64,000 nt of DNA, taken from assembly GCA_010672965.1 (NCBI GenBank), contig JAAHFN010000028.1:1-64000 (forward strand), read 5' to 3'. This document shows, piece by piece, positions 1 through 64,000 of this stretch. Below the pieces are notes generated by a model. That model was not told the origin of the DNA. It made no database searches and saw nothing but the letters and a program-made list of their open reading frames with translations. The DNA comes from Oscillatoria sp. SIO1A7. GTDB taxonomy: Bacteria; Cyanobacteriota; Cyanobacteriia; Cyanobacteriales; Laspinemataceae. Both the position numbers and the translations under genes were made by a program. The number at the start of each line of letters is the position of its first letter. Position 1 is the stretch's first letter.

Positions 1-106
1 TCCCCCGTGCCCGCCCAGACGCTCCCGGGGCGGCCGGGGCGGGCACGGGGGCACCGCCCCTACGGGATTTATGGAACAGCTACGCGGATTTGATATTAGA
101 CAAAAC
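1..106. repeat. Truncated copy of dispersed element family F
   Basis: The window opens inside a GC-rich palindromic repeat (GTGCCCGCCC near 7-16 pairs with GGGCGGGCAC at 37-46). It ends in CGGATTTGATATTAGA. The same right end closes the complete copy at 59668-59804 and the copies ending near 11054 and 24096. The left end lies outside the window. Probably non-coding. Confidence 0.7.
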
Positions 107-190
107 TCAAAGCTCAAAACTCAAAGCTCAAAACTCAAAACTCTTCAATGCCCAATGCCCAATGCCCAATGCCCAATGCCCAATGCCCAA
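107..190. repeat. AACTCAAA and AATGCCC short tandem arrays
   Basis: Units of about 10 bp (AAAACTCAAAGCTC) run from about 103 to 143. Head-to-tail AATGCCC 7-mers follow at 146-190. The 7-mer, read GGGCATT on the other strand, recurs at about 4390, 5419-5467, 7850, 7915, 8145, 30868 and 46640. No coding content is supported. Confidence 0.75.
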
Positions 191-192
191 TA

Positions 193-843
193 TTATGTCT
201 GCCGAGTTGGTTTGCTATTCTGGTTCTGTTCCAATTGCGATCGCCCGTTATGAATCACTCGCAACATATCGGCGAGCTGAGTTTCAATATTTTCTAAAAC
301 TCGGTCGGCGTAGTCGTCGGCACCGTCCTCAATAGCTTCGCATTCGGCGAGGGCAGAGCGGCGCATCTCTTCAATTTCTTGTTGAGCTTGTCGCCTCAAG
401 CGTTCTATTTCTGTTAAAGTCCTTTCTCTGGCTTCTTCGCATTCTGTTAGCACATCTTGCCGAAAGCGATCCGCCTCGACCTTTGCTTGCCTGACAATGC
501 CGATTTCATCCAATATCTGTTCGGCGCGCTCCTCCGCTGCATCGATAATGTCCCGAGCATATTGCCCTGCTTGCAAAACAATTTGTTCTTTGGAGCGAAT
601 AATTTCTTGAACCTCTTCAAAGGCGCCGGGCAAATTTAGGCGCACCACATCTAGCTGCTCTAGCAAGCGATCTTCATCGATTAGGGTACGTCCCAAGAAT
701 CGAGGGCTATCAAGCACTATTTCCTCAAGCCGGTTGAGTTCCTGCTGAATATCTAGAGTAGAGGATCCGTTTCGCTCCGGTTCGACTTGAGGTCCAGAGC
801 CGGTAGAGTCGGTGTCGATCCGGGCTGTGTCTTGACGTAACAT
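193..843 (-). CDS. DivIVA-like coiled-coil protein downstream of coaD
   Basis: The product is 216 aa. It has a variable N-terminus (about residues 1-30), then a long charged helical region rich in Glu, Arg, Gln and Ala that reads as an uninterrupted coiled coil, with heptad-like stretches at about 75-205. There is no signal peptide or membrane segment, so a cytosolic or membrane-associated scaffold is likely. The layout resembles cyanobacterial DivIVA/Cdv3-like proteins and the b-subunit-like coiled coils often called next to coaD. The ATG at 843 lies 91 bp inside the end of coaD, so the two genes overlap and are probably cotranscribed and translationally coupled. The conserved-looking part starts near [11 protein letters not shown], so a later start is possible. 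The role in division or envelope organisation is inferred, not shown. Confidence 0.65.
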
Positions 844-1307
844 CTGTAGATTTCAAGGGCAACGTGTTCGGGAACAAATTGGTCTATAGAGCCGCCGAAT
901 TTGGCAATCTCTTTCACTACGCTACTGCTCAAAAAACTGTATTCCTTGGAGGTTGCCAGAAAAACAGTCTCAATCTCAGGAGCGAGGGTTTTGTTAGTGT
1001 GAGCCATTTGCAGTTCCATTTCAAAGTCCGATAGGACCCGCAAACCCCGCAATATAACTCTAGCGTTTCGCATTCTGGCATAGTTGACCGTTAGACCGTT
1101 AAAGCCATCTACTTCTAGATTAGACAGATGTGCTGTAGATAAGCGAATCTGGCTTAAGCGCTCTTGCACCGTAAACATCGGAGATTTGTTAGGATTCCGC
1201 AACACGGCGACGATGGTCTTGTCAAAAAGCTTGGATGCTCGCTCTATGATATCGAGATGACCCAAGGTAATTGGATCGAAGCTGCCGGGATAGATCGCAA
1301 TCGTCAC
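753..1307 (-). CDS. coaD: Phosphopantetheine adenylyltransferase
   Basis: CoaD transfers AMP from ATP to 4'-phosphopantetheine, giving dephospho-CoA, the penultimate step of CoA synthesis in the cytosol. The product is 184 aa. The nucleotidyltransferase fold is clear: the N-terminal motif [16 protein letters not shown] contains the T/HxGH signature (GHLD), and the later motifs [16 protein letters not shown] and [16 protein letters not shown] match the family. The start is GTG at 1305-1307, directly before [11 protein letters not shown], where the family normally begins. The usual length is about 160 aa; the extra 20-25 residues at the C-terminus lie over the start of the overlapping downstream coiled-coil gene. 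A fragment resembling a family A repeat end (AGGACTTACTG) sits just upstream of the start. Confidence 0.95.
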
Positions 1308-1365
1308 TTCAGTAAGTCCTGGGTCACTATAGAAAGATTGTACATATAAACTAATTTGTATTTCT

Positions 1366-1456
1366 CAGGACTTACGCTTGCCTGTCCACATCTAGTATTT
1401 GTAGGGGCAATCCCCCCGCGATTGCCCCTAGTCCTTGAGTCGATGCGTAAGTCCTG
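1366..1456. mobile_element. Family A MITE-like element, copy 1
   Basis: The element has inverted ends, CAGGACTTACGC on the left and GCGTAAGTCCTG on the right, around a shared core that includes CTAGTATTTGTAGGGGCAAT. TTTCT flanks both sides (1361-1365 and 1457-1461), a possible 5-bp remnant of a target duplication. No ORF is present, so it would be non-autonomous. Confidence 0.8.
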
Positions 1457-2157
1457 TTTCTGCCAGTTACAAGTTCCAGTTCGGGCAACGGTGGCAAAGC
1501 TTATAGCGCTATATTTTTATGGGCTGTGACATCTAGCCCACCTGCTGCCTTTATTGGCCCTTAAACTGTTTTAAGACCGATCGGCGATCGCCAATCTTAT
1601 CTGGGTATAATGTGGCCCTATTATAGCAGATTAAATTTAATACAACAGGAGCGATCGCCCGCCGTGTTATAAAAGCTTTGTCTGCCTGTGTCAGCACTAC
1701 AGCACTGCGCAACGGTCGCTCCGGGTTTGGCATCCAACCGGCATCCAACCCGCAAATTACCTTCGTTACCCTATCTATTCCTTATTCCTATAGACCATTG
1801 TCTGGTTAGTCGAGAAATTCAGATTAAGATTATAAAAAATAGAACTGGTCGGGCTATGGGCTCGGATAGTATTACTTTACAGATTTGGCAATTGCGGCAA
1901 AAACCGATAGGGCTGAAAATCGATTTTCGCACTTTGTGGAGAAAGTCTGATTGTCAAAGGTCGGATTTGGCAATTGCGGCAAAAACCTATAAGGCTGGGA
2001 GCCCCGCCCAGTAGCAGAGATGATAACAGCAGGAGATTTTTGGTCGCGTCACAAAAAATAGGCGATCGCTCTACCTTTATGAGCGATCGGGGCTTACAAT
2101 AAATATTAGCGTTGCCCTAGGCAACTATATTGGCCCCGAGTGATGGGCTTGTCTAAG
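1457..2157. other. Non-coding stretch with a direct repeat
   Basis: No gene is supported here. HIP1 sites are frequent. A direct repeat of about 25 bp (core TTTGGCAATTGCGGCAAAAA) occurs at about 1884 and 1965. The short ORFs on both strands lack recognisable motifs or ribosome-binding sites. Confidence 0.5.
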
Positions 2158-2330
2158 GGAGCATCTAAAAATCACCAATATATCCGAGCAATCGGTTTTG
2201 GCTCGGCTTGGCAAGCGACAAAAAGCGCTCTAGCAAGCCATAACTCTCAGGCATCTGACTCCTGGAGCCCTCGCAGCATTAGGGCTCTCCGGGGTTTGTC
2301 GCCGAAGGGGGGGTAGCTTTTGCGAAATAT
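2158..2330 (+). ncRNA. Candidate structured leader upstream of the WD40 gene
   Basis: Four consecutive stems can be drawn within about 105 bases. CCGAGC (from about 2184) pairs with GCTCGG (about 2200). GGCTTG and CAAGCC enclose an inner AGCG/CGCT hairpin (about 2204-2240). CAGG and CCTG pair at about 2248-2264. GGAGCCCT and AGGGCTC pair at about 2263-2287. The run sits 75-250 bp before the WD40 gene on the same strand. It could be a regulatory leader or a separate small RNA; I do not recognise a known class. This is inference from base pairing only. Confidence 0.35.
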
Positions 2331-2405
2331 CGTTGAATCCTAGGGAGAGCGACGATTTAGAGACCTTGCCCGCCGGAGCTAGTCCTATATATTTAGTCTT
2401 TCATC

Positions 2406-3818
2406 ATGATAGCCGCGTCCCTAGTCATGTCTCAATGTCCTGTCTGTCAAACTGAATATATCGAGGGAGAAGTAGAAAACTGCTCTGTCTGTGACTGGGA
2501 GCTGACTGCCTACCCCGTCGCCCGTTCCTGTCCAAGTTCAGCTCCTTTGTCAGATAAAAAACAACCTAAAGTTGCTTGGGCAAAAAAACTATGGGCTGAG
2601 TCACAAGCCCAAAAACAACTAATCCAAGCTCAAGAGCGTCAGTTGGAGCAAGTCCGGGAAGAGAAGGCGCTACTCCAGGAAGAAGTGACTGAAATGAGGT
2701 CTAAATTAGAACGCCTTGGCCAGGAAGCGACACAATGTGCTTTGTCGCGACTAGAGGAACGGGTTGAAGCTCTCCAGGGACAGGTACAGCAGGGAGCCCA
2801 GGAACGCGATCGGCTTTACTCGCAACTGGAGCGATCGGCAAAGGAGCGACAAGAACTAGACGCAAAAATGTTAGAACGCTCTCAGCAGCAGCAAGCGATA
2901 AATCGTTATATTTCCATTTTAAAATACCAATTTATTGAATGCCAAGCTACCCTAAAAAAGCATACAGACTGGGTGAGTTTTGTCTCGATTAGCCCTGATG
3001 GCGAGACCTTAGCTAGTAGCAGTTTGGACAAAACCATAACCCTTTGGAATCTAAGCAGGGCTCAGGTCATCCATACCCTTACCGGGCATACCGATGCAAT
3101 TAATTCCGTAGCCTTCAGCCCCGATGGTCTGGCCTTAGCTAGCGGCAGTTTAGATAAGACGGTTAAAATCTGGAATATTAGAACTGGAGAAGTAATCCAC
3201 ACCGCTATCGGTCATTCTGACTCCGTTCATTCCGTAGCAATTAGCCCCGATGGCAATATTTTTGCTAGCGGTAGTTTGGATAAAACTATAACGCTTTGGA
3301 ATTTGAAAAACGGAGAAGAAATTGCTACTCTAATAGGACATACTGAGGGCATTCACTCTGTAGCGATTAGCCCCGACAGCAATATATTAGCCAGCGCTAG
3401 TTTGGACAAGACTATTAAGATCTGGAATCTGAACAATGGCGAAAATATTCATACCCTTGTCGGCCACGATGACTGGGTTAATTCTGTCGTCATTAGTCCA
3501 GACGGTCAAACTCTAGTCAGCGGTAGCGATGACAAGACGGTTAAACTTTGGAATCTGAGAACCGGGGCAGAAATGGATACTCTGAAACTTCATTATGGTC
3601 CCGTTAATTCTGTGGCGATTAGCCCTGATGGCCAGATTGTTGCTAGCGGCAGTTCTGATAATACGATCGCCCTATGGAATCTGAGAACGGGACAAGTTCT
3701 ATATACCCTTAGAGGGCACAATAACTTTGTTTTGTCAGTAGCGATTGGCCCCGATGGCAATACCTTGGCTAGCGGCAGCTCCGATGGCACGATTAGAAGC
3801 TGGCGCGTTCCTTTTTAG
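2406..3818 (+). CDS. Zinc-ribbon, coiled-coil, WD40-repeat protein
   Basis: The product is 470 aa. Residues about 11-31 form a zinc ribbon with two CxxC pairs (CPVC and CSVC). Residues about 55-165 are a Gln/Glu/Arg-rich coiled coil. Residues about 180-470 hold seven WD40 repeats, each with the form SPDG...LASGS.DKT..LWNL, enough for one closed seven-bladed beta-propeller. The last blade ends in WRVPF. Such proteins act as protein-interaction platforms in cyanobacteria. The coiled coil suggests oligomerisation, and no enzymatic domain is visible. The repeats are very similar to one another at DNA level, so copy number may vary between strains. ATG 2406 is used, but the ATG at 2427 (protein MSQCPVC) fits the zinc ribbon better. 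Neither has a clear ribosome-binding site. A hairpin-rich leader precedes the gene. Confidence 0.85.
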   Translation: MIAASLVMSQCPVCQTEYIEGEVENCSVCDWELTAYPVARSCPSSAPLSDKKQPKVAWAKKLWAESQAQKQLIQAQERQLEQVREEKALLQEEVTEMRSKLERLGQEATQCALSRLEERVEALQGQVQQGAQERDRLYSQLERSAKERQELDAKMLERSQQQQAINRYISILKYQFIECQATLKKHTDWVSFVSISPDGETLASSSLDKTITLWNLSRAQVIHTLTGHTDAINSVAFSPDGLALASGSLDKTVKIWNIRTGEVIHTAIGHSDSVHSVAISPDGNIFASGSLDKTITLWNLKNGEEIATLIGHTEGIHSVAISPDSNILASASLDKTIKIWNLNNGENIHTLVGHDDWVNSVVISPDGQTLVSGSDDKTVKLWNLRTGAEMDTLKLHYGPVNSVAISPDGQIVASGSSDNTIALWNLRTGQVLYTLRGHNNFVLSVAIGPDGNTLASGSSDGTIRSWRVPF

Positions 3819-3962
3819 GACCTATTTTTTAACCCAGACGCCTAGACGGGCCAAGCGGCTCGTCCAAAAAAAAGATCGGCAAAAAGATCGGCAAAAATCA
3901 GGCATTGCTAGCGGCGCAAGCTAGACTAGATAAATATCCTAGAGCTTTTGAAGATCGGCAAA

Positions 3963-4463
3963 ATGCGCAGCCCAACCGAACCCGTAACCTTGATGGAACC
4001 AATGCTACCATCAGAAGGGTCCCAATTGCTCGAAGATTTGGCTGCCGATCTTATTGCCAGAAATAGCACCCTCAATGCACAAGTTCCAAAAACTGTAGCT
4101 GCTAGAATCGGAGATCTTGTCCGAGCAATTAATTGCTATGACAGCAATTTAATTGAAGGACATCATACCCATCTTCGAGATATTAATAGAGCGTTAGTAA
4201 ATGACTTTTCAACCCAGCCAGAGAAACGTTTTCTACAACTGGAAGCCAAAGCCCACATTGAAGTTCAGGAGTTAATCGACAAACAGGAAGAGGCAGTTAA
4301 GGTTGTAAGTGGAGATTATCTCAGATGGATTCATGGCGAGTTTTGCAATCGGCTGCCGGAGGAGCTGCTCCGTCTGAAAAGGGGCATGGGGCATTGGGCA
4401 TTGGGCGCCACACCTGCCCATTGGGCATTGGGCATAGGAAAAAATTATTCAAAACTACTTTGA
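3963..4463 (+). pseudogene. Truncated Fic-family AMPylase, N-terminal remnant
   Basis: About 140 residues match the N-terminal part of Fic-family proteins. The segment CYDSNLIEGHHTHLRDINRA has the S-x-x-I/L-E-G form of the class II inhibitory helix, and HGEFCNRLPEELL is the stretch that normally leads into the Fic fold. The catalytic HPFxDGNGR motif never appears. At about 4380 the reading frame runs into GGGCATT repeats, translated as GHWALG, and stops at 4463. A full Fic protein of this type is about 370-390 aa. The catalytic half is therefore gone, and only the part that restrains activity is left. The start is ATG 3963; a TTG lies at 3948. The break coincides with the repeat array, which suggests repeat-associated deletion. 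Confidence 0.7.
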
Positions 4464-4491
4464 CGGGCTACTAGAGCTTTGAGAAAACACA

Positions 4492-4800
4492 ATGAATGAA
4501 ATCTTTAACATAAGGAACTCTTTTGAATACCTGCTCGATCCAGATGAAGAGCTGGAGATACTGAATGATTTTGCTTCCAAGAAAGAGGAGAGGCAGGAAG
4601 GCTATTTTGAATACTTAGGATCGGACTATTGGCAAGAGCTTCGCCAGAAAAGGTTAGAACAAGATAATTACGAGTGCGCTCGTTGTGGCAGCAAACGCTG
4701 TCTACAGGTTCATCATCACTTTTATCGGAACAGATATCAGACTCAGTTGAGCGATTTAATTACTTTATGTGAATCGTGCCACGAATCAGAACACAGATAA
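4492..4800 (+). CDS. Small HNH-type protein
   Basis: The product is 102 aa. The C-terminal half carries a compact HNH-like metal and nuclease module: CARCGSKRCLQVHHHFYRNR (CxxC followed by the HH core), a linker, then the closing pair CESCHESEH. The order CxxC, HH, CxxCH is that of HNH endonucleases. The N-terminal 45 residues are acidic and unrecognised. The family cleaves DNA nonspecifically or at sites in restriction, homing or phage contexts. No methyltransferase or toxin-immunity partner is adjacent; the truncated fic gene lies 29 bp upstream. The ATG at 4492 follows a weak ribosome-binding region. Confidence 0.7.
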   Translation: MNEIFNIRNSFEYLLDPDEELEILNDFASKKEERQEGYFEYLGSDYWQELRQKRLEQDNYECARCGSKRCLQVHHHFYRNRYQTQLSDLITLCESCHESEHR

Positions 4801-4939
4801 GTCCGGGCAACTAAATTGCTTTTTCTCAACAGGCAAAACTCTATAGCCCAGTCATATCAAATACAGTGGATTAATCTAATAATCTAAGATTTAGACTCGC
4901 TATAGAATCTCTATAATCTCCGCTCATCCGCTACTTCCC

Positions 4940-5410
4940 TCACTCCAAAGCCGCAAGTTCGGCACGCAACTGACTCAGTTGAAACTCCAATGATTCTATT
5001 TTTGCCAAGATCTGCTTTCGCCGTTGCTCGACAAAGTTAGATTGTCTGGAGAAATAGGCGTCTATTTCCGGCCAGAATTGCACTGCCCAATCTTTGCTGG
5101 CACTTTTCAGCTCCGTCAGAACTTGGACTTCGCCATTTGGTTCGAGGACAAACAAGGTATATAGCCGCTTTTCTTGCCCTTTTTTGCCGCCTTTTTTCTG
5201 GCAGTGCAGATAGAGTCCCGGTTGTTGGTACTTGAGTTCGGTTATTTGACTGACAAAAGAGCCGTCTATCGAATAGCCATCGCTGCGACTTTTATCAATT
5301 CCCTCTACTAATTTGCACCAGTTGCCGGATTTTGCCGAAAGATTGCTTTCCCAAAATCCCGACGCATTGAAAAAAGATTCCTGAATATTAACGAGAACTG
5401 ATTCGCTCAT
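4940..5410 (-). CDS. Hypothetical protein with C-terminal coiled coil
   Basis: The product is 156 aa from ATG 5410 (MSESVLVNIQESFFNASGFW). The open frame extends further upstream, but only through GGGCATT repeats, so the longer start is not believable. The body is a mixed alpha/beta sequence with a basic KKGGKKGQEKR patch. The last 35 residues form a short coiled coil (RKQILAKIESLEFQLSQLRA). There is no signal peptide or membrane segment. I do not recognise the family. The gene stands alone, with family A copy 2 about 110 bp upstream and repeats abutting the start. Confidence 0.55.
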   Translation of the reverse strand: MSESVLVNIQESFFNASGFWESNLSAKSGNWCKLVEGIDKSRSDGYSIDGSFVSQITELKYQQPGLYLHCQKKGGKKGQEKRLYTLFVLEPNGEVQVLTELKSASKDWAVQFWPEIDAYFSRQSNFVEQRRKQILAKIESLEFQLSQLRAELAALE

Positions 5411-5418
5411 TTTTGTTA

Positions 5419-5818
5419 GGGCATTGGGCATTGGGCATTGGGCATTGGGCATTGGGCATTGGGCATTGAATTAGGGTGTAGGGTGTAGGGGAAGACTTGG
5501 GAGAAATTATTAATTCCCCAGGACTTACGCAAACTATCCACATCTAGTATTTGTAGGGGCAATTACCCCGTGGTTGCCCCTATTCATAGAGTCAATGCGT
5601 AAGTCCTATTCCCTACACCCTACACCCTACACCCTACACCCTTCCTTGGGCATTGGGCATGTTCGCATTGGGCATGCCCACAGTATCTGTAGGGGCGGGC
5701 ACGGGGAACCCCTACAGATACTGTGGGTAATTAAAGATTTGAATATATTCAAGCGATTCAAGCGGCTATGCACCGAGCTACCACAAGAGGTAGCTTAATG
5801 CCCCCATTTAAGCCGATT
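5419..5818. repeat. Repeat cluster: GGGCATT array, GTGTAGGG arrays and flanks
   Basis: Six GGGCATT units span 5419-5467. A GTGTAGGG array follows at about 5473-5491. The family A element lies at 5519-5607, then CCCTACA units (about 5611-5642), then unassigned sequence with TGTAGGGGCGGGCACGGGG. No gene is supported. Confidence 0.7.
5519..5607. mobile_element. Family A MITE-like element, copy 2, with target duplication
   Basis: The ends are CAGGACTTACGC and GCGTAAGTCCT. The 6-bp sequence ATTCCC lies immediately outside both ends (5513-5518 and 5608-5613), as expected for a target-site duplication. The core shares CTAGTATTTGTAGGGGCAAT with other copies. Confidence 0.85.
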
Positions 5819-7209
5819 CAACGAGTCAGGGTTACGATCGCCACGGGATTGAGCGGTTCGAGTCTAGTCATGCTGGCAATGGGAACCGAGCGGGAAAGCT
5901 GAACCTGTAATAAGCGGCACTGCCAGCCGGATTGCTTTGCCCAAGCCATAAGATTAGCGATATTTTCCAGAGTCGAGAAGGCCAAAACAATAGTGCCTCG
6001 CCTAGAGAGCTGTTGGCTACAGATATTGAGAATTCTCTCTAGCTTGCCGCCGCTGCCACCAATAAAAATGCGATCGGGCGAGGGGAGACGATAGAGAATA
6101 TCCGGCGCTTCCCCATAAATAGAAATAATATTGCCCGCTTGAAAGCGCTTGGCGTTGCCCTCGATTAAAGAAATACCAGCAGCGGTTTTTTCAATAGCAT
6201 AAATACTAGAGCTGGGAAACAGGCGGGCAATTTCAATGGATACGGAGCCGGTGCCCGCCCCGACATCCCAGATAGTTTGGTTGGGTTGCAGCGCCAATTC
6301 TCCTAAGATGAGGAGGCGGACTTCTCGCTTGGTCATTAAGCCCGGGCGATCGCGAAAACTAAGAAAAGAGCGATCGGGCAATCCCAGTAGGGGCAGGCTT
6401 TCTAAGTCGAGAGATTCTTCCTCTTCCCGCCGCAGCAATACCACCACATTTAGCGGTGCAAAGTTTTCTTTTGATACAGAGGCGAGATCTCGCCAACAGC
6501 AAACCCGCTCTGTAGAGCCGCCTAAATTTTCTCCAACCCAGAATTCGTAGGCGTTGGGTAAATCTAAGGAAAGAAGGAGACGAGCGATCGCTCCCGGGCT
6601 ATTCTTGCTATCGGTAAGAACGGCAATCGGATTTTCCCCTTTTCGCAGGGCATCGATTAATTCATCTAAACTCCGTCCGTGGACGCTAATCGTCCGAGCT
6701 GATTGCCAGGGAACCTTGATCCGATTAAACGCCAGTTGGACGCTGCTAATATGGGGGTGAAATGTCAGGGCCTCTGCGGGCAATTCTGCTAGGAGCAGCC
6801 GCCCCAAACCAAAAAACAAAGGATCTCCCGAGACCAAAATCGCTATACAAGGAGCGATGCAGGGGTTTTCAGATGAAGTAGAAGGGGAGGCAGAGGGCAG
6901 AGTCGAGCTAGTCGTTTCTAGTTGGCTAGTTTCTAGTTGACCTGATTCCAGTCGGCTAGTTTCCAGTTCGCTAGTTTCCAGTCGGCTAGTCTCTTTCTCT
7001 GCCTCCAGTTGCCTGCTTTCGAGTTGGCGGCGTATTTTTTTGAGCGCTAATTTAATTTCTCCTAAAACCAGGCGTTCCCCTGGATGGTCTGGGAAATAAC
7101 TAAGGTGGCGATCGCTCCCCACCAAGAGCGTCGCCTTCTCCACAATCTTGCGCGCGGACTCTTCGAGCCCTGCTGCCCCATCCAGGCCAATTCCCACTAC
7201 ATGAATCAT
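5818..7209 (-). CDS. cobL: Bifunctional precorrin-6Y C5,15-methyltransferase/decarboxylase
   Basis: CobL (CbiE-CbiT fusion) methylates precorrin-6Y (or the cobalt form) at C5 and C15 and removes the C12 acetate carboxyl, in the corrin-ring part of cobalamin synthesis. The start is ATG 7209 (MIHVVGIGLDG), the usual beginning of CbiE. The CbiE tetrapyrrole-methylase domain covers about residues 1-250. The CbiT methyltransferase domain follows, with the SAM-binding motif IWDVGAGTGSVSIEIARLF at about 320 and the later IFIGGSGG. About residues 65-110 hold an unusual Ser/Thr/Glu/Leu repeat (LETS-type units) inserted into CbiE. It precedes the SGDPLFFGLG motif, so the active-site motifs are intact. 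cobH ends 8 bp upstream, so the two form an operon. Confidence 0.93.
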   Translation of the reverse strand: MIHVVGIGLDGAAGLEESARKIVEKATLLVGSDRHLSYFPDHPGERLVLGEIKLALKKIRRQLESRQLEAEKETSRLETSELETSRLESGQLETSQLETTSSTLPSASPSTSSENPCIAPCIAILVSGDPLFFGLGRLLLAELPAEALTFHPHISSVQLAFNRIKVPWQSARTISVHGRSLDELIDALRKGENPIAVLTDSKNSPGAIARLLLSLDLPNAYEFWVGENLGGSTERVCCWRDLASVSKENFAPLNVVVLLRREEEESLDLESLPLLGLPDRSFLSFRDRPGLMTKREVRLLILGELALQPNQTIWDVGAGTGSVSIEIARLFPSSSIYAIEKTAAGISLIEGNAKRFQAGNIISIYGEAPDILYRLPSPDRIFIGGSGGKLERILNICSQQLSRRGTIVLAFSTLENIANLMAWAKQSGWQCRLLQVQLSRSVPIASMTRLEPLNPVAIVTLTR

Positions 7210-7217
7210 TCGCAGGT

Positions 7218-7835
7218 CTAAATAATTTCCCCCGTTTCTCTTTCCCAAGCTAAAACTATTAAAGCATTAAGAATAGCTGCTGCAACAGGGGAGCCGCCTT
7301 TGCGACCGTCTATGCGAATCTGAGGCACCGAAAGCTCTGCCAGTGCGGCTTTTGACTCCTCGACAAAGACAAAACCTACCGGGGCTCCAATAATTAATGC
7401 CGGGGATGGAGCCGTTTGCTGCTTCAATTCGCTACATAGGGCCTTCAATGCTGTAGGAGAATTGCCGATCGCAAAAATCGCCTCGGGAAATTCTTCAAAG
7501 CACCGTAACATACCAGTTTCGGTGCGAGTTTTACCCTCTGGCGCGATTGCGACTCGTTCCACCGCGCTAATCAAAAAATTACCAAAGGTCTTCGCCAGCA
7601 TTCCGGTCACTCCCTGTTTCACCATAGTCACGTCAACTACTACGGGAACTCGCTGGCGCAGAGCTGCGATCGCTCCTTCTATTGCTCCGGGACTAAATCC
7701 AATCAAATTGGCCAATTCAAAGTCAGCAGTGCTATGGATTGTCCGCCGCAAAATTGCATATTCAGCCGGACTAAAACTATGGGAGCCAATCTCCCTATCT
7801 ATTATGGCAAAGCTCTCTTTGGTTATAGGATGCAT
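7218..7835 (-). CDS. cobH: Precorrin-8X methylmutase
   Basis: CobH/CbiC moves a methyl group from C11 to C12 of precorrin-8X to give hydrogenobyrinate (or cobyrinate), the step after CobL. The start is ATG 7835 (MHPITKESFAIID). The upstream in-frame codons are only GGGCATT-type repeat. The product is 205 aa, a normal length. RTIHSTADFELANL contains the family's catalytic histidine, and MVKQGVTGM, GNSPTALKAL and GAPVGFVFVEESK are further family blocks. cobL follows 8 bp downstream. No clear Shine-Dalgarno is visible, because the repeat array reaches to within about 15 bp of the start. I found no cobalamin riboswitch between 7836 and 8212. Confidence 0.93.
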   Translation of the reverse strand: MHPITKESFAIIDREIGSHSFSPAEYAILRRTIHSTADFELANLIGFSPGAIEGAIAALRQRVPVVVDVTMVKQGVTGMLAKTFGNFLISAVERVAIAPEGKTRTETGMLRCFEEFPEAIFAIGNSPTALKALCSELKQQTAPSPALIIGAPVGFVFVEESKAALAELSVPQIRIDGRKGGSPVAAAILNALIVLAWERETGEII

Positions 7836-8212
7836 AAAATTGGGCATTGGGCATGTTCGCATTGGGCAAAAAAGCTCTCAGCTCTCAGCTCTCAGCTCTA
7901 GCTGAGAGCTTCCTTGGGCATTGGGCATTGGGCAATTCATAGCTTATACGCTCCGCGCAGGCGTAGCTCTTCTGCTTTTATCTTTTAGCTTACTGCTGAG
8001 AGCTGACCGCTGACTGCTTTTCTGGGAATTGGGCAAAAGGTAATTTGGCAAACAAGAGCGGAGTCAAGGGCAAAAGGGCATGAGGATATCTGGGTTATTT
8101 TTGACTAGAGTATGGTGATTTTGGAGAAATAATTTCTGGAGTCACTCCCCAATGCCCAATTCCCTATGCCCAATTCCCTATGCCCAATTCCCCATGCCCA
8201 ATTCCCAATTCC
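7836..8212. repeat. Intergenic repeats between cobH and the 2H phosphodiesterase
   Basis: This stretch holds GGGCATT units (about 7846-7870 and 7914-7933) and a CAGCTCT array with its inverted arm GAGCTGAGAGC (about 7873-7908). It also holds AATTCCC/AATGCCC units (about 8146-8215). A cobalamin-riboswitch B12 box was looked for and not found. Confidence 0.6.
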
Positions 8213-9019
8213 CTATCCCCCATGCCATTCAAACGCTGGCCAATCTTGCTCTCGGTAGTAATTCGTCATATCGTCAAACTTGCGCAGTTCTACTTTATGG
8301 ATTAAAAGTTCTTGAGGTTCTTCTTGCCAATGGCGATTAAAATCAGATAGTATGCTGCAAAGGCGCTCTCTATCAAGATTTGTTGGAATCTCGCCAAAAT
8401 AGCCGAGAGTAATGTGGCCGGTGAAATGATATTGTTGCTCGATGCCTAGAGCAATCAGATCTTGATTTTGATAGATGGCTCGACGCAACTGAACGAGGAG
8501 ATCGTAGGCATCTTCGCTCTTAGGGGACAAACAGACGCCGATAGAACGAGTCATTAAGCTCAGACCTAATACCTGAGCCCTAATAGGCTCCTGGGGTGAT
8601 AGGTTAGAACATTGCTCGAAACTTTGGCGAATACATTGCCGCAGTTTGCTATCGAACTGAGGATTTTCCTCTATAGCCTGGAGATAGCCAGCTTCCCAAA
8701 TCAAATCCGCCAAGGTTAAGTGAAAGCTTTCTGGTGGCAGGGGCACCAGCAAATTAGGGTCTAACATTCCCAAAAGCCTTGCTTGGCATTCCTGCAAGTC
8801 ATCGTAGAAAGCATTGTTTTGGGGGTCTTCTGCCGCCGGAGGGGAGATTGCCGAATAGCCTGGAAAGGGCACGGGCTTTCTCATCCCGTCGTCTTGGGGT
8901 TGAAATTTGGGAGAGGACTGGATATGTTGCACGCCAGAGAGATAGCTCTCTAGTAGGGTCAGACGCGCAACTCGGTTTATATAGATGTGGTAGCTGTCGT
9001 CCAATCTCGATCGCCTCAA
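8213..9019 (-). CDS. 2H phosphoesterase-like (DUF1868) protein
   Basis: The product is 268 aa. It shows the two H-x-T motifs of the 2H phosphoesterase fold, FHLTLADL at about 155 and GHITLGYF at about 218, which hold the paired catalytic histidines. The N-terminal GMRKPVPFPGYSAIS segment fits the DUF1868 branch. Family members hydrolyse cyclic phosphates or ligate 2'-5' RNA ends; the substrate here is unknown. The protein appears cytosolic. The first 40 residues are poorly conserved-looking, so the true start could be internal. The gene is divergent from holA, with a repeat-rich gap of about 520 bp containing family A copy 3. AATTCCC repeats lie at its 3' end. Confidence 0.75.
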   Translation of the reverse strand: MRRSRLDDSYHIYINRVARLTLLESYLSGVQHIQSSPKFQPQDDGMRKPVPFPGYSAISPPAAEDPQNNAFYDDLQECQARLLGMLDPNLLVPLPPESFHLTLADLIWEAGYLQAIEENPQFDSKLRQCIRQSFEQCSNLSPQEPIRAQVLGLSLMTRSIGVCLSPKSEDAYDLLVQLRRAIYQNQDLIALGIEQQYHFTGHITLGYFGEIPTNLDRERLCSILSDFNRHWQEEPQELLIHKVELRKFDDMTNYYREQDWPAFEWHGG

Positions 9020-9529
9020 ATGCTACAAGGGTTTAGCAGGAAGTCTGACATCATCTGGTCCTTTGCGAACTGCCAGCCATCCGCCTTTTGACACCAGCGA
9101 TATGACGCTTCATACTTCCTACCTTATACTTCTCACATATTGCATCATTCTCTATCGACTATCCAACAGGGCAGCCATAATGCCAAGGCGATCGCCCTGG
9201 CTTCCCGATACTCGGGAGTTAAATATTGACAGGACTTACGCATCGACTCAAGGACTGGGGGCGAACGCGCAAGAGCGTCTGCGCCCCTGAGAATCGCTCT
9301 TGGGATTGCCCCTACAAATACTAGATATGGACAGGCAAGCGTAAGTCCCGATCGATTAAAACTGACATTATGGGCCGAGATTCGCCGATGCAAGTCGCGA
9401 ACGCATATATCCGAATCATCCTAATCAATCGGGACAGTCCCAGTAAGTCTATTTTGAGGCAAGACACAAAAATCTATATATTGCGGTCGAGCTGGCAAAA
9501 TACGACAGAATGCATGAGTCCTATTTATT
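9020..9529. other. Divergent intergenic region with family A copy 3
   Basis: No gene is supported. The element at 9231-9348 is described separately. The remainder is unassigned. Any promoters for the divergent 2H phosphoesterase gene and holA must lie here, but no convincing -35/-10 pair stands out. Confidence 0.45.
9231..9348. mobile_element. Family A MITE-like element, copy 3
   Basis: The ends are AGGACTTACGCA and GCGTAAGTCC. The internal CCCCTACAAATACTAG shows that it lies in reverse orientation relative to copy 1. A central palindromic insert (AAGAGCGTCTGCGCCCCTGA) makes it longer than copies 1 and 2. No target duplication is recognisable. Confidence 0.75.
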
Positions 9530-9541
9530 ATGCAGGGGGTC

Positions 9542-10549
9542 ATGGGGATTTACCTCTACTGGGGCGAAGACGACTTTGCAATGGCTAGGGCGATTGGTGC
9601 CCTGCGCGAGCAAGTCTTGGATCCAGCCTGGGCTGCTTTTAATTTTGAGAAGATCTCTCCAGAGGACCCAGATGCAATCATGCGAGGATTCGATGGAGCA
9701 ATGACGCCGCCTTTTGGTGCCGGCGGCCGTTTGGTATGGCTGGTAAATACAACTATCTGCCAGCACTGTTCGGCAGAGGTATTGGCAGAGCTGGAACGCA
9801 CGTCAAAGGCGCTTCCAGAAAGTACGACGCTACTGCTGACCACCTCGAAAAAACCGGATTCTCGCCTCAAATCTACTAAGTTTCTGAAAAAGGCGGCGGA
9901 GGTAAAAGAGTTTTCGCCGATACCGCCCTGGCGGCACGAAGAACTGGTCTCTCGGGTGCGAGAGGCTGCAGATGAAGTGAGGGTGAGCCTCGCTCCTGCG
10001 GCGGTTGAACTTTTGGCAACTAGCGTGGGCAACGATACCCGATCGCTTTTTGGCGAGTTGGAAAAGTTACGCCTTTATGCCGCCGGTACTAGCAACAAGC
10101 CTCTGAGCGATCGCCAAGTCAGGGCATTGGTCACTTCTAGCGCTGCCAATAGCTTAGAGTTAGCAAGTGCTATTCTCCAAGGCAATACTGCTTTGGCATT
10201 GGGTTTGCTAGCGGATTTGACCGATCGCAACGAACCAGGGCTGAAAATTGTGGCAACTCTAACAGGCCAATTTAGAACCTGGCTGTGGGTAAAGCTAATG
10301 GTAGAAAGTGGGGAGCGAGACATTAAGGCGATCGCTCTAGCTGCTGACGTGGGCAATCCCAAACGCATTTATTTCCTGCGCAAAGATGTAGAGCATCTCT
10401 CCCTAGAGCAGCTCTTGCAAACTTTGCCCATACTTCTGGATTTAGAGGTTAGCCTCAAACGCGGTTCCCAAGAACTCTCTACCCTGCAAACTAAAATTAT
10501 AGAAGTTTGCTATTTGCTTGGGTCCCGTCGTCGCATAAGCTCTCGTTAA
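9542..10549 (+). CDS. holA: DNA polymerase III subunit delta
   Basis: HolA is the delta subunit of the clamp loader. It opens the beta sliding clamp so that it can be loaded on primed DNA. The product is 335 aa from ATG 9542 (MGIYLYWGEDDFAM), the usual N-terminus; an in-frame ATG at 9530 adds only four residues. Domain I (about 1-140) contains the degenerate nucleotide-binding start YWGEDDF. Domain II and the C-terminal collar helices follow, with VRALVTSSAANSLELASAI and the helical GLLADLTDRNEPGLKIVATL stretch typical of the family. A G-rich segment precedes the 9542 start. The gene appears monocistronic. Confidence 0.9.
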   Translation: MGIYLYWGEDDFAMARAIGALREQVLDPAWAAFNFEKISPEDPDAIMRGFDGAMTPPFGAGGRLVWLVNTTICQHCSAEVLAELERTSKALPESTTLLLTTSKKPDSRLKSTKFLKKAAEVKEFSPIPPWRHEELVSRVREAADEVRVSLAPAAVELLATSVGNDTRSLFGELEKLRLYAAGTSNKPLSDRQVRALVTSSAANSLELASAILQGNTALALGLLADLTDRNEPGLKIVATLTGQFRTWLWVKLMVESGERDIKAIALAADVGNPKRIYFLRKDVEHLSLEQLLQTLPILLDLEVSLKRGSQELSTLQTKIIEVCYLLGSRRRISSR

Positions 10550-11279
10550 GGTTTGTCTGGAACAAGCAGATCCTAAAATAACTCTAGTAAATACAGAACG
10601 AGTTTTGGCCAAACTGTTCTATATATAAACTAATGGATTGGCAAGTTATTTTCAACTTTTGCAATATTTTAATTTTGATAGATCGTTGCGAACATTAGAT
10701 ATTTTTCTCATCGCAATTATATGTAAAATATTGAGGTTTAAATGTTTTATAGCTTTCAGCAGTCAGCTTTCAGCAGTCAGCCGGGAAACATATTGCCGAT
10801 TATAGCTTTGGCGACCGTTCGAGTTGTCCTGACTTCAATGCGTAGTGTTTTACTTGGCCTATAGGCATACCCGTTATCTCTATCGCTCAATCTAAGACGA
10901 ACTAAGATCGACAAATATTATTAAATCCGTTTAGTAGCCCTATCTTCCTGTAGGACGGGCGTCCCGCCTGTCCCACCCGATCTAGCGGATAGGCACGACG
11001 CCTGTCCTACGGTCGGTGCCAAATTGTGTGGGTATTTAAGCGGATTTGATATATAGGGAGCATCTTAATTTTTACGGCCTTAAGCAACTTTTATTAGCTA
11101 CAATAGCAGTTTTTTTTGTAACCTATGGCAAAATATGGCTGGCTCTAACAAGCGATCTTGTAGTAGAGCGATGTTGTAGATTTTCGAGCCCGACTCAAGC
11201 GGAAATAAAAATAATGCTCCCCAAGCATAAGTCCTATTGTCTGGAACTGTAATAATTTAATTATTGGTAGGAAGAGGTT
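10550..11279. other. Intergenic region with degenerate elements
   Basis: The region holds a degenerate family B element (about 10746-10855, with TTTCAGCAGTCAGC units and a GCGTAGTGTTTTAC end) and a family F copy (about 10916-11054). An AT-rich segment follows, bounded by GGGAGCATCTT (about 11057) and AATGCTCCCC (about 11213). A 68-codon ORF inside the last segment has no supporting features. A GGAAGAGG ribosome-binding site for the DUF4168 gene lies just before 11280. Confidence 0.55.
10916..11054. repeat. Family F element (degenerate ends)
   Basis: The left end (TATTATTAAATCCGTTTA) and right end (TTTAAGCGGATTTGATAT) are imperfect inverted repeats. They enclose the palindromic GTAGGACGGGCGTCCCGCCT core, which also occurs near 23982 and, inverted, near 46095. 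No ORF is present. Confidence 0.65.
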
Positions 11280-11762
11280 ATGACGATCGCAAATAACTCC
11301 CGACTGACTTTGAAAAAAATGCTCTGGCGATCGCTCCTGGCTGGGGCAATATCGGTTCTGGGCGTGCTAGCGGGAGTGACGCCAAATTTAGAAGGGCGAT
11401 CTCTATTTATAGAAAACAATTGTGCTTATGCTCAAAGCATTATTACCGATGAAGAGATTGCCAACTACGCTCAGTCCGTTCTCGAAATCGAGCCTTTGCG
11501 CCAACAGCTCTACAACGAAATAAAAAAAATAGTTGGCACTCCTCCTCCAGTTGTCTGCAACGATCCCAGCACGTCCGATCTATTAACAGGAGATGCCCGC
11601 GATATTGCCGATAGTTATTGCGAGGAATCTAAAGCAATAGTCGAAAAGAATGAATTAAGTATCCGCAGATTTAACGAAATAACTGAGACTATGGAAAACA
11701 ATCCCGATATCCAGCTTCGCATTGTGCAAGAGATAATGCGCAAACAAGAAATTATGAATTGA
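11280..11762 (+). CDS. Secreted DUF4168 protein (copy 1)
   Basis: The product is 160 aa. The N-terminus has a positive region, a hydrophobic core (about 20-40) and a probable signal cleavage near AYAQS (about 50). The mature part begins with SIITDEEIANYAQSVLEIEP, the DUF4168 signature, then helical sequence with two cysteines (VVCNDP and DSYCEES). It is likely periplasmic or envelope-associated; no enzymatic function is known for the family. A GGAAGAGG ribosome-binding site precedes the ATG. A paralogue of the same architecture lies 470 bp downstream (12231-12737) with the cysteines in the same places, so the pair arose by duplication and may form a disulfide in each protein. Confidence 0.8.
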   Translation: MTIANNSRLTLKKMLWRSLLAGAISVLGVLAGVTPNLEGRSLFIENNCAYAQSIITDEEIANYAQSVLEIEPLRQQLYNEIKKIVGTPPPVVCNDPSTSDLLTGDARDIADSYCEESKAIVEKNELSIRRFNEITETMENNPDIQLRIVQEIMRKQEIMN

Positions 11763-12230
11763 AAAAGCAAGCCTATTTATATAAATAAATATACTAGGTA
11801 AGCTAACTCTCCTGCGGACAGCCGTAGGGGCGAATGCCATATATGCCATATGCCCATCCAAAGGCAGGCTCCGCCTTTCATGTCGCGACAGCGACATGAA
11901 ACGATATATATTGGCATAATTGAGATGCTATCGGGCAGAGAAGCGTATTATAAGTTAGCAATTAGCAATAAAAAGTAACTTTAAGGAGATAAGCTCTAAT
12001 TGCCCCGAAATTTCCCATCTCCTTAATATGAGACAGATGGGAAAAATAATGCTAGGATTCAGCACATAGTTTTATGATGATTCTGGAGACAGGGGCTTAA
12101 TCTTTATCCTGAGTCCAAAATTAAAACGGGAGCTGCTCGGGTGCTGCCAAAGCGAGCGAAAGCCGGGGGTGCGGCTCAATGGACAAGCTTATCTCTCTTT
12201 GTATATATTATTTTATTCTGACAAACCGCA
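11763..12230. other. Intergenic region between the DUF4168 paralogues
   Basis: A perfect palindrome (TTCATGTCGC, 4-base loop GACA, GCGACATGAA) lies at about 11878-11901. No gene or recognised element fills the rest. Confidence 0.5.
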
Positions 12231-12737
12231 ATGATTGTAAAATATTCCGGTCTTCGTGCCAAATTATCGCACTTACTATTTGCTAGCTTGCTAACCCTGC
12301 CTTGGCTGCTAGGGGGAGTAGTACCTAGCCTGGGAAGGCGATCGCCAACTGGAACGAGTTCTGTGGCAATTGCCCAATCTCTCAGCGATGAAGAGGTTCG
12401 CCAATTCGCCCAGTCTCTATGGGACATAGAGCAGTTGCGCCTGCAAGTATATGATGCTATCAAAAAAGAGTTTGGCAATATTCCCGCCATAGATTGCAGC
12501 GATTCTAATAGCGTTGACGGATTAGAGCCAGAAATTCGCGAGCTAGCTGTCTGTTTCTGCAATGAGTCAAAAAAAATAGTTTTAGAGGATAATCAATTAA
12601 CAATTTCTCAATTCAATACTTTTAAAAAGACATACGAAGAAGAACCAGCAGTGCAAGCGCTGGTTGACGCTCAATTAACATCTATCCAACAAGAAGATAG
12701 CGGCGATACTGCTAATGCTAACCGATGCGTACAGTAG
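12231..12737 (+). CDS. Secreted DUF4168 protein (copy 2)
   Basis: The product is 168 aa. A hydrophobic segment at about 15-30 and a putative cleavage near AIAQS (about 48) precede SLSDEEVRQFAQSLWDIEQL, which aligns with the DUF4168 signature of copy 1. The mature region has cysteines at AIDCSD and a CFC pair (LAVCFCNES), plus one near the C-terminus (NRCVQ). Copy 1 has only two, so extra disulfides are possible here. It is probably exported. The role is unknown. The paralogous pair is separated by 470 bp without a recognisable terminator. Confidence 0.78.
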   Translation: MIVKYSGLRAKLSHLLFASLLTLPWLLGGVVPSLGRRSPTGTSSVAIAQSLSDEEVRQFAQSLWDIEQLRLQVYDAIKKEFGNIPAIDCSDSNSVDGLEPEIRELAVCFCNESKKIVLEDNQLTISQFNTFKKTYEEEPAVQALVDAQLTSIQQEDSGDTANANRCVQ

Positions 12738-13134
12738 AAGCTAAGCCTATAGCTTGATTTTAGAATGAAAATAATACAAATTTTTAAAACAGAAAATCGT
12801 CTGGCAATATGGCCGGATATATTGGGGATCGTCTAAAAAATAGATTATCTAAAGTAACATCCAAGGTAACGCCGCTAAGGATGGCTGCATCCAGTTCTGT
12901 TAACGCACCTGGATGGCGGCGTTACAAATAATAGGTTATCTATTGGCCAATAGATGCTCCCTCTCCCTATATTGGAGAATTTTGGAGAAAGGCGATCGCG
13001 CTGTCTGTTGTTATTGTTACCGCCGAGCCAGCCCAATCTGCCCATCTAGCAAAATAAAATCTAAAAACATGTTAAAAATAGTCAAGGGTAATCGAGACAG
13101 ACAAGAGTGACATTATTGGTGTGGAGGTAGAATT
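12738..13134. other. Intergenic region before the histidine kinase
   Basis: Two segments of an imperfect inverted repeat are visible (GTAACGCCGC at about 12867 against GCGGCGTTAC at about 12917). A 65-codon ORF (12913-13110) has no supporting features. The kinase ribosome-binding site GGAGG lies at 13123-13127. Confidence 0.45.
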
Positions 13135-15297
13135 TTGCTAAGACCTCTAAAGAACAACTTCGACTGGAAGGAAGTTAAGGGAACTAAGGCGATCGCAACT
13201 TTCTCTCAATGTTTGAAGTTGCTAGGGAAGGATGAATTGAGATCTCCTCGTTATCTTCCCGCATGGCTCAGCGCGATCGCTGGCTTGGGATTATCTGCTG
13301 CTGCCGCTGCGATGGTCTGGAAATGGGAGGCAGCTTCGACCCAGAAGCAGTTTCCCCAACAAGCGAACAATATAACATTAGCTTTGCAGAGGAATATAGA
13401 CCAATACCTACAAGCCACCGAGGCTCTTAGAGCCTTATATGACGCTTCCGATTGGGTCGATTCGTTGGAGTTTGCCAAATTTTCCCAAGCGTTTCTGACT
13501 CGCTATTCTGGAATTGCAGGGATAGGATGGGCCGAGAGAGTTCTAGACTATCAGCGACTTACCTACGAACAAGCAATGCAAGCAGAGGGGTTTGCCGATT
13601 TTAGGATTCGTAACGGACCCCCTAGATACAGCAATGCTATTCCAGCAAATGAGGGTGACTCTCCAGAATTTTTAATCGCCTCCGATCGAGAAGAATATTT
13701 TCCCACGACCTACATAGAGCCATTGAATAGGCTGGGCTGGCTACTCGGCACAGACCACAGCACCGATCCAGAAAACCGGTTTTTTTTAGAAAAAGCAAGA
13801 GATACCGGCTCCCTAGCGGCTAGTTCTCGGCTATCCATCGGCAAGAAAAAGGCTCCTGGGTTCATTATCTACCAACCCGTATATCGCAAATGGGTGCCCT
13901 TGGATACTGTTGCCGACCGCCGCCAGTATTTTGAAGGAGTAGTTTACGCAATTTATGAGATTCAAGAACTGGTCAAAACCTCTATTCTCAGTCTGAGTCT
14001 GGATAAGTTGGACTTTAATCTCTACGAGATGTCGGCAGAAGAACTAAATTATTCTCTTGTTCGAGGAAAGGCTATCTCTGGCGATCGCTTATTAATTTTT
14101 TATAACTCCGCTACCCAAAAATTAGGCATAGACCCCGATGGAGCCAAAACCCTGGATGCAAATATTGATATAGAAACAACAAAAAGCTCTTGTTCCTACA
14201 GTGGCAATCGACTTTTCTGCATCCGTTCCTTACAAATAGCCGATCGCCAGTGGTCTCTTTTAATTCTCCCAGTACCGGACTTTGCAGAAGCTCACTGGAA
14301 AGCTGCTGCCACCCTAACAATTGGTTTGCTCTCTACTAGCCTCCTAGCAATTTACCTATGGATGTCCATTCGGCGCAGCGTTCAGACAGAAACTTTAGTA
14401 GCAGCATTACAAGAAAGTAACGGCGAACTCGAAGAAGCTCTATCTCAGTTACAACAAACCCAATTACAACTGATTCAGAGCGAAAAAATGTCTAGCTTGG
14501 GACAGTTAGTAGCAGGGGTAACCCATGAAATTAACAATCCCGTTAGCTTTATATACGGCAATATCTCCCATGCCTTAGATTATGCAGATAATCTCCTAGA
14601 ACTTTTGCAGCTCTATGCCTTGCATTATCCAGACCCCCATCCCGAAATTAAGGCTGAGGCTGAAGCAATTGATGTCGATTTCGTTTTGCAAGACTTTCCC
14701 AAGATGATGTCTTCGATGAAAATGGGAGCCGAACGCATCAAAGAAATTGTGGAATCTTTGCGCAACTTCTCCCGGCTGGATGAATCGGGTCTCAAAATCG
14801 TTAATATTCACGAAGGTATAGAAAGTACCCTGCTTATTTTACAAAATCAATTTAATGAACAAGGAAGGCGTCCTCCTATTAAGGTGATTAAAGACTATAG
14901 CCAATTGCCTAAAATAGAGAGCTATCCCAGACAGCTCAATCAGGTTTTTATGAATATTATTAGTAATGCGATAGATGCTCTCAAAGAGGGAGAGGGCGCA
15001 TCTTCTTCTATGCCGGAAATTAGGATTAAGACGGAAATGCCGAACTCCAATCGAGTTACGATTAGGATTTCCGACAATGGCCCTGGCATGACCGATGAAG
15101 TAAAGCAAAAAATATTTAACCCCTTCTTTACAACCAAACCCGTTGGCCAAGGTACTGGTATGGGTCTTTCAATCAGCTACCAGATTATTACAGTAAGGCA
15201 TAGAGGCAGACTTGATTGTATTTCAGAAGAGGGTAAAGGAACTGAGTTTTTGATTCAAATTCCCACGACCCAAACCCATAATTCAGTAATAATATAG
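13135..15297 (+). CDS. CHASE-domain sensor histidine kinase
   Basis: The product is 720 aa. Membrane segment 1 lies at about 42-64. A periplasmic CHASE sensor domain (about 80-280) contains ALQRNIDQYLQATEALRALY and SGIAGIGWAERV. Membrane segment 2 lies at about 390-412, then a coiled linker. The HisKA H-box is GQLVAGVTHEINNPVSF, with the phosphorylated His at about 464. The ATPase has an N-box (VFMNIISNAIDAL), G1 (ISDNGPGM), F-box (FNPFFTTKPVGQGTG) and G2 (GTGMGLSIS). All catalytic blocks are present. The start is TTG at 13135, chosen because GGAGG sits 7 bases before it and the frame fits. The protein would sense a small extracellular ligand and phosphorylate a response regulator; none is adjacent, so this is an orphan kinase. 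Confidence 0.9.
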   Translation: MLRPLKNNFDWKEVKGTKAIATFSQCLKLLGKDELRSPRYLPAWLSAIAGLGLSAAAAAMVWKWEAASTQKQFPQQANNITLALQRNIDQYLQATEALRALYDASDWVDSLEFAKFSQAFLTRYSGIAGIGWAERVLDYQRLTYEQAMQAEGFADFRIRNGPPRYSNAIPANEGDSPEFLIASDREEYFPTTYIEPLNRLGWLLGTDHSTDPENRFFLEKARDTGSLAASSRLSIGKKKAPGFIIYQPVYRKWVPLDTVADRRQYFEGVVYAIYEIQELVKTSILSLSLDKLDFNLYEMSAEELNYSLVRGKAISGDRLLIFYNSATQKLGIDPDGAKTLDANIDIETTKSSCSYSGNRLFCIRSLQIADRQWSLLILPVPDFAEAHWKAAATLTIGLLSTSLLAIYLWMSIRRSVQTETLVAALQESNGELEEALSQLQQTQLQLIQSEKMSSLGQLVAGVTHEINNPVSFIYGNISHALDYADNLLELLQLYALHYPDPHPEIKAEAEAIDVDFVLQDFPKMMSSMKMGAERIKEIVESLRNFSRLDESGLKIVNIHEGIESTLLILQNQFNEQGRRPPIKVIKDYSQLPKIESYPRQLNQVFMNIISNAIDALKEGEGASSSMPEIRIKTEMPNSNRVTIRISDNGPGMTDEVKQKIFNPFFTTKPVGQGTGMGLSISYQIITVRHRGRLDCISEEGKGTEFLIQIPTTQTHNSVII

Positions 15298-15360
15298 ATA
15301 ATAGCGATCGCGCTTTGTTCTTAGATTCTTAGTTACTTAGCGCTAGTTGCTTAGGTTTCA

Positions 15361-15515
15361 GCTAGGGTCTTGATTCTGAAGCTTTTTCACCACATTTTTG
15401 ACATCCGGGTATCGTGACGTTCGAGACCATAAACCTCCGTTACCGTAGGGCTTTCCAGCTCCCGAAAGCGGTCGGTAAATAGTATGAAGTTTCCCCACAC
15501 CCCACACCCTAGGTT
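15361..15515. repeat. Family I dispersed element, inverted copy
   Basis: Read on the minus strand it contains GGGGAAACTTCATACTATTT, a GACCGCTTTCGGGAG hairpin and a GTGTGGGG end. Related sequences in plus orientation occur at 26094-26255 and 41206-41375. Non-coding. Confidence 0.55.
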
Positions 15516-15519
15516 TCAG

Positions 15520-16029
15520 CTAGTGGTGAGAGTCCCCAGTTAAACCAGAACGCGGGCATTGCCAATCCTCTGATAGGGAGGAAGGCCAACCCTCTTGCAA
15601 TGCCTCGGGACAAATAGCATGAATGGTTAATTGACAGTCGAGTAAATCGTATGAAGCACTATTGGCTTGCTTTTGGCCAACTTCTAAAACTAAGTCATTG
15701 ACAAATTCAATAGTTTGGTGGCAGCGAACGCAGACCAAATGGTGGTGCGGCGGAGACAGTTGATTTATTTCATAATGTTTGTGTCCTTCCGCTAGTTCCA
15801 GTTCTCGTAAAATACCCATTTGCGACATTAATTTCACAGTTCGATAGATTGTAGCGAGGCTAATTACTTCTCCTTGGCGCTGGACTAATTCATAGAGATC
15901 TTCGGCGCTCAGATGTTTTCCTTTGGGAAGCGTTTGAAAAATATTAAGAATAGTCTCTCGCTGTGGCGTGAGACGAAACCCATGCTTTTTAAGCGCGGCT
16001 CTCAATAAAATTTCGGTGTAAGATGCCAT
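15520..16029 (-). CDS. Fur-family transcriptional regulator (FurA-like)
   Basis: Fur-family proteins are dimeric metal-sensing repressors. The product is 169 aa. The winged helix occupies about 10-85 ([37 protein letters not shown]). The metal/dimer domain has [25 protein letters not shown] and [13 protein letters not shown]. The sequence is closest in appearance to cyanobacterial FurA, the ferric uptake regulator. Oddly, FurA normally ends its structural-zinc site with CPxC; here the first CxxC (CVRC) is intact, but the second reads CPEA and an unusual Ser/Gly-rich tail follows. The structural zinc may be lost or differently bound. The start is ATG 16029. Seven GGGAATT units lie directly upstream where a promoter would be expected. 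Confidence 0.85.
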
Positions 16030-17009
16030 GTATGTAGGGAATTGGGAATTGGGAATTGGGAATTGGGAATTGGGAATTGGGAATTTTTCTCCCTTGCTTT
16101 GCCGTCTTCGCCGTAGGACATCTGTCCCGGCCTGTCCCCGCCTGTCCGGGGTCCGGGTACAGATGGGACGCCTGTCCTGGGAGTTGGGCCAATTTATTTC
16201 TTGGAATCGCCTAACCGTGCCATTTCGCAGTACGAGCAGTATGTCTGTTTAGCAGTATAAGATTATTGAGAATAAATATCAATATATAAAGGCAGAAAAA
16301 GACAATAAAATTTTTCCCTATGCGGCCCGCGATCGCGCCCGCAATCGGTCGTATCTTGCTGGGACAAGGGTTTTGCTCTTTTGCTTTAGGGCTGAGTCTG
16401 CCCCGCACCTAGGACTGAGGCGGCTGAGGCCAAAAGGCTCTCGACTAACTGGCGATCGCCAATGCCTGAAAACTTAAAAGTATTTTGCAATAAGGGACTT
16501 GCGCGGAAATAAAGTACCAGTCCCTAAGCATTCCACCGTTCGGGCGCTCGCGGAGTCGAAGCCCTTCTATAGGGGCAAACGGCCATTCGTCCATTCGGGC
16601 GATCGCCCGTTTGCCCGGTCGTCTGCGGCCGTTCGCCCGAGCGTCTGGCTGTCTGACTTGTCAGACAGGCGGCAATCTCTGAGCCTCCAGGGGATGGGTC
16701 GCGGATGTAACAGACGGGTCGAGGAACTAGCGACTATTTTTTTGGGAATAGCGATCGCCCTGTTGCAGAGAAACCGGCGGAGCAGAGAAACCCGGTTTTG
16801 CAGGAAAAACCGGGTTTGTGAACCCCTGATTTAATTGGTGGGTCGAAAGGAGCGATCGCGCCAGTTGCAGAGAAACCGGCGTAGCAGAGAAACCCAATCC
16901 GACTTTAGGTTGATTTGACAAAGACTAAAATGCGATCGCGTAGAGAGCGTTATAGCGATAGAGGGCAGTCCCTGCTTGCGTTCTATCGACCGGGTAGGAA
17001 CCGCCTTAC
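16030..17009. other. Repeat-rich region without recognisable genes
   Basis: GGGAATT 7-mers fill about 16037-16085. A GTCCCGG/CCTGTCC palindromic cluster lies at about 16110-16180. AGAGAAACCGGCG units with CCCGGTTT partners occur at about 16768-16820 and 16863-16895; the same unit recurs near 18033. Many ORFs cross this region on both strands, none with ribosome-binding site, motif or coherent composition. Confidence 0.5.
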
Positions 17010-17018
17010 TGCTATAAT
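17010..17018 (+). promoter_or_regulatory. Extended -10 promoter for the small TTG-start gene
   Basis: TGC followed by TATAAT at 17013-17018 forms an extended -10 element; no good -35 is visible. It lies about 35 bp before the TTG-start ORF and on the same strand. Confidence 0.45.
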
Positions 17019-17053
17019 TCATCACTGGAATCTAAAAAAAGCAAGGAGGTCCG

Positions 17054-17230
17054 TTGCCCACAAAGAAAAAGAATTTCTCCCAAGGAAAACCCACCCGCTG
17101 CCACGATCTACTGCACGATCGGCCGGGTTTTGGGTTGGGCTATCTGAGCAGCCGGGCTAGCTATTGGAGTATGCCACTAGACTATTTTGCCCATAGTCCA
17201 GGGCTTACTCCGTGCCAGTCCGGTTTTTAA
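17054..17230 (+). CDS. Possible small protein gene (58 aa)
   Basis: I do not recognise this protein. A TTG at 17054 follows AAGGAGG (17043-17049) by four bases and opens a 58-codon frame ending at 17230. The product starts basic (MPTKKKNFSQGK), has two cysteines (RCHDLLHD and LTPCQSGF), and is rich in Gly, Ser and aromatic residues, with no membrane segment. Support for a gene comes from context: an extended -10 promoter about 35 bp upstream, a strong ribosome-binding site, and a rho-independent terminator 80 bp after the stop. The transcript could instead be a small RNA, with the frame fortuitous. Confidence 0.4.
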   Translation: MPTKKKNFSQGKPTRCHDLLHDRPGFGLGYLSSRASYWSMPLDYFAHSPGLTPCQSGF

Positions 17231-17305
17231 GGGAGAAGTTTCTTTTCTTTGAGTGAGAAGGCCTCCCTGCTAGGCTTGACTTTTTTTTCACTTACAAAGG
17301 GTCGC

Positions 17306-17336
17306 GGCTAGCCGTGGCCCCTTTTTTGTGCCCCTC
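17306..17336 (+). terminator. Rho-independent terminator
   Basis: GGGTCGCGGC and GCCGTGGCCC form a GC-rich stem around a TA loop, followed by CCTTTTTTG. It would end the transcript of the 17054 small gene. Confidence 0.75.
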
Positions 17337-17749
17337 TACAGGAGCTATGAAACTATAGTAGCAGTGCTTTGCTCGAACGTCAACACTAAATGCAAAAAAT
17401 TTTTTTGCACTTCTGCACCTCTCGCAAAACCGCCACTTTCGTATAGCCTAATTTTACAGCCTCGGTAGCCATTACTGGATCCTCCGCCAAGAGATTGTAG
17501 CTCCACCACAAATATTCGCCGCTGTGCGGAATTCTCTCATTCACGGAATTCTCTCATTCACGGAATTCTCTCATTCAAAATTCCTTTGCAGCCGAGGTTG
17601 GGTTGAACTGTTGACGTTGGCGTTGGCGCAAAGAATGTAAAGGCGACAGCAACAAGAGAGACAATCCCGTTGCTTAAAGGTAAAGTTATTATACAGGGAT
17701 GCGCGGGCCCCAGACGGCTATGCAACCCAGGGCCCGCGCATCCCAATAC
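17337..17749. repeat. 17-bp tandem repeat and a 15-bp stem palindrome
   Basis: GGAATTCTCTCATTCAC is repeated three times in tandem from 17528 to about 17578. A perfect 15-bp inverted repeat (GGGATGCGCGGGCCC at 17696-17710, GGGCCCGCGCATCCC at 17730-17744) lies just before family A copy 4. No gene is seen. Confidence 0.7.
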
Positions 17750-17755
17750 AATACA

Positions 17756-17900
17756 CAGGACTTACGCAAGCCTAAGTCCATATCTAGTATTTGTAGGGGC
17801 AATCCAAAGAGCGATTCTCAGGGGCCCAGACGCTATGCGCTTGCGCGCAGGCTCCGCCAACGCGATCGCCCCTAGTCCTTGAGTCGATGCGTAAGTCCTG
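17756..17900. mobile_element. Family A MITE-like element, copy 4, with target duplication
   Basis: The element runs from CAGGACTTACGC to GCGTAAGTCCTG. AATACA flanks both ends exactly (17750-17755 and 17901-17906), a 6-bp target-site duplication. The interior contains the family core and an extra palindromic insert ending in a HIP1 site. Confidence 0.88.
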
Positions 17901-18138
17901 AATACATTTTTGCGAAAAGAGCAAAGATTGTCTCGGGAATGCTGTCGCCCTTACAATTAACGCCCGGGAAAATGGCGAGGGTATTGTCCTCTGATTTAAT
18001 TGCTGGGTCAAAATAAGCGATCGCGCCAGTTGCAGAGAAACCGGCGACTATTTTTTTTGAGAACAGGCGATCGCAGGGGAATGTTTAATGCTATATCGGC
18101 GATGAAACGGCCTCGATCTTAACAGTCTATCTCTGGCA

Positions 18139-18280
18139 TATAGCGGGTTTCAAATAAGTATAACGAACGAAGATTAGGGGCGACAGCATTCCCGAGACAG
18201 TCTTGGCCGTACAAGAGTAACCTCTGGTACTCTCGTTGCTTCGCCCCAGGAAACCTCAAGCCAATTTGAGAAAGGCTATA
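18139..18280. repeat. Family E element, copy 1
   Basis: The ends TATAGCGGGTTTCAAATAAG and ATTTGAGAAAGGCTATA are imperfect inverted repeats 142 bp apart. They enclose GGGGCGACAGCATTCCCGAG and TTGCTTCGCCCCAGGAAACC, found in other family copies. Non-coding. Confidence 0.75.
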
Positions 18281-18382
18281 TTTACCCATCCTAAAGCAGA
18301 AATTTGTACTTATGCTAAGACCGATTAGGGCCAGCTTTATTTAAACTAATTACAAAAAGTAAAAAATATTTTGTAAAAAAGG

Positions 18383-18410
18383 TTGACAATTTAAAAAATA
18401 GTGCTATAGT
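18383..18410 (+). promoter_or_regulatory. Sigma-70-type promoter of the 75-aa gene
   Basis: TTGACA (18383-18388) and TATAGT (18405-18410) are separated by 16 bp in AT-rich DNA. Transcription would begin near 18417, about 58 bases before the ATG at 18475. Confidence 0.8.
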
Positions 18411-18430
18411 AAAGATGTCAGCAAAAAAAA

Positions 18431-18447
18431 AGGGGCGTTGAGCCCCT
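18431..18447 (+). promoter_or_regulatory. Leader hairpin before the 75-aa gene
   Basis: AGGGGC and GCCCCT form a 6-bp stem with a GTTGA loop, preceded by a run of nine A residues, within the short 5' leader. There is no following T-run, so this is not a simple terminator. A role in mRNA stability or antisense termination (the A-run reads as T on the other strand) is possible. Confidence 0.5.
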
Positions 18448-18474
18448 CGTCACACAATAAAGGATGTAATTTTT

Positions 18475-18702
18475 ATGAATGGATTTCGTTGGAATCTCAA
18501 CGATTTAATCGTCAACACTCAAACCAACCCCCAAGGACGGCGCAGCTTGACTCGTCAAGAAATCTTTGTTTTGGGTTGGTTGATATCCTACACAACGGAC
18601 CGCCACTATAGCGACCTGCTCCGGGATTGCAAGCTCGCGCCAGAGCAATGCCATACGGCGATCGAAGGATTATTAGAGTTAGACCTCTTGCGCTTGCGCT
18701 AA
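18475..18702 (+). CDS. Conserved-looking small protein (75 aa)
   Basis: The product is 75 aa, hydrophilic, probably cytosolic. It starts MNGFRWNLNDLIVNTQTNPQ, contains TRQEIFVLGWLISYTTDRHY and a Leu-rich C-terminal helix (AIEGLLELDLLRLR). I do not recognise a named family. The gene is complete as a transcription unit: a TTGACA/TATAGT promoter, a 58-base leader carrying a hairpin, an AAGGA ribosome-binding site 10 bases before the ATG, and a rho-independent terminator 25 bp after the stop. The helical, winged-helix-like spacing could suit a small regulator, but that is only a guess. Confidence 0.7.
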   Translation: MNGFRWNLNDLIVNTQTNPQGRRSLTRQEIFVLGWLISYTTDRHYSDLLRDCKLAPEQCHTAIEGLLELDLLRLR

Positions 18703-18725
18703 ACGGTCCAACTATTAGTAAATTG

Positions 18726-18758
18726 GCCCCCGGCTCCCCTGGAGTCGGGTTTTTTGCG
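18726..18758 (+). terminator. Terminator of the 75-aa gene
   Basis: CCCGGCTCC and GGAGTCGGG pair across a CCT loop, followed by TTTTTTG. Confidence 0.8.
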
Positions 18759-18774
18759 CCAAGTCATTATAGCA

Positions 18775-19030
<256 letters not shown>

Positions 19031-19065
19031 AGCAGACTAGATAGCGATCGCGCCTGGGTGCTGGA

Positions 19066-19195
19066 TGCCGGATATAACGGATGGTTGGCAGCGGATTGGT
19101 AACGGATGTAGCGGATGATTGGCAGCGGATGTAGGATGATTGGCAGCGGATTGGTAACGGATGTAGCGGATGATTAGCAGCGGACGTAATAGATG
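19066..19195. repeat. Degenerate inverted counterpart of the 34-bp tandem array
   Basis: Irregular repeats of GGATGTAGCGGATGATTGGC-type sequence are the reverse complement of the downstream 34-bp unit. The two arrays could form a very large imperfect cruciform. Confidence 0.65.
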
Positions 19196-19261
19196 AAAAT
19201 GAAACTCCGCTAGGCTTTTTAGAGAAATGAGTTAACAAGCAATTAATTGGTAAAAAGATTG

Positions 19262-19551
19262 CCAACAATCCGCTACATCCGCTAAATATCCGCTGCCAAC
19301 AATCCGCTACATCCGCTAAATATCCGCTGCCAACAATCCGCTACATCCGCTAAATATCCGCTGCCAACAATCTGCTACATCCGCTAAATATCCGCTGCCA
19401 ACAATCCGCTACATCCGCTAAATATCCGCTGCCAACAATCCGCTACATCCGCTAAATATCCGCTGCCAACAATCCGCTACATCCGCTAAATATCCGCTGC
19501 CAACAATCCGCTACATCCGCTAAATATCCGCTGCCAACAATCCGCTATCCG
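19262..19551. repeat. 34-bp tandem repeat, eight full units plus a partial
   Basis: The unit begins CCAACAATCCGCTACATCCG and ends CTAAATATCCGCTG. Starts fall at 19262, 19296, 19330, 19364, 19398, 19432, 19466 and 19500, with a partial at 19534. Units are identical except for one substitution in the fourth. There are no spacers, so this is not a CRISPR array. Confidence 0.95.
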
Positions 19552-19714
19552 ATCGCTTTTCCCCGCAGACAAGAGCGATCGCGCCATGCAGAGTAGGAGA
19601 AGAAACCGGGTTTCTGCGACAATTTTGGCAAGAAGCGGAAAATTTGAGAAGAAACCGGGTTTCTAGCCCCCAGAAAAAGGAGATTGAGTAGCGGCAAGAC
19701 TTAATACCTAAATC

Positions 19715-20320
19715 CTAAATATTTAACTGCCGTTCTAGCTCGGCAATTCTCGCCTGCAAAGGAGCAACAGCCGCTTCAACTTTTCCTTCAACCTCCGCCT
19801 CAGAATACCTGACGGGAATATGCTGAGTACAGTTTTCGCTAAAAGCTTCGACCTCAAATAGAATAGCCCGTTCGACCTTCGCCGGATAGTTCGGATCTTG
19901 CAATCGTTCGATTAGAGCCAGATCCTTTTCTATAACTCTAGCTCGTCCCCATACCTTAACGCGCTTCCGGTGACGATAATCCATCAAAAATAGAAATGCC
20001 CGATCGCTTCCAGACAAATTGCCGACGGTAATATACTGGACATTGCCGGAAAAATCGGCAAATCCCAAAGTCTTCTCGTCCAATACTTTCAGAAATCCGG
20101 GCTGGCCGCCACGAAACTGAATGTAAGGATAGCCATTAGAACTGACGGTTCCCAGATAAAAGCCATCCAATTGAGCAATAAACTTTTCCAGCTTTGGGGT
20201 AATTGAATCATTAGCAGACCCTTGGCTGATATAGCGATCGTATGTTTCTCGCGAGCCCCGCCGTTCCTGAGCTGCTTTCACCTCCGGCGTAAAGGCCAGT
20301 TCTCCAAACTTGCTTGGCAT
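19715..20320 (-). CDS. Pyridoxamine 5'-phosphate oxidase-like FMN-binding protein
   Basis: The product is 201 aa. The split-barrel flavin domain covers about 40-170: FIAQLDGFYLGTVSSNGYPY, IQFRGGQPGFLKVLDEKTLG and FADFSGNVQYITVGNLSGSD are typical of the PNPOx-like branch with an N-terminal MPSKFGELAFTP leader. A short coiled coil ends the protein (AAVAPLQARIAELERQL). Such proteins bind FMN or F420 and reduce or shield small substrates; the substrate is unknown. It lies tail-to-head upstream of nothing recognisable. The GST gene 130 bp upstream on the same strand may be cotranscribed with it, and an associated redox or detoxification role would fit. Confidence 0.85.
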   Translation of the reverse strand: MPSKFGELAFTPEVKAAQERRGSRETYDRYISQGSANDSITPKLEKFIAQLDGFYLGTVSSNGYPYIQFRGGQPGFLKVLDEKTLGFADFSGNVQYITVGNLSGSDRAFLFLMDYRHRKRVKVWGRARVIEKDLALIERLQDPNYPAKVERAILFEVEAFSENCTQHIPVRYSEAEVEGKVEAAVAPLQARIAELERQLNI

Positions 20321-20339
20321 CTATTGCTCCTATTAATAG

Positions 20340-20452
20340 GTAATATTTTTTCTAAAAAAGGGCGAATCGCCCCTACAAGACGCAGAAGAGTTTAGCCTGT
20401 AGGGGCGATCGGCAATTCGTCCATGTAGGGGGGATTCGCGAATCGCCCCTAC
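20340..20452. repeat. TAGGGGCGA / TCGCCCCTA palindromic repeats
   Basis: Interspersed TGTAGGGGCGAT and ATCGCCCCTAC units fill the gap between GST and the flavin protein gene. One arm provides the GST stop codon region. A similar palindrome lies at about 48567-48595. Confidence 0.55.
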
Positions 20453-21072
20453 TGCGTTGCAAGAGACTTTTCAATTCCTGGCATTCCGACAAAACCGGGC
20501 AGAGTCTTCACCCGATCGATCCAAGCTCGAACATATGGATAGGGATCGAGAGAAATTTTGCCATCGGGAGCTAGAGCAATGTAGGGAAATATAGCAATAT
20601 CTGCAACTGTCGGGCGATCGCATTCCAACCAGTCGCGATTCTCGCTCAAATGGCGATCGAGTTGACCCAGAATAAATTCCGCTTTCTGACACGCCCGGTC
20701 AATATTAATAGTTTTTGCATTAAACAGATGGTATAAGCGGGCTGACTCTGGTCCTTGGCGCACTTCACCAGTAGCCGCCGACAGCCAGCGCATAACCTGG
20801 GCCAAGGGCAAAGCTTCTAAGGGCAACCATTCCTCGCCCCCATATTGACGGGCCAAATAAACCAGAATCCCTTGAGCATCTGCCAGGACAATTTCCCCAT
20901 CTACCAAAACAGGCACTTGTCCAAAAGGATTGAGCGCCAAAAACTCTGGTTTTTTGTGAGCCCCTTTGAGCAGATCGACCGCAATCCATTTATACTCAAG
21001 CCCCAACAGGGATAGCAGAAGCTTGACTTTATAAGTATTTCCAGATAGTTCGTGACCGTGAAGCTCTAGCAT
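20449..21072 (-). CDS. Glutathione S-transferase family protein
   Basis: The product is 207 aa. The N-terminal thioredoxin-like domain (about 1-78) begins MLELHGHELSGNTYKVKLLL and has the conserved cis-Pro segment FGQVPVLVDGEIVLADAQGI. The all-helical C-terminal domain contains WLECDRPTVADIAIFPYIAL, the family N-cap/hydrophobic staple. These enzymes conjugate glutathione to electrophiles or reduce peroxides. The promoter is well formed, with an operator overlapping it and a divergent TetR gene 410 bp away. The gene is therefore probably repressed by that regulator and induced by an electrophile. A GAGG ribosome-binding site lies near the ATG. Confidence 0.9.
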   Translation of the reverse strand: MLELHGHELSGNTYKVKLLLSLLGLEYKWIAVDLLKGAHKKPEFLALNPFGQVPVLVDGEIVLADAQGILVYLARQYGGEEWLPLEALPLAQVMRWLSAATGEVRQGPESARLYHLFNAKTINIDRACQKAEFILGQLDRHLSENRDWLECDRPTVADIAIFPYIALAPDGKISLDPYPYVRAWIDRVKTLPGFVGMPGIEKSLATQ

Positions 21073-21095
21073 TAATTGGACCTCATAAAATGACT

Positions 21096-21148
21096 GTACC
21101 GTTCGTTCGGTACATATTTACTATACCGTTCGTTCGGTACAATGTCAA
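21096..21148 (-). promoter_or_regulatory. GST promoter with twin TetR-type operators
   Basis: On the minus strand TTGACA (21143-21148) and TATAGT (21120-21125) are 17 bp apart. One operator (21123-21140) fills the spacer and touches the -10. A second (21096-21113) lies just downstream of the -10. Each has inverted arms TACCG/CGGTA around a 6-bp centre. Two identical sites on the promoter strongly imply repression by the adjacent TetR protein. Confidence 0.85.
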
Positions 21149-21470
21149 GGGATGGGGTGTGGGGTGTGGGGTGTGGGGTGTGGGGTGTGGGGAGGGTGGG
21201 AAGGGTGGGGAGTATGGGGAGGGTGGGAGAAGGGGGATGTAGGGTGCGCAATGCGCACCAGATGCAGGGTACGCATTGCAATCCAAACTCTATTTGTAGA
21301 GTTAGACCAGGCAATTTGCGTAAGTCCTGAAGGAGTTTGGGGGAGGTATAGCATTACTGACGCTCGGGCGCGGACAGTTACAAAGTGCCACTAGCTTGAA
21401 TTGGCAAGATTTTGACGCTCAAGCTGACTGCTGATAGCTGATAGCTGACCGCTTACTGCTATATAAGGAG
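21149..21470. repeat. GTGTGGG array and inverted family B remnant
   Basis: GTGTGGGGT and GGGTGGGGA units occupy about 21153-21235. A degenerate family B sequence in reverse orientation (GACGCTCAAGCTGACTGCTG near 21414, ending TACTGCTATAT at about 21464) abuts the TetR ribosome-binding site. Confidence 0.65.
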
Positions 21471-21482
21471 GACGAAACCAAG

Positions 21483-22064
21483 ATGGATAGGCAAGATAAA
21501 AAACTTAAAATTTCTGCAAATGCCAAAAGCCATATTCCCTGCTTGTTGCAATTGTTTCGAGAGTATGGCTACGATGGTGCGACTTTAGCTAAGATTTCTG
21601 AGGCGACGGGTTTAGGGAAAGCGAGTCTTTATCATCACTTTCCCGGCGGCAAAGAGCAGATGGTTGAAGCAGTGCTAGATTTTCTCGAAGATTGGGTCGA
21701 GGAAAACATTGCTCGGCCGCTTCAAAGCGATGGCGAGGCTTCGACCCGGTTGCAGCGAATGTGCGATCGCATCAGCGAATTATATGAAAATGGCGAACAG
21801 CCTTGTTTATTGGCAATTTTGCTGATGGGATCTGCCCGAGATCTATTTCATGCCAAAGTGAGCTTGCGCTTGAGAGGATGGATTGAAGCGATCGCCGCCG
21901 TATTAATTGAAGCAGGAACCAGCGAAATCCTAGCCAAACAACGGGCAGAAAATGCCATTATTGCCATTCAAGGTTCGTTAATTTTATCCCGAGGTTTGGA
22001 CGATCCGACTATTTTTCAGCGAACCATCCAAGAAATTCCCGACAATCTTTGTCAGGGGCTATAA
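21483..22064 (+). CDS. TetR/AcrR-family regulator
   Basis: The product is 193 aa. The N-terminal DNA-binding domain shows FREYGYDGATLAKISEATGL then GKASLYHHFPGGKEQM, the typical TetR helix-turn-helix. The C-terminal ligand domain (GEQPCLLAILLMGSARDLF, AIQGSLILSRGLDDP) resembles the LmrA/YxaF branch. AAGGAGG (21465-21471) precedes the ATG by 11 bases. It is divergent from the GST gene, whose promoter carries two TACCG-N6-CGGTA sites. I infer that this protein represses GST and releases it on binding an electrophilic or aromatic ligand. A remnant of family B lies immediately before the ribosome-binding site and may have altered autoregulation. Confidence 0.9.
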   Translation: MDRQDKKLKISANAKSHIPCLLQLFREYGYDGATLAKISEATGLGKASLYHHFPGGKEQMVEAVLDFLEDWVEENIARPLQSDGEASTRLQRMCDRISELYENGEQPCLLAILLMGSARDLFHAKVSLRLRGWIEAIAAVLIEAGTSEILAKQRAENAIIAIQGSLILSRGLDDPTIFQRTIQEIPDNLCQGL

Positions 22065-22174
22065 GTTAGGGTGTGGGGTGTGAGGTGTGGGGAAACTGAG
22101 TAGGACTGGGTAGGAAATTTATTGCGATCCCTCTTGTTTGGCTATCTATAGGCAAAAACCGGGAAGCCGCAATT

Positions 22175-22561
22175 TCACAACTTTCTGCGATTAACGCGGG
22201 ATAGGAATTCCTCTCGAATCCTTGACTTATGATTGTCCGTTACAATTGCTCCAAAACATCGCCAGACAAACTTTTTTGCCGCTTCCTCGTAATCGTCTCC
22301 ATCGAAATCAAGGAACTCAAGGGCATCTTGATAATGGCTAACGATAAAAGACTCAGGGCGTCCGAGTTCAAACTCATTCATAATGCAGTTCATTGCTCGT
22401 TGAGTCAGTTCTGACTCTTCTGGCCCAATTTCTATATGGATTGGAAAGTAATTAACCTCCATCCACAGTTTGAGTTCTGCTGAGGATATCTGCCCCGAGC
22501 CCCAGTCAATTAAAATTTGTCTTAATTCTTCTTTAGTTATCGGCTCAGTTCTATCTGGCAT
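22175..22561 (-). CDS. Hypothetical acidic protein
   Basis: The product is 128 aa from ATG 22561 (MPDRTEPITKEELRQILIDW); the longer frame would overlap the next gene. It is acidic and helical, with a Trp-rich segment (WGSGQISSAELKLWMEVNYF), and appears cytosolic. I do not recognise the family. It lies 50 bp downstream of a small membrane-protein gene on the same strand, so the two may be cotranscribed. The C-terminus is basic (RIREEFLSRVNRRKL). Confidence 0.6.
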   Translation of the reverse strand: MPDRTEPITKEELRQILIDWGSGQISSAELKLWMEVNYFPIHIEIGPEESELTQRAMNCIMNEFELGRPESFIVSHYQDALEFLDFDGDDYEEAAKKFVWRCFGAIVTDNHKSRIREEFLSRVNRRKL

Positions 22562-22610
22562 AAAATCTCCGTTACAAATGAATAATATATTCTCCGGTAT
22601 TAGCCCAGTT

Positions 22611-23009
22611 TCAAAACTTCGGGAAAGCATCATTGACCCAGGATTTGCAGACGTTCCCATAACTCGCCTCTAGCTCTGGCGTAGCGCAGGGAAGATTGCG
22701 AGAGCGTTTCTCTCCCTCTCTATCGATTCTAGTAAAAATAAAAACGCCGGTTTCTACGGACATAACAATCGCAGCATCTTTTGCTCCTTTCATTAGCAGT
22801 AAAAACATTAAGATAAAACTCGGAATCAACAAAACAACATAAAGGAGTGTCGCATACATTTGTTGTCGCGCCATTTTCATAAATGCTTGCAAATCTTGGC
22901 TATTTGCAATTTGAGAGTGACGCTTGAGAAATCTAGCAATTTGCCTTCTCGATAGAAATAGCAAGGCGACTATAAGCGCTTTAGAAGTTAAATAGAGTAT
23001 CGGTAGCAT
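22611..23009 (-). CDS. Small membrane protein, tandem paralogue 2
   Basis: The product is 132 aa. Hydrophobic segments at about 5-20, 55-75 and 80-98 suggest two or three membrane passes. Between them lies a basic amphipathic stretch (ARFLKRHSQIANSQDLQAFM). The C-terminus has NLPCATPELEASYGNVCKSW with two cysteines. It is clearly paralogous to the protein at 23428-23835 (shared RHS.I...QDLQAFMKM.RQQMY and RNLPCATPELE.). Function is unknown. It lies just upstream of the acidic hypothetical gene. The region between the paralogues holds a long inverted repeat. Confidence 0.65.
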   Translation of the reverse strand: MLPILYLTSKALIVALLFLSRRQIARFLKRHSQIANSQDLQAFMKMARQQMYATLLYVVLLIPSFILMFLLLMKGAKDAAIVMSVETGVFIFTRIDREGEKRSRNLPCATPELEASYGNVCKSWVNDAFPKF

Positions 23010-23032
23010 CTGGGTATCCGGTTAAAAAATAA

Positions 23033-23123
23033 GCGATCGCCAATTAGCTGTCAGCTACAACCTCCAATTTTAAAGCCTACTGAGAGCGATCGCCCACAGC
23101 ACCCACAGCTAATTGGCGATCGC
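23033..23123. repeat. 18-bp inverted repeat between membrane-protein paralogues
   Basis: GCGATCGCCAATTAGCTG (23033-23050) is exactly inverted at 23106-23123, 55 bp apart. Each arm carries a HIP1 site. The surrounding 23010-23427 gap holds no gene. Confidence 0.9.
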
Positions 23124-23427
23124 GCCTCGCTCCAGTCCCTTGTCTGGATTAACCAATCTTACTCAACTCTCGCTGACTGGCAATCCGATCGCAGATCCCA
23201 CTTGTCCAGTTAGCCCAGAATCAATTTGCAGTTTTTAGGATTGGCGCGATCGCTGCTTTCGCCTCGCCCCCAATGTCAAGATTGTTACAAAGGGGAAAGC
23301 TAGAAGTCCCGCACCGAGAGGGTTTCTCAATCCACTCTATTGCTGACCCCGAGTGCTGATACCTAAAATTACTATATGCGCGCGCAAGGAAGGCGCGATC
23401 GCTCTCCAGGTCTATATAAATCGGAAG

Positions 23428-23835
23428 TCAAAACTTGGGAAAAGTATCCTTAACCCATGATTGGCCGACTTTCGCATAAGCTTGTTCTAGCTCCGGTGTC
23501 GCGCAGGGGAGATTGCGACAACGTTCTTCTAGTTTTTTATTAATTTGAGCCAAAGTAAAAAAGCTGATGTTTAAGGCAATCACTATTGCCACTATTGCAG
23601 GGTTTGTAATGTTCGTTAACAGCACGAAACAGAGCAGAATAGCAGTTGGAAACGACAAAACAATAGCAACGATTGCCATATACATTTGTTGTCGCACCAT
23701 CTTCATAAATGCTTGCAAATCTTGGCGATCGTCAATCCGAGAGTGACGCTTGAGAAATCGAGCAATGTGAATTCGCGCTAGAAAAAGCAAAGTAAGGAAT
23801 ATAGCTTGAGATATTAAGTAGGGTATCAGTAGCAT
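23428..23835 (-). CDS. Small membrane protein, tandem paralogue 1
   Basis: The product is 135 aa with hydrophobic segments at about 5-20, 53-75 and 82-100 and the same basic stretch and C-terminal CATPELE.AYAKVGQSWVKD block as the paralogue at 22611-23009. It has one C-terminal cysteine (NLPCATPELE) instead of two. It is likely an inner-membrane protein; I do not recognise the family. Tandem duplication is plain from the collinear shared blocks. The ATG at 23835 is preceded by AT-rich DNA with possible promoter elements. Confidence 0.68.
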   Translation of the reverse strand: MLLIPYLISQAIFLTLLFLARIHIARFLKRHSRIDDRQDLQAFMKMVRQQMYMAIVAIVLSFPTAILLCFVLLTNITNPAIVAIVIALNISFFTLAQINKKLEERCRNLPCATPELEQAYAKVGQSWVKDTFPKF

Positions 23836-24099
23836 TGATTTTTTACCAGGATTTAAATACGTCTATTATCATTATACATATGTCATACTCAAATTATAAA
23901 ATTAACTCTTTTCAATAAATCGCAAGCGATATTTTTTATATAAAACACTTTGAATTGTCCTAAAAAAACAATTCTCCCGTAGGACGGGCGTCCCGCCTGT
24001 CCGCCAGCGCGGATAAGAACTTCTCGTGTCGCCCGTCCTACGCGGGATTCCAAATTTTTTGAATTTTTTGTGGGTAATTAAGCGGATTTGATATTAGAT
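23836..24099. other. Intergenic region with family F remnant
   Basis: The right half of a family F element is present: the GTAGGACGGGCGTCCCGCCT core at about 23980 and the end TAATTAAGCGGATTTGATAT near 24075-24094. The left inverted end is not recognisable. The rest is AT-rich. Confidence 0.55.
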
Positions 24100-24197
24100 A
24101 GGCTTTGAGCAATTAACTGTCAGCGGTCAGCAGCTAACCCTATTGCGTTGGGCTAACTGCTGACCGCTGACCGCTGACCGCTAATTGCTCAAAGCCT
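24100..24197 (-). terminator. Long inverted repeat at the 3' end of the SLH gene
   Basis: A 16-bp perfect stem (AGGCTTTGAGCAATTA at 24100-24115 with 24182-24197) encloses a second imperfect stem (GCGGTCAGCAG with CTGCTGACCGC). The outer right arm encodes the last residues of the SLH protein. There is no T-run, so it may act as a 3' stabiliser rather than a classic terminator. Confidence 0.5.
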
Positions 24198-26064
24198 CCA
24201 AAGTTCTCACCGTCAGCACTTGCGGGGGAGTAGAATCTGGGGGATAGAGAAAATCAACTTCAACCAGGCGGCTGAAACCGGCAGGTATTTCCAAAGTAAC
24301 CAACGGTTCGCCCTCTTGTCCGCGTTTTTGGACGAGATGAAAATAGTCTGTCTGCAAGGCACCGCGAGGGTCTTCGTAACGCACTCGAACCGTACCGCGA
24401 AAGAAAACCCTATCGCTCTCCTGGAGAAAAGCCAATTCTTGTCCGGGCTCGTCTGCCTCCTCGTTCTTCAATGGCGAAGAAAAAGTCACCGTAACCTTCT
24501 GGGTATCGCCAGTATTATTGGCCAGAGGCAAAGACAGATTATATTCCACTCCATAATTGGCATGAGCAAAATAGGCCGTATCTTCATAGCGCGCTAACAT
24601 CGGAGCGCTTTGCACTTGTCCCGTACCCAGAGTCACCTTATGAATCGTACCGATAACATAAGAAAATGCCCGACCGGGCTCCGGGATGCTGAGATACTCG
24701 GCATTGCGATCGTCTGTAATTTTTGCTTCCCATTGCGCTCCCCCGGACACCCCAGCCACGCGACCAAAAGTAATCGGCAATTGCACCACTGGTTCTAAAG
24801 GAGTCGGAACCGCATCGCGAGGTTCCGCCAGTTTTCCAGTTAAGAGCAAGTCTTCCCATTCTTCTAAAGTAGGAGCGCGATAAGTGCTGTCGCCATTCAA
24901 TGGCGCTCTCATTGCCAAATTAGCAACATAAACTAGGCCGTTGCTAGACAAGCGCATCATCGTAGAGCGACCGTTAGAGACCGGAACGACATCCCCCAAA
25001 GGAATCGGCAAATTCATTAACATCTTGCTTTCCCCGGGGGGAATATCCAGATAGCGGGGAAAAATCCGCTGTCTGCGCCGGCGCAGAATTTCATTCATCG
25101 TTCGACTCCCCGGACCGGCATAAGTATCCCCCGTCGCATTATCGACCATAGCGGGCAAATCGATAAACAGCGCATCTGGAGAAGTCAGATAAGTAGAGGC
25201 ATGCAGCACCTCTACCGTAACCGTTTCCCGAGTCGGATTGTGAACGATCGCTCCTTGATAAAACGGCCGCGTCTCCGCCTGGGTTCTGGCTCTAACAATA
25301 TGGTGGGAAAAAAAGTCAAATCGTCCTTTAAGGGGCAAATTTAAATGAGCTTGCGGCGTCTTCTTCCCTTCCGGCGGAAAAGTAGAAACCAATATCCCTT
25401 CCGTTCCTATGATTTCTGGACTATTGCTATTAAAAGTAGGAATTGTATCGAGCTGACCGGGCAAAGGACGCACCTCCATTTTGGGTTCTTGAAACCCGGC
25501 AGTATATTGGTTAGGCACCCCAGGAATGCCTAATGCGCTACAAAGAAAAGCAGCCACATCGCCTCTCGTCGTGCTATTGTTTGGCGCTAGAGATTTTACA
25601 TCCGGGTAATTGACTACCAACCCTCCCACCGTTGCCGCCGCCACCATCGCTTTAGCATAGTTAGGAATCTGCATGGCATCGTCAAAAAAATTATCTAGCG
25701 TTTGCTCTACATTAGCAGGGGGTGCTAACTTTAGCTGTGCTGCCAAAACAATTATTGCTTGTACGCGGGGAATCTGGCGCTGGGGTTGAAAAGTGCCATC
25801 GGGATAGCCTGCAAAAAAACCTCTTTCCGAAGCCATTTTTATCGCATTGTAGCCCCAGTACCTTTTAGAAACATCTTTAAAAGAAACGGCTTCTCGCACT
25901 ACTTTGGCATCGGGAAAAGAATTATTCATCAATATGGCAAACTCAGTGCGGGTCACTGTTTTATTTGGCCGAAAAGTGCCATCGGGATAGCCGCTGACTA
26001 AGTTGCGCTGTTTCAACTGGAGGATGCACTCCTTGGCCCAATGATTATCAATATCGGAAAACAT
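24181..26064 (-). CDS. SLH-domain protein with DUF3370
   Basis: The product is 627 aa. Three S-layer homology repeats occupy about 1-185 (FSDIDNHWAKECI; GYPDGTFRPNKTVTRTEFA; FKDVSKRYWGYNAIKMA; GYPDGTFQPQRQIPRVQAI). The rest (about 200-620) is a beta-rich DUF3370 domain (PFYQGAIVHNPT, DATGDTYAGPGSRTMNEIL-like segment). SLH repeats bind pyruvylated or similar cell-wall polysaccharide, so the protein is expected at the cell surface. Oddly the first residue is already in SLH repeat 1 and there is no signal peptide. Either export is unconventional or an upstream exon-like start has been lost. DUF3370 function is unknown. The last codons lie in a long inverted repeat. Confidence 0.85.
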   Translation of the reverse strand: MFSDIDNHWAKECILQLKQRNLVSGYPDGTFRPNKTVTRTEFAILMNNSFPDAKVVREAVSFKDVSKRYWGYNAIKMASERGFFAGYPDGTFQPQRQIPRVQAIIVLAAQLKLAPPANVEQTLDNFFDDAMQIPNYAKAMVAAATVGGLVVNYPDVKSLAPNNSTTRGDVAAFLCSALGIPGVPNQYTAGFQEPKMEVRPLPGQLDTIPTFNSNSPEIIGTEGILVSTFPPEGKKTPQAHLNLPLKGRFDFFSHHIVRARTQAETRPFYQGAIVHNPTRETVTVEVLHASTYLTSPDALFIDLPAMVDNATGDTYAGPGSRTMNEILRRRRQRIFPRYLDIPPGESKMLMNLPIPLGDVVPVSNGRSTMMRLSSNGLVYVANLAMRAPLNGDSTYRAPTLEEWEDLLLTGKLAEPRDAVPTPLEPVVQLPITFGRVAGVSGGAQWEAKITDDRNAEYLSIPEPGRAFSYVIGTIHKVTLGTGQVQSAPMLARYEDTAYFAHANYGVEYNLSLPLANNTGDTQKVTVTFSSPLKNEEADEPGQELAFLQESDRVFFRGTVRVRYEDPRGALQTDYFHLVQKRGQEGEPLVTLEIPAGFSRLVEVDFLYPPDSTPPQVLTVRTLEALSN

Positions 26065-26093
26065 TAGCTGCCTCTAAACGATACGGCTCACAC

Positions 26094-26364
26094 CTAGGGT
26101 GTAGGGTGTAGGGTGTAGGGAAACTTCATGCTATTTTCCGACCGCTTCCGGGAGTCGGAAGTCTCTACTCTTAAGAAGTTTCGGGTTTCGATTAGGAACC
26201 AGAGCGCTCAAGTCATCAAAACTTCAAAAACCCCACAGAGTCAACACCCTAGCCTACACCCTGAAAAAACCGGGTTTCTCATATATCGCACCCTACATCC
26301 CACACCCTACACCCCGCACCCTACACCCCAAACCCTACACCCCACACCCCACACCCTACACCCT
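26094..26364. repeat. Family I element with GTGTAGGG/CCCTACA arrays
   Basis: GTGTAGGG units (26095-26120) lead into GGGAAACTTCATGCTATTTT and a GACCGCTTCCGGGAG hairpin, the family I core (to about 26255). An AAAACCGGGTTTCT palindrome follows near 26266, then a CCCTACA/CCCCACA array (26288-26364) that reaches the DndD stop. Confidence 0.65.
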
Positions 26365-26368
26365 TTAC

Positions 26369-28444
26369 CTACCACTGCTGGTCGTTCTCCACTTCGATAA
26401 TCTCAGTATATTCAAAACGATTGGGACTTTTCCGCACCAAAGGATAGCTTAAACCTGCCAAGTTAATCGAATCCTCTTCGCAGTCTGGCTTGGGAGAATT
26501 GTAAGCTAGAACGTAATGCCTGCCGATGCGATCGCCCATCTCCGTTTCCACCTCTCCCCGCCACTGAGTTTTAGTCACCAAAACAACGAGCTGATTTGCT
26601 AACTTCGGCAGAGTTTTGGCAATTTGTCGCCGATAGATTTCATCCAAACTGCCAAAGGGAGAATCCATCACGATTGGGAAAGTGCTGCTATCTGGTCCCA
26701 TCATCAGAGTATTCTTTTGACTCCACTGGCGCACGCCGTCAATAATCCCGCCAATAAAAGACAAACTAAGAATTTGATTTTCCCCTGTAGAAGCAGCAAC
26801 AATTGACTCTAGCCCTGCTGTATCCTCGACCAAAGTCAACTCGTAGCTTTCATTCAGCTTGGGAAAATAAGGAGTAAAGGAAATTTGGCTAAAGATATCC
26901 TGAACTCGTTTTTCCAATTGAGAGCGAAACTGTTTCTCCAGTCTGGCTCTGACCTCGGTAATGCGATCGATGGCATCCTGAGATGTAGCAATCCGTTTTT
27001 GGGCTAAGGACTGTCGCACCTCATTCATCTGATGCTTGTCAATTTCCTTATCCAAGCGATCGATTTGAGATTTCATATTTTCGATTTGCTGCTTATTCGC
27101 TCCCTTCTCCTGATTGAGCTTGCCCAGGAGGCGTTCGTTCTCGTCCAAGCGCTTCTGCAACTTTTGAATATCTTCATTGGGATACCGTCGTAGCTGGTTA
27201 TTTACCTCATCTAACTTAGCCTCAATTCGCAAACGTTCCGTTCTAAATCGGTTGATATTGCCTTGCTGTCGGTCAATTTCCTCCCAAAATTCGGGAACTT
27301 TCTTATCCATCTCCTCTACATGAGCGCTGATGCGAATAGCGCTTTCCTCAATGTCTGCTGGGCCTTCTTTATCGATCCAGGCTTGCACTAATTTATGTCC
27401 GTCGTTTCCGGCTTCGAGTTTTGCCCCGCAAATACAACGCTGGCGTTCTAGAAGCTGTTTGCCAAATTGCCGCTTAATCCCCGTCGGTAGTTCGCCTTTT
27501 TCTCGCCAGCTATCTACCAAGCTTGCGAATTGAGCGGTGAGTTCCGAGAGCAAAACTGCATAACCCCGACTAGCGAGCGATCGCCTCAAAATTACATAAG
27601 CCTCTTTCAACTGCGTGCGAATCGACTTTTGTTGCGTTTCCAGTTCGCCCCGCAGTTTTTGCAACTCCTCGACACCCTTCATATCCAGAAATTGCTGATT
27701 AATTACTTTTTTCAACTCTTCCTGCTCTGCTATCTCCCGGACAATCTCCTGGCTGCGCTTATCGATTTTTTTTATCTCTTTTACTAAAGATTGCTTTTCT
27801 TGCAGAAGCTTTTTCGTTTGCGGATCTCCTATAGTTTCCAGATCTGTTTCCAAAGCTCGCTTCGCCTCCCCCAGATGTCGAATCGAACGAGTTAACACTT
27901 CTACCCCTAGCAGCTCCTTAGTTGCCGCTGCAATTTCCGCCTTTTTATCGGGTCGGACGATTTGCTCGATTCGTTCTCCATCAAAGAAAAAATATTGATG
28001 CAAGCTTTCCGGCAGAATCCGCCCAATCACATCCTCTGGCGGTTGTACCGGCGGCCACCAGCGCCCGTCATCCCCGGCCACCTGCATCCGCAATTCGCTA
28101 CTAGGATTCTCAGCAGTCTTTTGATTTTTGTATGCCCGACACAGGCGCTTCACCTGGTAATGCTTGCTATCATGCTCAAAAGCAATTTCTACCCAGCATT
28201 CTACCGGATTACCTGGTTGCACTTCGCTAATAGCTCGTTTATTTACCAGTTGGTCTTCCGCAGCAAAAGCCGAACTAAACTTTTCATACAATACCCAAGT
28301 AAACGCATTCAGAAGCGTTGTTTTGCCAGCGCCATTATTCCCGTGGATAATAGTAGCATTCTCTGAGCCCCTTGCCAGCTCTATCTTGGGAGTTTGTCCG
28401 TAAAATTGGCGAAAGTTCTGTAGTTGAATTGAGAGGAGCTTCAT
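26369..28444 (-). CDS. dndD: DndD-like ATPase (DNA sulfur modification)
   Basis: DndD is the SMC/Rad50-like ATPase of phosphorothioation, in which a DNA backbone oxygen is replaced by sulfur. The product is 691 aa. Walker A lies at about 35-43 (HGNNGAGKTTLLNAF). QYFFFDGERIEQIVRPDKKA is a DndD-specific block. Long coiled coils (about 200-320, 400-500) flank a CxC hinge (RCICGAK). The signature ILSLSFIGG precedes Walker B (FPIVMDSPFGSLDE). All ATPase motifs are intact. It shares an ATGA overlap with the upstream 81-aa gene, and a Dnd-type helicase lies further upstream. DndA, DndB, DndC and DndE are absent here, so the module is partial or split. A CCCTACA array abuts the stop. Confidence 0.85.
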   Translation of the reverse strand: MKLLSIQLQNFRQFYGQTPKIELARGSENATIIHGNNGAGKTTLLNAFTWVLYEKFSSAFAAEDQLVNKRAISEVQPGNPVECWVEIAFEHDSKHYQVKRLCRAYKNQKTAENPSSELRMQVAGDDGRWWPPVQPPEDVIGRILPESLHQYFFFDGERIEQIVRPDKKAEIAAATKELLGVEVLTRSIRHLGEAKRALETDLETIGDPQTKKLLQEKQSLVKEIKKIDKRSQEIVREIAEQEELKKVINQQFLDMKGVEELQKLRGELETQQKSIRTQLKEAYVILRRSLASRGYAVLLSELTAQFASLVDSWREKGELPTGIKRQFGKQLLERQRCICGAKLEAGNDGHKLVQAWIDKEGPADIEESAIRISAHVEEMDKKVPEFWEEIDRQQGNINRFRTERLRIEAKLDEVNNQLRRYPNEDIQKLQKRLDENERLLGKLNQEKGANKQQIENMKSQIDRLDKEIDKHQMNEVRQSLAQKRIATSQDAIDRITEVRARLEKQFRSQLEKRVQDIFSQISFTPYFPKLNESYELTLVEDTAGLESIVAASTGENQILSLSFIGGIIDGVRQWSQKNTLMMGPDSSTFPIVMDSPFGSLDEIYRRQIAKTLPKLANQLVVLVTKTQWRGEVETEMGDRIGRHYVLAYNSPKPDCEEDSINLAGLSYPLVRKSPNRFEYTEIIEVENDQQW

Positions 28445-28686
28445 TGGATGAGTTCCTTAATTATTTTTAGGATATCCTCGTTTATATTGCGGGGGGCTTT
28501 CTGATACAGCTTGCTTTTCTCCAATTGCAATACCCGCACTATCATTTCCCGGACTTCTGGCGGTGCGCTGGCGATCGGCTCCTGCACGTCGCTCAGATTC
28601 GGTTTGCTCCCATAAGAAGAAGAGCGCTTTTCGCCTAAAACCCCTGATATTGTTTTTACCGAATCTGTTTGGTATTGTAAGGTCAT
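28441..28686 (-). CDS. 81-aa protein coupled to dndD
   Basis: The product is 81 aa, hydrophilic and helical in its C-terminal half (PEVREMIVRVLQLEKSKL, IKELIQ end). The stop overlaps the dndD start by 4 bp (ATGA), the classic sign of translational coupling and of a physical partner. It is shorter than DndE (about 110-130 aa) and lacks the DndE residues I know, so I do not call it DndE. It might be a truncated or new accessory subunit of the DndD ATPase. The start choice (ATG 28686) is not supported by a clear ribosome-binding site. Confidence 0.6.
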   Translation of the reverse strand: MTLQYQTDSVKTISGVLGEKRSSSYGSKPNLSDVQEPIASAPPEVREMIVRVLQLEKSKLYQKAPRNINEDILKIIKELIQ

Positions 28687-28773
28687 AGGAGCTAAAAATC
28701 AATAATCTATAATCTATATATAACTCATAATTGGCCGTGTAGTTGACGATCGCTATCTTCATTCTATATAGTC

Positions 28774-28983
28774 AGGACTTAGGCGGAATATCCATATTTG
28801 GTTGTTTTTAGGGGCAATTCACCGGCGATCGCCCCTATCCATAGTGTCGTTGCCTAAGCCCCACTGTTTAAGACTTACGCAAATTATCGGAGCGTTAGCG
28901 CAGCGTGCGCGTAGCGCATAAGCTATATCTCAGGTCTGGTGCGCCGCCTAGCAGCCTACAAATAGAGTCTTTGCCTAAGCCCT
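28774..28983. repeat. Two degenerate family A elements in tandem
   Basis: The first runs from CAGGACTTAGGC (about 28773) to TGCCTAAGCC (28860). The second runs from AGACTTACGC (about 28871) to TGCCTAAGCCCT (28983). Both have family-like ends with substitutions and palindromic interiors. No target duplication is clear. Confidence 0.6.
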
Positions 28984-29085
28984 CTGTTGTGCCTTTACCT
29001 CTGCCTTTGGCCCATCTCTACCCAAACTTCCTCCTTACAAGGGTATGTTTTTTCTAATTCCACTTTTTGGATTTGCCAGCCTTGG

Positions 29086-29250
29086 GCATAAATTTCTGGG
29101 GCGAAGCATTCCAGTATAATATTTTTTTCTTATAGACCAGGCATAAATTTCTGGGGCGAAGCATTCCAGTATAATATTTTTTTCTTATAAACCAGGCATA
29201 AATTTCTGGGGCGAAGCATTCCAGTATAATATTTTTTTCTTATAGCCCAA
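29086..29250. repeat. 55-bp tandem repeat, three copies
   Basis: Units start at 29086, 29141 and 29196 (GCATAAATTTCTGGGGCGAA, then ATTCCAGTATAATA and a T-run). They differ at one or two positions. The unit is part of the family E sequence that occurs once, inverted, near 38881-38930. Confidence 0.92.
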
Positions 29251-29283
29251 GTTTACATCGGGAATGCTGTCGCCCCTACACCT

Positions 29284-29399
29284 TATTGCCAAACTTCCCA
29301 AACTTCCCAAACTTCCCAAACTTCCCAAGCTTCCTACACTTCCCACCCTTACCACCCTTACCAAACTTCCCAGACCTCCCACACCTAAAACAGGTCCCT
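29284..29399. repeat. AACTTCCC tandem array
   Basis: CTTCCCAAA units (about 29293-29330) merge into CTTACCACC units up to the helicase stop. It separates the helicase from the dndD side of the module. Confidence 0.8.
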
Positions 29400-30812
29400 T
29401 CACTGTTCAACCCGCTCGACCAAGCCATATTTATCCCTAACTTTGAGGAGAATATGCCTAGCTTCGCCCCCATTCTCTGCTAGTTCGGCAAACTCTAGAA
29501 ATCGCCTTAGCTCTTTACGCAGAATGTTGCGTTCTGTTTCTAAAGCTTCTCGCCCTAAGTCTGGCGGCACTACAATCATATCAAATAATGTGGCTAGCTC
29601 TTTGTCTGGGTGAGGTCGCAAAATTCGCCCTCGACGCTGGATAAATTGGCGCGGATTTCCGGTACTGGCCAGAATAACTGCCGTGCGAATCGCCGGGATA
29701 TCCACCCCTTCATCCAAACAGCGAATAGCCACTAATCCTTGCAATTCGCCCCTTTCAAATTGACGCTGCAATTCTTCTCGTTCCGCCAAAGGGGTTTCGG
29801 CAGTATAAGTATTAACTCTATAGCCCAGTTCCGTGCCGAGAATCTTGGTAACAGCTTCGAGTTGCCTACTACTTTCTTGGGAATCGCTCTCTACGGAACC
29901 GTCCCCACAATAAAATAAAGTGTGACTGGTCTGGAGGCGCGGAGCCATTAACTGACGCAAAGCCGTTAATTTATTAGCCGCTGCCCCGACTAGCCTCGCC
30001 CTTTGCATCAACAATCCTGTCAGGCGATCGTCATTATCTTGCTCGCTTCCTTGTTGCAACTTCGACCAGCCAATCCGCTTAGTTATTTTGCTATAGACTT
30101 GGCTTTCTTCTTCGGTCAATTGGACGAGAATGGGATAGTACAGATAGCGAGCTAGGGCTCCTTGGCGAATAGCTTCGGCAAGAGTAAGTTCTGGCTGTAG
30201 TACCGAACCAAAATAATCCAAGATAGATTGAGTGCCCGTTTCGTCAAAATACCTTTCTGGAGTTGCAGAGAGAGCCAAGCGCAGCATGAAGTTGCGCGGC
30301 AAACTTTCTTCGAGGCGCGGCGCGCCCAAGTTATGGGCTTCGTCGCCTATGATGAGGGTTTTTTCTGGGAAGTATCTGAGATTGGATTGCAATCCATCTT
30401 TGAGCAAGGTGGAATTTGTTGTGATAATGCTCAGAAAAATTTGGTTGCCGGAGAGAACATTATATAGTTGAGTGGAGAGGTGGCTCTGCCAGTTGCGAAC
30501 GTTCTCGAAGGCCAAGATCGGATGGAGGCCAAATTTTTCGCATTCTCGCGCCCATTGGGAGACCAGATGTCGGTAGGGACATACGACCAGCAAAACTTGG
30601 AGGTCAATTGTTTGATAGAGTCTTTCTGCAATGGCTAGGGCTGTGATGGTTTTGCCGGTGCCAGTTGCCATTTTCAGGGTGCCGCGCCCGTCATTGGCAA
30701 ACCAATTGGCGATCGCGCGCTTCTGATAGGACCGCAAAACAATAGAGGCGGGCATCCGAGGATATCCCGCTAGCGATCGCTCTGGTAACGCGCTAGTTTC
30801 TGGTAAATTCAC
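29400..30812 (-). CDS. DEAD/DEAH-family helicase of the Dnd restriction type
   Basis: The product is 470 aa with superfamily II helicase motifs in order: LRSYQKRAI, Walker A MATGTGKTITALAI (about 47-60), DEAH-type box IIGDEAHNLG, motif III LALSATPERY, and motif VI FIQRRGRILRPHPDKE. Helicases of this size next to DndD have been described as phosphorothioation-dependent restriction components in cyanobacteria. I base that assignment on the neighbouring dndD gene, not on a diagnostic residue. It precedes dndD on the same strand, with about 710 bp of repeats and the 81-aa gene between them, so the operon may be interrupted. The ATG at 30812 is accepted; a later start at MPASIVLRSYQK is possible. 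Confidence 0.82.
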   Translation of the reverse strand: MNLPETSALPERSLAGYPRMPASIVLRSYQKRAIANWFANDGRGTLKMATGTGKTITALAIAERLYQTIDLQVLLVVCPYRHLVSQWARECEKFGLHPILAFENVRNWQSHLSTQLYNVLSGNQIFLSIITTNSTLLKDGLQSNLRYFPEKTLIIGDEAHNLGAPRLEESLPRNFMLRLALSATPERYFDETGTQSILDYFGSVLQPELTLAEAIRQGALARYLYYPILVQLTEEESQVYSKITKRIGWSKLQQGSEQDNDDRLTGLLMQRARLVGAAANKLTALRQLMAPRLQTSHTLFYCGDGSVESDSQESSRQLEAVTKILGTELGYRVNTYTAETPLAEREELQRQFERGELQGLVAIRCLDEGVDIPAIRTAVILASTGNPRQFIQRRGRILRPHPDKELATLFDMIVVPPDLGREALETERNILRKELRRFLEFAELAENGGEARHILLKVRDKYGLVERVEQ

Positions 30813-30995
30813 CGCTAATGCAGTCAGACGCTAACTTTCCTGAACAGTTAACTTTAACATATCAGGGAATGGGGCATTGGGCATTGGGAATTGGGAAGCA
30901 TCGTGAAAGACAGGTCCGTGGTTACCGAGAAAAGCTACTACCAGCGTTTATTATAGATATTTCGTCCGAACCATAACTTTTAGTCGATCGCTATT

Positions 30996-31301
30996 ATGCC
31001 CAACCCACCTTCCAGCAAAAGTCCAAATCCCCCGAGACGGGCTCGAAACTTAGATCCAGAAAAATATGCTCGTTTAAAACAAGAGGCGATCGCTCCTTAT
31101 AAAGGGTTGCGACAATTTGTCTATTTAGCTTGTGGCGCTTCCGGCGCTATTGGCGCTTTTATTTTCTTAACTCAATTGCTAGCAGGTCAGCAAGTTAGCT
31201 CCACCTTACCAAACTTGGCGCTACAGATAGGAGTTGTCGCCCTGATGGTGGGCTTATTTCGCTGGGAAAACCGAAAAAGCAAAAAAAATAATAAAGGATG
31301 A
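30996..31301 (+). CDS. DUF3493 protein (LPA1-like)
   Basis: The product is 101 aa. A basic, proline-rich N-terminus is followed by the DUF3493 core: YARLKQEAIAPYKGLRQFVY, then two membrane segments (about 45-62 and 72-88) and a basic tail. Plant LPA1, which carries this domain, is needed for photosystem II assembly; a comparable role in thylakoid membrane biogenesis is likely but unproven. Its stop codon lies inside a 13-bp-stem terminator hairpin. Confidence 0.85.
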   Translation: MPNPPSSKSPNPPRRARNLDPEKYARLKQEAIAPYKGLRQFVYLACGASGAIGAFIFLTQLLAGQQVSSTLPNLALQIGVVALMVGLFRWENRKSKKNNKG

Positions 31302-31328
31302 AGTCCTAAAAAACAGACTTCATCCTTT
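31293..31328 (+). terminator. Terminator overlapping the DUF3493 stop
   Basis: AAAGGATGAAGTC (31293-31305) pairs perfectly with GACTTCATCCTTT (31316-31328). The TGA stop (31299-31301) is within the left arm. Ends in TTT on one side and AAA on the other, so it could act on both strands. Confidence 0.8.
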
Positions 31329-31488
31329 AACATTGCGACAGTTAGGGTTTGGGGAGAAGAAGAACTAGGGTGTAGGGTGTAGTGCGATGTAGTGCGATTC
31401 CTTTGGTCGAACAAATAGCTAGCAATAACTAGCTGAGGATTGAACGCAGAGCCCTAGTGCCCTGACAACTTACTCACTCTAAAAGCCC

Positions 31489-31518
31489 TTGACACCACAG
31501 ATCTAAGTAGGCTATATT
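31489..31518 (+). promoter_or_regulatory. Promoter of the small secreted peptide gene
   Basis: TTGACA (31489-31494) and TATATT (31513-31518) are 18 bp apart, 30 bp before the ATG at 31548. Confidence 0.75.
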
Positions 31519-31547
31519 GCTTTTGCCACCTAGACTTATTAAGCACA

Positions 31548-31718
31548 ATGAAAACTATCAAGCCTACCCCTGGCAACACCGCTCCCGTTCGGAAGGCGGC
31601 AGCAATTTTAGGGGTGCTATCCTTTTTGCTAATAACTGGAACTCCCAGCGCAGCTAGCGCTGACAAACCTCCCGCTTGGTTTTGTCGTGCATATCCAAAC
31701 AGCCCGTTGTGCCAATAA
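31548..31718 (+). CDS. Small secreted cysteine-containing peptide (56 aa)
   Basis: The product is 56 aa and I do not recognise it. Residues 1-16 are basic (MKTIKPTPGNTAPVRK). Residues 17-36 are hydrophobic (AAAILGVLSFLLITGTPSAA), and SAASA followed by Asp fits a signal-peptidase site. The predicted mature peptide is 18 residues (DKPPAWFCRAYPNSPLCQ) with two cysteines seven apart, enough for one disulfide, and three prolines. A good promoter lies 30 bp upstream. A decayed partial tandem copy follows at once (31718-31805). Possible roles are a secreted signal, an envelope peptide or a toxin, but nothing here decides. The gene is short enough to be missed by usual annotation. Confidence 0.6.
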   Translation: MKTIKPTPGNTAPVRKAAAILGVLSFLLITGTPSAASADKPPAWFCRAYPNSPLCQ

Positions 31719-31805
31719 TAACTGGAACCTGGAACTCCCAGGGCAGCTTGCGCTGACTTGGCTGCGTTTTGTCTCATACATCCCGATCGCCAGTTTTTCC
31801 CTTAA
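31718..31805 (+). pseudogene. Decayed partial tandem copy of the secreted peptide
   Basis: AATAACTGGAACCTGGAACT begins a copy of the 3' half of the preceding gene (offset 93 bp). In the same frame it reads GTPRAACADLAAFCLIHPDR and stops at 31805. The signal cleavage region and one cysteine are recognisable; the initiation region is absent. Confidence 0.55.
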
Positions 31806-31900
31806 AGCTCTAACTAATTATTGAGAATATATCAATAGCCCACACCATGCAGCCAATGCCCAATGCCTAATTAATTAATAATTGGGCATTGGGCTAGTTT

Positions 31901-34900
31901 TTAACTGTCCGAGAGAGTGCGACGCTTGCTGACCATACGGAAAGCAGCGATAATATCTCCATCGACCCAATCTTTAAAACTATCCAGGCCGATGCCGCAT
32001 TCAAAGCCCGTATTAACTTCACGGACATCATCTTTCATCCGCTTGAGGGAATCGAGAATTCCTTCATGGACAACATTGCCATTTCGAAGCACTCGCACCT
32101 TGCAATTGCGGAGCATCTTGCCCTCCCGAATATAACAACCAGCAACTGCTCCTTTGCCAACCGGGAAAATAGCACGCACTTCTGCTTGTCCCAGAGGTTC
32201 CTCCACCATTTCTGGATCGAGAAGTCCTTCCATTGCGCCTCGGACATCATCGAGGAGATTGTAGATAATGTCGTATTCGCGCACGTCAACTCCGGCTTCA
32301 TCGGATGCTTGGCGAGCCCCCGAAGCAAGGCTAGTATTAAAGCCGAGAATAACCGCACCGCTAGCAGAAGCCAGATCCACATCTGTTTCGGTGACTTCTC
32401 CGGGAGCGGCCATAAGCACTCGGATTTGAACCTCCCCTTGAGGTAGCTGGCCGAGGGACTGAAGGATTGCCTCCAGAGAACCTTGTACGTCTGCCTTGAG
32501 GATTAAATTCAGCTCTTTGAGCTGGCCCTCTTTAGCTTGAGCCGAGAGGCTGTTCAGGGTAATTCGGCGAGAGGCCATTGCTTGCTGGAGACGGGAATCT
32601 CGTTTTTCGTCCGATCGCGTTGCAGCAATATTGCGGGCATCCTTCTCGCTCTCGAAGACCTCAAACTCATCTCCGGCGGCGGGGACATCCCCTAAGCCTA
32701 AAATTTCCACTGCGAAAGAGGGACGAGCTTCTTCGACGCGATTGCCGCGATCGTCTGTCATCGCCCGGACTTTACCTATAGCAGAGCCAGCAACGACCAA
32801 ATCCCCTACTCGAAGGGTGCCATTTTGCACCAGCAGACTGGCAACCGAACCTTTGGCCTTATCCAAATGGGCTTCAATTACCGTACCGACTGCCTTGCGA
32901 TCGGGGTTAGCAGATAGTTCTTCGATCTCGGAGACCAACAGAATCATCTCTAATAGCTCGTCGAGACCTTGTCCCTTAAGGGCACTGATCGGCACGATGA
33001 TGGTATCGCCGCCCCATTCTTCCCAGAGCAGACCGCGTTCGGCTAGCTCTTGCTTGACGCGATCGGGCTGGGCGTCTTCCTTATCGATTTTGTTAATCGC
33101 CACAATCATCGGCACCTTAGCCGCCTGAGCGTGGCCGATCGCTTCTAGAGTTTGCGGTTGAATCCCATCATCCGCCGCCACAACCAGAATAGCGATATCG
33201 GTCACCCTGGTTCCCCGGGCTCGCATAGCAGTGAAAGCTTCGTGGCCTGGCGTATCCAGAAATACCACCTGAGATTCCTGGCCTTTATGTTCCACATCCA
33301 CATGGTAGGCGCCGATATGTTGGGTAATACCTCCTGCTTCCCCTTGGGCGACCTTGGTATTGCGGATAGCATCCAGCAGAGTGGTTTTGCCGTGGTCCAC
33401 ATGACCCATAATCGTCACCACTGGCGGACGCAGTTGCAGAGAATCCAAATCTTTTTCTTCGACGAACTCCCGTAATTTTTTGGCCTTGGATTCCGCCTCT
33501 TCGGTTATCACCTCAACCCCTAATTCCTCAGCAACCATTGTTGCTGTATCCAGATCTAGAGTTTGGGTTATATTGACCGGGATCCCTTTAAAGAACAAAG
33601 CCTTAACAATTTCCGTTTCCGCTATTTCCATAGTGTCGGCCAATTCTCGAACCGTTAGGGATCCGCTTAGAACCACCTCTTCCGGGCGTTGTTTTTTCTG
33701 TGGTTGTTCTCGGCGGAGGTTATTGCGAGAGGGTCGAGATCCCGAATCGCCAGTCTTTGGTTTTTTAGCCTTAGCGGGTGCGGGAGTAGGCGTCGTCGCC
33801 GTACTCTTGGCTTTCGGGGGGCGGGCGATAGAAAGACTTACCGGGGTAGCGGACGGACGAGAGTTCAACCCTTCCAAATCGTCGTCATCTTCATCTTGAA
33901 TTGGTTTGGGTCGGCGTTTTGCCTTAGTGCCGGTTTTTGCCAGAAGCTTTTCAGACAATTCTGACGAATCTTCTTCCTCTTCCTTTTTCTGTTTTGGCTT
34001 TTTCCCTTTATTCTTGAGCGACTTTGGAGGAATGGGGCGCTTTATGGTGTCGTCCGTCAAGATTTCTTCAGACTCCCCATCCCCCAAGACATCTGCCAAT
34101 ACTTCTTCTTCAGCGGCATCTATAGAGAATTTGTTTGGCCCGCGAACATCTCGGCGGGGTCGTTGAAGTTCCGGAACCGCTGGAGTTGCCCGTGCCGGTT
34201 CTTTAGCACCAGCCCCTTCTTTGGTAGGAGCTGATTTATTTCGCGGCACTGGTGGCTTATTCTTCGGTTTAGGCGCAGATCCAGGCTCGGCATTGGCACC
34301 AGCTTTTGCTACTTTAGGCTGAGCCACTGGCTTCCTTTTATCCTGCTTGAGGATAGGTCGCTCTTTTCGCTCTGATGAGGTACTCTTATTTCCTCCCGTC
34401 GGTCTTGCTGGTTGCGAAATCGGTTTGGGAGGTTCTGGACGTCGAGGGGGTTGTGGCGGTCCTGTGCGAGTGGGTTTTTCTACGTTGGTTTGCGTGCGAG
34501 CGGTAGGCGGGGAAACATTGGTCGGTCGTTTGAGATCTGACTGGCTTTCCGAGTTCGATTGGCTTGCTTGCTTGCTCGGGGCGGCGTTAGGGGCAGATGC
34601 AACCTTGGATGTTTCATTGATTTGGCTGGGATGCAACGGTCGCGATAAATGCGTTTGATTCATAGGGGAAAGGTCGGGCTCTTGTCTGGCGGGAGGTTCC
34701 AGCTCAGCGGTATCTGGTTTTTGGTTTGGGGGCGAATTAGCTCCTGAGCGTTTGTCCCGATCGCGGGACTTGTATTTGCGAATTTCCAGTTTCTTTTTTT
34801 TGCCTGGGGAAAGCGAATCTTCTTCTGGCAATTCCCCATTCTCTTGACTTTTTTCAGTCGCAGAAGCTTTGGCTTGTTGCTGACTGGCCATGTATTTCTC

Positions 34901-35056
34901 TGAGTAGGCGCGAATCCGCCCTGCCTCATCTTCAGTAATAGTGCTGCTATGGCTTTTTACCGCTATATTGAGTTTTTCGCAAACTGCCAATATATCTTTG
35001 TTATCCAAATTCAATTCTCGCGATAGTTCGTAGATTCTCACTTTGCCGTGATTCAT
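31901..35056 (-). CDS. infB: Translation initiation factor IF-2
   Basis: IF-2 is the GTPase that brings initiator fMet-tRNA to the 30S subunit and promotes 70S joining. The product is 1051 aa. The N-terminal IF2N helix pair ([20 protein letters not shown]) is followed by a long, low-complexity Lys/Pro/Ser-rich region (about 60-450), then a second IF2N ([20 protein letters not shown]). The G domain starts at about 545 with G1 GHVDHGKTT (551-559), G3 DTPGHEAF and G4 NKID. The beta-barrels and C-terminal fMet-tRNA domain follow. A cyanobacterial IF-2 has this extended N-terminus. AAGGAGGA precedes the ATG at 35056, and the leader has competing hairpins. It belongs to the rimP-nusA-ylxR-infB cluster, here separated from ylxR by 825 bp. 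Confidence 0.98.
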
Positions 35057-35060
35057 AAAT

Positions 35061-35097
35061 CCTCCTTCCGGCGGCGCCCCTCCCGGAAGGCGGAAGG
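35061..35097 (-). promoter_or_regulatory. Alternative hairpins over the infB ribosome-binding site
   Basis: On the minus strand two upstream copies of CCTTCCG (35091-35097 and 35084-35090) can each pair with CGGAAGG (35064-35070), which includes part of the Shine-Dalgarno sequence AAGGAGGA. Pairing would hide the ribosome-binding site and could regulate IF-2 translation. This is inferred from complementarity only. Confidence 0.45.
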
Positions 35098-35141
35098 TTT
35101 TGGATCCTCCCCCCTATATTAAGGTAGGGTAGCGGAATAAC

Positions 35142-35388
35142 TTATCTAGATTCCATTTTCCTCCATCCTTCCAGAAGGTTCGAGCCGGTTTTTAAGTATG
35201 CTAAGCCGTCAGACCACAGAAACCCTGTCGATCGCAATGGGAACCTGTAGGCACCCCATTGTATGCTTGGGTTTTTTTGCTTCATCGGCCAGGACTTTTG
35301 GCCTTTGAACTCGATGTGGTCGCCACGGGTGGGTTGCTCTGGACTTTTCATTTGGCCACCAAGCGTCGGAAGTATCTCGAATTTTCAT
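35142..35388 (-). pseudogene. Frameshifted small protein
   Basis: From ATG 35388 one frame reads MKIRDTSDAWWPNEKS. The adjacent frame continues from the same position as KSPEQPTRGDHIEFKGQKSW and runs to 35142 (ending GWRKMESR). Joined, they make a coherent protein of about 81 aa with many Trp, Gly and Lys residues. The join lies in CCAAATGAAAAGTCC near 35350. This could be a frameshift mutation, a sequencing error in an A-run, or an independent start at the internal ATG 35351. I do not know the family. It lies between ylxR and infB. Confidence 0.4.
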
Positions 35389-35448
35389 CTGGCTGGCGCC
35401 CTTGAAAAAATTCGAGTCATAAGCTAATAAGGGGCCTCTTAACATTAT

Positions 35449-35477
35449 AAATCAGAGGTTAATCTAACCTCTGATTT
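35449..35477. terminator. Bidirectional hairpin
   Basis: AAATCAGAGGTTA and TAACCTCTGATTT form a perfect 13-bp stem with an ATC loop. The A-run and T-run flanks suit termination in both directions. Confidence 0.75.
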
Positions 35478-35880
35478 AGCGATCGCCTAAAAGCGGCCCT
35501 AAAGGCTTCGAGGTCGAACTGACCAACGACAAGCGAGGTAACAGGATCTGCCCCTATAGTTTCCCGGTGCAAGGGCGCTATTCCTGGGAGTTTCTTTTCT
35601 AGTCTGGCATGAATTTCATAATAGGTCATTGGGCATTGGCCTAAGAATTAGGGTGTAGGCAAAGAGGGGGGAGGGTGGGGAAGAGCGGAAGAGCGGAAGA
35701 GCGGAAGAGCGGAAGAGCGGAATTGGTAATTGGGCATGGGTTACAAGGAGACTTTTGGGGCAGAGGGGCTTCCCACATTCCCCACACTCCCCCCTCTTTG
35801 CCCACTCTACCCACCCTCCCCAAACTCCCCACCCTCCCCACCCTCCCCACCCTCCCCTCCTGAGCCGTCGGTCACTTTGG
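35478..35880. repeat. AAGAGCGG and CCCTCCCCA arrays between ylxR and infB
   Basis: GGAAGAGC units (about 35681-35720) and CACCCTCCC units (about 35810-35855) lie in this gap. No gene is supported. Confidence 0.75.
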
Positions 35881-36135
35881 CTAGCTCTGTTCTGATAACC
35901 TTTGCCAGAGTGTTTGGTAGATTTCTCTTGGAACAGCCGCTTTGAGTACCTTGCTAAGCCGGTTTTTCTTTTGAGCAGCGGAAAGGCAGGTCGCATTAGG
36001 ACAAATATATGCCGATCTCCCCATCCCTTGGTCTAATTGTACCTGATGGGACGGATAGACTCTAACGGCGCGCCAGAAGGCTTCTTTGGGAGCCACTTTG
36101 CGGCAGCTAATACAACGCCGGTAATTAGGTTTCAT
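35881..36135 (-). CDS. ylxR: YlxR-family RNA-binding protein
   Basis: The product is 84 aa from ATG 36135 (MKPNYRRCISCRK). The longer frame upstream is non-conserved. YlxR/RnpM proteins modulate RNase P and bind RNA; they are encoded between nusA and infB in most bacteria, as here. Family features are RRCISCRKVAPKEAFWR, the basic VRVYPSHQVQLDQGMGRSAY and CPNATCL. The usual GRGAY reads GRSAY. Two CxxC pairs suggest metal or structural cysteines. nusA ends 110 bp upstream. The C-terminal helix (RLSKVLKAAVPREIYQTLWQ) fits the family. Confidence 0.9.
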   Translation of the reverse strand: MKPNYRRCISCRKVAPKEAFWRAVRVYPSHQVQLDQGMGRSAYICPNATCLSAAQKKNRLSKVLKAAVPREIYQTLWQRLSEQS

Positions 36136-36244
36136 ACTATTCCCCATCAAAATTGTCACCTGTAGAGCGACACCCATTAGGGCTATCGGCCAGTAATTGG
36201 TAGCCAGTGATTCCCTGGGAGACAAGCCGATCTAGCCGATCGCC

Positions 36245-37576
36245 TCATCGTTTTTCCCCATTGGTTTGGTCTTCCATCTGGTCTTCCATCTGGTCTTCCA
36301 TCTGGTCTTCCATCTGGTCTTCCATCTGGTCTTCCACCTCGTCTTCGAGGGCTACATCCTCAAGGGAATCTTCTAGGACTTCATCTTCTGGCTCTGGTTC
36401 CGAGACAGACTGCTGCTGCTGCTTTTTGAGTTTTTCCTCTTCTGGATCGTACTTAGCAGTATCTTTGATATCGATTTTCCAACCAGTCAACCGGGCAGCC
36501 AGCCGCACGTTCTGACCTTCTTTGCCAATAGCCAAGCTTAATTGGTCCTCTGGCACCAGAATGTGGGCTTGCCGTTCGTCAGGATCTATCAGAATCACCT
36601 CATCCACTTTGGCGGGACTCAAAGCATTAGAAATATAGGTAGCCGGATCTGGGGACCAACGAATAGCATCGATTTTTTCCCCTCGCAATTCATTTACCAC
36701 CACCTGAATTCGGGAGCCCCGCGCCCCTATACAGGCTCCTACTGGATCTACATCCCTTTCCAAAGTATCCACCGCTATTTTGGTACGCGGCCCTACATAC
36801 CGGGAAGGCGGATTAGCCTCCCGAGCCACCGCTACAATCCGAACGACTTCATCCTCGATTTCTGGCACTTCATTGGCAAACAAATACACCACCAATCCCG
36901 CATCTGCCCTAGAGACCAAAAGCTGTGGACCGCGATAAGGACCTTCTCGCACCTTTTTTAAATACACCTTCAAGGTAGCACCAGCTCGATAGTTATCGTT
37001 AGGTAGCTGTTCCCGCTTCGGAAGTTCTGCTTCTACTTCTTGCCGACCGAAACCACTGCTAACCGCTAAAATCACTGATTGCCGCTCGAATCGCAAGACT
37101 CGCCCTTGGAGTACCGTTTTTTCCAGGTCTTGAAACTCTTCTTGGACCAGAAGGCGCTGCTGGTCTCGCAGTTTTTGCGAGAAAACCTGTTTGGTTTGAA
37201 TGGCCGCCATGCGACCAAATTCTTTTTGAACCGGCGTTACGTCCAAGACCACGCTATCTCCCAACTGGGCTTCGGGAGCCACTTTTTGAACTTCTTCAAG
37301 AGCTATTTCGCGATCTGAAGTTTCTACCTCCTCTACAATGGTCTTGGTGGCCAAGATACGAAAGCCTTCTTCATCTATATCTAGTTCTACTTCAAAGTTA
37401 TCAAAGAAGGTTTCGTCAAATTGGGCTTTATCCATGCTCTGGGTTCGCCGATAACGTTCGTATCCTTTCAGCAGCGCTTCTCTCAAAGCAGCTTGCACCG
37501 CATGTTTCGGTAAATTTCGCTCTCTGGCTATTTCTTCGATTGTCTCCCGGAGTCCGGGTAAATTGACCATTGACAT
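36245..37576 (-). CDS. nusA: Transcription termination/antitermination protein NusA
   Basis: NusA binds RNA polymerase and nascent RNA and modulates pausing, termination and antitermination. The product is 443 aa. The N-terminal polymerase-binding domain (about 1-125) begins MSMVNLPGLRETIEEIARER. The S1 domain follows (about 135-205), then two KH domains (VGACIGARGSRIQVVVNELR with GARG, and LSLAIGKEGQNVRLAARLTG with GKEG). The C-terminus is an acidic tail with five tandem DQME units encoded by a 12-bp repeat (about 36260-36335), likely to vary in length. The gene follows rimP in the conserved cluster order, with a 418-bp gap. Confidence 0.97.
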   Translation of the reverse strand: MSMVNLPGLRETIEEIARERNLPKHAVQAALREALLKGYERYRRTQSMDKAQFDETFFDNFEVELDIDEEGFRILATKTIVEEVETSDREIALEEVQKVAPEAQLGDSVVLDVTPVQKEFGRMAAIQTKQVFSQKLRDQQRLLVQEEFQDLEKTVLQGRVLRFERQSVILAVSSGFGRQEVEAELPKREQLPNDNYRAGATLKVYLKKVREGPYRGPQLLVSRADAGLVVYLFANEVPEIEDEVVRIVAVAREANPPSRYVGPRTKIAVDTLERDVDPVGACIGARGSRIQVVVNELRGEKIDAIRWSPDPATYISNALSPAKVDEVILIDPDERQAHILVPEDQLSLAIGKEGQNVRLAARLTGWKIDIKDTAKYDPEEEKLKKQQQQSVSEPEPEDEVLEDSLEDVALEDEVEDQMEDQMEDQMEDQMEDQMEDQTNGEKR

Positions 37577-37601
37577 AAATGTGCTGTCCCTCTCAAAGTT
37601 T

Positions 37602-37707
37602 TTATAGCTGTCAGCTATCAGCTTTCAGCAGTCAGCTAAAGTCCTGCCATATTAGGCATATATGCGCGTTTTGATTCCTGTCCTAACCTGCATCGGTAGT
37701 GCTATAT
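37602..37707. repeat. Family B element
   Basis: TATAGCTGTCAGC... begins it and ...CGGTAGTGCTATA ends it. The ends pair as TATAGC/GCTATA. Copies at 43074, 50213, 51791 and 59513 share AAGCCTTGCC and CTGTCCTAACCTT-type internal sequence. Non-coding. Confidence 0.7.
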
Positions 37708-37797
37708 TGCCTAATAGATCGCTACTTGTTGTCTGTTAGGCGCGATCGCCGGTTATTCTATTTAAATGTTATATTTAAATTGCAAATAACATTGCTA

Positions 37798-37827
37798 CAG
37801 CCGCTTTTTAGCTTCAAAAAGCGGCTG
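37798..37827. promoter_or_regulatory. Hairpin between rimP and nusA
   Basis: CAGCCGCTTTTT and AAAAAGCGGCTG pair with a six-base loop. Lying in the rimP-nusA gap, it could be a processing or pausing signal. There is no T-run beyond the stem, so it is not an ordinary terminator. Confidence 0.5.
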
Positions 37828-37994
37828 CCTCAAAATCAAAATATCCTATCTATCCTCGCATTTATCTGAATTAAAGATACCATATTTTACCATCTTCTCT
37901 CTTTTGTTCACTTTACATTCAAAAAGCGATCTGCATCAAATTTAAAATTATAAGGAGCGATCGCTTATTTTTCAGGATTCAAAAATACCATTTT

Positions 37995-38456
37995 TTACCC
38001 TTTCTCTTCGAGCTGTACCTTAGCTACCAGAGAACGAGGAATCTCTATTGTCCGGCCTTTTTGATTGAGATAAATCGTTGTCTCATCGCGACTCACTAAA
38101 AGGCCGCTCCATTCTTTCAATCCCTTGTATGGCTCTGATGTCGCTATTGTTACGGCAAAACCTTTGAAAGAGATAAACTCTCTATCCGTGGTTAATTGCC
38201 GCGATATCCCCGGACTAGAAATTTCCAAGACATAGGTATCGGTAATCGCATCCGTTGCATCTAACGAAGCTTCCAGGGCTCTGCTCATTTTTTCACAGTC
38301 ATTCAGACTGGTATCCTCCCTTGGGTTGCGGATATCGACTCTTAGCACCGGCGGCTTTTTGTTGGTATGAAATACTGCTCCTACCAGTTCCAATCCAAGG
38401 GATTCCGCAACCGGCGCAGCCAAATCAATTATTTTAGGGATCGAGGGGTGTGTCAT
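37995..38456 (-). CDS. rimP: Ribosome maturation factor RimP
   Basis: RimP binds the 30S subunit and helps its late assembly. The product is 153 aa from ATG 38456 ([20 protein letters not shown]), chosen because GGAGG lies 7 bases upstream; the longer frame has no such site. Family blocks include [38 protein letters not shown] and [20 protein letters not shown], followed by the C-terminal SH3-like barrel ([17 protein letters not shown]). It opens the rimP-nusA-ylxR-infB order. A terminator-like hairpin lies in its leader and a possible short ORF ends within its start. Confidence 0.95.
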
Positions 38457-38613
38457 GGGATACCTCCAACAAAAAAAGTGGGTCATAACCCACTTCCGAT
38501 GCGATTGATTGCATAGCTTCTAGTGGCATTTCCGACGTTCCATACCGATCGCCCGAAAACCATTGCAAGCTTTGCGGGAAAAGCAAAAGACTCTTTTGCC
38601 TATTCTCACGCAT
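38434..38613 (-). CDS. Possible short upstream ORF overlapping rimP
   Basis: A 59-codon frame ([20 protein letters not shown]...[10 protein letters not shown]) ends 23 bp inside rimP. No ribosome-binding site is visible and I recognise no family. The overlap would suit a leader peptide coupled to rimP, since a terminator-like hairpin lies within its last codons. It may equally be a chance frame. Confidence 0.25.
38470..38495 (-). terminator. Terminator-like hairpin in the rimP leader
   Basis: On the minus strand AAGTGGGT and ACCCACTT form a stem with a TATG loop followed by TTTTTTT, ending 9 bases before the rimP ribosome-binding site. Position and form suit attenuation of the whole rimP-nusA-ylxR-infB cluster or isolation from upstream transcription. 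Confidence 0.7.
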
Positions 38614-38780
38614 ACCAATTGTCACTTTACCAATTCTCGCTTTAGAGTGCCAAAGCGATCGAGGCGATCGCAGCAAAAGGCTCCCCCTATTATAGGAAGT
38701 CTTTGCCGGCTTAGCAACTATTTGCCCTCCTCGGGAGAGGAAGGGGGGACAAGGGAGACAAGGGGACCAAGAAAACGGGG

Positions 38781-39125
38781 GAGACAAGGTATGTTTTTTA
38801 GATTTGATATTCTTTGGCCACGACCAACCCTCAAAACAAGGCGTAGGGGCGATAGCATTCCCGAGACATCCTTTGCTTTAAAATAAACTTATAACCTAGA
38901 ATGCTTCGCCCCAGAAATTTATGCACCTCGCTGGCAACTCCAAAAAGCGGAATTAGAAAAAACATACCCCGAGGAAAGGACAAGGGGACTCTCCCTCTCT
39001 CCCTTGTCTCCCTTGTCTCCCTTGTCTCCCCTCTCCCTTGTCTCCTCCTCTGCCTTGTCTCCCCTCTCTACCTTGTCCCCATTTCTCTCGGTCCCCATGT
39101 CCCCAAGTCCCCTTGTCCCCATCTC
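38781..39125. repeat. Family E-related sequence and CTTGTCTCC array
   Basis: An inverted version of the 29041-29280 sequence (GGTATGTTTTTTAGATTTG start, GAATGCTTCGCCCCAGAAAT at 38900, CAAAAAGCGGAATTAGAAAA) occupies about 38787-38970. CCTTGTCTC units fill about 38995-39120. No gene is seen. Confidence 0.6.
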
Positions 39126-39129
39126 TCCC

Positions 39130-41016
39130 CTAACTGCCCGGTAGCTGGGGCCGGTTTTTGACTGCTGGAACAATTTTTTCTGCTTCAGTTTGGGTTAATT
39201 TTTGGACGTAATTGATTTTAATCTCTTCGAGTAGGTCCGAGAGTAGAGATTCTAATTCTTCTATAGTATGCTCTCGCTGCAATTCGTTTCTTATTGCAGA
39301 ACTGAATTTGTTCGTGAGGCGCTGGGACAATTCTGTAGCAATGGGGTCTGGCTGCGTATTTTGACTGGCGTTGTAAGCATTTTGCGGTCCTTGTGAAATT
39401 AGCTTGGAGACTTGCGAGACTAACCCTTCTGCTATCTGGTCGGGAAAGCGCCCCAATCCCGGAAGACGCTGGATTCGCAAATATAAGGAAGACTTTTTCA
39501 TTGCACTCTCTATCTGATAGCGCAGAAATGCTTCCAGTTCTGGTTGAATAGTAGGAAGGGCCTGAGAAACGGTAATTTGGATCAGGCGATTGCCGATCGC
39601 CTGGATTTCGTTAACTTCATTAAAATTAATGTATTCTCTTTTCGGCTTTTTCGAGGGTTCCAAAAGCGCCTTGGCCAGCTCCCCTTGTTCTACTGCTTCT
39701 TGCGCCTGGTCAATTACCCGCACTACAACCGCTGTAGTGATTTCCCCAGCAAAACTGCCCACAAAACTCTGGCCTATTTTAGCCCGAATTGGATCCATAT
39801 CTGGAAACTCCACTCGGTCTAGGCGCATCATGACGCTGATAACCCGCAGCCATCGCCAGAAAGGCAGCACCAGGAAAATATCGTACCAGCGCTCTGCTAA
39901 TGCCTTGCCCCAAGTAACCTCTCTCTGGCGATGAGAAATCCACCAGGTTGTTACCAAAATTTCTACCAAAAAAAATGCTATCCAGGGTATATCTAACAGC
40001 CAAAAACGATTAATAGGGTCGCTATAAACTCCAATATGTCTGTAGTAGTTAGCCAGCAGTAAAAAGCTAATTTCTTTTTCAAAAAATGCCAACTCGTCTT
40101 CCCATCTGTATCTGCGTAAATTTTCTTGACTCCAAAATTTTATAAATGCTTCTTTAGAAGACTTTTCAGCCCATAAGACTTCTGGAGCTAGCAAATCTAA
40201 AACAAAATAAATAGTTGAATTGACAAAATCTATCGGCGTATAATCTGGATAGCTGAAGTCTGGCTCTCGATAATAGATATGCCGCTTCATGCGGTACTTT
40301 ATCTCTTCCAAATTGCCCGGTTTCTTAGCAACTTTAAAAGGATTATCTTTTATCATCTCGATACTCTCTTTGCGTAGCTCCTCCAGCAAAGGTTCTACTC
40401 GGTCGGAATTCAGCCCGTTTTCCTTAATATTTGCTTTAAGTTCTGCTACGTTTCTCAGATAAGCCTGGGTCGAGCGATAGGGTTCAATTCCCTTAATGGG
40501 ATCGTAAAATAGCTTCGGTTCGTAGAAACCAATTAAATAGCCGATGTTAGTATCAAAGAAATTCAACTCTTCTCGCCATTTGCCCTCTAGATTTTTTTTG
40601 CTCCAAAAGCTAATGACTGCTTGTTCGATATTATTCGTTTCCATGCGATCGCGCAGCCTTTTCTTTATTTCTTTCATGGCTCCATAGCGATCTGTCATCC
40701 GAAACAAATTCTCCTCGAAGAGTTGGAAGCTCAGTTGCTGCAAATCCTGGAGGAGCGATCCCACCCGAGGGGACCCAACTCCATTTTGCTTGAGTGCTTT
40801 CTTGAGTTCTTCTACTTTGGCCAGGTAGTTTTCCGGTAGCGATTTTCTAGATTTGCGCAGATACAAATCCCCAGCCAGATAAAAGTCTCGGAATTTAACA
40901 TAACTCATATCGAAGAATACCCAGCCTAAGTTCGTCAAGGCTAACAGTGCCATTAACCTTTCAAACCAAAGGAACCAAAAAGATGCTGTGCCGAGGTTAG
41001 GTTTTCGTGATGACAT
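39130..41016 (-). CDS. Large unknown membrane protein
   Basis: The product is 628 aa. Two hydrophobic segments are visible: about 15-35 (FERLMALLALTNLGWVFF) and about 350-375 (LDIPWIAFFLVEILVTTWWI). Both lie in helical, Lys/Glu-rich surroundings. Large soluble helical regions contain two internal copies of a repeat: LRDLxFAGDLY...LPENYLAKVEELKKALKQNG resembles AYLRNVAELKANIKENGLNS, and both are followed by RVxxLLxxLxxxSxxLxxxNxFRM-type sequence. It begins cytoplasmic or periplasmic by prediction only. I recognise no enzymatic motif or named family. It is on the same strand as the small membrane proteins at 41.6-42.9 kb, with a repeat-filled gap. Confidence 0.65.
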   Translation of the reverse strand: MSSRKPNLGTASFWFLWFERLMALLALTNLGWVFFDMSYVKFRDFYLAGDLYLRKSRKSLPENYLAKVEELKKALKQNGVGSPRVGSLLQDLQQLSFQLFEENLFRMTDRYGAMKEIKKRLRDRMETNNIEQAVISFWSKKNLEGKWREELNFFDTNIGYLIGFYEPKLFYDPIKGIEPYRSTQAYLRNVAELKANIKENGLNSDRVEPLLEELRKESIEMIKDNPFKVAKKPGNLEEIKYRMKRHIYYREPDFSYPDYTPIDFVNSTIYFVLDLLAPEVLWAEKSSKEAFIKFWSQENLRRYRWEDELAFFEKEISFLLLANYYRHIGVYSDPINRFWLLDIPWIAFFLVEILVTTWWISHRQREVTWGKALAERWYDIFLVLPFWRWLRVISVMMRLDRVEFPDMDPIRAKIGQSFVGSFAGEITTAVVVRVIDQAQEAVEQGELAKALLEPSKKPKREYINFNEVNEIQAIGNRLIQITVSQALPTIQPELEAFLRYQIESAMKKSSLYLRIQRLPGLGRFPDQIAEGLVSQVSKLISQGPQNAYNASQNTQPDPIATELSQRLTNKFSSAIRNELQREHTIEELESLLSDLLEEIKINYVQKLTQTEAEKIVPAVKNRPQLPGS

Positions 41017-41160
41017 GGCTTGACGCTCTCAATTCAATCTGGATTAGTTGGAGTCTAGGGTGTTTGCGATCGGCTTTTTCTCTTTCAAAGGTGACAGACA
41101 GGGATCGTCACAGTTAAAACCCGTACAACCCGGTTCAGTCTGGTTTTTATGGGCGTAAAG

Positions 41161-41375
41161 ATGAGTACAAAAAGAGCATATTCCCTACACCCTACACAAG
41201 CGGGTGTGGGGTGTGGGGTGTAGGGTGTAGGGAAACTTCATGCTATTTCCCGACCGCTGTCGGGGGCTCGAAAGTCCTACAGGGACTCTGGTTTCAGGAT
41301 TAAGAAAGCTAACGATACCCATATGTCACGCTAGGGAGTGAAAAAGCCTCAAAATCAACACCCACCCTACACCCC
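41161..41375. repeat. Family I element with GTGTGGGG array
   Basis: CCCTACA units (about 41185-41196) and GTGTGGGGT units (41204-41228) precede GGGAAACTTCATGCTATTTC and a GACCGCTGTCGGGGG hairpin. Related to the copies at 15361-15515 and 26094-26255. Confidence 0.6.
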
Positions 41376-41506
41376 GGGAGCATTTCACTTTTGTAACAAG
41401 GTAGCCCGGAGGGCGAGAGTTTGTGTAGCCGCGCCAGCCGCTTTTCGGAGGCGGGGCTTACGCCTATAGGCGCTGCTGCGGCAGCGCGCAAAATTGAAAT
41501 GCTCCC
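41376..41506. mobile_element. Family G MITE-like element, copy 1, with probable target duplication
   Basis: GGGAGCATTTCA and TGAAATGCTCCC are the inverted ends. The 8 bases outside are TACACCCC (41368-41375) and TACAGCCC (41507-41514), identical at 7 of 8 positions. The interior is palindromic and GC-rich. Non-coding. Confidence 0.8.
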
Positions 41507-41578
41507 TACAGCCCACACCCTACACCCCACAACCCACAACCTACACCCCACACCCCACACCCCACACCCTACACCCTA
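41507..41578. repeat. CCCACACCC / CCCTACA array
   Basis: Head-to-tail CCCACAAC, CCCACACC and CCCTACACC units reach the stop of the DUF948-like gene. Confidence 0.8.
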
Positions 41579-41582
41579 GTAG

Positions 41583-42092
41583 CTATTCCTGTCCTTCGGG
41601 GTTTTCGTCGCGAGTAATATAGCTTTTTGGTCTTGTGGTCTGTAGATCTTGCAGCTCCAAGGGCTGTCTATTTGTTGGGGGCAGCCGGTCTAAAGAACGC
41701 CTTGAAGGCGGCGAACTCGTTGATTTTTTTTTGCGCGTTAAGGTTTTCCAGCCTGCCTTAATTCCGGTGAAGATGCTAGATGTAGCGATTTGTGCTTTTT
41801 TGGCCTGCTTTTTGGCACTGCCTATACTCTCGTCAACTTGCTTTACTACTTGGCCAGCGCTTTGGACGCCTTCTGTTACGTCGTCGGTCAGCTCGCTGAT
41901 TTCCATACCAGTGAGGCGAATTGCTTCTAAGGTGGGGGGAAATTCTCTAGCTAGAGTGTCAGCCAATTTTTCCACGCTGCGCGCTGCTTTTGCGATCGCC
42001 TGCAATGCAGGAAGAGCTGCCAGCAAAAGCAGAATTAGGCTGACACAGACCATGAGAAAAGATAGTCCAAGCCAAAATAAGGGATCTGTCAC
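41583..42092 (-). CDS. DUF948-like membrane protein
   Basis: The product is 169 aa. One N-terminal membrane segment (about 5-28, LFWLGLSFLMVCVSLILLLL) is followed by a helical region with the DUF948 look (KAARSVEKLADTLAREFPP) and a basic, Pro/Ser-rich tail. It is the last gene of a three-gene run (42908 to 41583) of small membrane proteins on one strand. General-stress or envelope roles are inferred from Firmicute homologues. The C-terminal RTRPKSYITRDENPEGQE-like tail is not conserved-looking. Confidence 0.75.
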   Translation of the reverse strand: MTDPLFWLGLSFLMVCVSLILLLLAALPALQAIAKAARSVEKLADTLAREFPPTLEAIRLTGMEISELTDDVTEGVQSAGQVVKQVDESIGSAKKQAKKAQIATSSIFTGIKAGWKTLTRKKKSTSSPPSRRSLDRLPPTNRQPLELQDLQTTRPKSYITRDENPEGQE

Positions 42093-42136
42093 GGGAGAAA
42101 GGTCCGGGGAATGTTGGGGCAGGGTAGGACTTTTGA

Positions 42137-42490
42137 TTATTTCTGAGTTTCGGGGGTCTTGGCTGCAGTTTCCTCGCGCTCTAGGCTGTCTTCCCGCTCT
42201 AGGGTATTGCGAGCCCGCTGACTTGCTTCCATACCGGCTGCGATCGCTTCCTTTAGCCTCGCCAGGGTTTCATCCCAGTTTCGCATTGCTTTCTCTGAGA
42301 GCCTGTCGGTTTGGAATTGAACGCTGCTGGATATATCTTCCGCCAACTCTGGTAGGGCCTGTGCTGACTTCTTCAATAACCGCCGAGTTCTGCGACCGCT
42401 GCGAGGTGCAACTAATATCCCAGTTGCAGCACCAACCACCCCTCCCACCAGCATACCTATAATAAAAGCTCCAGAACGCTTCTTAGACAT
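42137..42490 (-). CDS. YtxH-domain protein
   Basis: The product is 117 aa. The N-terminal YtxH segment has a single glycine-rich membrane span (FIIGMLVGGVVGAATGILVA) followed by PRSGRRTRRLLKKSAQALPE, the usual A-P-x-S-G-x-x-T/R-R block. A coiled-coil C-terminus ends in Glu/Arg/Thr. YtxH proteins are small membrane-tethered stress-associated proteins without enzymatic motifs. It lies between two other small membrane-protein genes on one strand (gaps of 44 and 64 bp), so an operon is likely. Confidence 0.82.
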   Translation of the reverse strand: MSKKRSGAFIIGMLVGGVVGAATGILVAPRSGRRTRRLLKKSAQALPELAEDISSSVQFQTDRLSEKAMRNWDETLARLKEAIAAGMEASQRARNTLEREDSLEREETAAKTPETQK

Positions 42491-42554
42491 TTTTACCGAT
42501 TATTCATCCTCATCCATTTTACGATCGCCCTTCGATCTTCTGAGTCCCCTACAC

Positions 42555-42908
42555 TTAAGTCCGGGCTCTATTTCTTTGAGGCTCTCTTTCCTTATAAGAT
42601 TGACTGCTGCCTCTATACTTGCCTCGCCAAAGGATTTTGGCCAAGATATTGGCGATCGCCAATAAGCGTTCTATCCGGTCCAACTGCTCCTCTAACTTTT
42701 GGTACTGCTGCCGTAGGTTTCGGATGCCTATAGTTGCCGGGGCGATCGCATCTGGCGACGGGTGTAGCACATCATAAGTCACCCGTTCTGCATTTAACAC
42801 TGCCCGAGCGGCATTCTCCACCTGCTGTCCAATTTGCCACAGCTTCCAAGCTAGATAGCAGCATATTACTGATATCAGAACATTTATTATAATAACGGCG
42901 CTGGACAT
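42555..42908 (-). CDS. Small membrane protein with coiled coil
   Basis: The product is 117 aa. A single N-terminal membrane segment (about 4-24, VIIINVLISVICCYLAWKLW) leads into a coiled coil (GIRNLRQQYQKLEEQLDRIE) and a basic tail. I do not recognise a named family. It is the first of three small membrane-protein genes on the same strand and is likely cotranscribed with the YtxH and DUF948-like genes. Confidence 0.7.
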   Translation of the reverse strand: MSSAVIIINVLISVICCYLAWKLWQIGQQVENAARAVLNAERVTYDVLHPSPDAIAPATIGIRNLRQQYQKLEEQLDRIERLLAIANILAKILWRGKYRGSSQSYKEREPQRNRART

Positions 42909-43073
42909 TTTTTTACGTCCTTCTTTTGTATTTTTCTTTAATTACAAATTCAATCTTCCCATCCCGACCCATCCCGACCGAGGCACTGGAAAACCTGAAA
43001 AGATTATGAAATTAATCCCTAAAAATGCCTCCCAAGCAAGACAATAAAAGCGTCATATCCAAAACCATCTGCA

Positions 43074-43181
43074 TATAGCAGTCAGCAGTCAGATTTCAGC
43101 TTTCAGCTTTCAGTCAAAGCCTTGCCAGATGGCGGCTATTGGCATTTTATAACTGTTCTAACCTTAGTCTGTACTGCTATA
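43074..43181. repeat. Family B element
   Basis: TATAGCAGTCAGCAGTCAG starts it and TGTACTGCTATA ends it. Internal AAAGCCTTGCC and TTCTAACCTTAG match the other copies. It lies in the gap before the cysteine hydrolase; no further structure is evident there. Confidence 0.75.
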
Positions 43182-43217
43182 AACCATCAATTTTAAATTA
43201 CCAACTATCAATAACAT

Positions 43218-44006
43218 ATGAATGCTACCGATAGCCATTTATCCTCCTTGGGGGTGGCTCCTAATGCCTGGGCGGTGGATGAAGCGATCGCCGATATTAC
43301 CCGTCCCCCACTCCCTCCCCAACCAGCCACTCTCCCAACAGAAACAAAAACCCTGCGCCTCGACTTGGCAAAAGCCGCCATTCTCATCATCGACATGCAA
43401 AACGACTTTTGTCACCCAGATGGCTGGCTGGCCCATATTGGCGTCGATGTCACCCCAGCAAGGGCTCCCATAGAACCCCTCAACCAATTGCTAAGCTCGC
43501 TCCGAAGCACTGAGGTTTCCATAATATGGGTCAATTGGGGCAATCGCCCAGATTTATTAAACATCAGTGCTGGCCTACGCCACGTTTATAATCCTACCGG
43601 AACTGGCGTTGGCTTGGGAGATTCCCTACCTTCCAATGGAGCCAAAGTATTAATGGCTGGAAGCTGGGCTGCTGCTGTAGTCGAAGAACTTCAACAAGAT
43701 ACCCGCGACATTCGAGTCGATAAATATCGTATGAGCGGATTCTGGGATACTCCCCTTGACAGCATCCTGCGCAACCTGGGCAAAACGACCCTATTTTTTG
43801 CTGGAGTCAACGCCGATCAATGCGTGATGACTACCCTCCAAGATGCCAACTTTCTGGGTTATGATTGCATCTTGCTTAAAGACTGTACTGCAACCACCTC
43901 CCCCGAGTTTTGCATGGAAGCAACTCTTTATAACGTGAAGCAATGCTTTGGTTTTGTTAGCGATTCTCAAGCCCTCCTCGATGCGCTGCCGAAAAACAGC
44001 AATTGA
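43218..44006 (+). CDS. Isochorismatase-like cysteine hydrolase
   Basis: The product is 262 aa. The isochorismatase-like fold has its catalytic triad visible: Asp in IIDMQNDFCHPDGW (about 80), Lys in VDKYRMSGFWDTPL and Cys in GVNADQCVMTTLQDA. Such enzymes hydrolyse C-N bonds of amides, ureido compounds or vinyl ethers (nicotinamide, biuret, carbamoyl compounds); the substrate is not evident. The N-terminal 50 residues are an extra Pro/Thr-rich extension. A cupin gene follows 380 bp downstream on the same strand, a pairing seen in ureide or amide utilisation regions, but that link is tentative. The start ATG 43218 is the first in frame. Confidence 0.85.
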   Translation: MNATDSHLSSLGVAPNAWAVDEAIADITRPPLPPQPATLPTETKTLRLDLAKAAILIIDMQNDFCHPDGWLAHIGVDVTPARAPIEPLNQLLSSLRSTEVSIIWVNWGNRPDLLNISAGLRHVYNPTGTGVGLGDSLPSNGAKVLMAGSWAAAVVEELQQDTRDIRVDKYRMSGFWDTPLDSILRNLGKTTLFFAGVNADQCVMTTLQDANFLGYDCILLKDCTATTSPEFCMEATLYNVKQCFGFVSDSQALLDALPKNSN

Positions 44007-44387
44007 CAAACCCAGAAACCAGCAATTGAGACAGTAGCAATTTTAGGATATCCATTTTGCTAAGATAAGCGGATTCGGAATTCAAAATTCAAAATTCAAA
44101 ATTCAAAATTCTAAAGGATCCGGGCTCCCGGCCACAAAAGAGCTGGTGGACTATTTCTGCCCCACTGCACTAGCGCTATTCAGACAAATCTTGTTCGGTT
44201 GAGTGTGACCGTAGGTTGGATCCGCCATCAACGAAGCCCAACAATACCAATAGTTTCGTTGGGTTTCATTCTTCAACCCAATCTACAATTTTAAGCCTGT
44301 CAGTCCAGTAGGGTGAATCTCTGCATCAAGCGCGACATTTGAGATACTTACGAGTCGAATATAAAATTTAAAAATAGGAGTGAAAAA
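44007..44387. repeat. AATTCAAA array and an inverted repeat before the cupin gene
   Basis: AAAATTC units occupy about 44079-44112. GTAGGTTGG (44211) pairs with CCAATCTAC (44287), enclosing an inner AACGAAGCCCAAC/GTTGGGTTTC pair. This is a common cyanobacterial palindromic repeat type. No gene is seen. Confidence 0.6.
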
Positions 44388-44840
44388 ATGGATTTACTTC
44401 GTTGCATGATTCCGGTAGTTAAGACTCCTAAAGACTACCAAGCTTATCGCATTAGCCCCAAAGATACTAATCGTCTCGCTATTGTTTTTGACCCGGCGAT
44501 CGCCAATGCCTCCCTAACTTATTGTGTAGAAATTTTTGATATCGGCGGGAAAACACCTCCTAACCGGCATCAATATGCTACAGAAATGTTTTTTATCCTC
44601 AAGGGAGAAGGGCGAGCTACCTGTGACGGTAAAACCGTAGATATTAAAACCGGAGATAGCATTTTAGTACCGCCCACCAGCATCCATATTATTGAAAACA
44701 CCGGACAAGAACGCTTGTATGCTCTATGTATTATGGTGCCCAATGAAGACTTTGCCGAACTCATTCGCAGTGGAACCCCGGTAGAGCTGGATCGAGAAGA
44801 TCTAGCAGTTTTAAGAGGTTCTGCTCCTGTCCTATGCTAA
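44388..44840 (+). CDS. Cupin-domain protein
   Basis: The product is 150 aa, a single beta-barrel cupin. The first cupin motif has NRHQYATEMFFILKGEGRAT, which includes His and Glu ligands, and the second has PPTSIHIIENTGQERLYAL with the third His. A mononuclear metal site is therefore probable. No partner domain is fused. Possible roles are isomerase, dioxygenase or sensor. GGAG lies 7 bases before the ATG. It follows the cysteine hydrolase on the same strand. Confidence 0.82.
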   Translation: MDLLRCMIPVVKTPKDYQAYRISPKDTNRLAIVFDPAIANASLTYCVEIFDIGGKTPPNRHQYATEMFFILKGEGRATCDGKTVDIKTGDSILVPPTSIHIIENTGQERLYALCIMVPNEDFAELIRSGTPVELDREDLAVLRGSAPVLC

Positions 44841-44897
44841 TCGCTTTGAATTTGGCAGATTAAATATCAGTTTTGCTTGCATAATTTCATCAGTAAA

Positions 44898-45038
44898 TAT
44901 CGCGGTTCTCAAATAAGTGTAATACGCGATCGGGTAGGGGCGACAGCATCCCTTCGACAATCTCTTAGCTCGCAACGGAACTTCCGTATTGGGATGCAAC
45001 GCCGGTGGCAACCTCACATCGATTTGAGAACCGCTATA
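44898..45038. repeat. Family E element, copy 2
   Basis: The ends TATCGCGGTTCTCAAATAAG and ATTTGAGAACCGCTATA are inverted. The 141-bp element includes GGGGCGACAGCATCCC and TGGGATGCAACGCC. Its right arm supplies the last codons and the stop of the cyclodipeptide synthase gene. Confidence 0.82.
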
Positions 45039-45718
45039 TCGCGTCTGCGGCGAAAGCGAACGCTAACGTAAGGAAAATTATCCAAACCTTTGAGGGCATC
45101 GGGAATATCTGCATTGCGCATAAATTCCATAGTTTCTAGTGGTTTTCCAGGATAAATATCTGCCGCCTGATGGTGACGAGCAAAATTAATATCTGCGCTC
45201 ACTTCTTCAAGAAGAAAATTACAAGCATTTTCAAGTACCAGGTTGTCATCGGATATACGATCCAACATTAATGGCGATCGATTAAGAAAATTGCTCGCAT
45301 CCCTTTTGACAGCCGCTTGAAAATGCTTGTTTTTTTGATAAAAAGATAAAACTCTCTCATGTATCTCTTTATATTCAGGGTGGCAAATCCAATCATCCCA
45401 GCGATTTATCAAATTATGGGGAATTTCATACATTTGTAAGATGTCTTGATGTTCCTCTAACCAGCGATCGCCAAGATTCAATGCCTTATCATATGCTGTT
45501 TTTTCATCGATTCCATATGACATGAAGGTATGCTTGTATAGAGTATCGGCCAAGATGATACCCACCTGCTCGTACCGTCGAGAAGCCCACTCTAGCATCG
45601 CACTGAACTTAGTTCCAGAAGTCCCATCATTCTTCAAACTGATTCCCACCATAGCGAGCGGTTTTTCCCTCCATAAGGGATGGTGAAACTCAGATTTAAC
45701 CTTGTACGAGGAGTTCAT
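45014..45718 (-). CDS. Probable tRNA-dependent cyclodipeptide synthase
   Basis: These enzymes use two aminoacyl-tRNAs to make a diketopiperazine. The product is 234 aa. GISLKND (25-31) aligns with the AlbC segment holding catalytic Ser37 and Asn40: here Ser27 and Asn30. SGTKFSAMLEWASRRYEQVG and ILADTLYKH match the conserved helix and D.L.RH region. CNFLLEEVSAD has Glu172 where AlbC has Glu182, at exactly the same distance from the Ser (145). However, the residue four before it is Phe168, where AlbC has Tyr178. IYPG near 189 fits the late pocket loop. The last residues (DIAVLKSM) are encoded by a family E repeat end, so the native C-terminus may be altered. No oxidase, methyltransferase or P450 is adjacent. 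The amino acids used are unknown. Confidence 0.75.
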   Translation of the reverse strand: MNSSYKVKSEFHHPLWREKPLAMVGISLKNDGTSGTKFSAMLEWASRRYEQVGIILADTLYKHTFMSYGIDEKTAYDKALNLGDRWLEEHQDILQMYEIPHNLINRWDDWICHPEYKEIHERVLSFYQKNKHFQAAVKRDASNFLNRSPLMLDRISDDNLVLENACNFLLEEVSADINFARHHQAADIYPGKPLETMEFMRNADIPDALKGLDNFPYVSVRFRRRRDIAVLKSM

Positions 45719-45742
45719 ATTTAGTCAAAGGTCAACAATAAG

Positions 45743-45952
45743 CAAGACTTACGCAAAACATCCAGATCTGATATTTGTAGGGCAGGACTTACGCAAACTA
45801 TCCATATCTAGTATTTGTAGGGGCAATCCCCCCGCGATTCTCAGGGGCCCAGACGCTTCGCGATCGCCCCTATTCATAGAGTCTATGCGTAAGTCCTATA
45901 GGGCAATCCCCCCGTGGTTGCCCCTACCCATAGCGTCTATGCGTAAGTCCTA
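45743..45952. mobile_element. Family A element carrying a nested second copy
   Basis: The outer element (CAAGACTTACGC to GCGTAAGTCCTA) is flanked by AATAAG on both sides (45737-45742 and 45953-45958). Another copy (45784-45898) is inserted in its core, and TAGGGC is duplicated at the junctions (45778-45783 and 45899-45904). Both duplications are 6 bp. Rejoining at TAGGGC restores the normal core. Confidence 0.9.
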
Positions 45953-46762
45953 AATAAGGTTTCCCTACACCCTACTGCTACACCCACTTGTATGGCAGGA
46001 AAGCGGGGAAGTGGGAGATATACAAGACTTAGGGGATTCCAAGAAATAAATTACCCAATTAGTAGGACGGGATCGGCGAAAAGTCCCAGCTCCAGGACAG
46101 GCGGGACGCCCGTCCTACAGAGAGACGATGGAGAAATATTTATTTGGAAATCCCTTACGCAAATTGGACGATTGAATTATATATATAGCGTTTGGTGCGC
46201 GGTGCGGCACCCTACTCTGCCGGGGGTAAGCTCATCTAAGGTAGTAACATTTGCTACAGACATATATTAAAAGATAGTATCAAGAGTCCTAAAAACGCGG
46301 TTTATTGTCAATAAGCCACTCTTATTCTCAACTTTATTTTGGATCCTAACTCGCCCTCAAGGTCTCGGAAGGTCTTACTATGCTCTAGCTGGATTCAAAG
46401 CATCAAAGGGCCGTTATATTAGTCTCAATTTCAGCGAAAAATCGGTTTATTGTACTTTTTGCAGTAGCAACATATACTAACTTAGATGAAATTACCCTGA
46501 AACTCTGCCCCCTGCACTGCTCGCTGCTAGCATTTCAAGGTATTTTTGAGAGTTAAACGATTTTTTCTGGTGCCCGATAACCGATACCCCAATGCCATCC
46601 CCTCTAACCCCTTTTAAAGGACCTTTAAGATAGGGTATTGCCCAATGCCCAATTAATTTAAAAGCGTATATTCCATAGCTAATTCTAATACTTTATTAGG
46701 TCCTCTGTCAGAATAGGAATGATTCAATAAGTCCTTAAACTGTTAATCTGTTAGTAAGAACT

Positions 46763-46790
46763 TTTTGCATTAAGCTTGTTTTGCATTAAG
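46763..46790 (+). promoter_or_regulatory. Direct repeat upstream of the porin
   Basis: TTTTGCATTAAG occurs twice with a 4-base spacer, 68 bp before the porin ATG. The 16-bp period suits binding of a tandem regulator on one face of the helix. No Fur box is evident. Confidence 0.4.
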
Positions 46791-46857
46791 ATTTTTTAGA
46801 ACGACTGAGATTGGGAGCTATCCCAAATCTTCGGTGTGAGGATAACTAACAACGAAT

Positions 46858-48522
46858 ATGCAACCAAGAAACATCCGTTCCTTACTGCTATATCCCATCC
46901 TTCTGGGCGCTGTATCTGCGGTCTCCATAGCCCAGACCAGTGGAGCCCAGCAGGCCACAGAAGCAAATTTTCCTTCAGAGACCCTGGCCAAAACCACGGC
47001 AACAGACGAAACAACCGATATTCTCCAGCAAGTTGAGGAATATAACCCCGTCAACTTGACCCTGCAACAGAGTGACCCCCTCATTAGAATTAACTCTGTT
47101 GACGAACTGAGCGACGTGCGACCCACAGACTGGGCCTACAGCGCCTTGCGAGGACTGGCCGAGCGCTACGGTTGTTTGCTGGGCTATCAAGATGGCACCT
47201 ATCGCGGTAATCGGGCCATGACCCGCTACGAGTTTGCCGCAGGCTTAGACGAATGTATGAACGTGATGCAGCGTCTAATTGAGGGTGCCGTATCTGAAAT
47301 CGGTTCGGGGGACCTAGATGTTATAGCCCGCCTGCAAGAAGAATTTGCTGCGGAACTGGCCACCATGCGGGCGCGGGTTGACGGCCTAGAAGTGCGGACC
47401 GCAGAGCTGGAAGCCAATCAATTCTCTACAACCACCAAGCTCAAAGGGGAAGCGATTTTTGCCCTGGTGGATGCGTTTGGTGAAGGTGGCGAGGATATCA
47501 ACGGCGGCGAAGATGTAGAAACCGCCTTCGGATATCGGGTGCGGATGAACTTCGACACCAGCTTTACCGGCAAAGACCGCTTGCGCACTCGCCTGCAAGC
47601 CCTAAATGTCCCTCCTTTGGATGACGCTACCGGGACGCGGATGGCCCGTTTGGGCTTTGACGGCAACGAAAGCAGCCAATTCACCGTTCACCGTTTGGAC
47701 TATCGTTTTCCCCTAAGCGACAAGGCAAGGCTGAATATCGGCGCAGTCGGGTTCCAGTCCAACAGGTTTGCCTCGGTAACCAATCCCTTGCTAGCAAGCA
47801 GCGGTAGTGGCGCTCTATCCCGGTTTGCACGGCGCAACCCCTTGATTCACCGCACCCCAAGCGGTGCGGGTATCGGTCTGGAGTACAAACTCAGCGATGC
47901 CCTGACGTTGGATTTGGGTTACTTCGCCGGAGATGCGGAAAGTCCGACCCCCAAGAATGGCTTATTTAACGGCGCTTATAGTGCTTTTGCCCAAGCAAGC
48001 ATCGAGCCGACAGAAAATATAGAACTAAGCCTGAGCTATGTGAATAGCTACCACCCGGGTGGGGGCGTCAACTTGACCGGATCTACAGGGAGCAGCAATG
48101 CGAGGCGGCCGTTTGGTAATGATGCCACTTCTGCCAATCGCTTTGCAGTCGGTGCGAGCGTAGATCTAAATCCAGTAGTGATTTCCGGCTGGGGAGGTTT
48201 TGTAACCGCCGAAGCCCAGGACGGTCCGCGTCAAGATGATAGTGCCGATATTTGGACATGGATGGTTAACGTGGGCGTACCGGATGTAGGCAAAAAAGGA
48301 AGTCTGTTTGCTCTGGTGGTCGGTCAACCCCCTAAATTAACCGATGTGGATGGCGGCGAGCAAGATCCCGATACCTCACTCCACTTTGAGGCTATGTATC
48401 GCTATCCCATCGCCAAGAAAATCGCGATTACTCCTGGGGTGATTGTGATTACCAACCCAGAACATAACAGCGATAACGAGACAATTGTTGTCGGCACTGT
48501 CAGAACTACCTTTAAGTTTTAG
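46858..48522 (+). CDS. Iron-uptake porin (SLH-OprB type)
   Basis: The product is 554 aa. A signal peptide occupies about 1-30 (LLLYPILLGAVSAVSIAQTS). A single SLH domain follows at about 80-130 (ELSDVRPTDWAYSALRGLAE; GYQDGTYRGNRAMTRYEFAA), then a short coiled coil. The rest is an OprB-like beta-barrel with alternating pattern, ending in VGTVRTTFKF, an aromatic C-terminal outer-membrane signal. Cyanobacterial proteins of this architecture are outer-membrane porins, and some promote iron uptake. SLH would bind peptidoglycan-linked polysaccharide. Twin direct repeats lie upstream. Confidence 0.93.
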   Translation: MQPRNIRSLLLYPILLGAVSAVSIAQTSGAQQATEANFPSETLAKTTATDETTDILQQVEEYNPVNLTLQQSDPLIRINSVDELSDVRPTDWAYSALRGLAERYGCLLGYQDGTYRGNRAMTRYEFAAGLDECMNVMQRLIEGAVSEIGSGDLDVIARLQEEFAAELATMRARVDGLEVRTAELEANQFSTTTKLKGEAIFALVDAFGEGGEDINGGEDVETAFGYRVRMNFDTSFTGKDRLRTRLQALNVPPLDDATGTRMARLGFDGNESSQFTVHRLDYRFPLSDKARLNIGAVGFQSNRFASVTNPLLASSGSGALSRFARRNPLIHRTPSGAGIGLEYKLSDALTLDLGYFAGDAESPTPKNGLFNGAYSAFAQASIEPTENIELSLSYVNSYHPGGGVNLTGSTGSSNARRPFGNDATSANRFAVGASVDLNPVVISGWGGFVTAEAQDGPRQDDSADIWTWMVNVGVPDVGKKGSLFALVVGQPPKLTDVDGGEQDPDTSLHFEAMYRYPIAKKIAITPGVIVITNPEHNSDNETIVVGTVRTTFKF

Positions 48523-48846
48523 GTGAGGGAAAAGTGAATAGCACTACGGATTAAGGTGTTTTGACAACTGTAGGGGGGGATTCGCGAGTCCCCCCCTACG
48601 AACCCCTTGTCCCCCCTTATCCTAAGCCTTCTTAGTAGTGCAAAGCGCTACGCGCCCTTGCAAGAGGCACTCTTGGAAGAGGCAATAGTTTATTTGACAG
48701 TCGTTTCGGGACTTCAGGGTCTCCTAACCGTCTTTACTGCTATACAACCTCTGCGTACCGAAATTGAAATGCTCCCTGACAGCTGACTGCTGACTGCTGA
48801 CTGCTATATTATGCTATCCTTTTTAGCAGGATTTTTTATTAGCAAC
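48523..48846. repeat. Palindromic and family B/G remnants
   Basis: TGTAGGGGGGATTCGCG with CGCGAGTCCCCCCCTACG is a palindrome at about 48569-48600. GAAATTGAAATGCTCCC (about 48761) is a half family G end. TGACTGCTGACTGCTATA (about 48790) is a half family B end. No gene is seen apart from possible promoter sequence for the antitoxin. Confidence 0.55.
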
Positions 48847-49116
48847 ATGAACGTACTTACTCTGGACGAACTCGGTCGGATTGCGCTTCCTCAGAAGGTT
48901 CTCGAACAAGCTGGCTTGGGGCATGCGACTCAGTTTAATTTAGAAATCCAAGATGGCAAGCTAATTTTAGAGCCTTTGCCCCAAGACCTGAAAATTTACC
49001 ATAAAGATGGGGTTTTGGTCTTTGAAGCGGAGCCAATAGGCAACCTAGAAGGATTTCTTAATGACTTTATTGACGAGCTTCGGGAAGAGCGGATTGCTCA
49101 ATTGGCTTCATGGTAA
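48847..49116 (+). CDS. AbrB/MazE-type antitoxin
   Basis: The product is 89 aa from ATG 48847 (MNVLTLDELGRIALPQKVLE), which starts in the swapped-hairpin AbrB/MazE DNA-binding fold (LDELGRIALPQKVLEQAGL). The C-terminal half (YHKDGVLVFEAEPIGNLEGF) would bind the toxin. Its stop overlaps a vapC-like start (ATG 49110), typical of VapBC operons. The toxin is broken, so the antitoxin may persist as a solo DNA-binding protein. An upstream in-frame start (48811) adds a hydrophobic stretch and is not favoured. Confidence 0.8.
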   Translation: MNVLTLDELGRIALPQKVLEQAGLGHATQFNLEIQDGKLILEPLPQDLKIYHKDGVLVFEAEPIGNLEGFLNDFIDELREERIAQLASW

Positions 49117-49348
49117 AAATACTATTCGATAGGTTTTGGTTGCGGCATTATGGGTTAATCATCCCCAAAATACAGTTTGCTTGCATTGGTTGCAACGAGC
49201 CCGAACGGAGCAAATTCAGGGATTAATAGCTACTCATAATCTGGCTGAAGCGTACTCAGTTCTGACCCGCCTCCCAATATACAAAATTTGGCTCATAGCA
49301 AAGCCCATATCCGGAATGCTATCGCCCCTAAAAATGTGTAAGGTGTAG
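49110..49348 (+). pseudogene. Broken VapC-like PIN toxin
   Basis: From ATG 49110 the frame reads MVKILFD, the PIN start, then shifts. The downstream frame gives VLVAALWVNHPQNTVCLHWL and IQGLIATHNLAEAYSVLTRL, typical VapC. Comparison suggests about 4 bp lost after the first catalytic Asp (49128-49130). The 3' part ends by about 49290 and merges into a repeat (TCCGGAATGCTATCGCCCCT). The C-terminal catalytic Asp and Glu residues are missing, so the toxin is inactive. Confidence 0.75.
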
Positions 49349-49372
49349 GGTGTGGGGTTTAGGCAATTTCGA

Positions 49373-49450
49373 GCTTTGAGTTTAAAGAAATTTTTGAGTT
49401 AAAACTCTTTAATTTAAAACTCAAAACTCAAAAATTAAAACTCAAAACTC
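49373..49450. repeat. AAACTCAA array and flanks
   Basis: AAACTC/AAAACTC units fill most of this short gap between vapC and the 2Fe-2S gene, resembling the array at 107-143. GTGTAGGG units (about 49338-49362) precede it. Confidence 0.75.
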
Positions 49451-49466
49451 TCCCATAACCCAATTC

Positions 49467-50192
49467 CTAAAAATGCTTTGCAAGCAGTTTGGGAATTTCT
49501 GATGCTTCAATTCGGCTATAGCGAGTTTTGTCGGGCATCACTACAATATTCGGTCCGGCTTTGCAGCGCTTCATGCAGCCGGTTGGTTTAATAGCAACTT
49601 CGTCTTGCAAACCGCGATCGCGCAAATGTTCTTCTATAATTGGGCAGATTGCTTTACCCCCTCGCTTGCGACAATCGGACTTTTGACAAACCAGAATTGT
49701 AGCTTTCTTTTTGGCGGGCTTAGCTAATGCTATTGGAGTAGCCGGCTCTAGATCGCCGTGTCTTGTATTCTGTTTTGTATTTAGTTTTCCGTTTAATTGG
49801 TCGCTTAACTTGTTGGCGCTTAATTGGGCGCTTAATTTAGCGCTTAATTTGGCAGGTTCTGAGGTTGCGTTAAATCTTCTCGCCTCTCCAACCTCTACCG
49901 AAGCAAAAGTTTCCGATCTACTTCTGCTTTTAAGAACTTCAACCTCATAGGCATATAGTTTCAGCTTGCCAGTTTTGCGGCAAAGACTACTTTCCCCGGT
50001 TACCTGGAGCCAATCCCCCTGTTGCCACAGTTCGTTCGCCTCGGCTCGTAACTCTTTAGGGATTTTAATCCAATATTCCAACTTGGCAGTGGCCAGTCGC
50101 AGCTTTTTTGGTTTGTAACCATCTTTGAGGATCAAACCAACGAACTCTCCCTCAAGCTGAAATTCCGAAACTTGTTTGCTGGATTTACCCAT
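49467..50192 (-). CDS. Thioredoxin-like [2Fe-2S] ferredoxin-domain protein
   Basis: The product is 241 aa. The C-terminal thioredoxin-like ferredoxin domain (about 160-241) has four cysteines in TILVCQKSDCRKRGGKAICP and PTGCMKRCKAGPNIVV; the C-x4-C and C-x3-C pairs would hold one [2Fe-2S] cluster. The N-terminal 85 residues form a beta-rich OB-like segment (QLEGEFVGLILKDGYKPKKL). The linker has a repetitive Lys/Leu/Ser stretch (AKLSAKLSAQLSANKL). It is an electron-transfer or sensing protein of unknown partner. Confidence 0.85.
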   Translation of the reverse strand: MGKSSKQVSEFQLEGEFVGLILKDGYKPKKLRLATAKLEYWIKIPKELRAEANELWQQGDWLQVTGESSLCRKTGKLKLYAYEVEVLKSRSRSETFASVEVGEARRFNATSEPAKLSAKLSAQLSANKLSDQLNGKLNTKQNTRHGDLEPATPIALAKPAKKKATILVCQKSDCRKRGGKAICPIIEEHLRDRGLQDEVAIKPTGCMKRCKAGPNIVVMPDKTRYSRIEASEIPKLLAKHF

Positions 50193-50212
50193 GTTTATTT
50201 GATTTCAGGTTA

Positions 50213-50317
50213 TATAGCAGTAAGCAGTCAACTGTCAGCAGTCAGCTTTTAGCACAAGCGTTGCCGTCACTAGCTTTGGAGAATTTTGAATTATCCGCTC
50301 CCGAGCGTAGTGCTATA
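50213..50317. repeat. Family B element
   Basis: TATAGCAGTAAGCAGTCAAC begins it and GCGTAGTGCTATA ends it. Internal AGCGTTGCCGTCACTAGCTT parallels the copy at 59513. Confidence 0.78.
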
Positions 50318-50349
50318 AATAATTATTTTTTGTAATAGTTAACAACTAG

Positions 50350-50598
50350 CTAGTTAACAAGATGCCAGCAGCGTTCTAGCGATCGCGCTAACTCTAGGCG
50401 AGAAAAACTCAATTGTTTCAATACGCTATTGACTTGAATTGCCGCAGTCGGACCTGCAATCCATACCCGTAAAGGCTGCCCTATTTTGCACCAACAGGGA
50501 ATATCCAACTCGCGCAAGCGTTTATAGGCTTGCCAGCGGTCGCTCCAGGGGACCTCTACAATCTCCGTAGCCTCAGCTTCCAAATCTGATAAATGCAT
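50350..50598 (-). CDS. Asr1405/Asl0597-type small protein
   Basis: The product is 82 aa. IVEVPWSDRWQAYKRLRELD, IPCWCKIGQPLRVWIAGPTA and the C-terminal ELARSLERCWHLVN match the cyanobacterial Asr1405/Asl0597 protein type. CWC and RCW cysteines are conserved-looking. The function is unknown. It is cytosolic, with no membrane segment, and stands alone. Confidence 0.82.
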   Translation of the reverse strand: MHLSDLEAEATEIVEVPWSDRWQAYKRLRELDIPCWCKIGQPLRVWIAGPTAAIQVNSVLKQLSFSRLELARSLERCWHLVN

Positions 50599-51004
50599 TG
50601 GCTCTTTATAAATGCAATCTATTTTAGTTAAGGTTTTACCGGCCCTTTATCCTGCTTTTAGGCACTGCCCTCAGCATTAGGCTTATTTTCATCATATACT
50701 AAGTGCGAACAATTCTCAAAAACTTTTAAAAAAAATTTGCAATCCTTCAAAACTTCTCATTCTAGAGGCCCGTTTAAATTATTTTTTTAGTTTTGACAGG
50801 ACTTAGGCAATAGCTCTTTATGTAGGGGTATTGCTATGCTTACGGCACTGTATGTAGCGAAAAATCTGACAATCACATATCCAATGCCGCACGATCGCGA
50901 GCCCAATACCATTCCCCATTCGCAATAATTAGGTAAAAATTACCAAGCAGAGAATGCTAGACTATTGGCAATAAGCTCTGCTTAATGAGAGAGGAGAACA
51001 CGCT
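50599..51004. other. Intergenic region before dps
   Basis: Mostly AT-rich. A family A-like left end (ACAGGACTTAGGCAATAG) occurs at about 50803, without a matching right end. GAGGAG before the ATG at 51005 is the dps ribosome-binding site. Confidence 0.5.
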
Positions 51005-51541
51005 ATGCCTAGAACTCAGAGTGCATTCCGCGCTTTTGACCAAATAGAGGAAAATCCAATTGGGCTCGATCGAGAAGTAATAGTTGGGATCTGTGACGGG
51101 TTGAATATAGTATTGGCTAGTTTTCAGGGCCTCTACCTGCAATACGAGAAACATCATTTTGTGGTAGAAGGTGCTGAATTCTATTCTCTGCACAAGTTTT
51201 TTGAAGAGTGCTATGAAGAAGTTCGCGGCCACGTTCACGACTTGGGAGAGCGCTTGAATGGTTTGGGGGGTATACCGGCTGCCAGCTTTAGCAAGTTAGC
51301 TCAGTTGTCCTGCTTCCAGCCAGAAAATGATGGAGTCTTTAGCTGCAGGGAGATGGTGGAACATGACTTGTCGGCCGAGCAAGCTCTGATTGATGTGCTG
51401 CGGCGTCAGGCAGCCCAAGCAGAAAGTGTGGGCGATCGCGCCACTCGCTATCTCTACGAAAAAATTCTCCTCGAAACCGAAGAACGGGCCTATCATCTCA
51501 ATCATTTCCTAGCTGGAGATACCCTAGTAACTCTCAAATAG
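51005..51541 (+). CDS. dps: Dps-family DNA-protection ferritin
   Basis: Dps oxidises and stores iron in a 12-mer and shields DNA during starvation or oxidative stress. The product is 178 aa. The ferroxidase-site pattern is visible: [20 protein letters not shown] (His and Asp/Glu-type ligands), then [20 protein letters not shown]. The C-terminal helix pair ([20 protein letters not shown]) completes the four-helix bundle. The N-terminal extension is short. GAGGAG lies 8 bases before the ATG and a terminator follows the gene. Confidence 0.92.
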
Positions 51542-51625
51542 ACCGGGGCAGGCACGGGACACTGTCCCTACAGATTGTGTCAATGTGTAAGTCCTATATA
51601 TATAAGGTGCTAGACCGCGCCTACA

Positions 51626-51669
51626 ATCCCGGACCTATAGAGCTACAGATCTCTGAGTCCGGGATTTTT
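51626..51669 (+). terminator. Terminator after dps
   Basis: AATCCCGGAC and GTCCGGGATT form a 10-bp stem, loop of about 22 bases, followed by TTTTT. Confidence 0.8.
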
Positions 51670-51790
51670 ATTGCCGCATAATCTGGATTGGATGGTCATG
51701 TCAAATCGGTTAGCCATTGCATATCTAACTTGAGAAGATTTTTAAATTTGTCAAGAGTTATTGACCGACGCTCTAGAGAAAGCTGTCTGA

Positions 51791-51974
51791 TATAGCAGTA
51801 AGCAGTCAGCCCTATGCCCTCTGGGGCAGGCTATGCCCCAGAGGGCAGGCTACGCCTACGCCTACGACTTAGCCTCGGGACATGCTTTCAGCTTTCAGCT
51901 TGAGCGTCAAAGCCTTGCCAATTCAAGATTTTGGCGTTTTGCAACTGTCCTAACCTTAATCGGTAGTGCTATAT
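51791..51974. repeat. Family B element with internal palindrome insert
   Basis: TATAGCAGTAAGCAGTCAGC and CGGTAGTGCTATA are the ends. GCCCTCTGGGGCA and TGCCCCAGAGGGC form a 13-bp stem inside (about 51818-51848). It is longer than other copies because of this insert. Confidence 0.75.
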
Positions 51975-52239
51975 AGACGAATTTTTTTTAACCTGGTGAG
52001 GTATAACATAGTGGTTGACATCATCACTCTTTTGCGACCTAGCTCGGGACTTAGCTCGCAAGAGTAAAAACTACTATAGAGAAGAGGACTACTATCTCCG
52101 ACCTTTTTTCTGTTATTGCAATATTGTTAGTAAGCAATGTATTAAAACAGCTTACTCCTCTTCGTCTAGTTCAAAATTTAAAAGATAACGAGCATCTACT
52201 GAATCTGTAAGAAAGATAATTAACATTACCTATTTACAT
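51975..52239. other. Leader region of the propeller-sulfotransferase gene
   Basis: ACTCTTTTGCGA and TCGCAAGAGT form an imperfect hairpin at about 52027-52062, followed by AAAAAC. TTGACA occurs at about 52016 without a matching -10. No gene is seen. Confidence 0.4.
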
Positions 52240-54168
52240 ATGCATATAACAAACGATCGAGTTCGCAGCTCCTACAGTCGAGGAGCAGCTCCACGCCTAT
52301 CACAATCGAACTACCAAGCAGAAAACGACGAAACTTACAAGCACATGAGATATTTAACCCTTAGTCACCCACATGACGGTGTGGTTAAGGATAAAAGACG
52401 CATTATTTCAGCAGGTAATTTAGGTCCTCACAGTGCTTGTAGTCTAATTAATCCTGGGGCATTATATCGGAATAATGAATTCCAATTACTTTGTCGTGGC
52501 GAACCCGATGAAACCGTATGGTTTGGGGATTTTTTGGCTCATCAAGCAAGCCCTTTGTGGTGTACCTTAGATAAAGACTTAAATATAAAAAATAGCTTTT
52601 ATTTACGTTATCCAGAGTTACCAAAAAACAGTAGGCCTGAAGATTGGCGTTTATTTGAATACAGGGGTAAACTCTATGCCAATCACTCTATATATATGCT
52701 TTTAGATCGCGAGAACTGGATTGTTTGCGCTCGTCCGGGTATCTCAGAAATCGATCTTAAAAGCCAAACCCTAAGATTGCGCTGGATGCTAGAGCCTCCC
52801 TTCGATCCCTCACCCGAAGAAAAAAACTGGAGTTTTTTTGTTTATGAAGGCTCTCTGATGTGCCTTTATTCATTCAAGCCTTATATTATCTTGCAAGTTG
52901 ACTTAAGACGAGGAACAACAAAAAAAATCTTAGAAGCAAATCCCGATTACCAATGGTATGAAAAGGGGGCATTTATCGGAAATAGTACCAATTTAGTCTC
53001 TTGGGACGACGATAGTTACATCATGTTCGTTCATGATTTCCTAGAGCCTAGGTACGGACAGAGAGACCGAGCATATATGCAATACGGGGTTCTGATTAGC
53101 AAGCACACCTTATTGCCTACTAATATTATTACTCGACCCTTGATTATGGGCGGAGATGAATCAGGAAGACATCCAGGGGTTCATTACACTAGCGCGCTAG
53201 TCAATCGAGATGATGGGTTGTATGCATTTTATGGAGAAGGAGATAGCCATACCGGAATTGTTATTTTTAACAAGAATTCACTCAATGAATTATTTTCTGA
53301 ATATCGACTAGACAAGACAAAAAACTCGCAGGCTTTAATTATGAAAGGGACAGACTCTAGCAAAAATATAATTGTTTCTCAAGCAAAAAAAAGAAACGGG
53401 TTAAACTGGATTCGTAATTGTCTCGAAAATTTTACTGGGCGGCCTACGGTAGCAGCACAGACAAAACCGATCGAAGATGTCACGCAGTTTGGAATTATGA
53501 AAGGGATAGACTCTAGAAAAGGTATAATTGTCTCTTATCCAAGAAGCGGTCTAAATTGGGTTCGTTATTGTATCGAATATTTTACCGGACTGCGTACAGC
53601 AGGACAGACAAAACTGATTGAAGATGGGGATTTAGCTGTTTACCGAACTCATAATGTCAAGGAAAACGACTGGCCCGATTCCTGTTCTTGTCCTTTTTAT
53701 GACGAGGGAGGGAAACCCATACATCGTAAGGTTCTGTTACTTTTAAGGGATTATCGAGAATCGTTTCTTCGAGTTGCTTTAGCACAAGAAGACAAGGTGC
53801 CCACAGCAGAGGAGATCCGAAATGGAAAAATTTTCCACTTTAGAAACTACTTTGAGAATCTTAAAGCTTATGATGAGTTTTCGGGACAAAAAATGGTTGT
53901 CTATTATCCAGATATAATTAGTGACTTATCCGCAATTAGAAAAATTTTAGATTTTTTTGAATTTTCCTATGATTTAACGGGTTTCGATCTAGAGTATCAT
54001 CGTCAGCGATCGATCCAAATTTACGATGACCAACACAAGTCTTATAGCAAAGAGAACCTTTATGATTTTAGCTTCCATCAAGATAGAGTCGATCCTGAAG
54101 TTATTGAAGCCATTGAGAAGTTTGTTGATGATAATTACAGAGATTTAGTAGATCGATATTTACTGTGA
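52240..54168 (+). CDS. Beta-propeller glycosidase-like / sulfotransferase fusion
   Basis: The product is 642 aa. Residues about 30-365 form a beta-propeller-type domain with LINPGALYRNNEFQLLCRGE, RPEDWRLFEYRGKLYANHSI and GRHPGVHYTSALVNRDDGLY, reminiscent of GH130/GH43 glycoside enzymes. It is near-identical in layout to the stand-alone protein at 55094-56188. About 370-420 is a decayed copy of a sulfotransferase N-terminus (NGLNWIRNCLENFTG). About 420-642 is a sulfotransferase with the 5'-phosphosulfate loop SYPRSGLNWVRYCIEYFTG and the 3'-phosphate segment LLRDYRESFLRVAL. It would move sulfate from PAPS onto a glycan that the propeller recognises or trims. No signal peptide is present. A second sulfotransferase gene follows 125 bp downstream. 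Confidence 0.8.
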   Translation: MHITNDRVRSSYSRGAAPRLSQSNYQAENDETYKHMRYLTLSHPHDGVVKDKRRIISAGNLGPHSACSLINPGALYRNNEFQLLCRGEPDETVWFGDFLAHQASPLWCTLDKDLNIKNSFYLRYPELPKNSRPEDWRLFEYRGKLYANHSIYMLLDRENWIVCARPGISEIDLKSQTLRLRWMLEPPFDPSPEEKNWSFFVYEGSLMCLYSFKPYIILQVDLRRGTTKKILEANPDYQWYEKGAFIGNSTNLVSWDDDSYIMFVHDFLEPRYGQRDRAYMQYGVLISKHTLLPTNIITRPLIMGGDESGRHPGVHYTSALVNRDDGLYAFYGEGDSHTGIVIFNKNSLNELFSEYRLDKTKNSQALIMKGTDSSKNIIVSQAKKRNGLNWIRNCLENFTGRPTVAAQTKPIEDVTQFGIMKGIDSRKGIIVSYPRSGLNWVRYCIEYFTGLRTAGQTKLIEDGDLAVYRTHNVKENDWPDSCSCPFYDEGGKPIHRKVLLLLRDYRESFLRVALAQEDKVPTAEEIRNGKIFHFRNYFENLKAYDEFSGQKMVVYYPDIISDLSAIRKILDFFEFSYDLTGFDLEYHRQRSIQIYDDQHKSYSKENLYDFSFHQDRVDPEVIEAIEKFVDDNYRDLVDRYLL

Positions 54169-54293
54169 AATATGGCAACCTTAAGTCGTGCTAAAGGCCG
54201 GAAGCGATTCGGCAGATTCCCGTGCCAGTCGCTTTCTGTTCCCATAAAAAGGTTATAACTCAGACGCAAGAAAGAGGATTGAAGGAAATAACT

Positions 54294-55007
54294 ATGATTA
54301 TTTGCCACGAATACAAGTTTATTTTTATTCATATTGGTAAAACAGGAGGCACCAGTATTGAGAAAGTTTTATGTAACTATTTAGGGATTAATTTTGAAGA
54401 AACTGAAAAAAATCCCGAGGGTGAATGGTGGAAACATATCTGGGCAAAATATATGATAGAATATATTGGGGAAGACATCTGGAATAATTATTTTACCTTT
54501 GCTTTTGTTCGCCATCCTTTTGACATGATTTTGTCGCTATACTCTATGTACACCCAATATCCAGAATATACCGACTTGGAGAATCAGGAACATTTGTATC
54601 ACCCTTGGAACCAATACGATCGCTTTGAAGATTTCATTCTTAGTATGGGTGAATGCAAACACGAACCAGACGATCGATGGCGACTTCAGCTTGAAGAACT
54701 GGGTGTCAGATCCACAATGGATATATGGTACGATTTGGAGAATTTGCAAACCTCTTATCTCACCAATAGCTGGAAAGGAAAGGAGGATGGAGAGGGCGAA
54801 ATTCTAGTTGATTTTGTCGGACGCTACGAAAATTTAACCGAGGATTTCGATAAAGTTTGTCAAAAAATTGGTTTACCTAAGCTTGATTTGATCCATCACG
54901 GTGCCACCAAACACCCTCCCTATCAAGAGTTATACACGAATAGGATGAAAGAAATCGTTTACGATCACTCGTCTCTAGACATTGAACGTTTTTGTTATGC
55001 AACGTGA
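54294..55007 (+). CDS. Sulfotransferase-family protein
   Basis: The product is 237 aa from ATG 54294 (MIICHEYKFIFIHIGKTGGT), preceded by GAAGGAAATA. The PAPS 5'-phosphosulfate loop is IHIGKTGGTSIEKVLC, and the 3'-phosphate motif is FAFVRHPFDMILSLYSMYTQ. This is the form seen in carbohydrate sulfotransferases of the Sulfotransfer_2/3 type. It lies 125 bp after the propeller-sulfotransferase fusion on the same strand and is probably cotranscribed. The acceptor glycan is unknown. The long upstream frame to 54222 lacks support. Confidence 0.85.
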   Translation: MIICHEYKFIFIHIGKTGGTSIEKVLCNYLGINFEETEKNPEGEWWKHIWAKYMIEYIGEDIWNNYFTFAFVRHPFDMILSLYSMYTQYPEYTDLENQEHLYHPWNQYDRFEDFILSMGECKHEPDDRWRLQLEELGVRSTMDIWYDLENLQTSYLTNSWKGKEDGEGEILVDFVGRYENLTEDFDKVCQKIGLPKLDLIHHGATKHPPYQELYTNRMKEIVYDHSSLDIERFCYAT

Positions 55008-55093
55008 GTTAGACTCGACAAGGCAAAACGAGAAGGCGATTCAGACTAGAGAACGATTTTTCGCTTATGGTCTGGCGCTTTAAATTTGTCAAG

Positions 55094-56188
55094 TTATATT
55101 AATGGAGCGCTCTCTAGTTGATAGCGATCGAATAACTCATTGAGGGAATCTTTGTTAAAAACCACAACTCCTGTATGACTATCTCCTTGTCCATAAAAGG
55201 CATACAACCCATCCTCTCGATTTACCAATGCGCTAGTGTAATGAACCCCTGGATGTCTTCCAGGTTCGTCCCCACCAATTTCTAGGGGTCTGGGAATAAT
55301 GCTAGTGGGTAATAGAGTCTTTTTGCTGATGAGGGTTCCGTATTGCATATATGTTCGGTTTCTCAGTTCGTACCTCGGGTCTAAGAAATCATGGATAAAC
55401 AGGATGTAATGGTCTCGATCCCAAGACACTAAATTGGTGCTATTTCCTATAAATTTCCCCTTGTCATACCATTGGTAGTTGAGAGCGGCTTCTAGGACTT
55501 TTTGGGTTGTTCCTCGCTCTAGGTCAATTTCCAATATGATATAGGGTTCAAAGGAATAGAGGCACATTAGAAGTCCCTCATGCATAAAAAAACTCCAGTT
55601 CTTTTCTTCGTCGAACGCTTCAAAAGGAGGCTCTAGCATCCAGCGTAAGTTCAGAGCCTGGTTTTCAAGATCGATTTCAGAAATCCCCAGACGAGACCGA
55701 ACAATCCATTCCTGGCGATCGAGGAGCATATAAACGCTATGGTTGCTATAGAGTTTACCCTGATATTCAAACAAACGCCAATCTTCTGGCCTACTCTTTG
55801 ATGGCAACTCTGAATAATCTAAGTAAAAGCTCTCTTTGTGGGTTAGATCGTTGTTTAAGGTAAACCACAAGGGTTTTGCTTGATAGGCTAAAAAGTCTCC
55901 CTGCCATACGGTTTCGTTGGGCTCGCCACGACAAAGCAGGTGAAATTTATTATCCCTATATAAAACCCCTGGATTGATCGCGCTACAAGCACTATCAGAA
56001 CCAAATTGACCTGCTGTTACGATAGTTTTTTTTATTCTAATCAAGTCTCCATCTGAGTAGCATAGGGCTAATTTTTTCATCTGCTCGTAGGATGCTCTGT
56101 CTTTTACTGGGCTATCGAATTGAGCTGAATAGGAGACGGGTTTTCGACCATGATACCCATGATAGCCTCCAAGTTTACCATTGACCAT
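55094..56188 (-). CDS. Beta-propeller glycosidase-like protein, stand-alone paralogue
   Basis: The product is 364 aa. It is collinear with the first 365 residues of the fusion protein (AINPGVLYRDNKFHLLCRGE, RPEDWRLFEYQGKLYSNHSV, GRHPGVHYTSALVNREDGLY) but in opposite orientation on the chromosome. It ends without any sulfotransferase part, and the N-terminal tail is different and Tyr/Gly-rich. The propeller resembles GH130/GH43 enzymes: an Asp/Glu-rich face recurs (RPEDW, ISEIDLE, GDEPGRHPG). No signal peptide is present. The convergent arrangement with the fusion gene suggests a duplication within the island. Catalytic activity is not proved. Confidence 0.78.
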   Translation of the reverse strand: MVNGKLGGYHGYHGRKPVSYSAQFDSPVKDRASYEQMKKLALCYSDGDLIRIKKTIVTAGQFGSDSACSAINPGVLYRDNKFHLLCRGEPNETVWQGDFLAYQAKPLWFTLNNDLTHKESFYLDYSELPSKSRPEDWRLFEYQGKLYSNHSVYMLLDRQEWIVRSRLGISEIDLENQALNLRWMLEPPFEAFDEEKNWSFFMHEGLLMCLYSFEPYIILEIDLERGTTQKVLEAALNYQWYDKGKFIGNSTNLVSWDRDHYILFIHDFLDPRYELRNRTYMQYGTLISKKTLLPTSIIPRPLEIGGDEPGRHPGVHYTSALVNREDGLYAFYGQGDSHTGVVVFNKDSLNELFDRYQLESAPLI

Positions 56189-56377
56189 GTTTGTATTTGG
56201 TTTAAATTGGTTTAAATTTTAGTTGTAATGTTAAATTTAGGTTGGTTTAAATTGTAAGCTTGTTTATAGATTATTTTGCTAAAATCTTGAATTCATTTAA
56301 GTCAAATTTACTAATATGCGCTCTTGTCCGGGAGTATTGTTTTTACCAAGTAGTCGGTAATAACAGACTACCTTGAT

Positions 56378-56519
56378 TATAGCGTTTCTCAAATAAGTGT
56401 AATTAACCAAAACGTAGGGGCGACAGCATCTCCCTTGACTATCTCTTAGCTTAAAACGGTAATTTCGTTACTGGGATGCTTCGCTCCAGAAACCTCACAT
56501 CAATTTGAGAACCGCTATA
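56378..56519. repeat. Family E element, copy 3
   Basis: TATAGCGTTTCTCAAATAAG and ATTTGAGAACCGCTATA are the ends, 142 bp apart, the same length as copy 1. Interior GGGGCGACAGCATCTCCC and TGGGATGCTTCGCTCCAG are shared. Confidence 0.85.
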
Positions 56520-56651
56520 TTCGAGGTATTTCCTCGAACCCACTTTCCGCACGATTATTGACTATATTCTCAAGAACGACCGCTGTAATCCATTTCGTTC
56601 GAGATTACAATTATGTTTGTCGTGCGAAATGTGGGCTCGATCTCCGAGGGC

Positions 56652-56691
56652 GAAAATCATTATTCAACTATCGAGTTGAATAATGATTTTC
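56652..56691 (-). terminator. Strong hairpin after the vWA gene
   Basis: GAAAATCATTATTCAACT and AGTTGAATAATGATTTTC form a perfect 18-bp stem with an ATCG loop, 7 bp beyond the vWA stop on the minus strand. It would terminate or stabilise that mRNA. Confidence 0.8.
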
Positions 56692-56698
56692 TAGGAAA

Positions 56699-58588
56699 TT
56701 ATTTCTGATTGCCAAAGTTGACATCAGAAACGACTTCATCTTCGCCAAGGGTTATCTTGGCAAATCCACCGGCTGGGGCAGTTTGAGTGAAACCGGGCTC
56801 AACAACTTCCCGCACGACATAATCGCCTGGAGCCAAGTCCGTAAATTGATACAACCCATCGACATCAGTTACTTGACTGGGTTCGCTTGCATCAAGGGCG
56901 CCATTGTCATTCAAGTCTAGGTAGATAGTTACATTAGGTAAAACAGGTTCTAAACCACCGCTAGAGGAGGAACTTGTTGTCCCTTGTCGGCCACTAAAGA
57001 CATTGAGTAGCTCATCAATGGAAGTGAAAATGGTGGCTCGGGGGTCAACCTTTTGTAAGGTAGGTAATGTAGCTCCTGAGCCGGCTCCAAACGCAGTGAC
57101 ATTTACATTGGCATTGCGCAAGCTGCTGGCTGCGGAAGGATAATAGGGGACGTCTGGATTGTTAGGTTCTCCATCAGAAATAAAGACCACATTGGCTTTA
57201 CCCGTTGGTGTGTTTAAGGATTGTATAATGCTTTGAGCTAACTTCAAGGCAGGAGAATAATAAGTATAACCTCTTCCTTGGAGAGAAGACAGAACGTCTT
57301 GAACGTCGGGAATACCGTTGTTATCGTTATCGGCTGCTGGAGCTGTGGCTAATTGAGGTCCAGGGGTGCTTGGATCCATATCAGCTTGATACGCATCGCC
57401 ATTAAAAGAGACGATCGCGACTTTCCCCGTATCGCCGTACCCTTGCTGGATGATTTGCTCGTTCAACGCAATAAAGCCAGCTATTTCGCCGTCGATAATG
57501 TCATCGCTCTGACCATCATTGTTCAAATCTCCCACGGAACTGCCTTGAAATTTCCCATTTTCCGTGCTGCCAGACACATCTATTACAAAAACAACATCAG
57601 GGGGATTTCCCACAACAAGGGTCTCCCGCTTCCCATTGCCATTGATGTCATCCCACTTGAGTCCTTGGATTTTACCCTTATAATCTTTGGCAGGACAGGG
57701 TTGGAGAGAAATCGGAGTCGTGCTAATTTCAGCAAAATCAAAGGCCAAATACGGGTCACACCTGTTGTCGGGACAAGGATCGGATTTATCGTTGGAAGTT
57801 TTAAACTTGGCATTCAAGAAACCAATCCAATAACCAGATTCCCCATTCGCGTCACCATCACTAAAGACTCGAGAAAACTCTAAAGGAACCACTACGGGCA
57901 TAATAATACCATCTTGCTCCTTGTCCTTGGGAGAAGCTTGTACTTCTTGCCCTATCATTTTATCGTAATTACTATCTTTGTGAATTACTTGTGCGGTTTT
58001 GACATCAAAGTCTCCATACATCATGTTCAAGAACAAGGGCGTACCTTTTGGTAGCTTATCTTTAGCTACCTTAAATCGGAACTCGAAAAGAGCATTGTTA
58101 GGTACTTCAGGATCGCCATCGGGGAAGGGATGGCCATGAGTTGGAAAACTTTTGTAGCCGAAGGACTTACCCAAAGACAGGTCTGTATAATCCGAGCCTT
58201 TACTACCTGTATCTATAAATCCTTCACCTGTGGTCAAAGTATTAGCGACTTCTGCATCGGAACGATTATCAAAGGGATCGCCACCATCTCGGTTGCTGAT
58301 TTTGTTGTCCCCATTGAAATCTGGAAGAAAGTCTTGAACAGTTAAAACGCCTTTCCCATCTAGGTTAACGGGACCACCGGAAGCGGCAGTCAAACCTTTG
58401 CCATCACCAAAGCCAAATCCGTCTTGGTCGCCAATCCGAATAGCGGTAAAGGGATAGGGGTAAGTTGTACAGCAGTCCTGAGCCAAGGCAGGGCTGGAAA
58501 CCGAAAAGAAAAGACCTAACACTAGCACGAAAGCTAGCAAGAAAGCACTTATGGTTGACCTGAATAAATGGTCTATAGCTATTTTCAT
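56699..58588 (-). CDS. Secreted von Willebrand A protein with split SdrD-B domain
   Basis: The product is 629 aa. A signal peptide (about 1-36) ends near SSPALAQ. About 40-300 is a beta-rich, Asp/Asn/Gly-rich domain with DxNGDxxxxNRD-type calcium sites. About 309-323 (GLKWDDINGNGKRE) starts an SdrD B-like domain. A vWA domain is then inserted (about 329-535): MIDAS residues in FVIDVSGSTENG, the Thr of GRGYTYYSPA and ISDGEPNNPD. The SdrD B-like domain resumes at about 547-629 (EPVLPNVTIYLDLNDNGALD, PGDYVVREVVEPGF). vWA domains bind ligands or matrix through a metal, so an adhesin role is likely. No anchor motif is evident. A hairpin terminator follows. Confidence 0.85.
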   Translation of the reverse strand: MKIAIDHLFRSTISAFLLAFVLVLGLFFSVSSPALAQDCCTTYPYPFTAIRIGDQDGFGFGDGKGLTAASGGPVNLDGKGVLTVQDFLPDFNGDNKISNRDGGDPFDNRSDAEVANTLTTGEGFIDTGSKGSDYTDLSLGKSFGYKSFPTHGHPFPDGDPEVPNNALFEFRFKVAKDKLPKGTPLFLNMMYGDFDVKTAQVIHKDSNYDKMIGQEVQASPKDKEQDGIIMPVVVPLEFSRVFSDGDANGESGYWIGFLNAKFKTSNDKSDPCPDNRCDPYLAFDFAEISTTPISLQPCPAKDYKGKIQGLKWDDINGNGKRETLVVGNPPDVVFVIDVSGSTENGKFQGSSVGDLNNDGQSDDIIDGEIAGFIALNEQIIQQGYGDTGKVAIVSFNGDAYQADMDPSTPGPQLATAPAADNDNNGIPDVQDVLSSLQGRGYTYYSPALKLAQSIIQSLNTPTGKANVVFISDGEPNNPDVPYYPSAASSLRNANVNVTAFGAGSGATLPTLQKVDPRATIFTSIDELLNVFSGRQGTTSSSSSGGLEPVLPNVTIYLDLNDNGALDASEPSQVTDVDGLYQFTDLAPGDYVVREVVEPGFTQTAPAGGFAKITLGEDEVVSDVNFGNQK

Positions 58589-58645
58589 CGGCGTTCAAAC
58601 TTTAGTTACTGATGTTTGCAGCTTGGGCAGCTTAGTCACTTAAGC
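58589..58645. other. Short promoter-proximal gap
   Basis: The sequence leading into the vWA gene from the family A element; no -10/-35 is convincing. Confidence 0.3.
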
Positions 58646-58844
58646 AGGACTTACGCTTTCTCGTCGTTCTATCGCTACATTTAGCGTCTGGTGCTTGGCA
58701 GCGCACCCTACTGGCGCTACAGATCTAATTTAGTGCAATAGATTTTGGGTAAAAGCTTTGAAAGATAAGCGTTTCTCTCTGAATGCTAATGCACCATTTT
58801 AGCTCTGTCGCGCCACTACATTTGGATTCGATGCGTAAGTCCTG
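58646..58844. mobile_element. Family A element, divergent interior, with target duplication
   Basis: AGGACTTACGC and GCGTAAGTCCTG are the ends. TTAAGC is duplicated on both sides (58640-58645 and 58845-58850). The 199-bp interior has no family core, so these ends can mobilise unrelated internal sequence. Confidence 0.85.
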
Positions 58845-59361
58845 TTAAGCCTGTTAAGTCAAGATTAAGTCAAACGATGTTTCGACTCTCGCTCTATCTC
58901 CTATCTCGTTCGACTCTATTATTCTCTCAATGAGCGCGGTCGGTGGGCTGCATGGGTTTCTGGGGTCCGCGCATTCCAATCCAATATTTTTTTTATAGCA
59001 AAAGCTATCTCGGGAATGCTGTCGCCCCTACGTCCCGGGTCCTCTTGAATGCCAAATCTAAAAAACATACCCTTGAAAGAGTCCCCACAGTCCCTTGTCT
59101 CCTTGCTCCTGTAGCAGTATAGTTATTTTCACTATTGACTATGCAAAACTCCCGATCCGTCGGGGTTTGGCGTAGCTCTGAGAGCCTCGTATTCTTGCTT
59201 TATTCGTATTTATAACACTATTTCATTTTGTTTTTATATATTTTTTTTAGATTTTATATGACTTTTTTACATTTTCCAAGAAAATACAGGGCCTTATTCA
59301 ATAAATTTTAGGGGCCAAATAATTATCTAAGCTACAGGGAATCCTACAGGGAATAGAGAGT
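58845..59361. other. Unassigned region with a family E-like fragment
   Basis: TGGGTTTCTGGGGTCCGCGC (58949) and TCGGGAATGCTGTCGCCCCT (59012) resemble family E interiors and the 29.1-kb sequence. No gene is seen. Confidence 0.45.
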
Positions 59362-59461
59362 GGGAGCATTTCAATTTCGTAAACTGCCGCCTGACGCCTA
59401 AAGGCGCGGCTACACAAACAAAGCCCTCCGGGCTCCTCCATTACAAAAGTGAAATGCTCCC
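59362..59461. mobile_element. Family G element, copy 2, with 8-bp target duplication
   Basis: GGGAGCATTTCA and TGAAATGCTCCC are the ends of a 100-bp element. TAGAGAGT lies directly outside both (59354-59361 and 59462-59469), an exact 8-bp target duplication. Confidence 0.9.
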
Positions 59462-59512
59462 TAGAGAGTAGGGAATTGGGCACCCCCAGAGCGGCCAGTG
59501 TAAAACATGCGA

Positions 59513-59622
59513 TATAGCAGTAAGCAATCAGCAAGAGAGCAGTCATGCGATCGGCACAAGCCTTGCCGTTACTAGCCTTGGCGAGATTTGAACTGTCCTA
59601 ACTTTAATGCGTAGTGCTATAT
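59513..59622. repeat. Family B element
   Basis: TATAGCAGTAAGCAATCAGC begins it and GCGTAGTGCTATAT ends it. AAGCCTTGCCGTTACTAGCC and ACTGTCCTAACTTTAATGCG are shared with other copies. Confidence 0.8.
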
Positions 59623-59667
59623 CTGATGAATATAGATCTGCTGGGCTGGCGCTAAACGGTCCAACTA

Positions 59668-59804
59668 ATATCAAATCCGGTTAAACAGTCACAGTTTGTA
59701 GGGGCGGTGCCCCCGGGAGCGCCCCGGCCGTCTCGGGAGTGTCTGGGGCGCTCCCGGGGGCACCGCCCCTACGGGATTTATGCGTAATTAACCGGATTTG
59801 ATAT
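59668..59804. repeat. Family F element, complete copy
   Basis: ATATCAAATCCGGTTAA and TTAACCGGATTTGATAT are perfect 17-bp inverted ends 137 bp apart. The GC-rich core is palindromic (GGGGCGGTGCCCCCGGGAGC with GCTCCCGGGGGCACCGCCCC). It defines the boundaries of the partial copies at 1-106, near 11054 and near 24096. Confidence 0.9.
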
Positions 59805-59960
59805 AAGAAGCGACATGGGATCTTATAGGGACCCAATTTGTTGTTTTTTCTTAGGGACTAAAAAAGCCGGTTTCTGGGCTTGAATGCGATTCTCAGAAGT
59901 GGAGACGCTTCGGAATCCCCCTACGGGGAGAGAGGGGAGAGGGGAGAGAGGAAAATTTTC
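59805..59960. other. Gap after the CHAT gene
   Basis: GAGAGGGGA units (about 59921-59952) reach the stop of the CHAT gene. No gene is seen. Confidence 0.4.
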
Positions 59961-62900
59961 CTACCAAGGACTGCCAATCATAGTAAAGCCCGCCCAATAA
60001 TAAGGATGGCTTAAAGAGCGATCGCCTAGTTCTGCTAGTTCCGCTGGCAAAGGGATATTACCAAAAGTTCCGATTAGCTCGCCATTTTCCAAACGGACAT
60101 TTTCTTCAATCATGGCAGTCTGTGCTTTTCTCAAAGCTTCGGCTTTAATGGGAACCGATCGCAACTGGTGATAAAGTTCGCTCATCAGGCTCAAAGTTCC
60201 AGTATCGTTTGCATACCAAAGACTAGCCAAGGCTGACTTGACCCCCGCTTGAACTGCCAATCCAGCAAAACCGTATTCTGCCTCTGCATCTCCCACCGCC
60301 GTGCGACAGGCGCTCAGCACTAATAACTCCACCTTTGGCTCGTTCCATTTCAGCTCTCGCATCCGCTCTAAGTGCAACTTGCCATCCCATAATTGAAGAT
60401 AGGAGTTTTCTTCTTGGCCGGACTTAAATTGCCCGTGAGTCGCCAAGTGAATAATTCCGAATGGCTTATTTTCTCGCTGTTGCTTGAGATTGTCTAGGGT
60501 AAACTCTTGGTTGAGAAAGGCTTGACTTTCGTGCCAGCCTTCGGCGATCGTGGTGATTTCCACGGGTACGGCTGGCAAAGGATTTTTGTCTTCAAATTCA
60601 GATACACCCATTGCCAATACCGAGGCATTTTTGATATCTGCATAGCGAGCATCGGTCAAATGGAGGCTGGGAGTCAGACTGATATTATATTTTTGAATCA
60701 AAAATTCTTGGCCGTCGTGCAAGGCGGCTAAAGGCAGAGTGCGCAAGCCCCTGTCCATACTAAAAATTAGGGTATCGATGCCTAATTCTTCAAGCTCTTG
60801 CTCTAGAGGAGCGACGAACCAATTATAGAGTTTTTGGGAGGATGGCAAGTAGCTTTTAGTACGGCGTCGAGTCGGATCGGTTATTTGGCGCTTAAATGCT
60901 TGCACTTGTTCTAAGAGTGCGGCTCGATGGGCTGCGGGGACGCTTTTGTGAATGGGCTCGCCTCCGGGCGGAACTAAGACTAAATCTAATTGTTGCGGTC
61001 GGGTAAATATATACATAATAGCGGCCTTGGCAGCGGTGGAGTCGGCCATTTCGCTCAGCTTATCCTGGATTTGGATAAATGTCGGATAAGGGTTGTTGTA
61101 TTTTTGCCGCAAGTAGTCTTCAAAGTCTTTACTAAAGAAAAAGTCTATTTGACGGACCGCCAGAGCTAGATTTTCTTCATCTAGAAAACGCTCTATGTCT
61201 AGGCGAGTATTGAGGTTCACAATTTGCTGGTTACCTCCGAATAGTTCGGGGGAAAGGCGATCGCTACTCCTCATCCCAGATATGCTGCGCTCTTCTGCGG
61301 AGCGATATAAAAAGTCAATCGGGTTGCTCGCGCTAGTTTCTCGGTTAAACTCTCGGTTAGTAACAGGAGCGATCGCTTCCGTTGTTTCTGCGATTGCTCC
61401 TGGGTTATTGGGCGCGATCGCCAGATTTAAATTTGGATTATTGGGCGCTCGATTATTGGGCGCTCGATTATTGGGCGCTGGATTTGGCGTTAAATTAGCT
61501 GTAGTAGCTTGAGTCTGTTCTGAAATTGGCGCTGGATTATTGAGCGGTAGATTATTAGGTGCTGGATTATTTGCAGTTTGGTTATTTTGATTTTGATTGG
61601 GGGCGAGCGCTCTTATTGGTGCTGGGTTATTTGCACTTTGATTATTTTGATTTTGATTGGGCGCGAGCGCTCTTATTGGTGCTGGGTTATTTGCACTTTG
61701 ATTATTTGCAGTTTGATTATTGGGGGCGAGCGCTCTTATTGGTGCTGGGTTATTTGCACTTTGATTATTTGCAGTTTGATTATTGGGCGCGATCGCTTGA
61801 TTATTTGGCCTTGGGTTAGCAGGCGCGAGCGCGTTATTAAAATTTGGATTATTAGGCGCTGGGTTAGCAGGCGTTGGATTAGCAGGCGCGATCGCTTGAT
61901 TATTTGGCCTTGGGCTAACGGGCGCGATCGCTGCAGTTATTGGCGCTGCTGGCGAACTTTCTGGCGCAGAAGTTGGCGAACTGTCGGCTTCTGAAGCCCC
62001 TAAAGTAGCAGAATCACTGACAAAAGAAGGAAGAACGGGATTGTCTGGCGTTGGTGGTATTCTTGCTGGTTCGGAGCTTGCTGGTTCGGAGCTTGCTGGT
62101 TCGGAGCTTGCTGGTTCGGAGCTTGCTGGTTCGGGAGCTGTGGAATTTCCTGGATTCCCGGAATTGCTCGTTTCCGAATCCCCCGAATTGCTTACCTCCG
62201 AATCCCCCGAATTGCTCGTTTCCGAATCCCCCGAATTGCTCGTTTCCGAATCCCCCGAATTGCTTGTTTCCGAATCCCCCGAATTGCTTGTCTCCGAATC
62301 GCCCGAATTGCTTGTTTCCGAATCCCCCGAATTGCTCGTTTCCGAATCCCCCGAATTGCTCGTTTCCGAATCCCCCGAATTGCTTGTCTCCGAGTTGCCG
62401 GAGTTGTCCCCTAAATTATTAGCATCGATCGTTTCCGAGTTGCCGGAGTTATCCCCTAAATTATTAGCATTCCTCGTTTCCGAATTTACGAGATTGATAG
62501 GAATAACGCTTTCGATGTTGAATATTCCCTGAGTGCCAGTCGCTTGATTGGTATCGATATCTACAAAAACCTCACTCTGATAAGCGGAGTAGTCTAGAGT
62601 ATCGTTACCGAGCCAACCATCAATATTGCCATCGATCGCCGCATTATCGCTAAATATAAAAGTGTCATTTTTATCGCCGCCGGTCAGATTTTCTATATTT
62701 TGAAAAGTTAAACCGTTAGGGTACTCCTCGATACTACCGCTACCCATACCTGTAATTTTCCAAGTTGAGTTGCGATTGGGTCCAACAAGAGTAGAACCGC
62801 CAGCAATAATTACAGGAGCATTAAAGCTAGCCCCATTGTTCAGGGTCACCCTTCCCGTTCCCTCTGCAATACCGATTTCTATTGACTCAAACCCAGCGAT

Positions 62901-64000
62901 CGCTTGTAGCTCGGTCTCGTTTAAATCCAAACCAGAGGTAACGCTATATCCGCCAAGTTCGATATTTTGGCTGACAGTTCCCGGCTGCAAAAACAACTTG
63001 CCCGTCCCGCTTATTGAATCTACCTCGCCAAAATTAATCGCATTCCCGGTTACAGTTAAATTTCTCGTTTTTACAGTTCCCGTTATATCGACCAATCCGC
63101 TGCCAGCGTCTAAATTAATCTCTCCCCCATTTGCATTGGTAGAAGTAGTATTTAGATGGCCAACTATAATATCGCCGCCCAAACTTATCAGTTCTATGTT
63201 ACCCCCATTGTCTGGGGCAGAAGTATCAATTCTGCCGACAGCTATACGAGTGCCGAAAATATTTATATCTCTCCCTGGCGCTCGAATCTCGTCTTCTGAG
63301 TTCATCAGAAAATTCCCTTGGCCGCTGCGATCGGCATCAGCTATAAAGGCGATCGCTCCATCTCCGGCAGCAAACTTCAAGGTATTGTCGCTCAACTTCT
63401 CAATCGTAATATCGTTAGTCGCTTGTAGAATTAGATTCGCATCTTGCGCCAAGGATTCCAAAGTCTCTTCGTAGATAATAAAAACCGACCCAGGTTGTTC
63501 TGCTTGCAATACCTCGGGAAGCGTTGTATCGTCATTTCCCCTTCTCGAACCGTTTTTAATTTCGATATCCTCGGGATCGAGCAGCAAAGTGCCCAAATTG
63601 CCCAAACTGTCGTTATTGCCACTGAGGTTTACAGATCCCTCAAAAATTAAGCTTCCTTCGCTCGATATCTCCACAAAACCGCCATTGGATAGGCTGCCAT
63701 TGGATGCGCCCTCATTGGATAGGCTGCTATTGGATGCACTACCATTGGATATCTCGGGGGCAGAGTCGAGAGAAGATTCCTCACTTTCCAGGACGCCCCG
63801 AGCAGTAACGGTGCCGGAGAAATAGTTTATTTCATCTGCCCAAACAACGACCGTACCGCCATTGCCATTTACAAGAGCGTCGGCAGAAATGACAGAATCG
63901 TTGCTGACAAAAACGCGCTGGGCGTTGGGAATAGCGCCCCGGCCTTCAATGTCTCCGCCAATCCTTATTTTACCGCCGCCAAAACTGCCAGAAGCATCAA
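59961..64000 (-). CDS. Hemagglutinin-type CHAT protease protein, 5' end outside the window
   Basis: The frame is open from the stop at 59961 to the window edge: a GTG at 63674 is only internal. Translated from the edge it carries GGGKIRIGGDIEGRGAIPNA, IPNAQRVFVSNDSVISADAL and GNGGTVVVWADEINYFSGTV, the end of a two-partner-secretion hemagglutinin domain. Then come RTX-like GGDKNDTFIF repeats, a GDSETSN-type repeat tract (about 62130-62400), Pro/Asn/Ala-rich repeats (about 61430-61900) and a C-terminal CHAT domain with a caspase-like dyad: His in HLATHGQFKSG and Cys in VLSACRTAVG. The protein would be exported through an outer-membrane partner, with CHAT cleaving or self-processing. The partner is not in the window. 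Confidence 0.9.
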   Translation of the reverse strand, partial: DASGSFGGGKIRIGGDIEGRGAIPNAQRVFVSNDSVISADALVNGNGGTVVVWADEINYFSGTVTARGVLESEESSLDSAPEISNGSASNSSLSNEGASNGSLSNGGFVEISSEGSLIFEGSVNLSGNNDSLGNLGTLLLDPEDIEIKNGSRRGNDDTTLPEVLQAEQPGSVFIIYEETLESLAQDANLILQATNDITIEKLSDNTLKFAAGDGAIAFIADADRSGQGNFLMNSEDEIRAPGRDINIFGTRIAVGRIDTSAPDNGGNIELISLGGDIIVGHLNTTSTNANGGEINLDAGSGLVDITGTVKTRNLTVTGNAINFGEVDSISGTGKLFLQPGTVSQNIELGGYSVTSGLDLNETELQAIAGFESIEIGIAEGTGRVTLNNGASFNAPVIIAGGSTLVGPNRNSTWKITGMGSGSIEEYPNGLTFQNIENLTGGDKNDTFIFSDNAAIDGNIDGWLGNDTLDYSAYQSEVFVDIDTNQATGTQGIFNIESVIPINLVNSETRNANNLGDNSGNSETIDANNLGDNSGNSETSNSGDSETSNSGDSETSNSGDSETSNSGDSETSNSGDSETSNSGDSETSNSGDSETSNSGDSEVSNSGDSETSNSGNPGNSTAPEPASSEPASSEPASSEPASSEPARIPPTPDNPVLPSFVSDSATLGASEADSSPTSAPESSPAAPITAAIAPVSPRPNNQAIAPANPTPANPAPNNPNFNNALAPANPRPNNQAIAPNNQTANNQSANNPAPIRALAPNNQTANNQSANNPAPIRALAPNQNQNNQSANNPAPIRALAPNQNQNNQTANNPAPNNLPLNNPAPISEQTQATTANLTPNPAPNNRAPNNRAPNNPNLNLAIAPNNPGAIAETTEAIAPVTNREFNRETSASNPIDFLYRSAEERSISGMRSSDRLSPELFGGNQQIVNLNTRLDIERFLDEENLALAVRQIDFFFSKDFEDYLRQKYNNPYPTFIQIQDKLSEMADSTAAKAAIMYIFTRPQQLDLVLVPPGGEPIHKSVPAAHRAALLEQVQAFKRQITDPTRRRTKSYLPSSQKLYNWFVAPLEQELEELGIDTLIFSMDRGLRTLPLAALHDGQEFLIQKYNISLTPSLHLTDARYADIKNASVLAMGVSEFEDKNPLPAVPVEITTIAEGWHESQAFLNQEFTLDNLKQQRENKPFGIIHLATHGQFKSGQEENSYLQLWDGKLHLERMRELKWNEPKVELLVLSACRTAVGDAEAEYGFAGLAVQAGVKSALASLWYANDTGTLSLMSELYHQLRSVPIKAEALRKAQTAMIEENVRLENGELIGTFGNIPLPAELAELGDRSLSHPYYWAGFTMIGSPW
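61430..61900 (-). repeat. Asn/Pro/Ala-rich coding repeats in the CHAT gene
   Basis: Several 30-60-bp units (NNQSANNPAPIRALAPN-type) are repeated nearly identically, interspersed with HIP1 sites. Copy number is likely to vary between strains. Confidence 0.75.
62070..62400 (-). repeat. GDSETSNS coding repeats in the CHAT gene
   Basis: A 27-bp unit (TTTCCGAATCCCCCGAATTG core on the plus strand) repeats about nine times. A GCTTGCTGGTTCGGA unit repeats about five times at 62069-62130 (EPASS in the protein). Together they form a flexible linker before the CHAT part. Confidence 0.8.

Follow-up and report, generated by a model that had tools for sequence, protein, structure and literature searches.

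A predicted GH130-clan propeller fused to a sulfotransferase in a cyanobacterial island paired with exported IRIGD proteins: a candidate cassette for surface sulfation

Results

One gene of the cyanobacterium Oscillatoria sp. SIO1A7 joins a putative sugar-active propeller to a sulfotransferase, which raises the question of what such a polypeptide would sulfate, a free polysaccharide or something connected with the exported proteins encoded next to it. The window analysed here comprises the 64,000 nucleotides at the start of contig JAAHFN010000028.1, to which all positions refer. The fusion gene (52240–54168, + strand; 642 aa) is composed of a propeller part (52240–53328, +; profile positions 1–363, delimited by profile and fold model) and a PAPS-type sulfotransferase part, ST1 (53488–54162, +; delimited by profile), the domains themselves spanning residues ~44–358 and ~417–641, respectively. 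It is followed on the same strand by a second sulfotransferase gene, ST2 (54294–55007, +), whose reading frame opens at 54222 but aligns with its homologues only from the ATG at 54294, where they begin; its product matches Sulfotransfer_2 (PF03567) with 60.1 bits (cut-off, 22). A stand-alone propeller of 364 aa is encoded convergently (55094–56188, −). The fusion, the second sulfotransferase and the convergent propeller paralogue named in the preliminary description are thus all genuine. Over 999 nt, the two propeller genes match as complements at 75% of positions, and their products share only 64% of residues, the fused and stand-alone copies forming two old clades, which rules out a recent local duplication; the inner branching of the two clades is identical with one exception (L008), and the stand-alone gene is present in five of the seven islands found. 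By inspection none of the enzymes carries a leader, and they are probably cytosolic. Scans for promoters and terminators gave signals at or below chance. The low GC value is not peculiar to the island (a CDPS gene has 0.413), and island and locus are nearly equal in L004, L006 and L008.

Across the order, 7 of 388 genomes, representing four genera, carry an intact fusion; Cyanothece sp. BG0011 is a carrier of the island. The reading frame being open in six other genomes, assembly error, frameshift and chance are ruled out, and the fusion is neither unique to one assembly nor frameshifted elsewhere, two outcomes that the preliminary description had considered. It is under purifying selection (dN/dS 0.08–0.16), and all homologous parts compared gave low values (0.06–0.16). 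The cassette has probably been transferred laterally between cyanobacterial lineages; tblastn against plasmids and a pattern search of viral contigs gave no match. Genome G143 holds a propeller remnant adjoining a remnant of the IRIGD domain described below. The fusion of the window also contains a decayed extra copy of the sulfotransferase N terminus (53335–53475, +; 79% over 63 nt; E 2e-7), missed by the preliminary description; it is an in-frame duplication with an offset of 156 nt, has lost the PAPS loop, shows a dN/dS of 0.61 and is absent from the six other fusions.

The propeller belongs to the GH130/GT108 clan, as a predicted five-bladed β-propeller aligned across the whole domain. Although a single-sequence search of the PDB with the fusion gave no direct match, and PF04041 (GH130) had no match above its gathering score among the window proteins or in the genome itself, a bridged profile reached the β-1,2-mannobiose phosphorylase 7fip with an E value of 2.5e-10 over profile positions 53–333. 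A cyanobacterial GH130 (L086) used as query found nothing in the PDB or in plasmids. The structure model, for which pLDDT is only 60 and pTM 0.49, was best aligned by VIA-align with 5ay9 (Z 22.7, rmsd 3.2, 291 aligned); rows 1–22 (Z 22.7–16.8) are all GH130/GT108 enzymes or entries labelled putative or predicted glycosidase or glycoside hydrolase, a GH32 inulinase tying at row 23 (Z 16.8), and Foldseek returned 9fj8 with an E value of 4e-9. Of the glycoside hydrolase folds that had been suggested for comparison, the GH130 type is supported.

The putative sugar site is conserved as well. Residues N71, R86, E134, D135, Y316 and D335 do not vary among the 12 propellers, and in the profile alignment with the GH130 enzyme BT3780, for which the catalytic and minus-one positions were taken from PMC4599007, N71 corresponds to N74, D135 to D142 and D335 to D363, letters and numbering agreeing. 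Asp135, encoded at 52642–52644 (+), is part of the invariant E-D-W-R and aligns with the catalytic Asp142. All 12 copies thus keep the catalytic Asp and the Asn and Asp of the minus-one mannose site, and a propeller fold bare of glycoside-binding residues is not what we find. We considered whether K195 might match K199 of BT3780 and so confer β-1,2 specificity, but dropped the idea, the alignment there being ambiguous.

On the other hand, in our reading of the alignment the 7fip motifs HRR, PPIK and YRLG correspond to YSF, NLVS and YMQY of the propeller. These motifs of 7fip presumably hold the three basic phosphate-binding residues, and because they seem to have been replaced, the chemistry of the propeller may have been lost. 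A non-catalytic propeller could act as a lectin-like arm presenting the acceptor to the fused sulfotransferase, with the stand-alone propeller as a free subunit of the complex, a role with which the altered motifs and the retention of that gene in most islands would agree. We consider this unlikely: every copy retains the catalytic Asp together with the adjacent Glu, beyond what sugar binding alone seems to require.

ST1 scores below the cut-off of Sulfotransfer_1 (PF00685; 22 bits) in the window (13 bits) and in the L005 fusion (18.7 bits), whereas a stand-alone ST1 paralogue in L003 lies just above it (22.6 bits); the family profile and the motifs are clear despite the sub-threshold score. 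They include YPRSGLNW (53536–53559, +), which we take to be the PAPS-binding loop. The Arg of this loop is present in five of seven fused and both stand-alone ST1 sequences and is Ala in L004 and L006, where ST1 may therefore be inactive, although dN/dS is 0.11; the His of the TH motif is kept in all nine (seven fused, two stand-alone). PAPS is the putative sulfate donor of both ST1 and ST2. The two enzymes appear to be separate, island-only subfamilies: a search of 13 genomes located ST1 in 7 of them, in the islands and one truncated fusion copy only, and the island copies of ST2 score 485–503 bits with its profile, no other sequence exceeding 71 bits among the matches listed for 13 and 291 genomes. 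Against the PDB, the ST2 profile gave only two weak, unrelated matches, and the 10 matches of the ST1 profile up to an E value of 10 included no tyrosylprotein sulfotransferase.

The constant partner of the island is a gene for an exported protein. In the window it lies at 56699–58588 (−) and encodes a hydrophobic leader (by inspection), a VWA domain, an SdrD_B-like part and a previously undescribed domain of ~240 aa, IRIGD (57695–58453, −). An IRIGD sequence lies near the island in seven of seven loci, at gaps of 31–724 bp in six and of 3,598 bp, with two intervening ORFs, in L006, where the contig end leaves only the first 32 domain positions visible; L005 has a truncated copy closest to the island and its first longer IRIGD gene at a distance of 2.75 kb. 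All eight genomes with a propeller sequence fall among the 13 of 388 that have IRIGD (hypergeometric P of 1e-13 by genome and 2e-7 by genus). Five of the 13 genomes have IRIGD but no island, and three IRIGD copies of island genomes are on other contigs. We make no claim about its fold, the best match (CBM29, Z 6.6) lying under the level that the tool treats as meaningful, and a sequence search of the PDB gave no match under an E value of 0.07.

Within IRIGD, the motif GS(D/E)YTD, whose Tyr (codon 58187–58189, −) is a candidate sulfation site, is present in full in all 15 island-type copies examined (seven genomes, some copies near-identical, including those of L005 and L007), whereas four other copies covering it read GSTYTD, GSRFTD, GSRFTD and GSLLTD. 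The comparison comprised these 15, counting G508:C74 and G625:C307 as island-type although they are on other contigs, and six other pieces, two of which (G632 and G648) stop short of the motif; G644, a short L003 piece (86–376) and the L006 piece were excluded. By analogy with RaxST and RaxX, ST1 or ST2 might sulfate this Tyr directly before export, and its acidic neighbours would suit such a role, acidic residues being usual beside sulfotyrosines. We regard this as very improbable: the sample is small and confounded by phylogeny, the propeller would be left without a role, and the 10 PDB matches of the ST1 profile include no enzyme of the kind.

As to polysaccharide synthesis, no Wzx, Wzy, GT1 or GT2 was found among the 38 flanking ORFs of at least 150 aa at the seven loci, all of which were scanned (in the window, from 24 to 64 kb; the flanks of L006, L007 and L008 are limited by contig ends). 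One of the 38 is a PMT_2 protein, five have no family, and the neighbours include exported-type modules such as C-type lectin, cadherin-like, laminin-G-like, DUF642 and integrin-type VWA. Among the glycosyltransferase matches listed (PF00534/PF00535), none is closer than 40 kb to an island; they are on other contigs or, in G606, ~42 kb away. The synthesis of sulfated exopolysaccharide proposed in the preliminary description is thus unsupported, the partners that recur being exported IRIGD proteins. The enzymes could still modify a polymer whose synthesis is encoded by a Wzx/Wzy or ABC cluster in another part of the genome, with the IRIGD proteins as matrix lectins binding it. Some off-island IRIGD proteins end in what we take to be a PEP-CTERM-like tail, the IRIGD model weakly resembles a carbohydrate-binding jelly roll in its CBM29 match, and in L007 the ST2 gene is separated by 154 bp from the start of the PMT_2 protein, a sugar transferase by type. 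In addition, as far as the available text of PMC8205485 goes, cyanobacterial sulfotransferases have mostly been reported in polysaccharide clusters. Given the flanking genes and the apparent restriction of both sulfotransferases to the island, we find this reading doubtful.

Discussion

Our results tentatively favour, at somewhat less than an even chance, a compact, laterally moving cassette of the fusion, ST2 and often the stand-alone propeller that is dedicated to the adjoining IRIGD proteins. We propose that it sulfates, and possibly glycosylates, surface glycoconjugates that work with or are attached to these proteins. In the cytosol, the propeller would seat or transfer a mannose-type sugar on an acceptor via the conserved Asp and minus-one pocket; the tethered ST1 and its partner ST2 would then move sulfate from PAPS to that sugar or acceptor, and the sulfated product would reach the cell surface or matrix on exported IRIGD proteins that either carry or bind it. 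The identity of the sugar, the order of these steps and the acceptor are what we infer; the fusion, its conserved residues, the selection acting on it and its genomic pairing are observed, and the fold is predicted. The physical pairing shows a functional link but does not identify enzyme and substrate. The more specific version, in which one protein chain attaches or holds a mannose-type sugar on IRIGD adhesins and also sulfates that sugar, all before secretion, the set moving between cyanobacterial lineages, seems to us rather unlikely in that full form.

A fusion of this kind would represent a new enzyme architecture that directs two activities at the same glycan. Because the island is so strictly paired with this undescribed family of exported domains, the substrate question for bacterial sulfotransferases becomes directly testable in an island carrier, and the answer could be that bacterial sulfation extends beyond free polysaccharide to exported proteins or their glycans. 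In agreement with the earlier remark that no such system had been described, none of the papers searched mentions both GH130 and a sulfotransferase. The propeller resembles the GH130 mannoside phosphorylases and mannosidases (BT3780 and Teth514_1789) and Leishmania GT108 in its predicted fold and in the aligned E-D pair, minus-one Asn and Asp, and +1 Arg, but has EDWR where GH130 has EDPR, lacks a PF04041 match and is fused to a sulfotransferase. The synechan xss cluster of Synechocystis 6803 likewise has two sulfotransferases of different subfamilies (XssA and XssE) close together; however, in the available text of PMC8205485 it has eight glycosyltransferases, Wzx, Wzy and PCP, whereas the island flanks are without GT1/GT2, Wzx and Wzy, and no propeller fusion is described in that text. 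Xanthomonas RaxST-RaxX, in the parts of PMC4216712 and PMC6637879 available, also couples a sulfotransferase gene to one whose product is exported, but RaxX is a 60-residue precursor, whereas the island combines large multidomain proteins with two sulfotransferases and a sugar-type propeller.

Results

The propeller-sulfotransferase fusion and its gene island

The fusion gene of the window (52240-54168, + strand) encodes 642 residues, in which a short linker joins a propeller to a following sulfotransferase (ST1). It is followed 3' by a Sulfotransfer_2 gene (ST2), whose ORF opens at 54222 though alignment with nine homologues starts at the ATG at 54294, and then by a stand-alone propeller gene in convergent orientation; ORF and Pfam analysis bore out all three as real genes, in the arrangement given in the preliminary description. 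Among seven fusions, the window's alone has a second copy of the sulfotransferase N-terminus that is in frame but decayed (53335-53475), 156 nt upstream of the intact one, and the two copies differ with a dN/dS of 0.61 versus 0.06-0.16 for homologous parts between genomes.

The fusion is neither unique to one assembly nor frameshifted elsewhere: nine of 388 genomes of the order gave some match, and it is intact in seven, the window's counted, with nothing but a stop-containing fragment in G143 and a distant sulfotransferase (32%) alone in G488. The six further loci found by scanning genome contigs are, as matched by coordinates, those of the six other intact-fusion genomes (the MAG Cyanobacteria bacterium SBLK, Cyanothece sp. 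BG0011, two Symploca MAGs, and two Crocosphaera MAGs). Across a phylum-wide spread, two of 386 genomes matched, namely the window's own and the G143 fragment. All seven islands contain the fusion and ST2, the latter in two copies at L005, L007, and L008; the stand-alone propeller occurs in five (missing from L005 and L007) and a stand-alone ST1 in two (L003 and L008). A second, truncated fusion copy with one in-frame stop is present on G625:C164 (L083 5958-6851).

Fold and conserved residues of the propeller

The propeller belongs to the GH130/GT108 clan. Compared with the GH130, GH43, and GH32 folds, its model (pLDDT 60, pTM 0.49, built from 14 sequences) appears closest to GH130/GT108, with RaMP1 (5ay9) aligned over 291 residues at Z 22.7 and rmsd 3.2; matches 1-22 (Z 22.7 to 16.8) are either GH130/GT108 enzymes or entries whose titles name a putative or predicted glycosidase. 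A GH32 inulinase in row 23 has the same Z of 16.8, and GH62 and GH43 come next at about 16. A 12-row propeller profile matches the beta-1,2-mannobiose phosphorylase 7fip weakly (E 6.5e-4), and bridging it with two cyanobacterial PF04041 proteins gives 7fip at E 2.5e-10 (profile positions 53-333) and the GH130 enzyme BT3780 (5a7v) at E 1.4e-5. In the bridged alignment, propeller N71, R86, E134, D135, Y316, and D335 correspond to BT3780 N74, R89, E141, D142, F344, and D363, the BT3780 chain letters agreeing at a constant offset with the residue numbers in the accessible portion of PMC4599007, where D142N, E141Q, and D363A are tabulated as having no activity. All six are unchanged in 12 of 12 propellers, which argues against a fold devoid of glycoside-binding residues. 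In our reading of the alignment, the HRR, PPIK, and YRLG motifs of 7fip face YSF, NLVS, and YMQY in the propeller, making ordinary phosphorolysis doubtful. According to the accessible part of PMC8950772, one fold serves both transfer and phosphorolysis in GT108 enzymes.

Sulfotransferases of the island

The loop (Y/F)PR(S/N)GLNW is kept in the ST1 of five of the seven fusions, and a TH or SH motif follows it in all nine ST1 copies. In the L004 and L006 fusions the loop Arg is replaced by Ala, and these Arg-less domains are still constrained (dN/dS 0.11). ST1 matches solved sulfotransferases weakly by sequence (5x2b, E 0.03) and was found in seven of 13 genomes searched, confined to the islands and the truncated second fusion copy. 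ST2 is island-specific, its island copies scoring 485-503 bits and others at most 71 bits among the matches listed.

Exported IRIGD proteins beside the island

The island travels with exported proteins bearing a conserved domain of about 240 residues that opens with IRIGDxDGFG (IRIGD domain), for which no Pfam match was found in eleven proteins scanned and no NCBIfam match in the window's protein. IRIGD sequence lies near the island at all seven loci, the gap being 31 to 724 bp at six and 3,598 bp at L006, where two ORFs intervene and 32 domain positions precede the contig end; at L005 the closest copy is a truncated one, with a longer copy not reached until 2.75 kb away. Among the 388 genomes, the domain occurs in 13 and the propeller in eight (G143 fragment counted), all eight falling within the 13 (P 1e-13 by genome, relatives not being independent); at genus level, 5/5 propeller genera are among the nine IRIGD genera of 149 (P 2e-7, with the same non-independence). 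In the window, a perfect 18-bp inverted repeat with a 4-nt loop (56652-56691) separates island and IRIGD gene. A long protein with repeats rich in serine and asparagine, open at the window end (59961-63998, - strand), has a C-terminal CHAT domain (236 bits).

The exported IRIGD proteins also bear VWA or integrin-type VWA, SdrD_B-like, Ig-like, and DUF642 parts, and other modules of exported type (C-type lectin, cadherin-like, and laminin-G-like) occur around the islands; at L003, for example, the island is flanked by successive large proteins in which lectin, cadherin-like, and Ig-like domains occur (846-18805). All 15 island-type IRIGD copies compared have the full motif GS(D/E)YTD, and four other copies covering it read GSTYTD, GSRFTD, GSRFTD, and GSLLTD. 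A second IRIGD protein of the window's genome, encoded off-island (L080 5570-6979, G000:C135), is without the YTD tyrosine and has a PEP-CTERM-like tail. The motif may offer a clue to the acceptor, as a lead only, since structure or descent could also explain its conservation.

Origin of the island

The fusion has a GC content of 0.391 and ST2 one of 0.378, both below the 0.464 of the window; this low GC and the scattered occurrence suggest that the island was acquired by lateral transfer. A tRNA-dependent cyclodipeptide synthase gene near the window's island (45014-45718, - strand; TIGR04539, 75.7 bits) is also low in GC (0.413). Fused and stand-alone propellers show matching branching inside their two clades, L008 excepted, a pattern pointing to their having probably been inherited together outside that locus. 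On G143:C3, propeller and IRIGD gene remnants side by side (L084 9029-9339) are likely the scar of a lost island. At L005, IS605-type TnpB genes (5958-7115 and 11390-12820) sit in between the IRIGD genes and next to ST2; they could have carried the island or disrupted it.

Discussion

The propeller-sulfotransferase fusion is a genuine, conserved architecture assembled from parts of known kinds. We found no paper naming both GH130 and sulfotransferase, nor one joining sulfotransferase domain, beta-propeller, glycosyltransferase, and "fused", so that the view that no such system had been described holds for the literature searched, which left subscription papers largely outside. The most informative new fact is the pairing with exported IRIGD proteins; the function of the island is one that we infer.

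The island had been proposed to make sulfated exopolysaccharide, a reading that its surroundings do not bear out. ORFs of at least 150 aa at the seven loci (the window from 24 kb on; L006, L007, and L008 limited by contig ends) numbered 76, of which 24 encode island enzymes and 14 contain IRIGD sequence, leaving 38 others. A Pfam scan of all 38 assigned none to Wzx, Wzy, GT1, or GT2 and left five without any family, and nine more ORFs in the window's first 24 kb likewise included none of the four. One locus, L007, has a gene of the sugar-transferase type, a PMT_2 (dolichyl-phosphate-mannose-protein mannosyltransferase type; 8244-10025, - strand) that starts 154 bp from ST2 on the strand opposite to the island. 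Of some 150 listed GT1 matches and about as many for GT2 across the seven genomes, a single one shares a contig with an island, at a distance of about 42 kb (G606:C183). In the accessible part of PMC8205485, cyanobacterial sulfotransferases are described mostly in Wzx/Wzy or ABC clusters; unlike the scanned flanks of the islands, which are without GT1, GT2, Wzx, and Wzy, the xss cluster described there has eight glycosyltransferases together with Wzx and Wzy.
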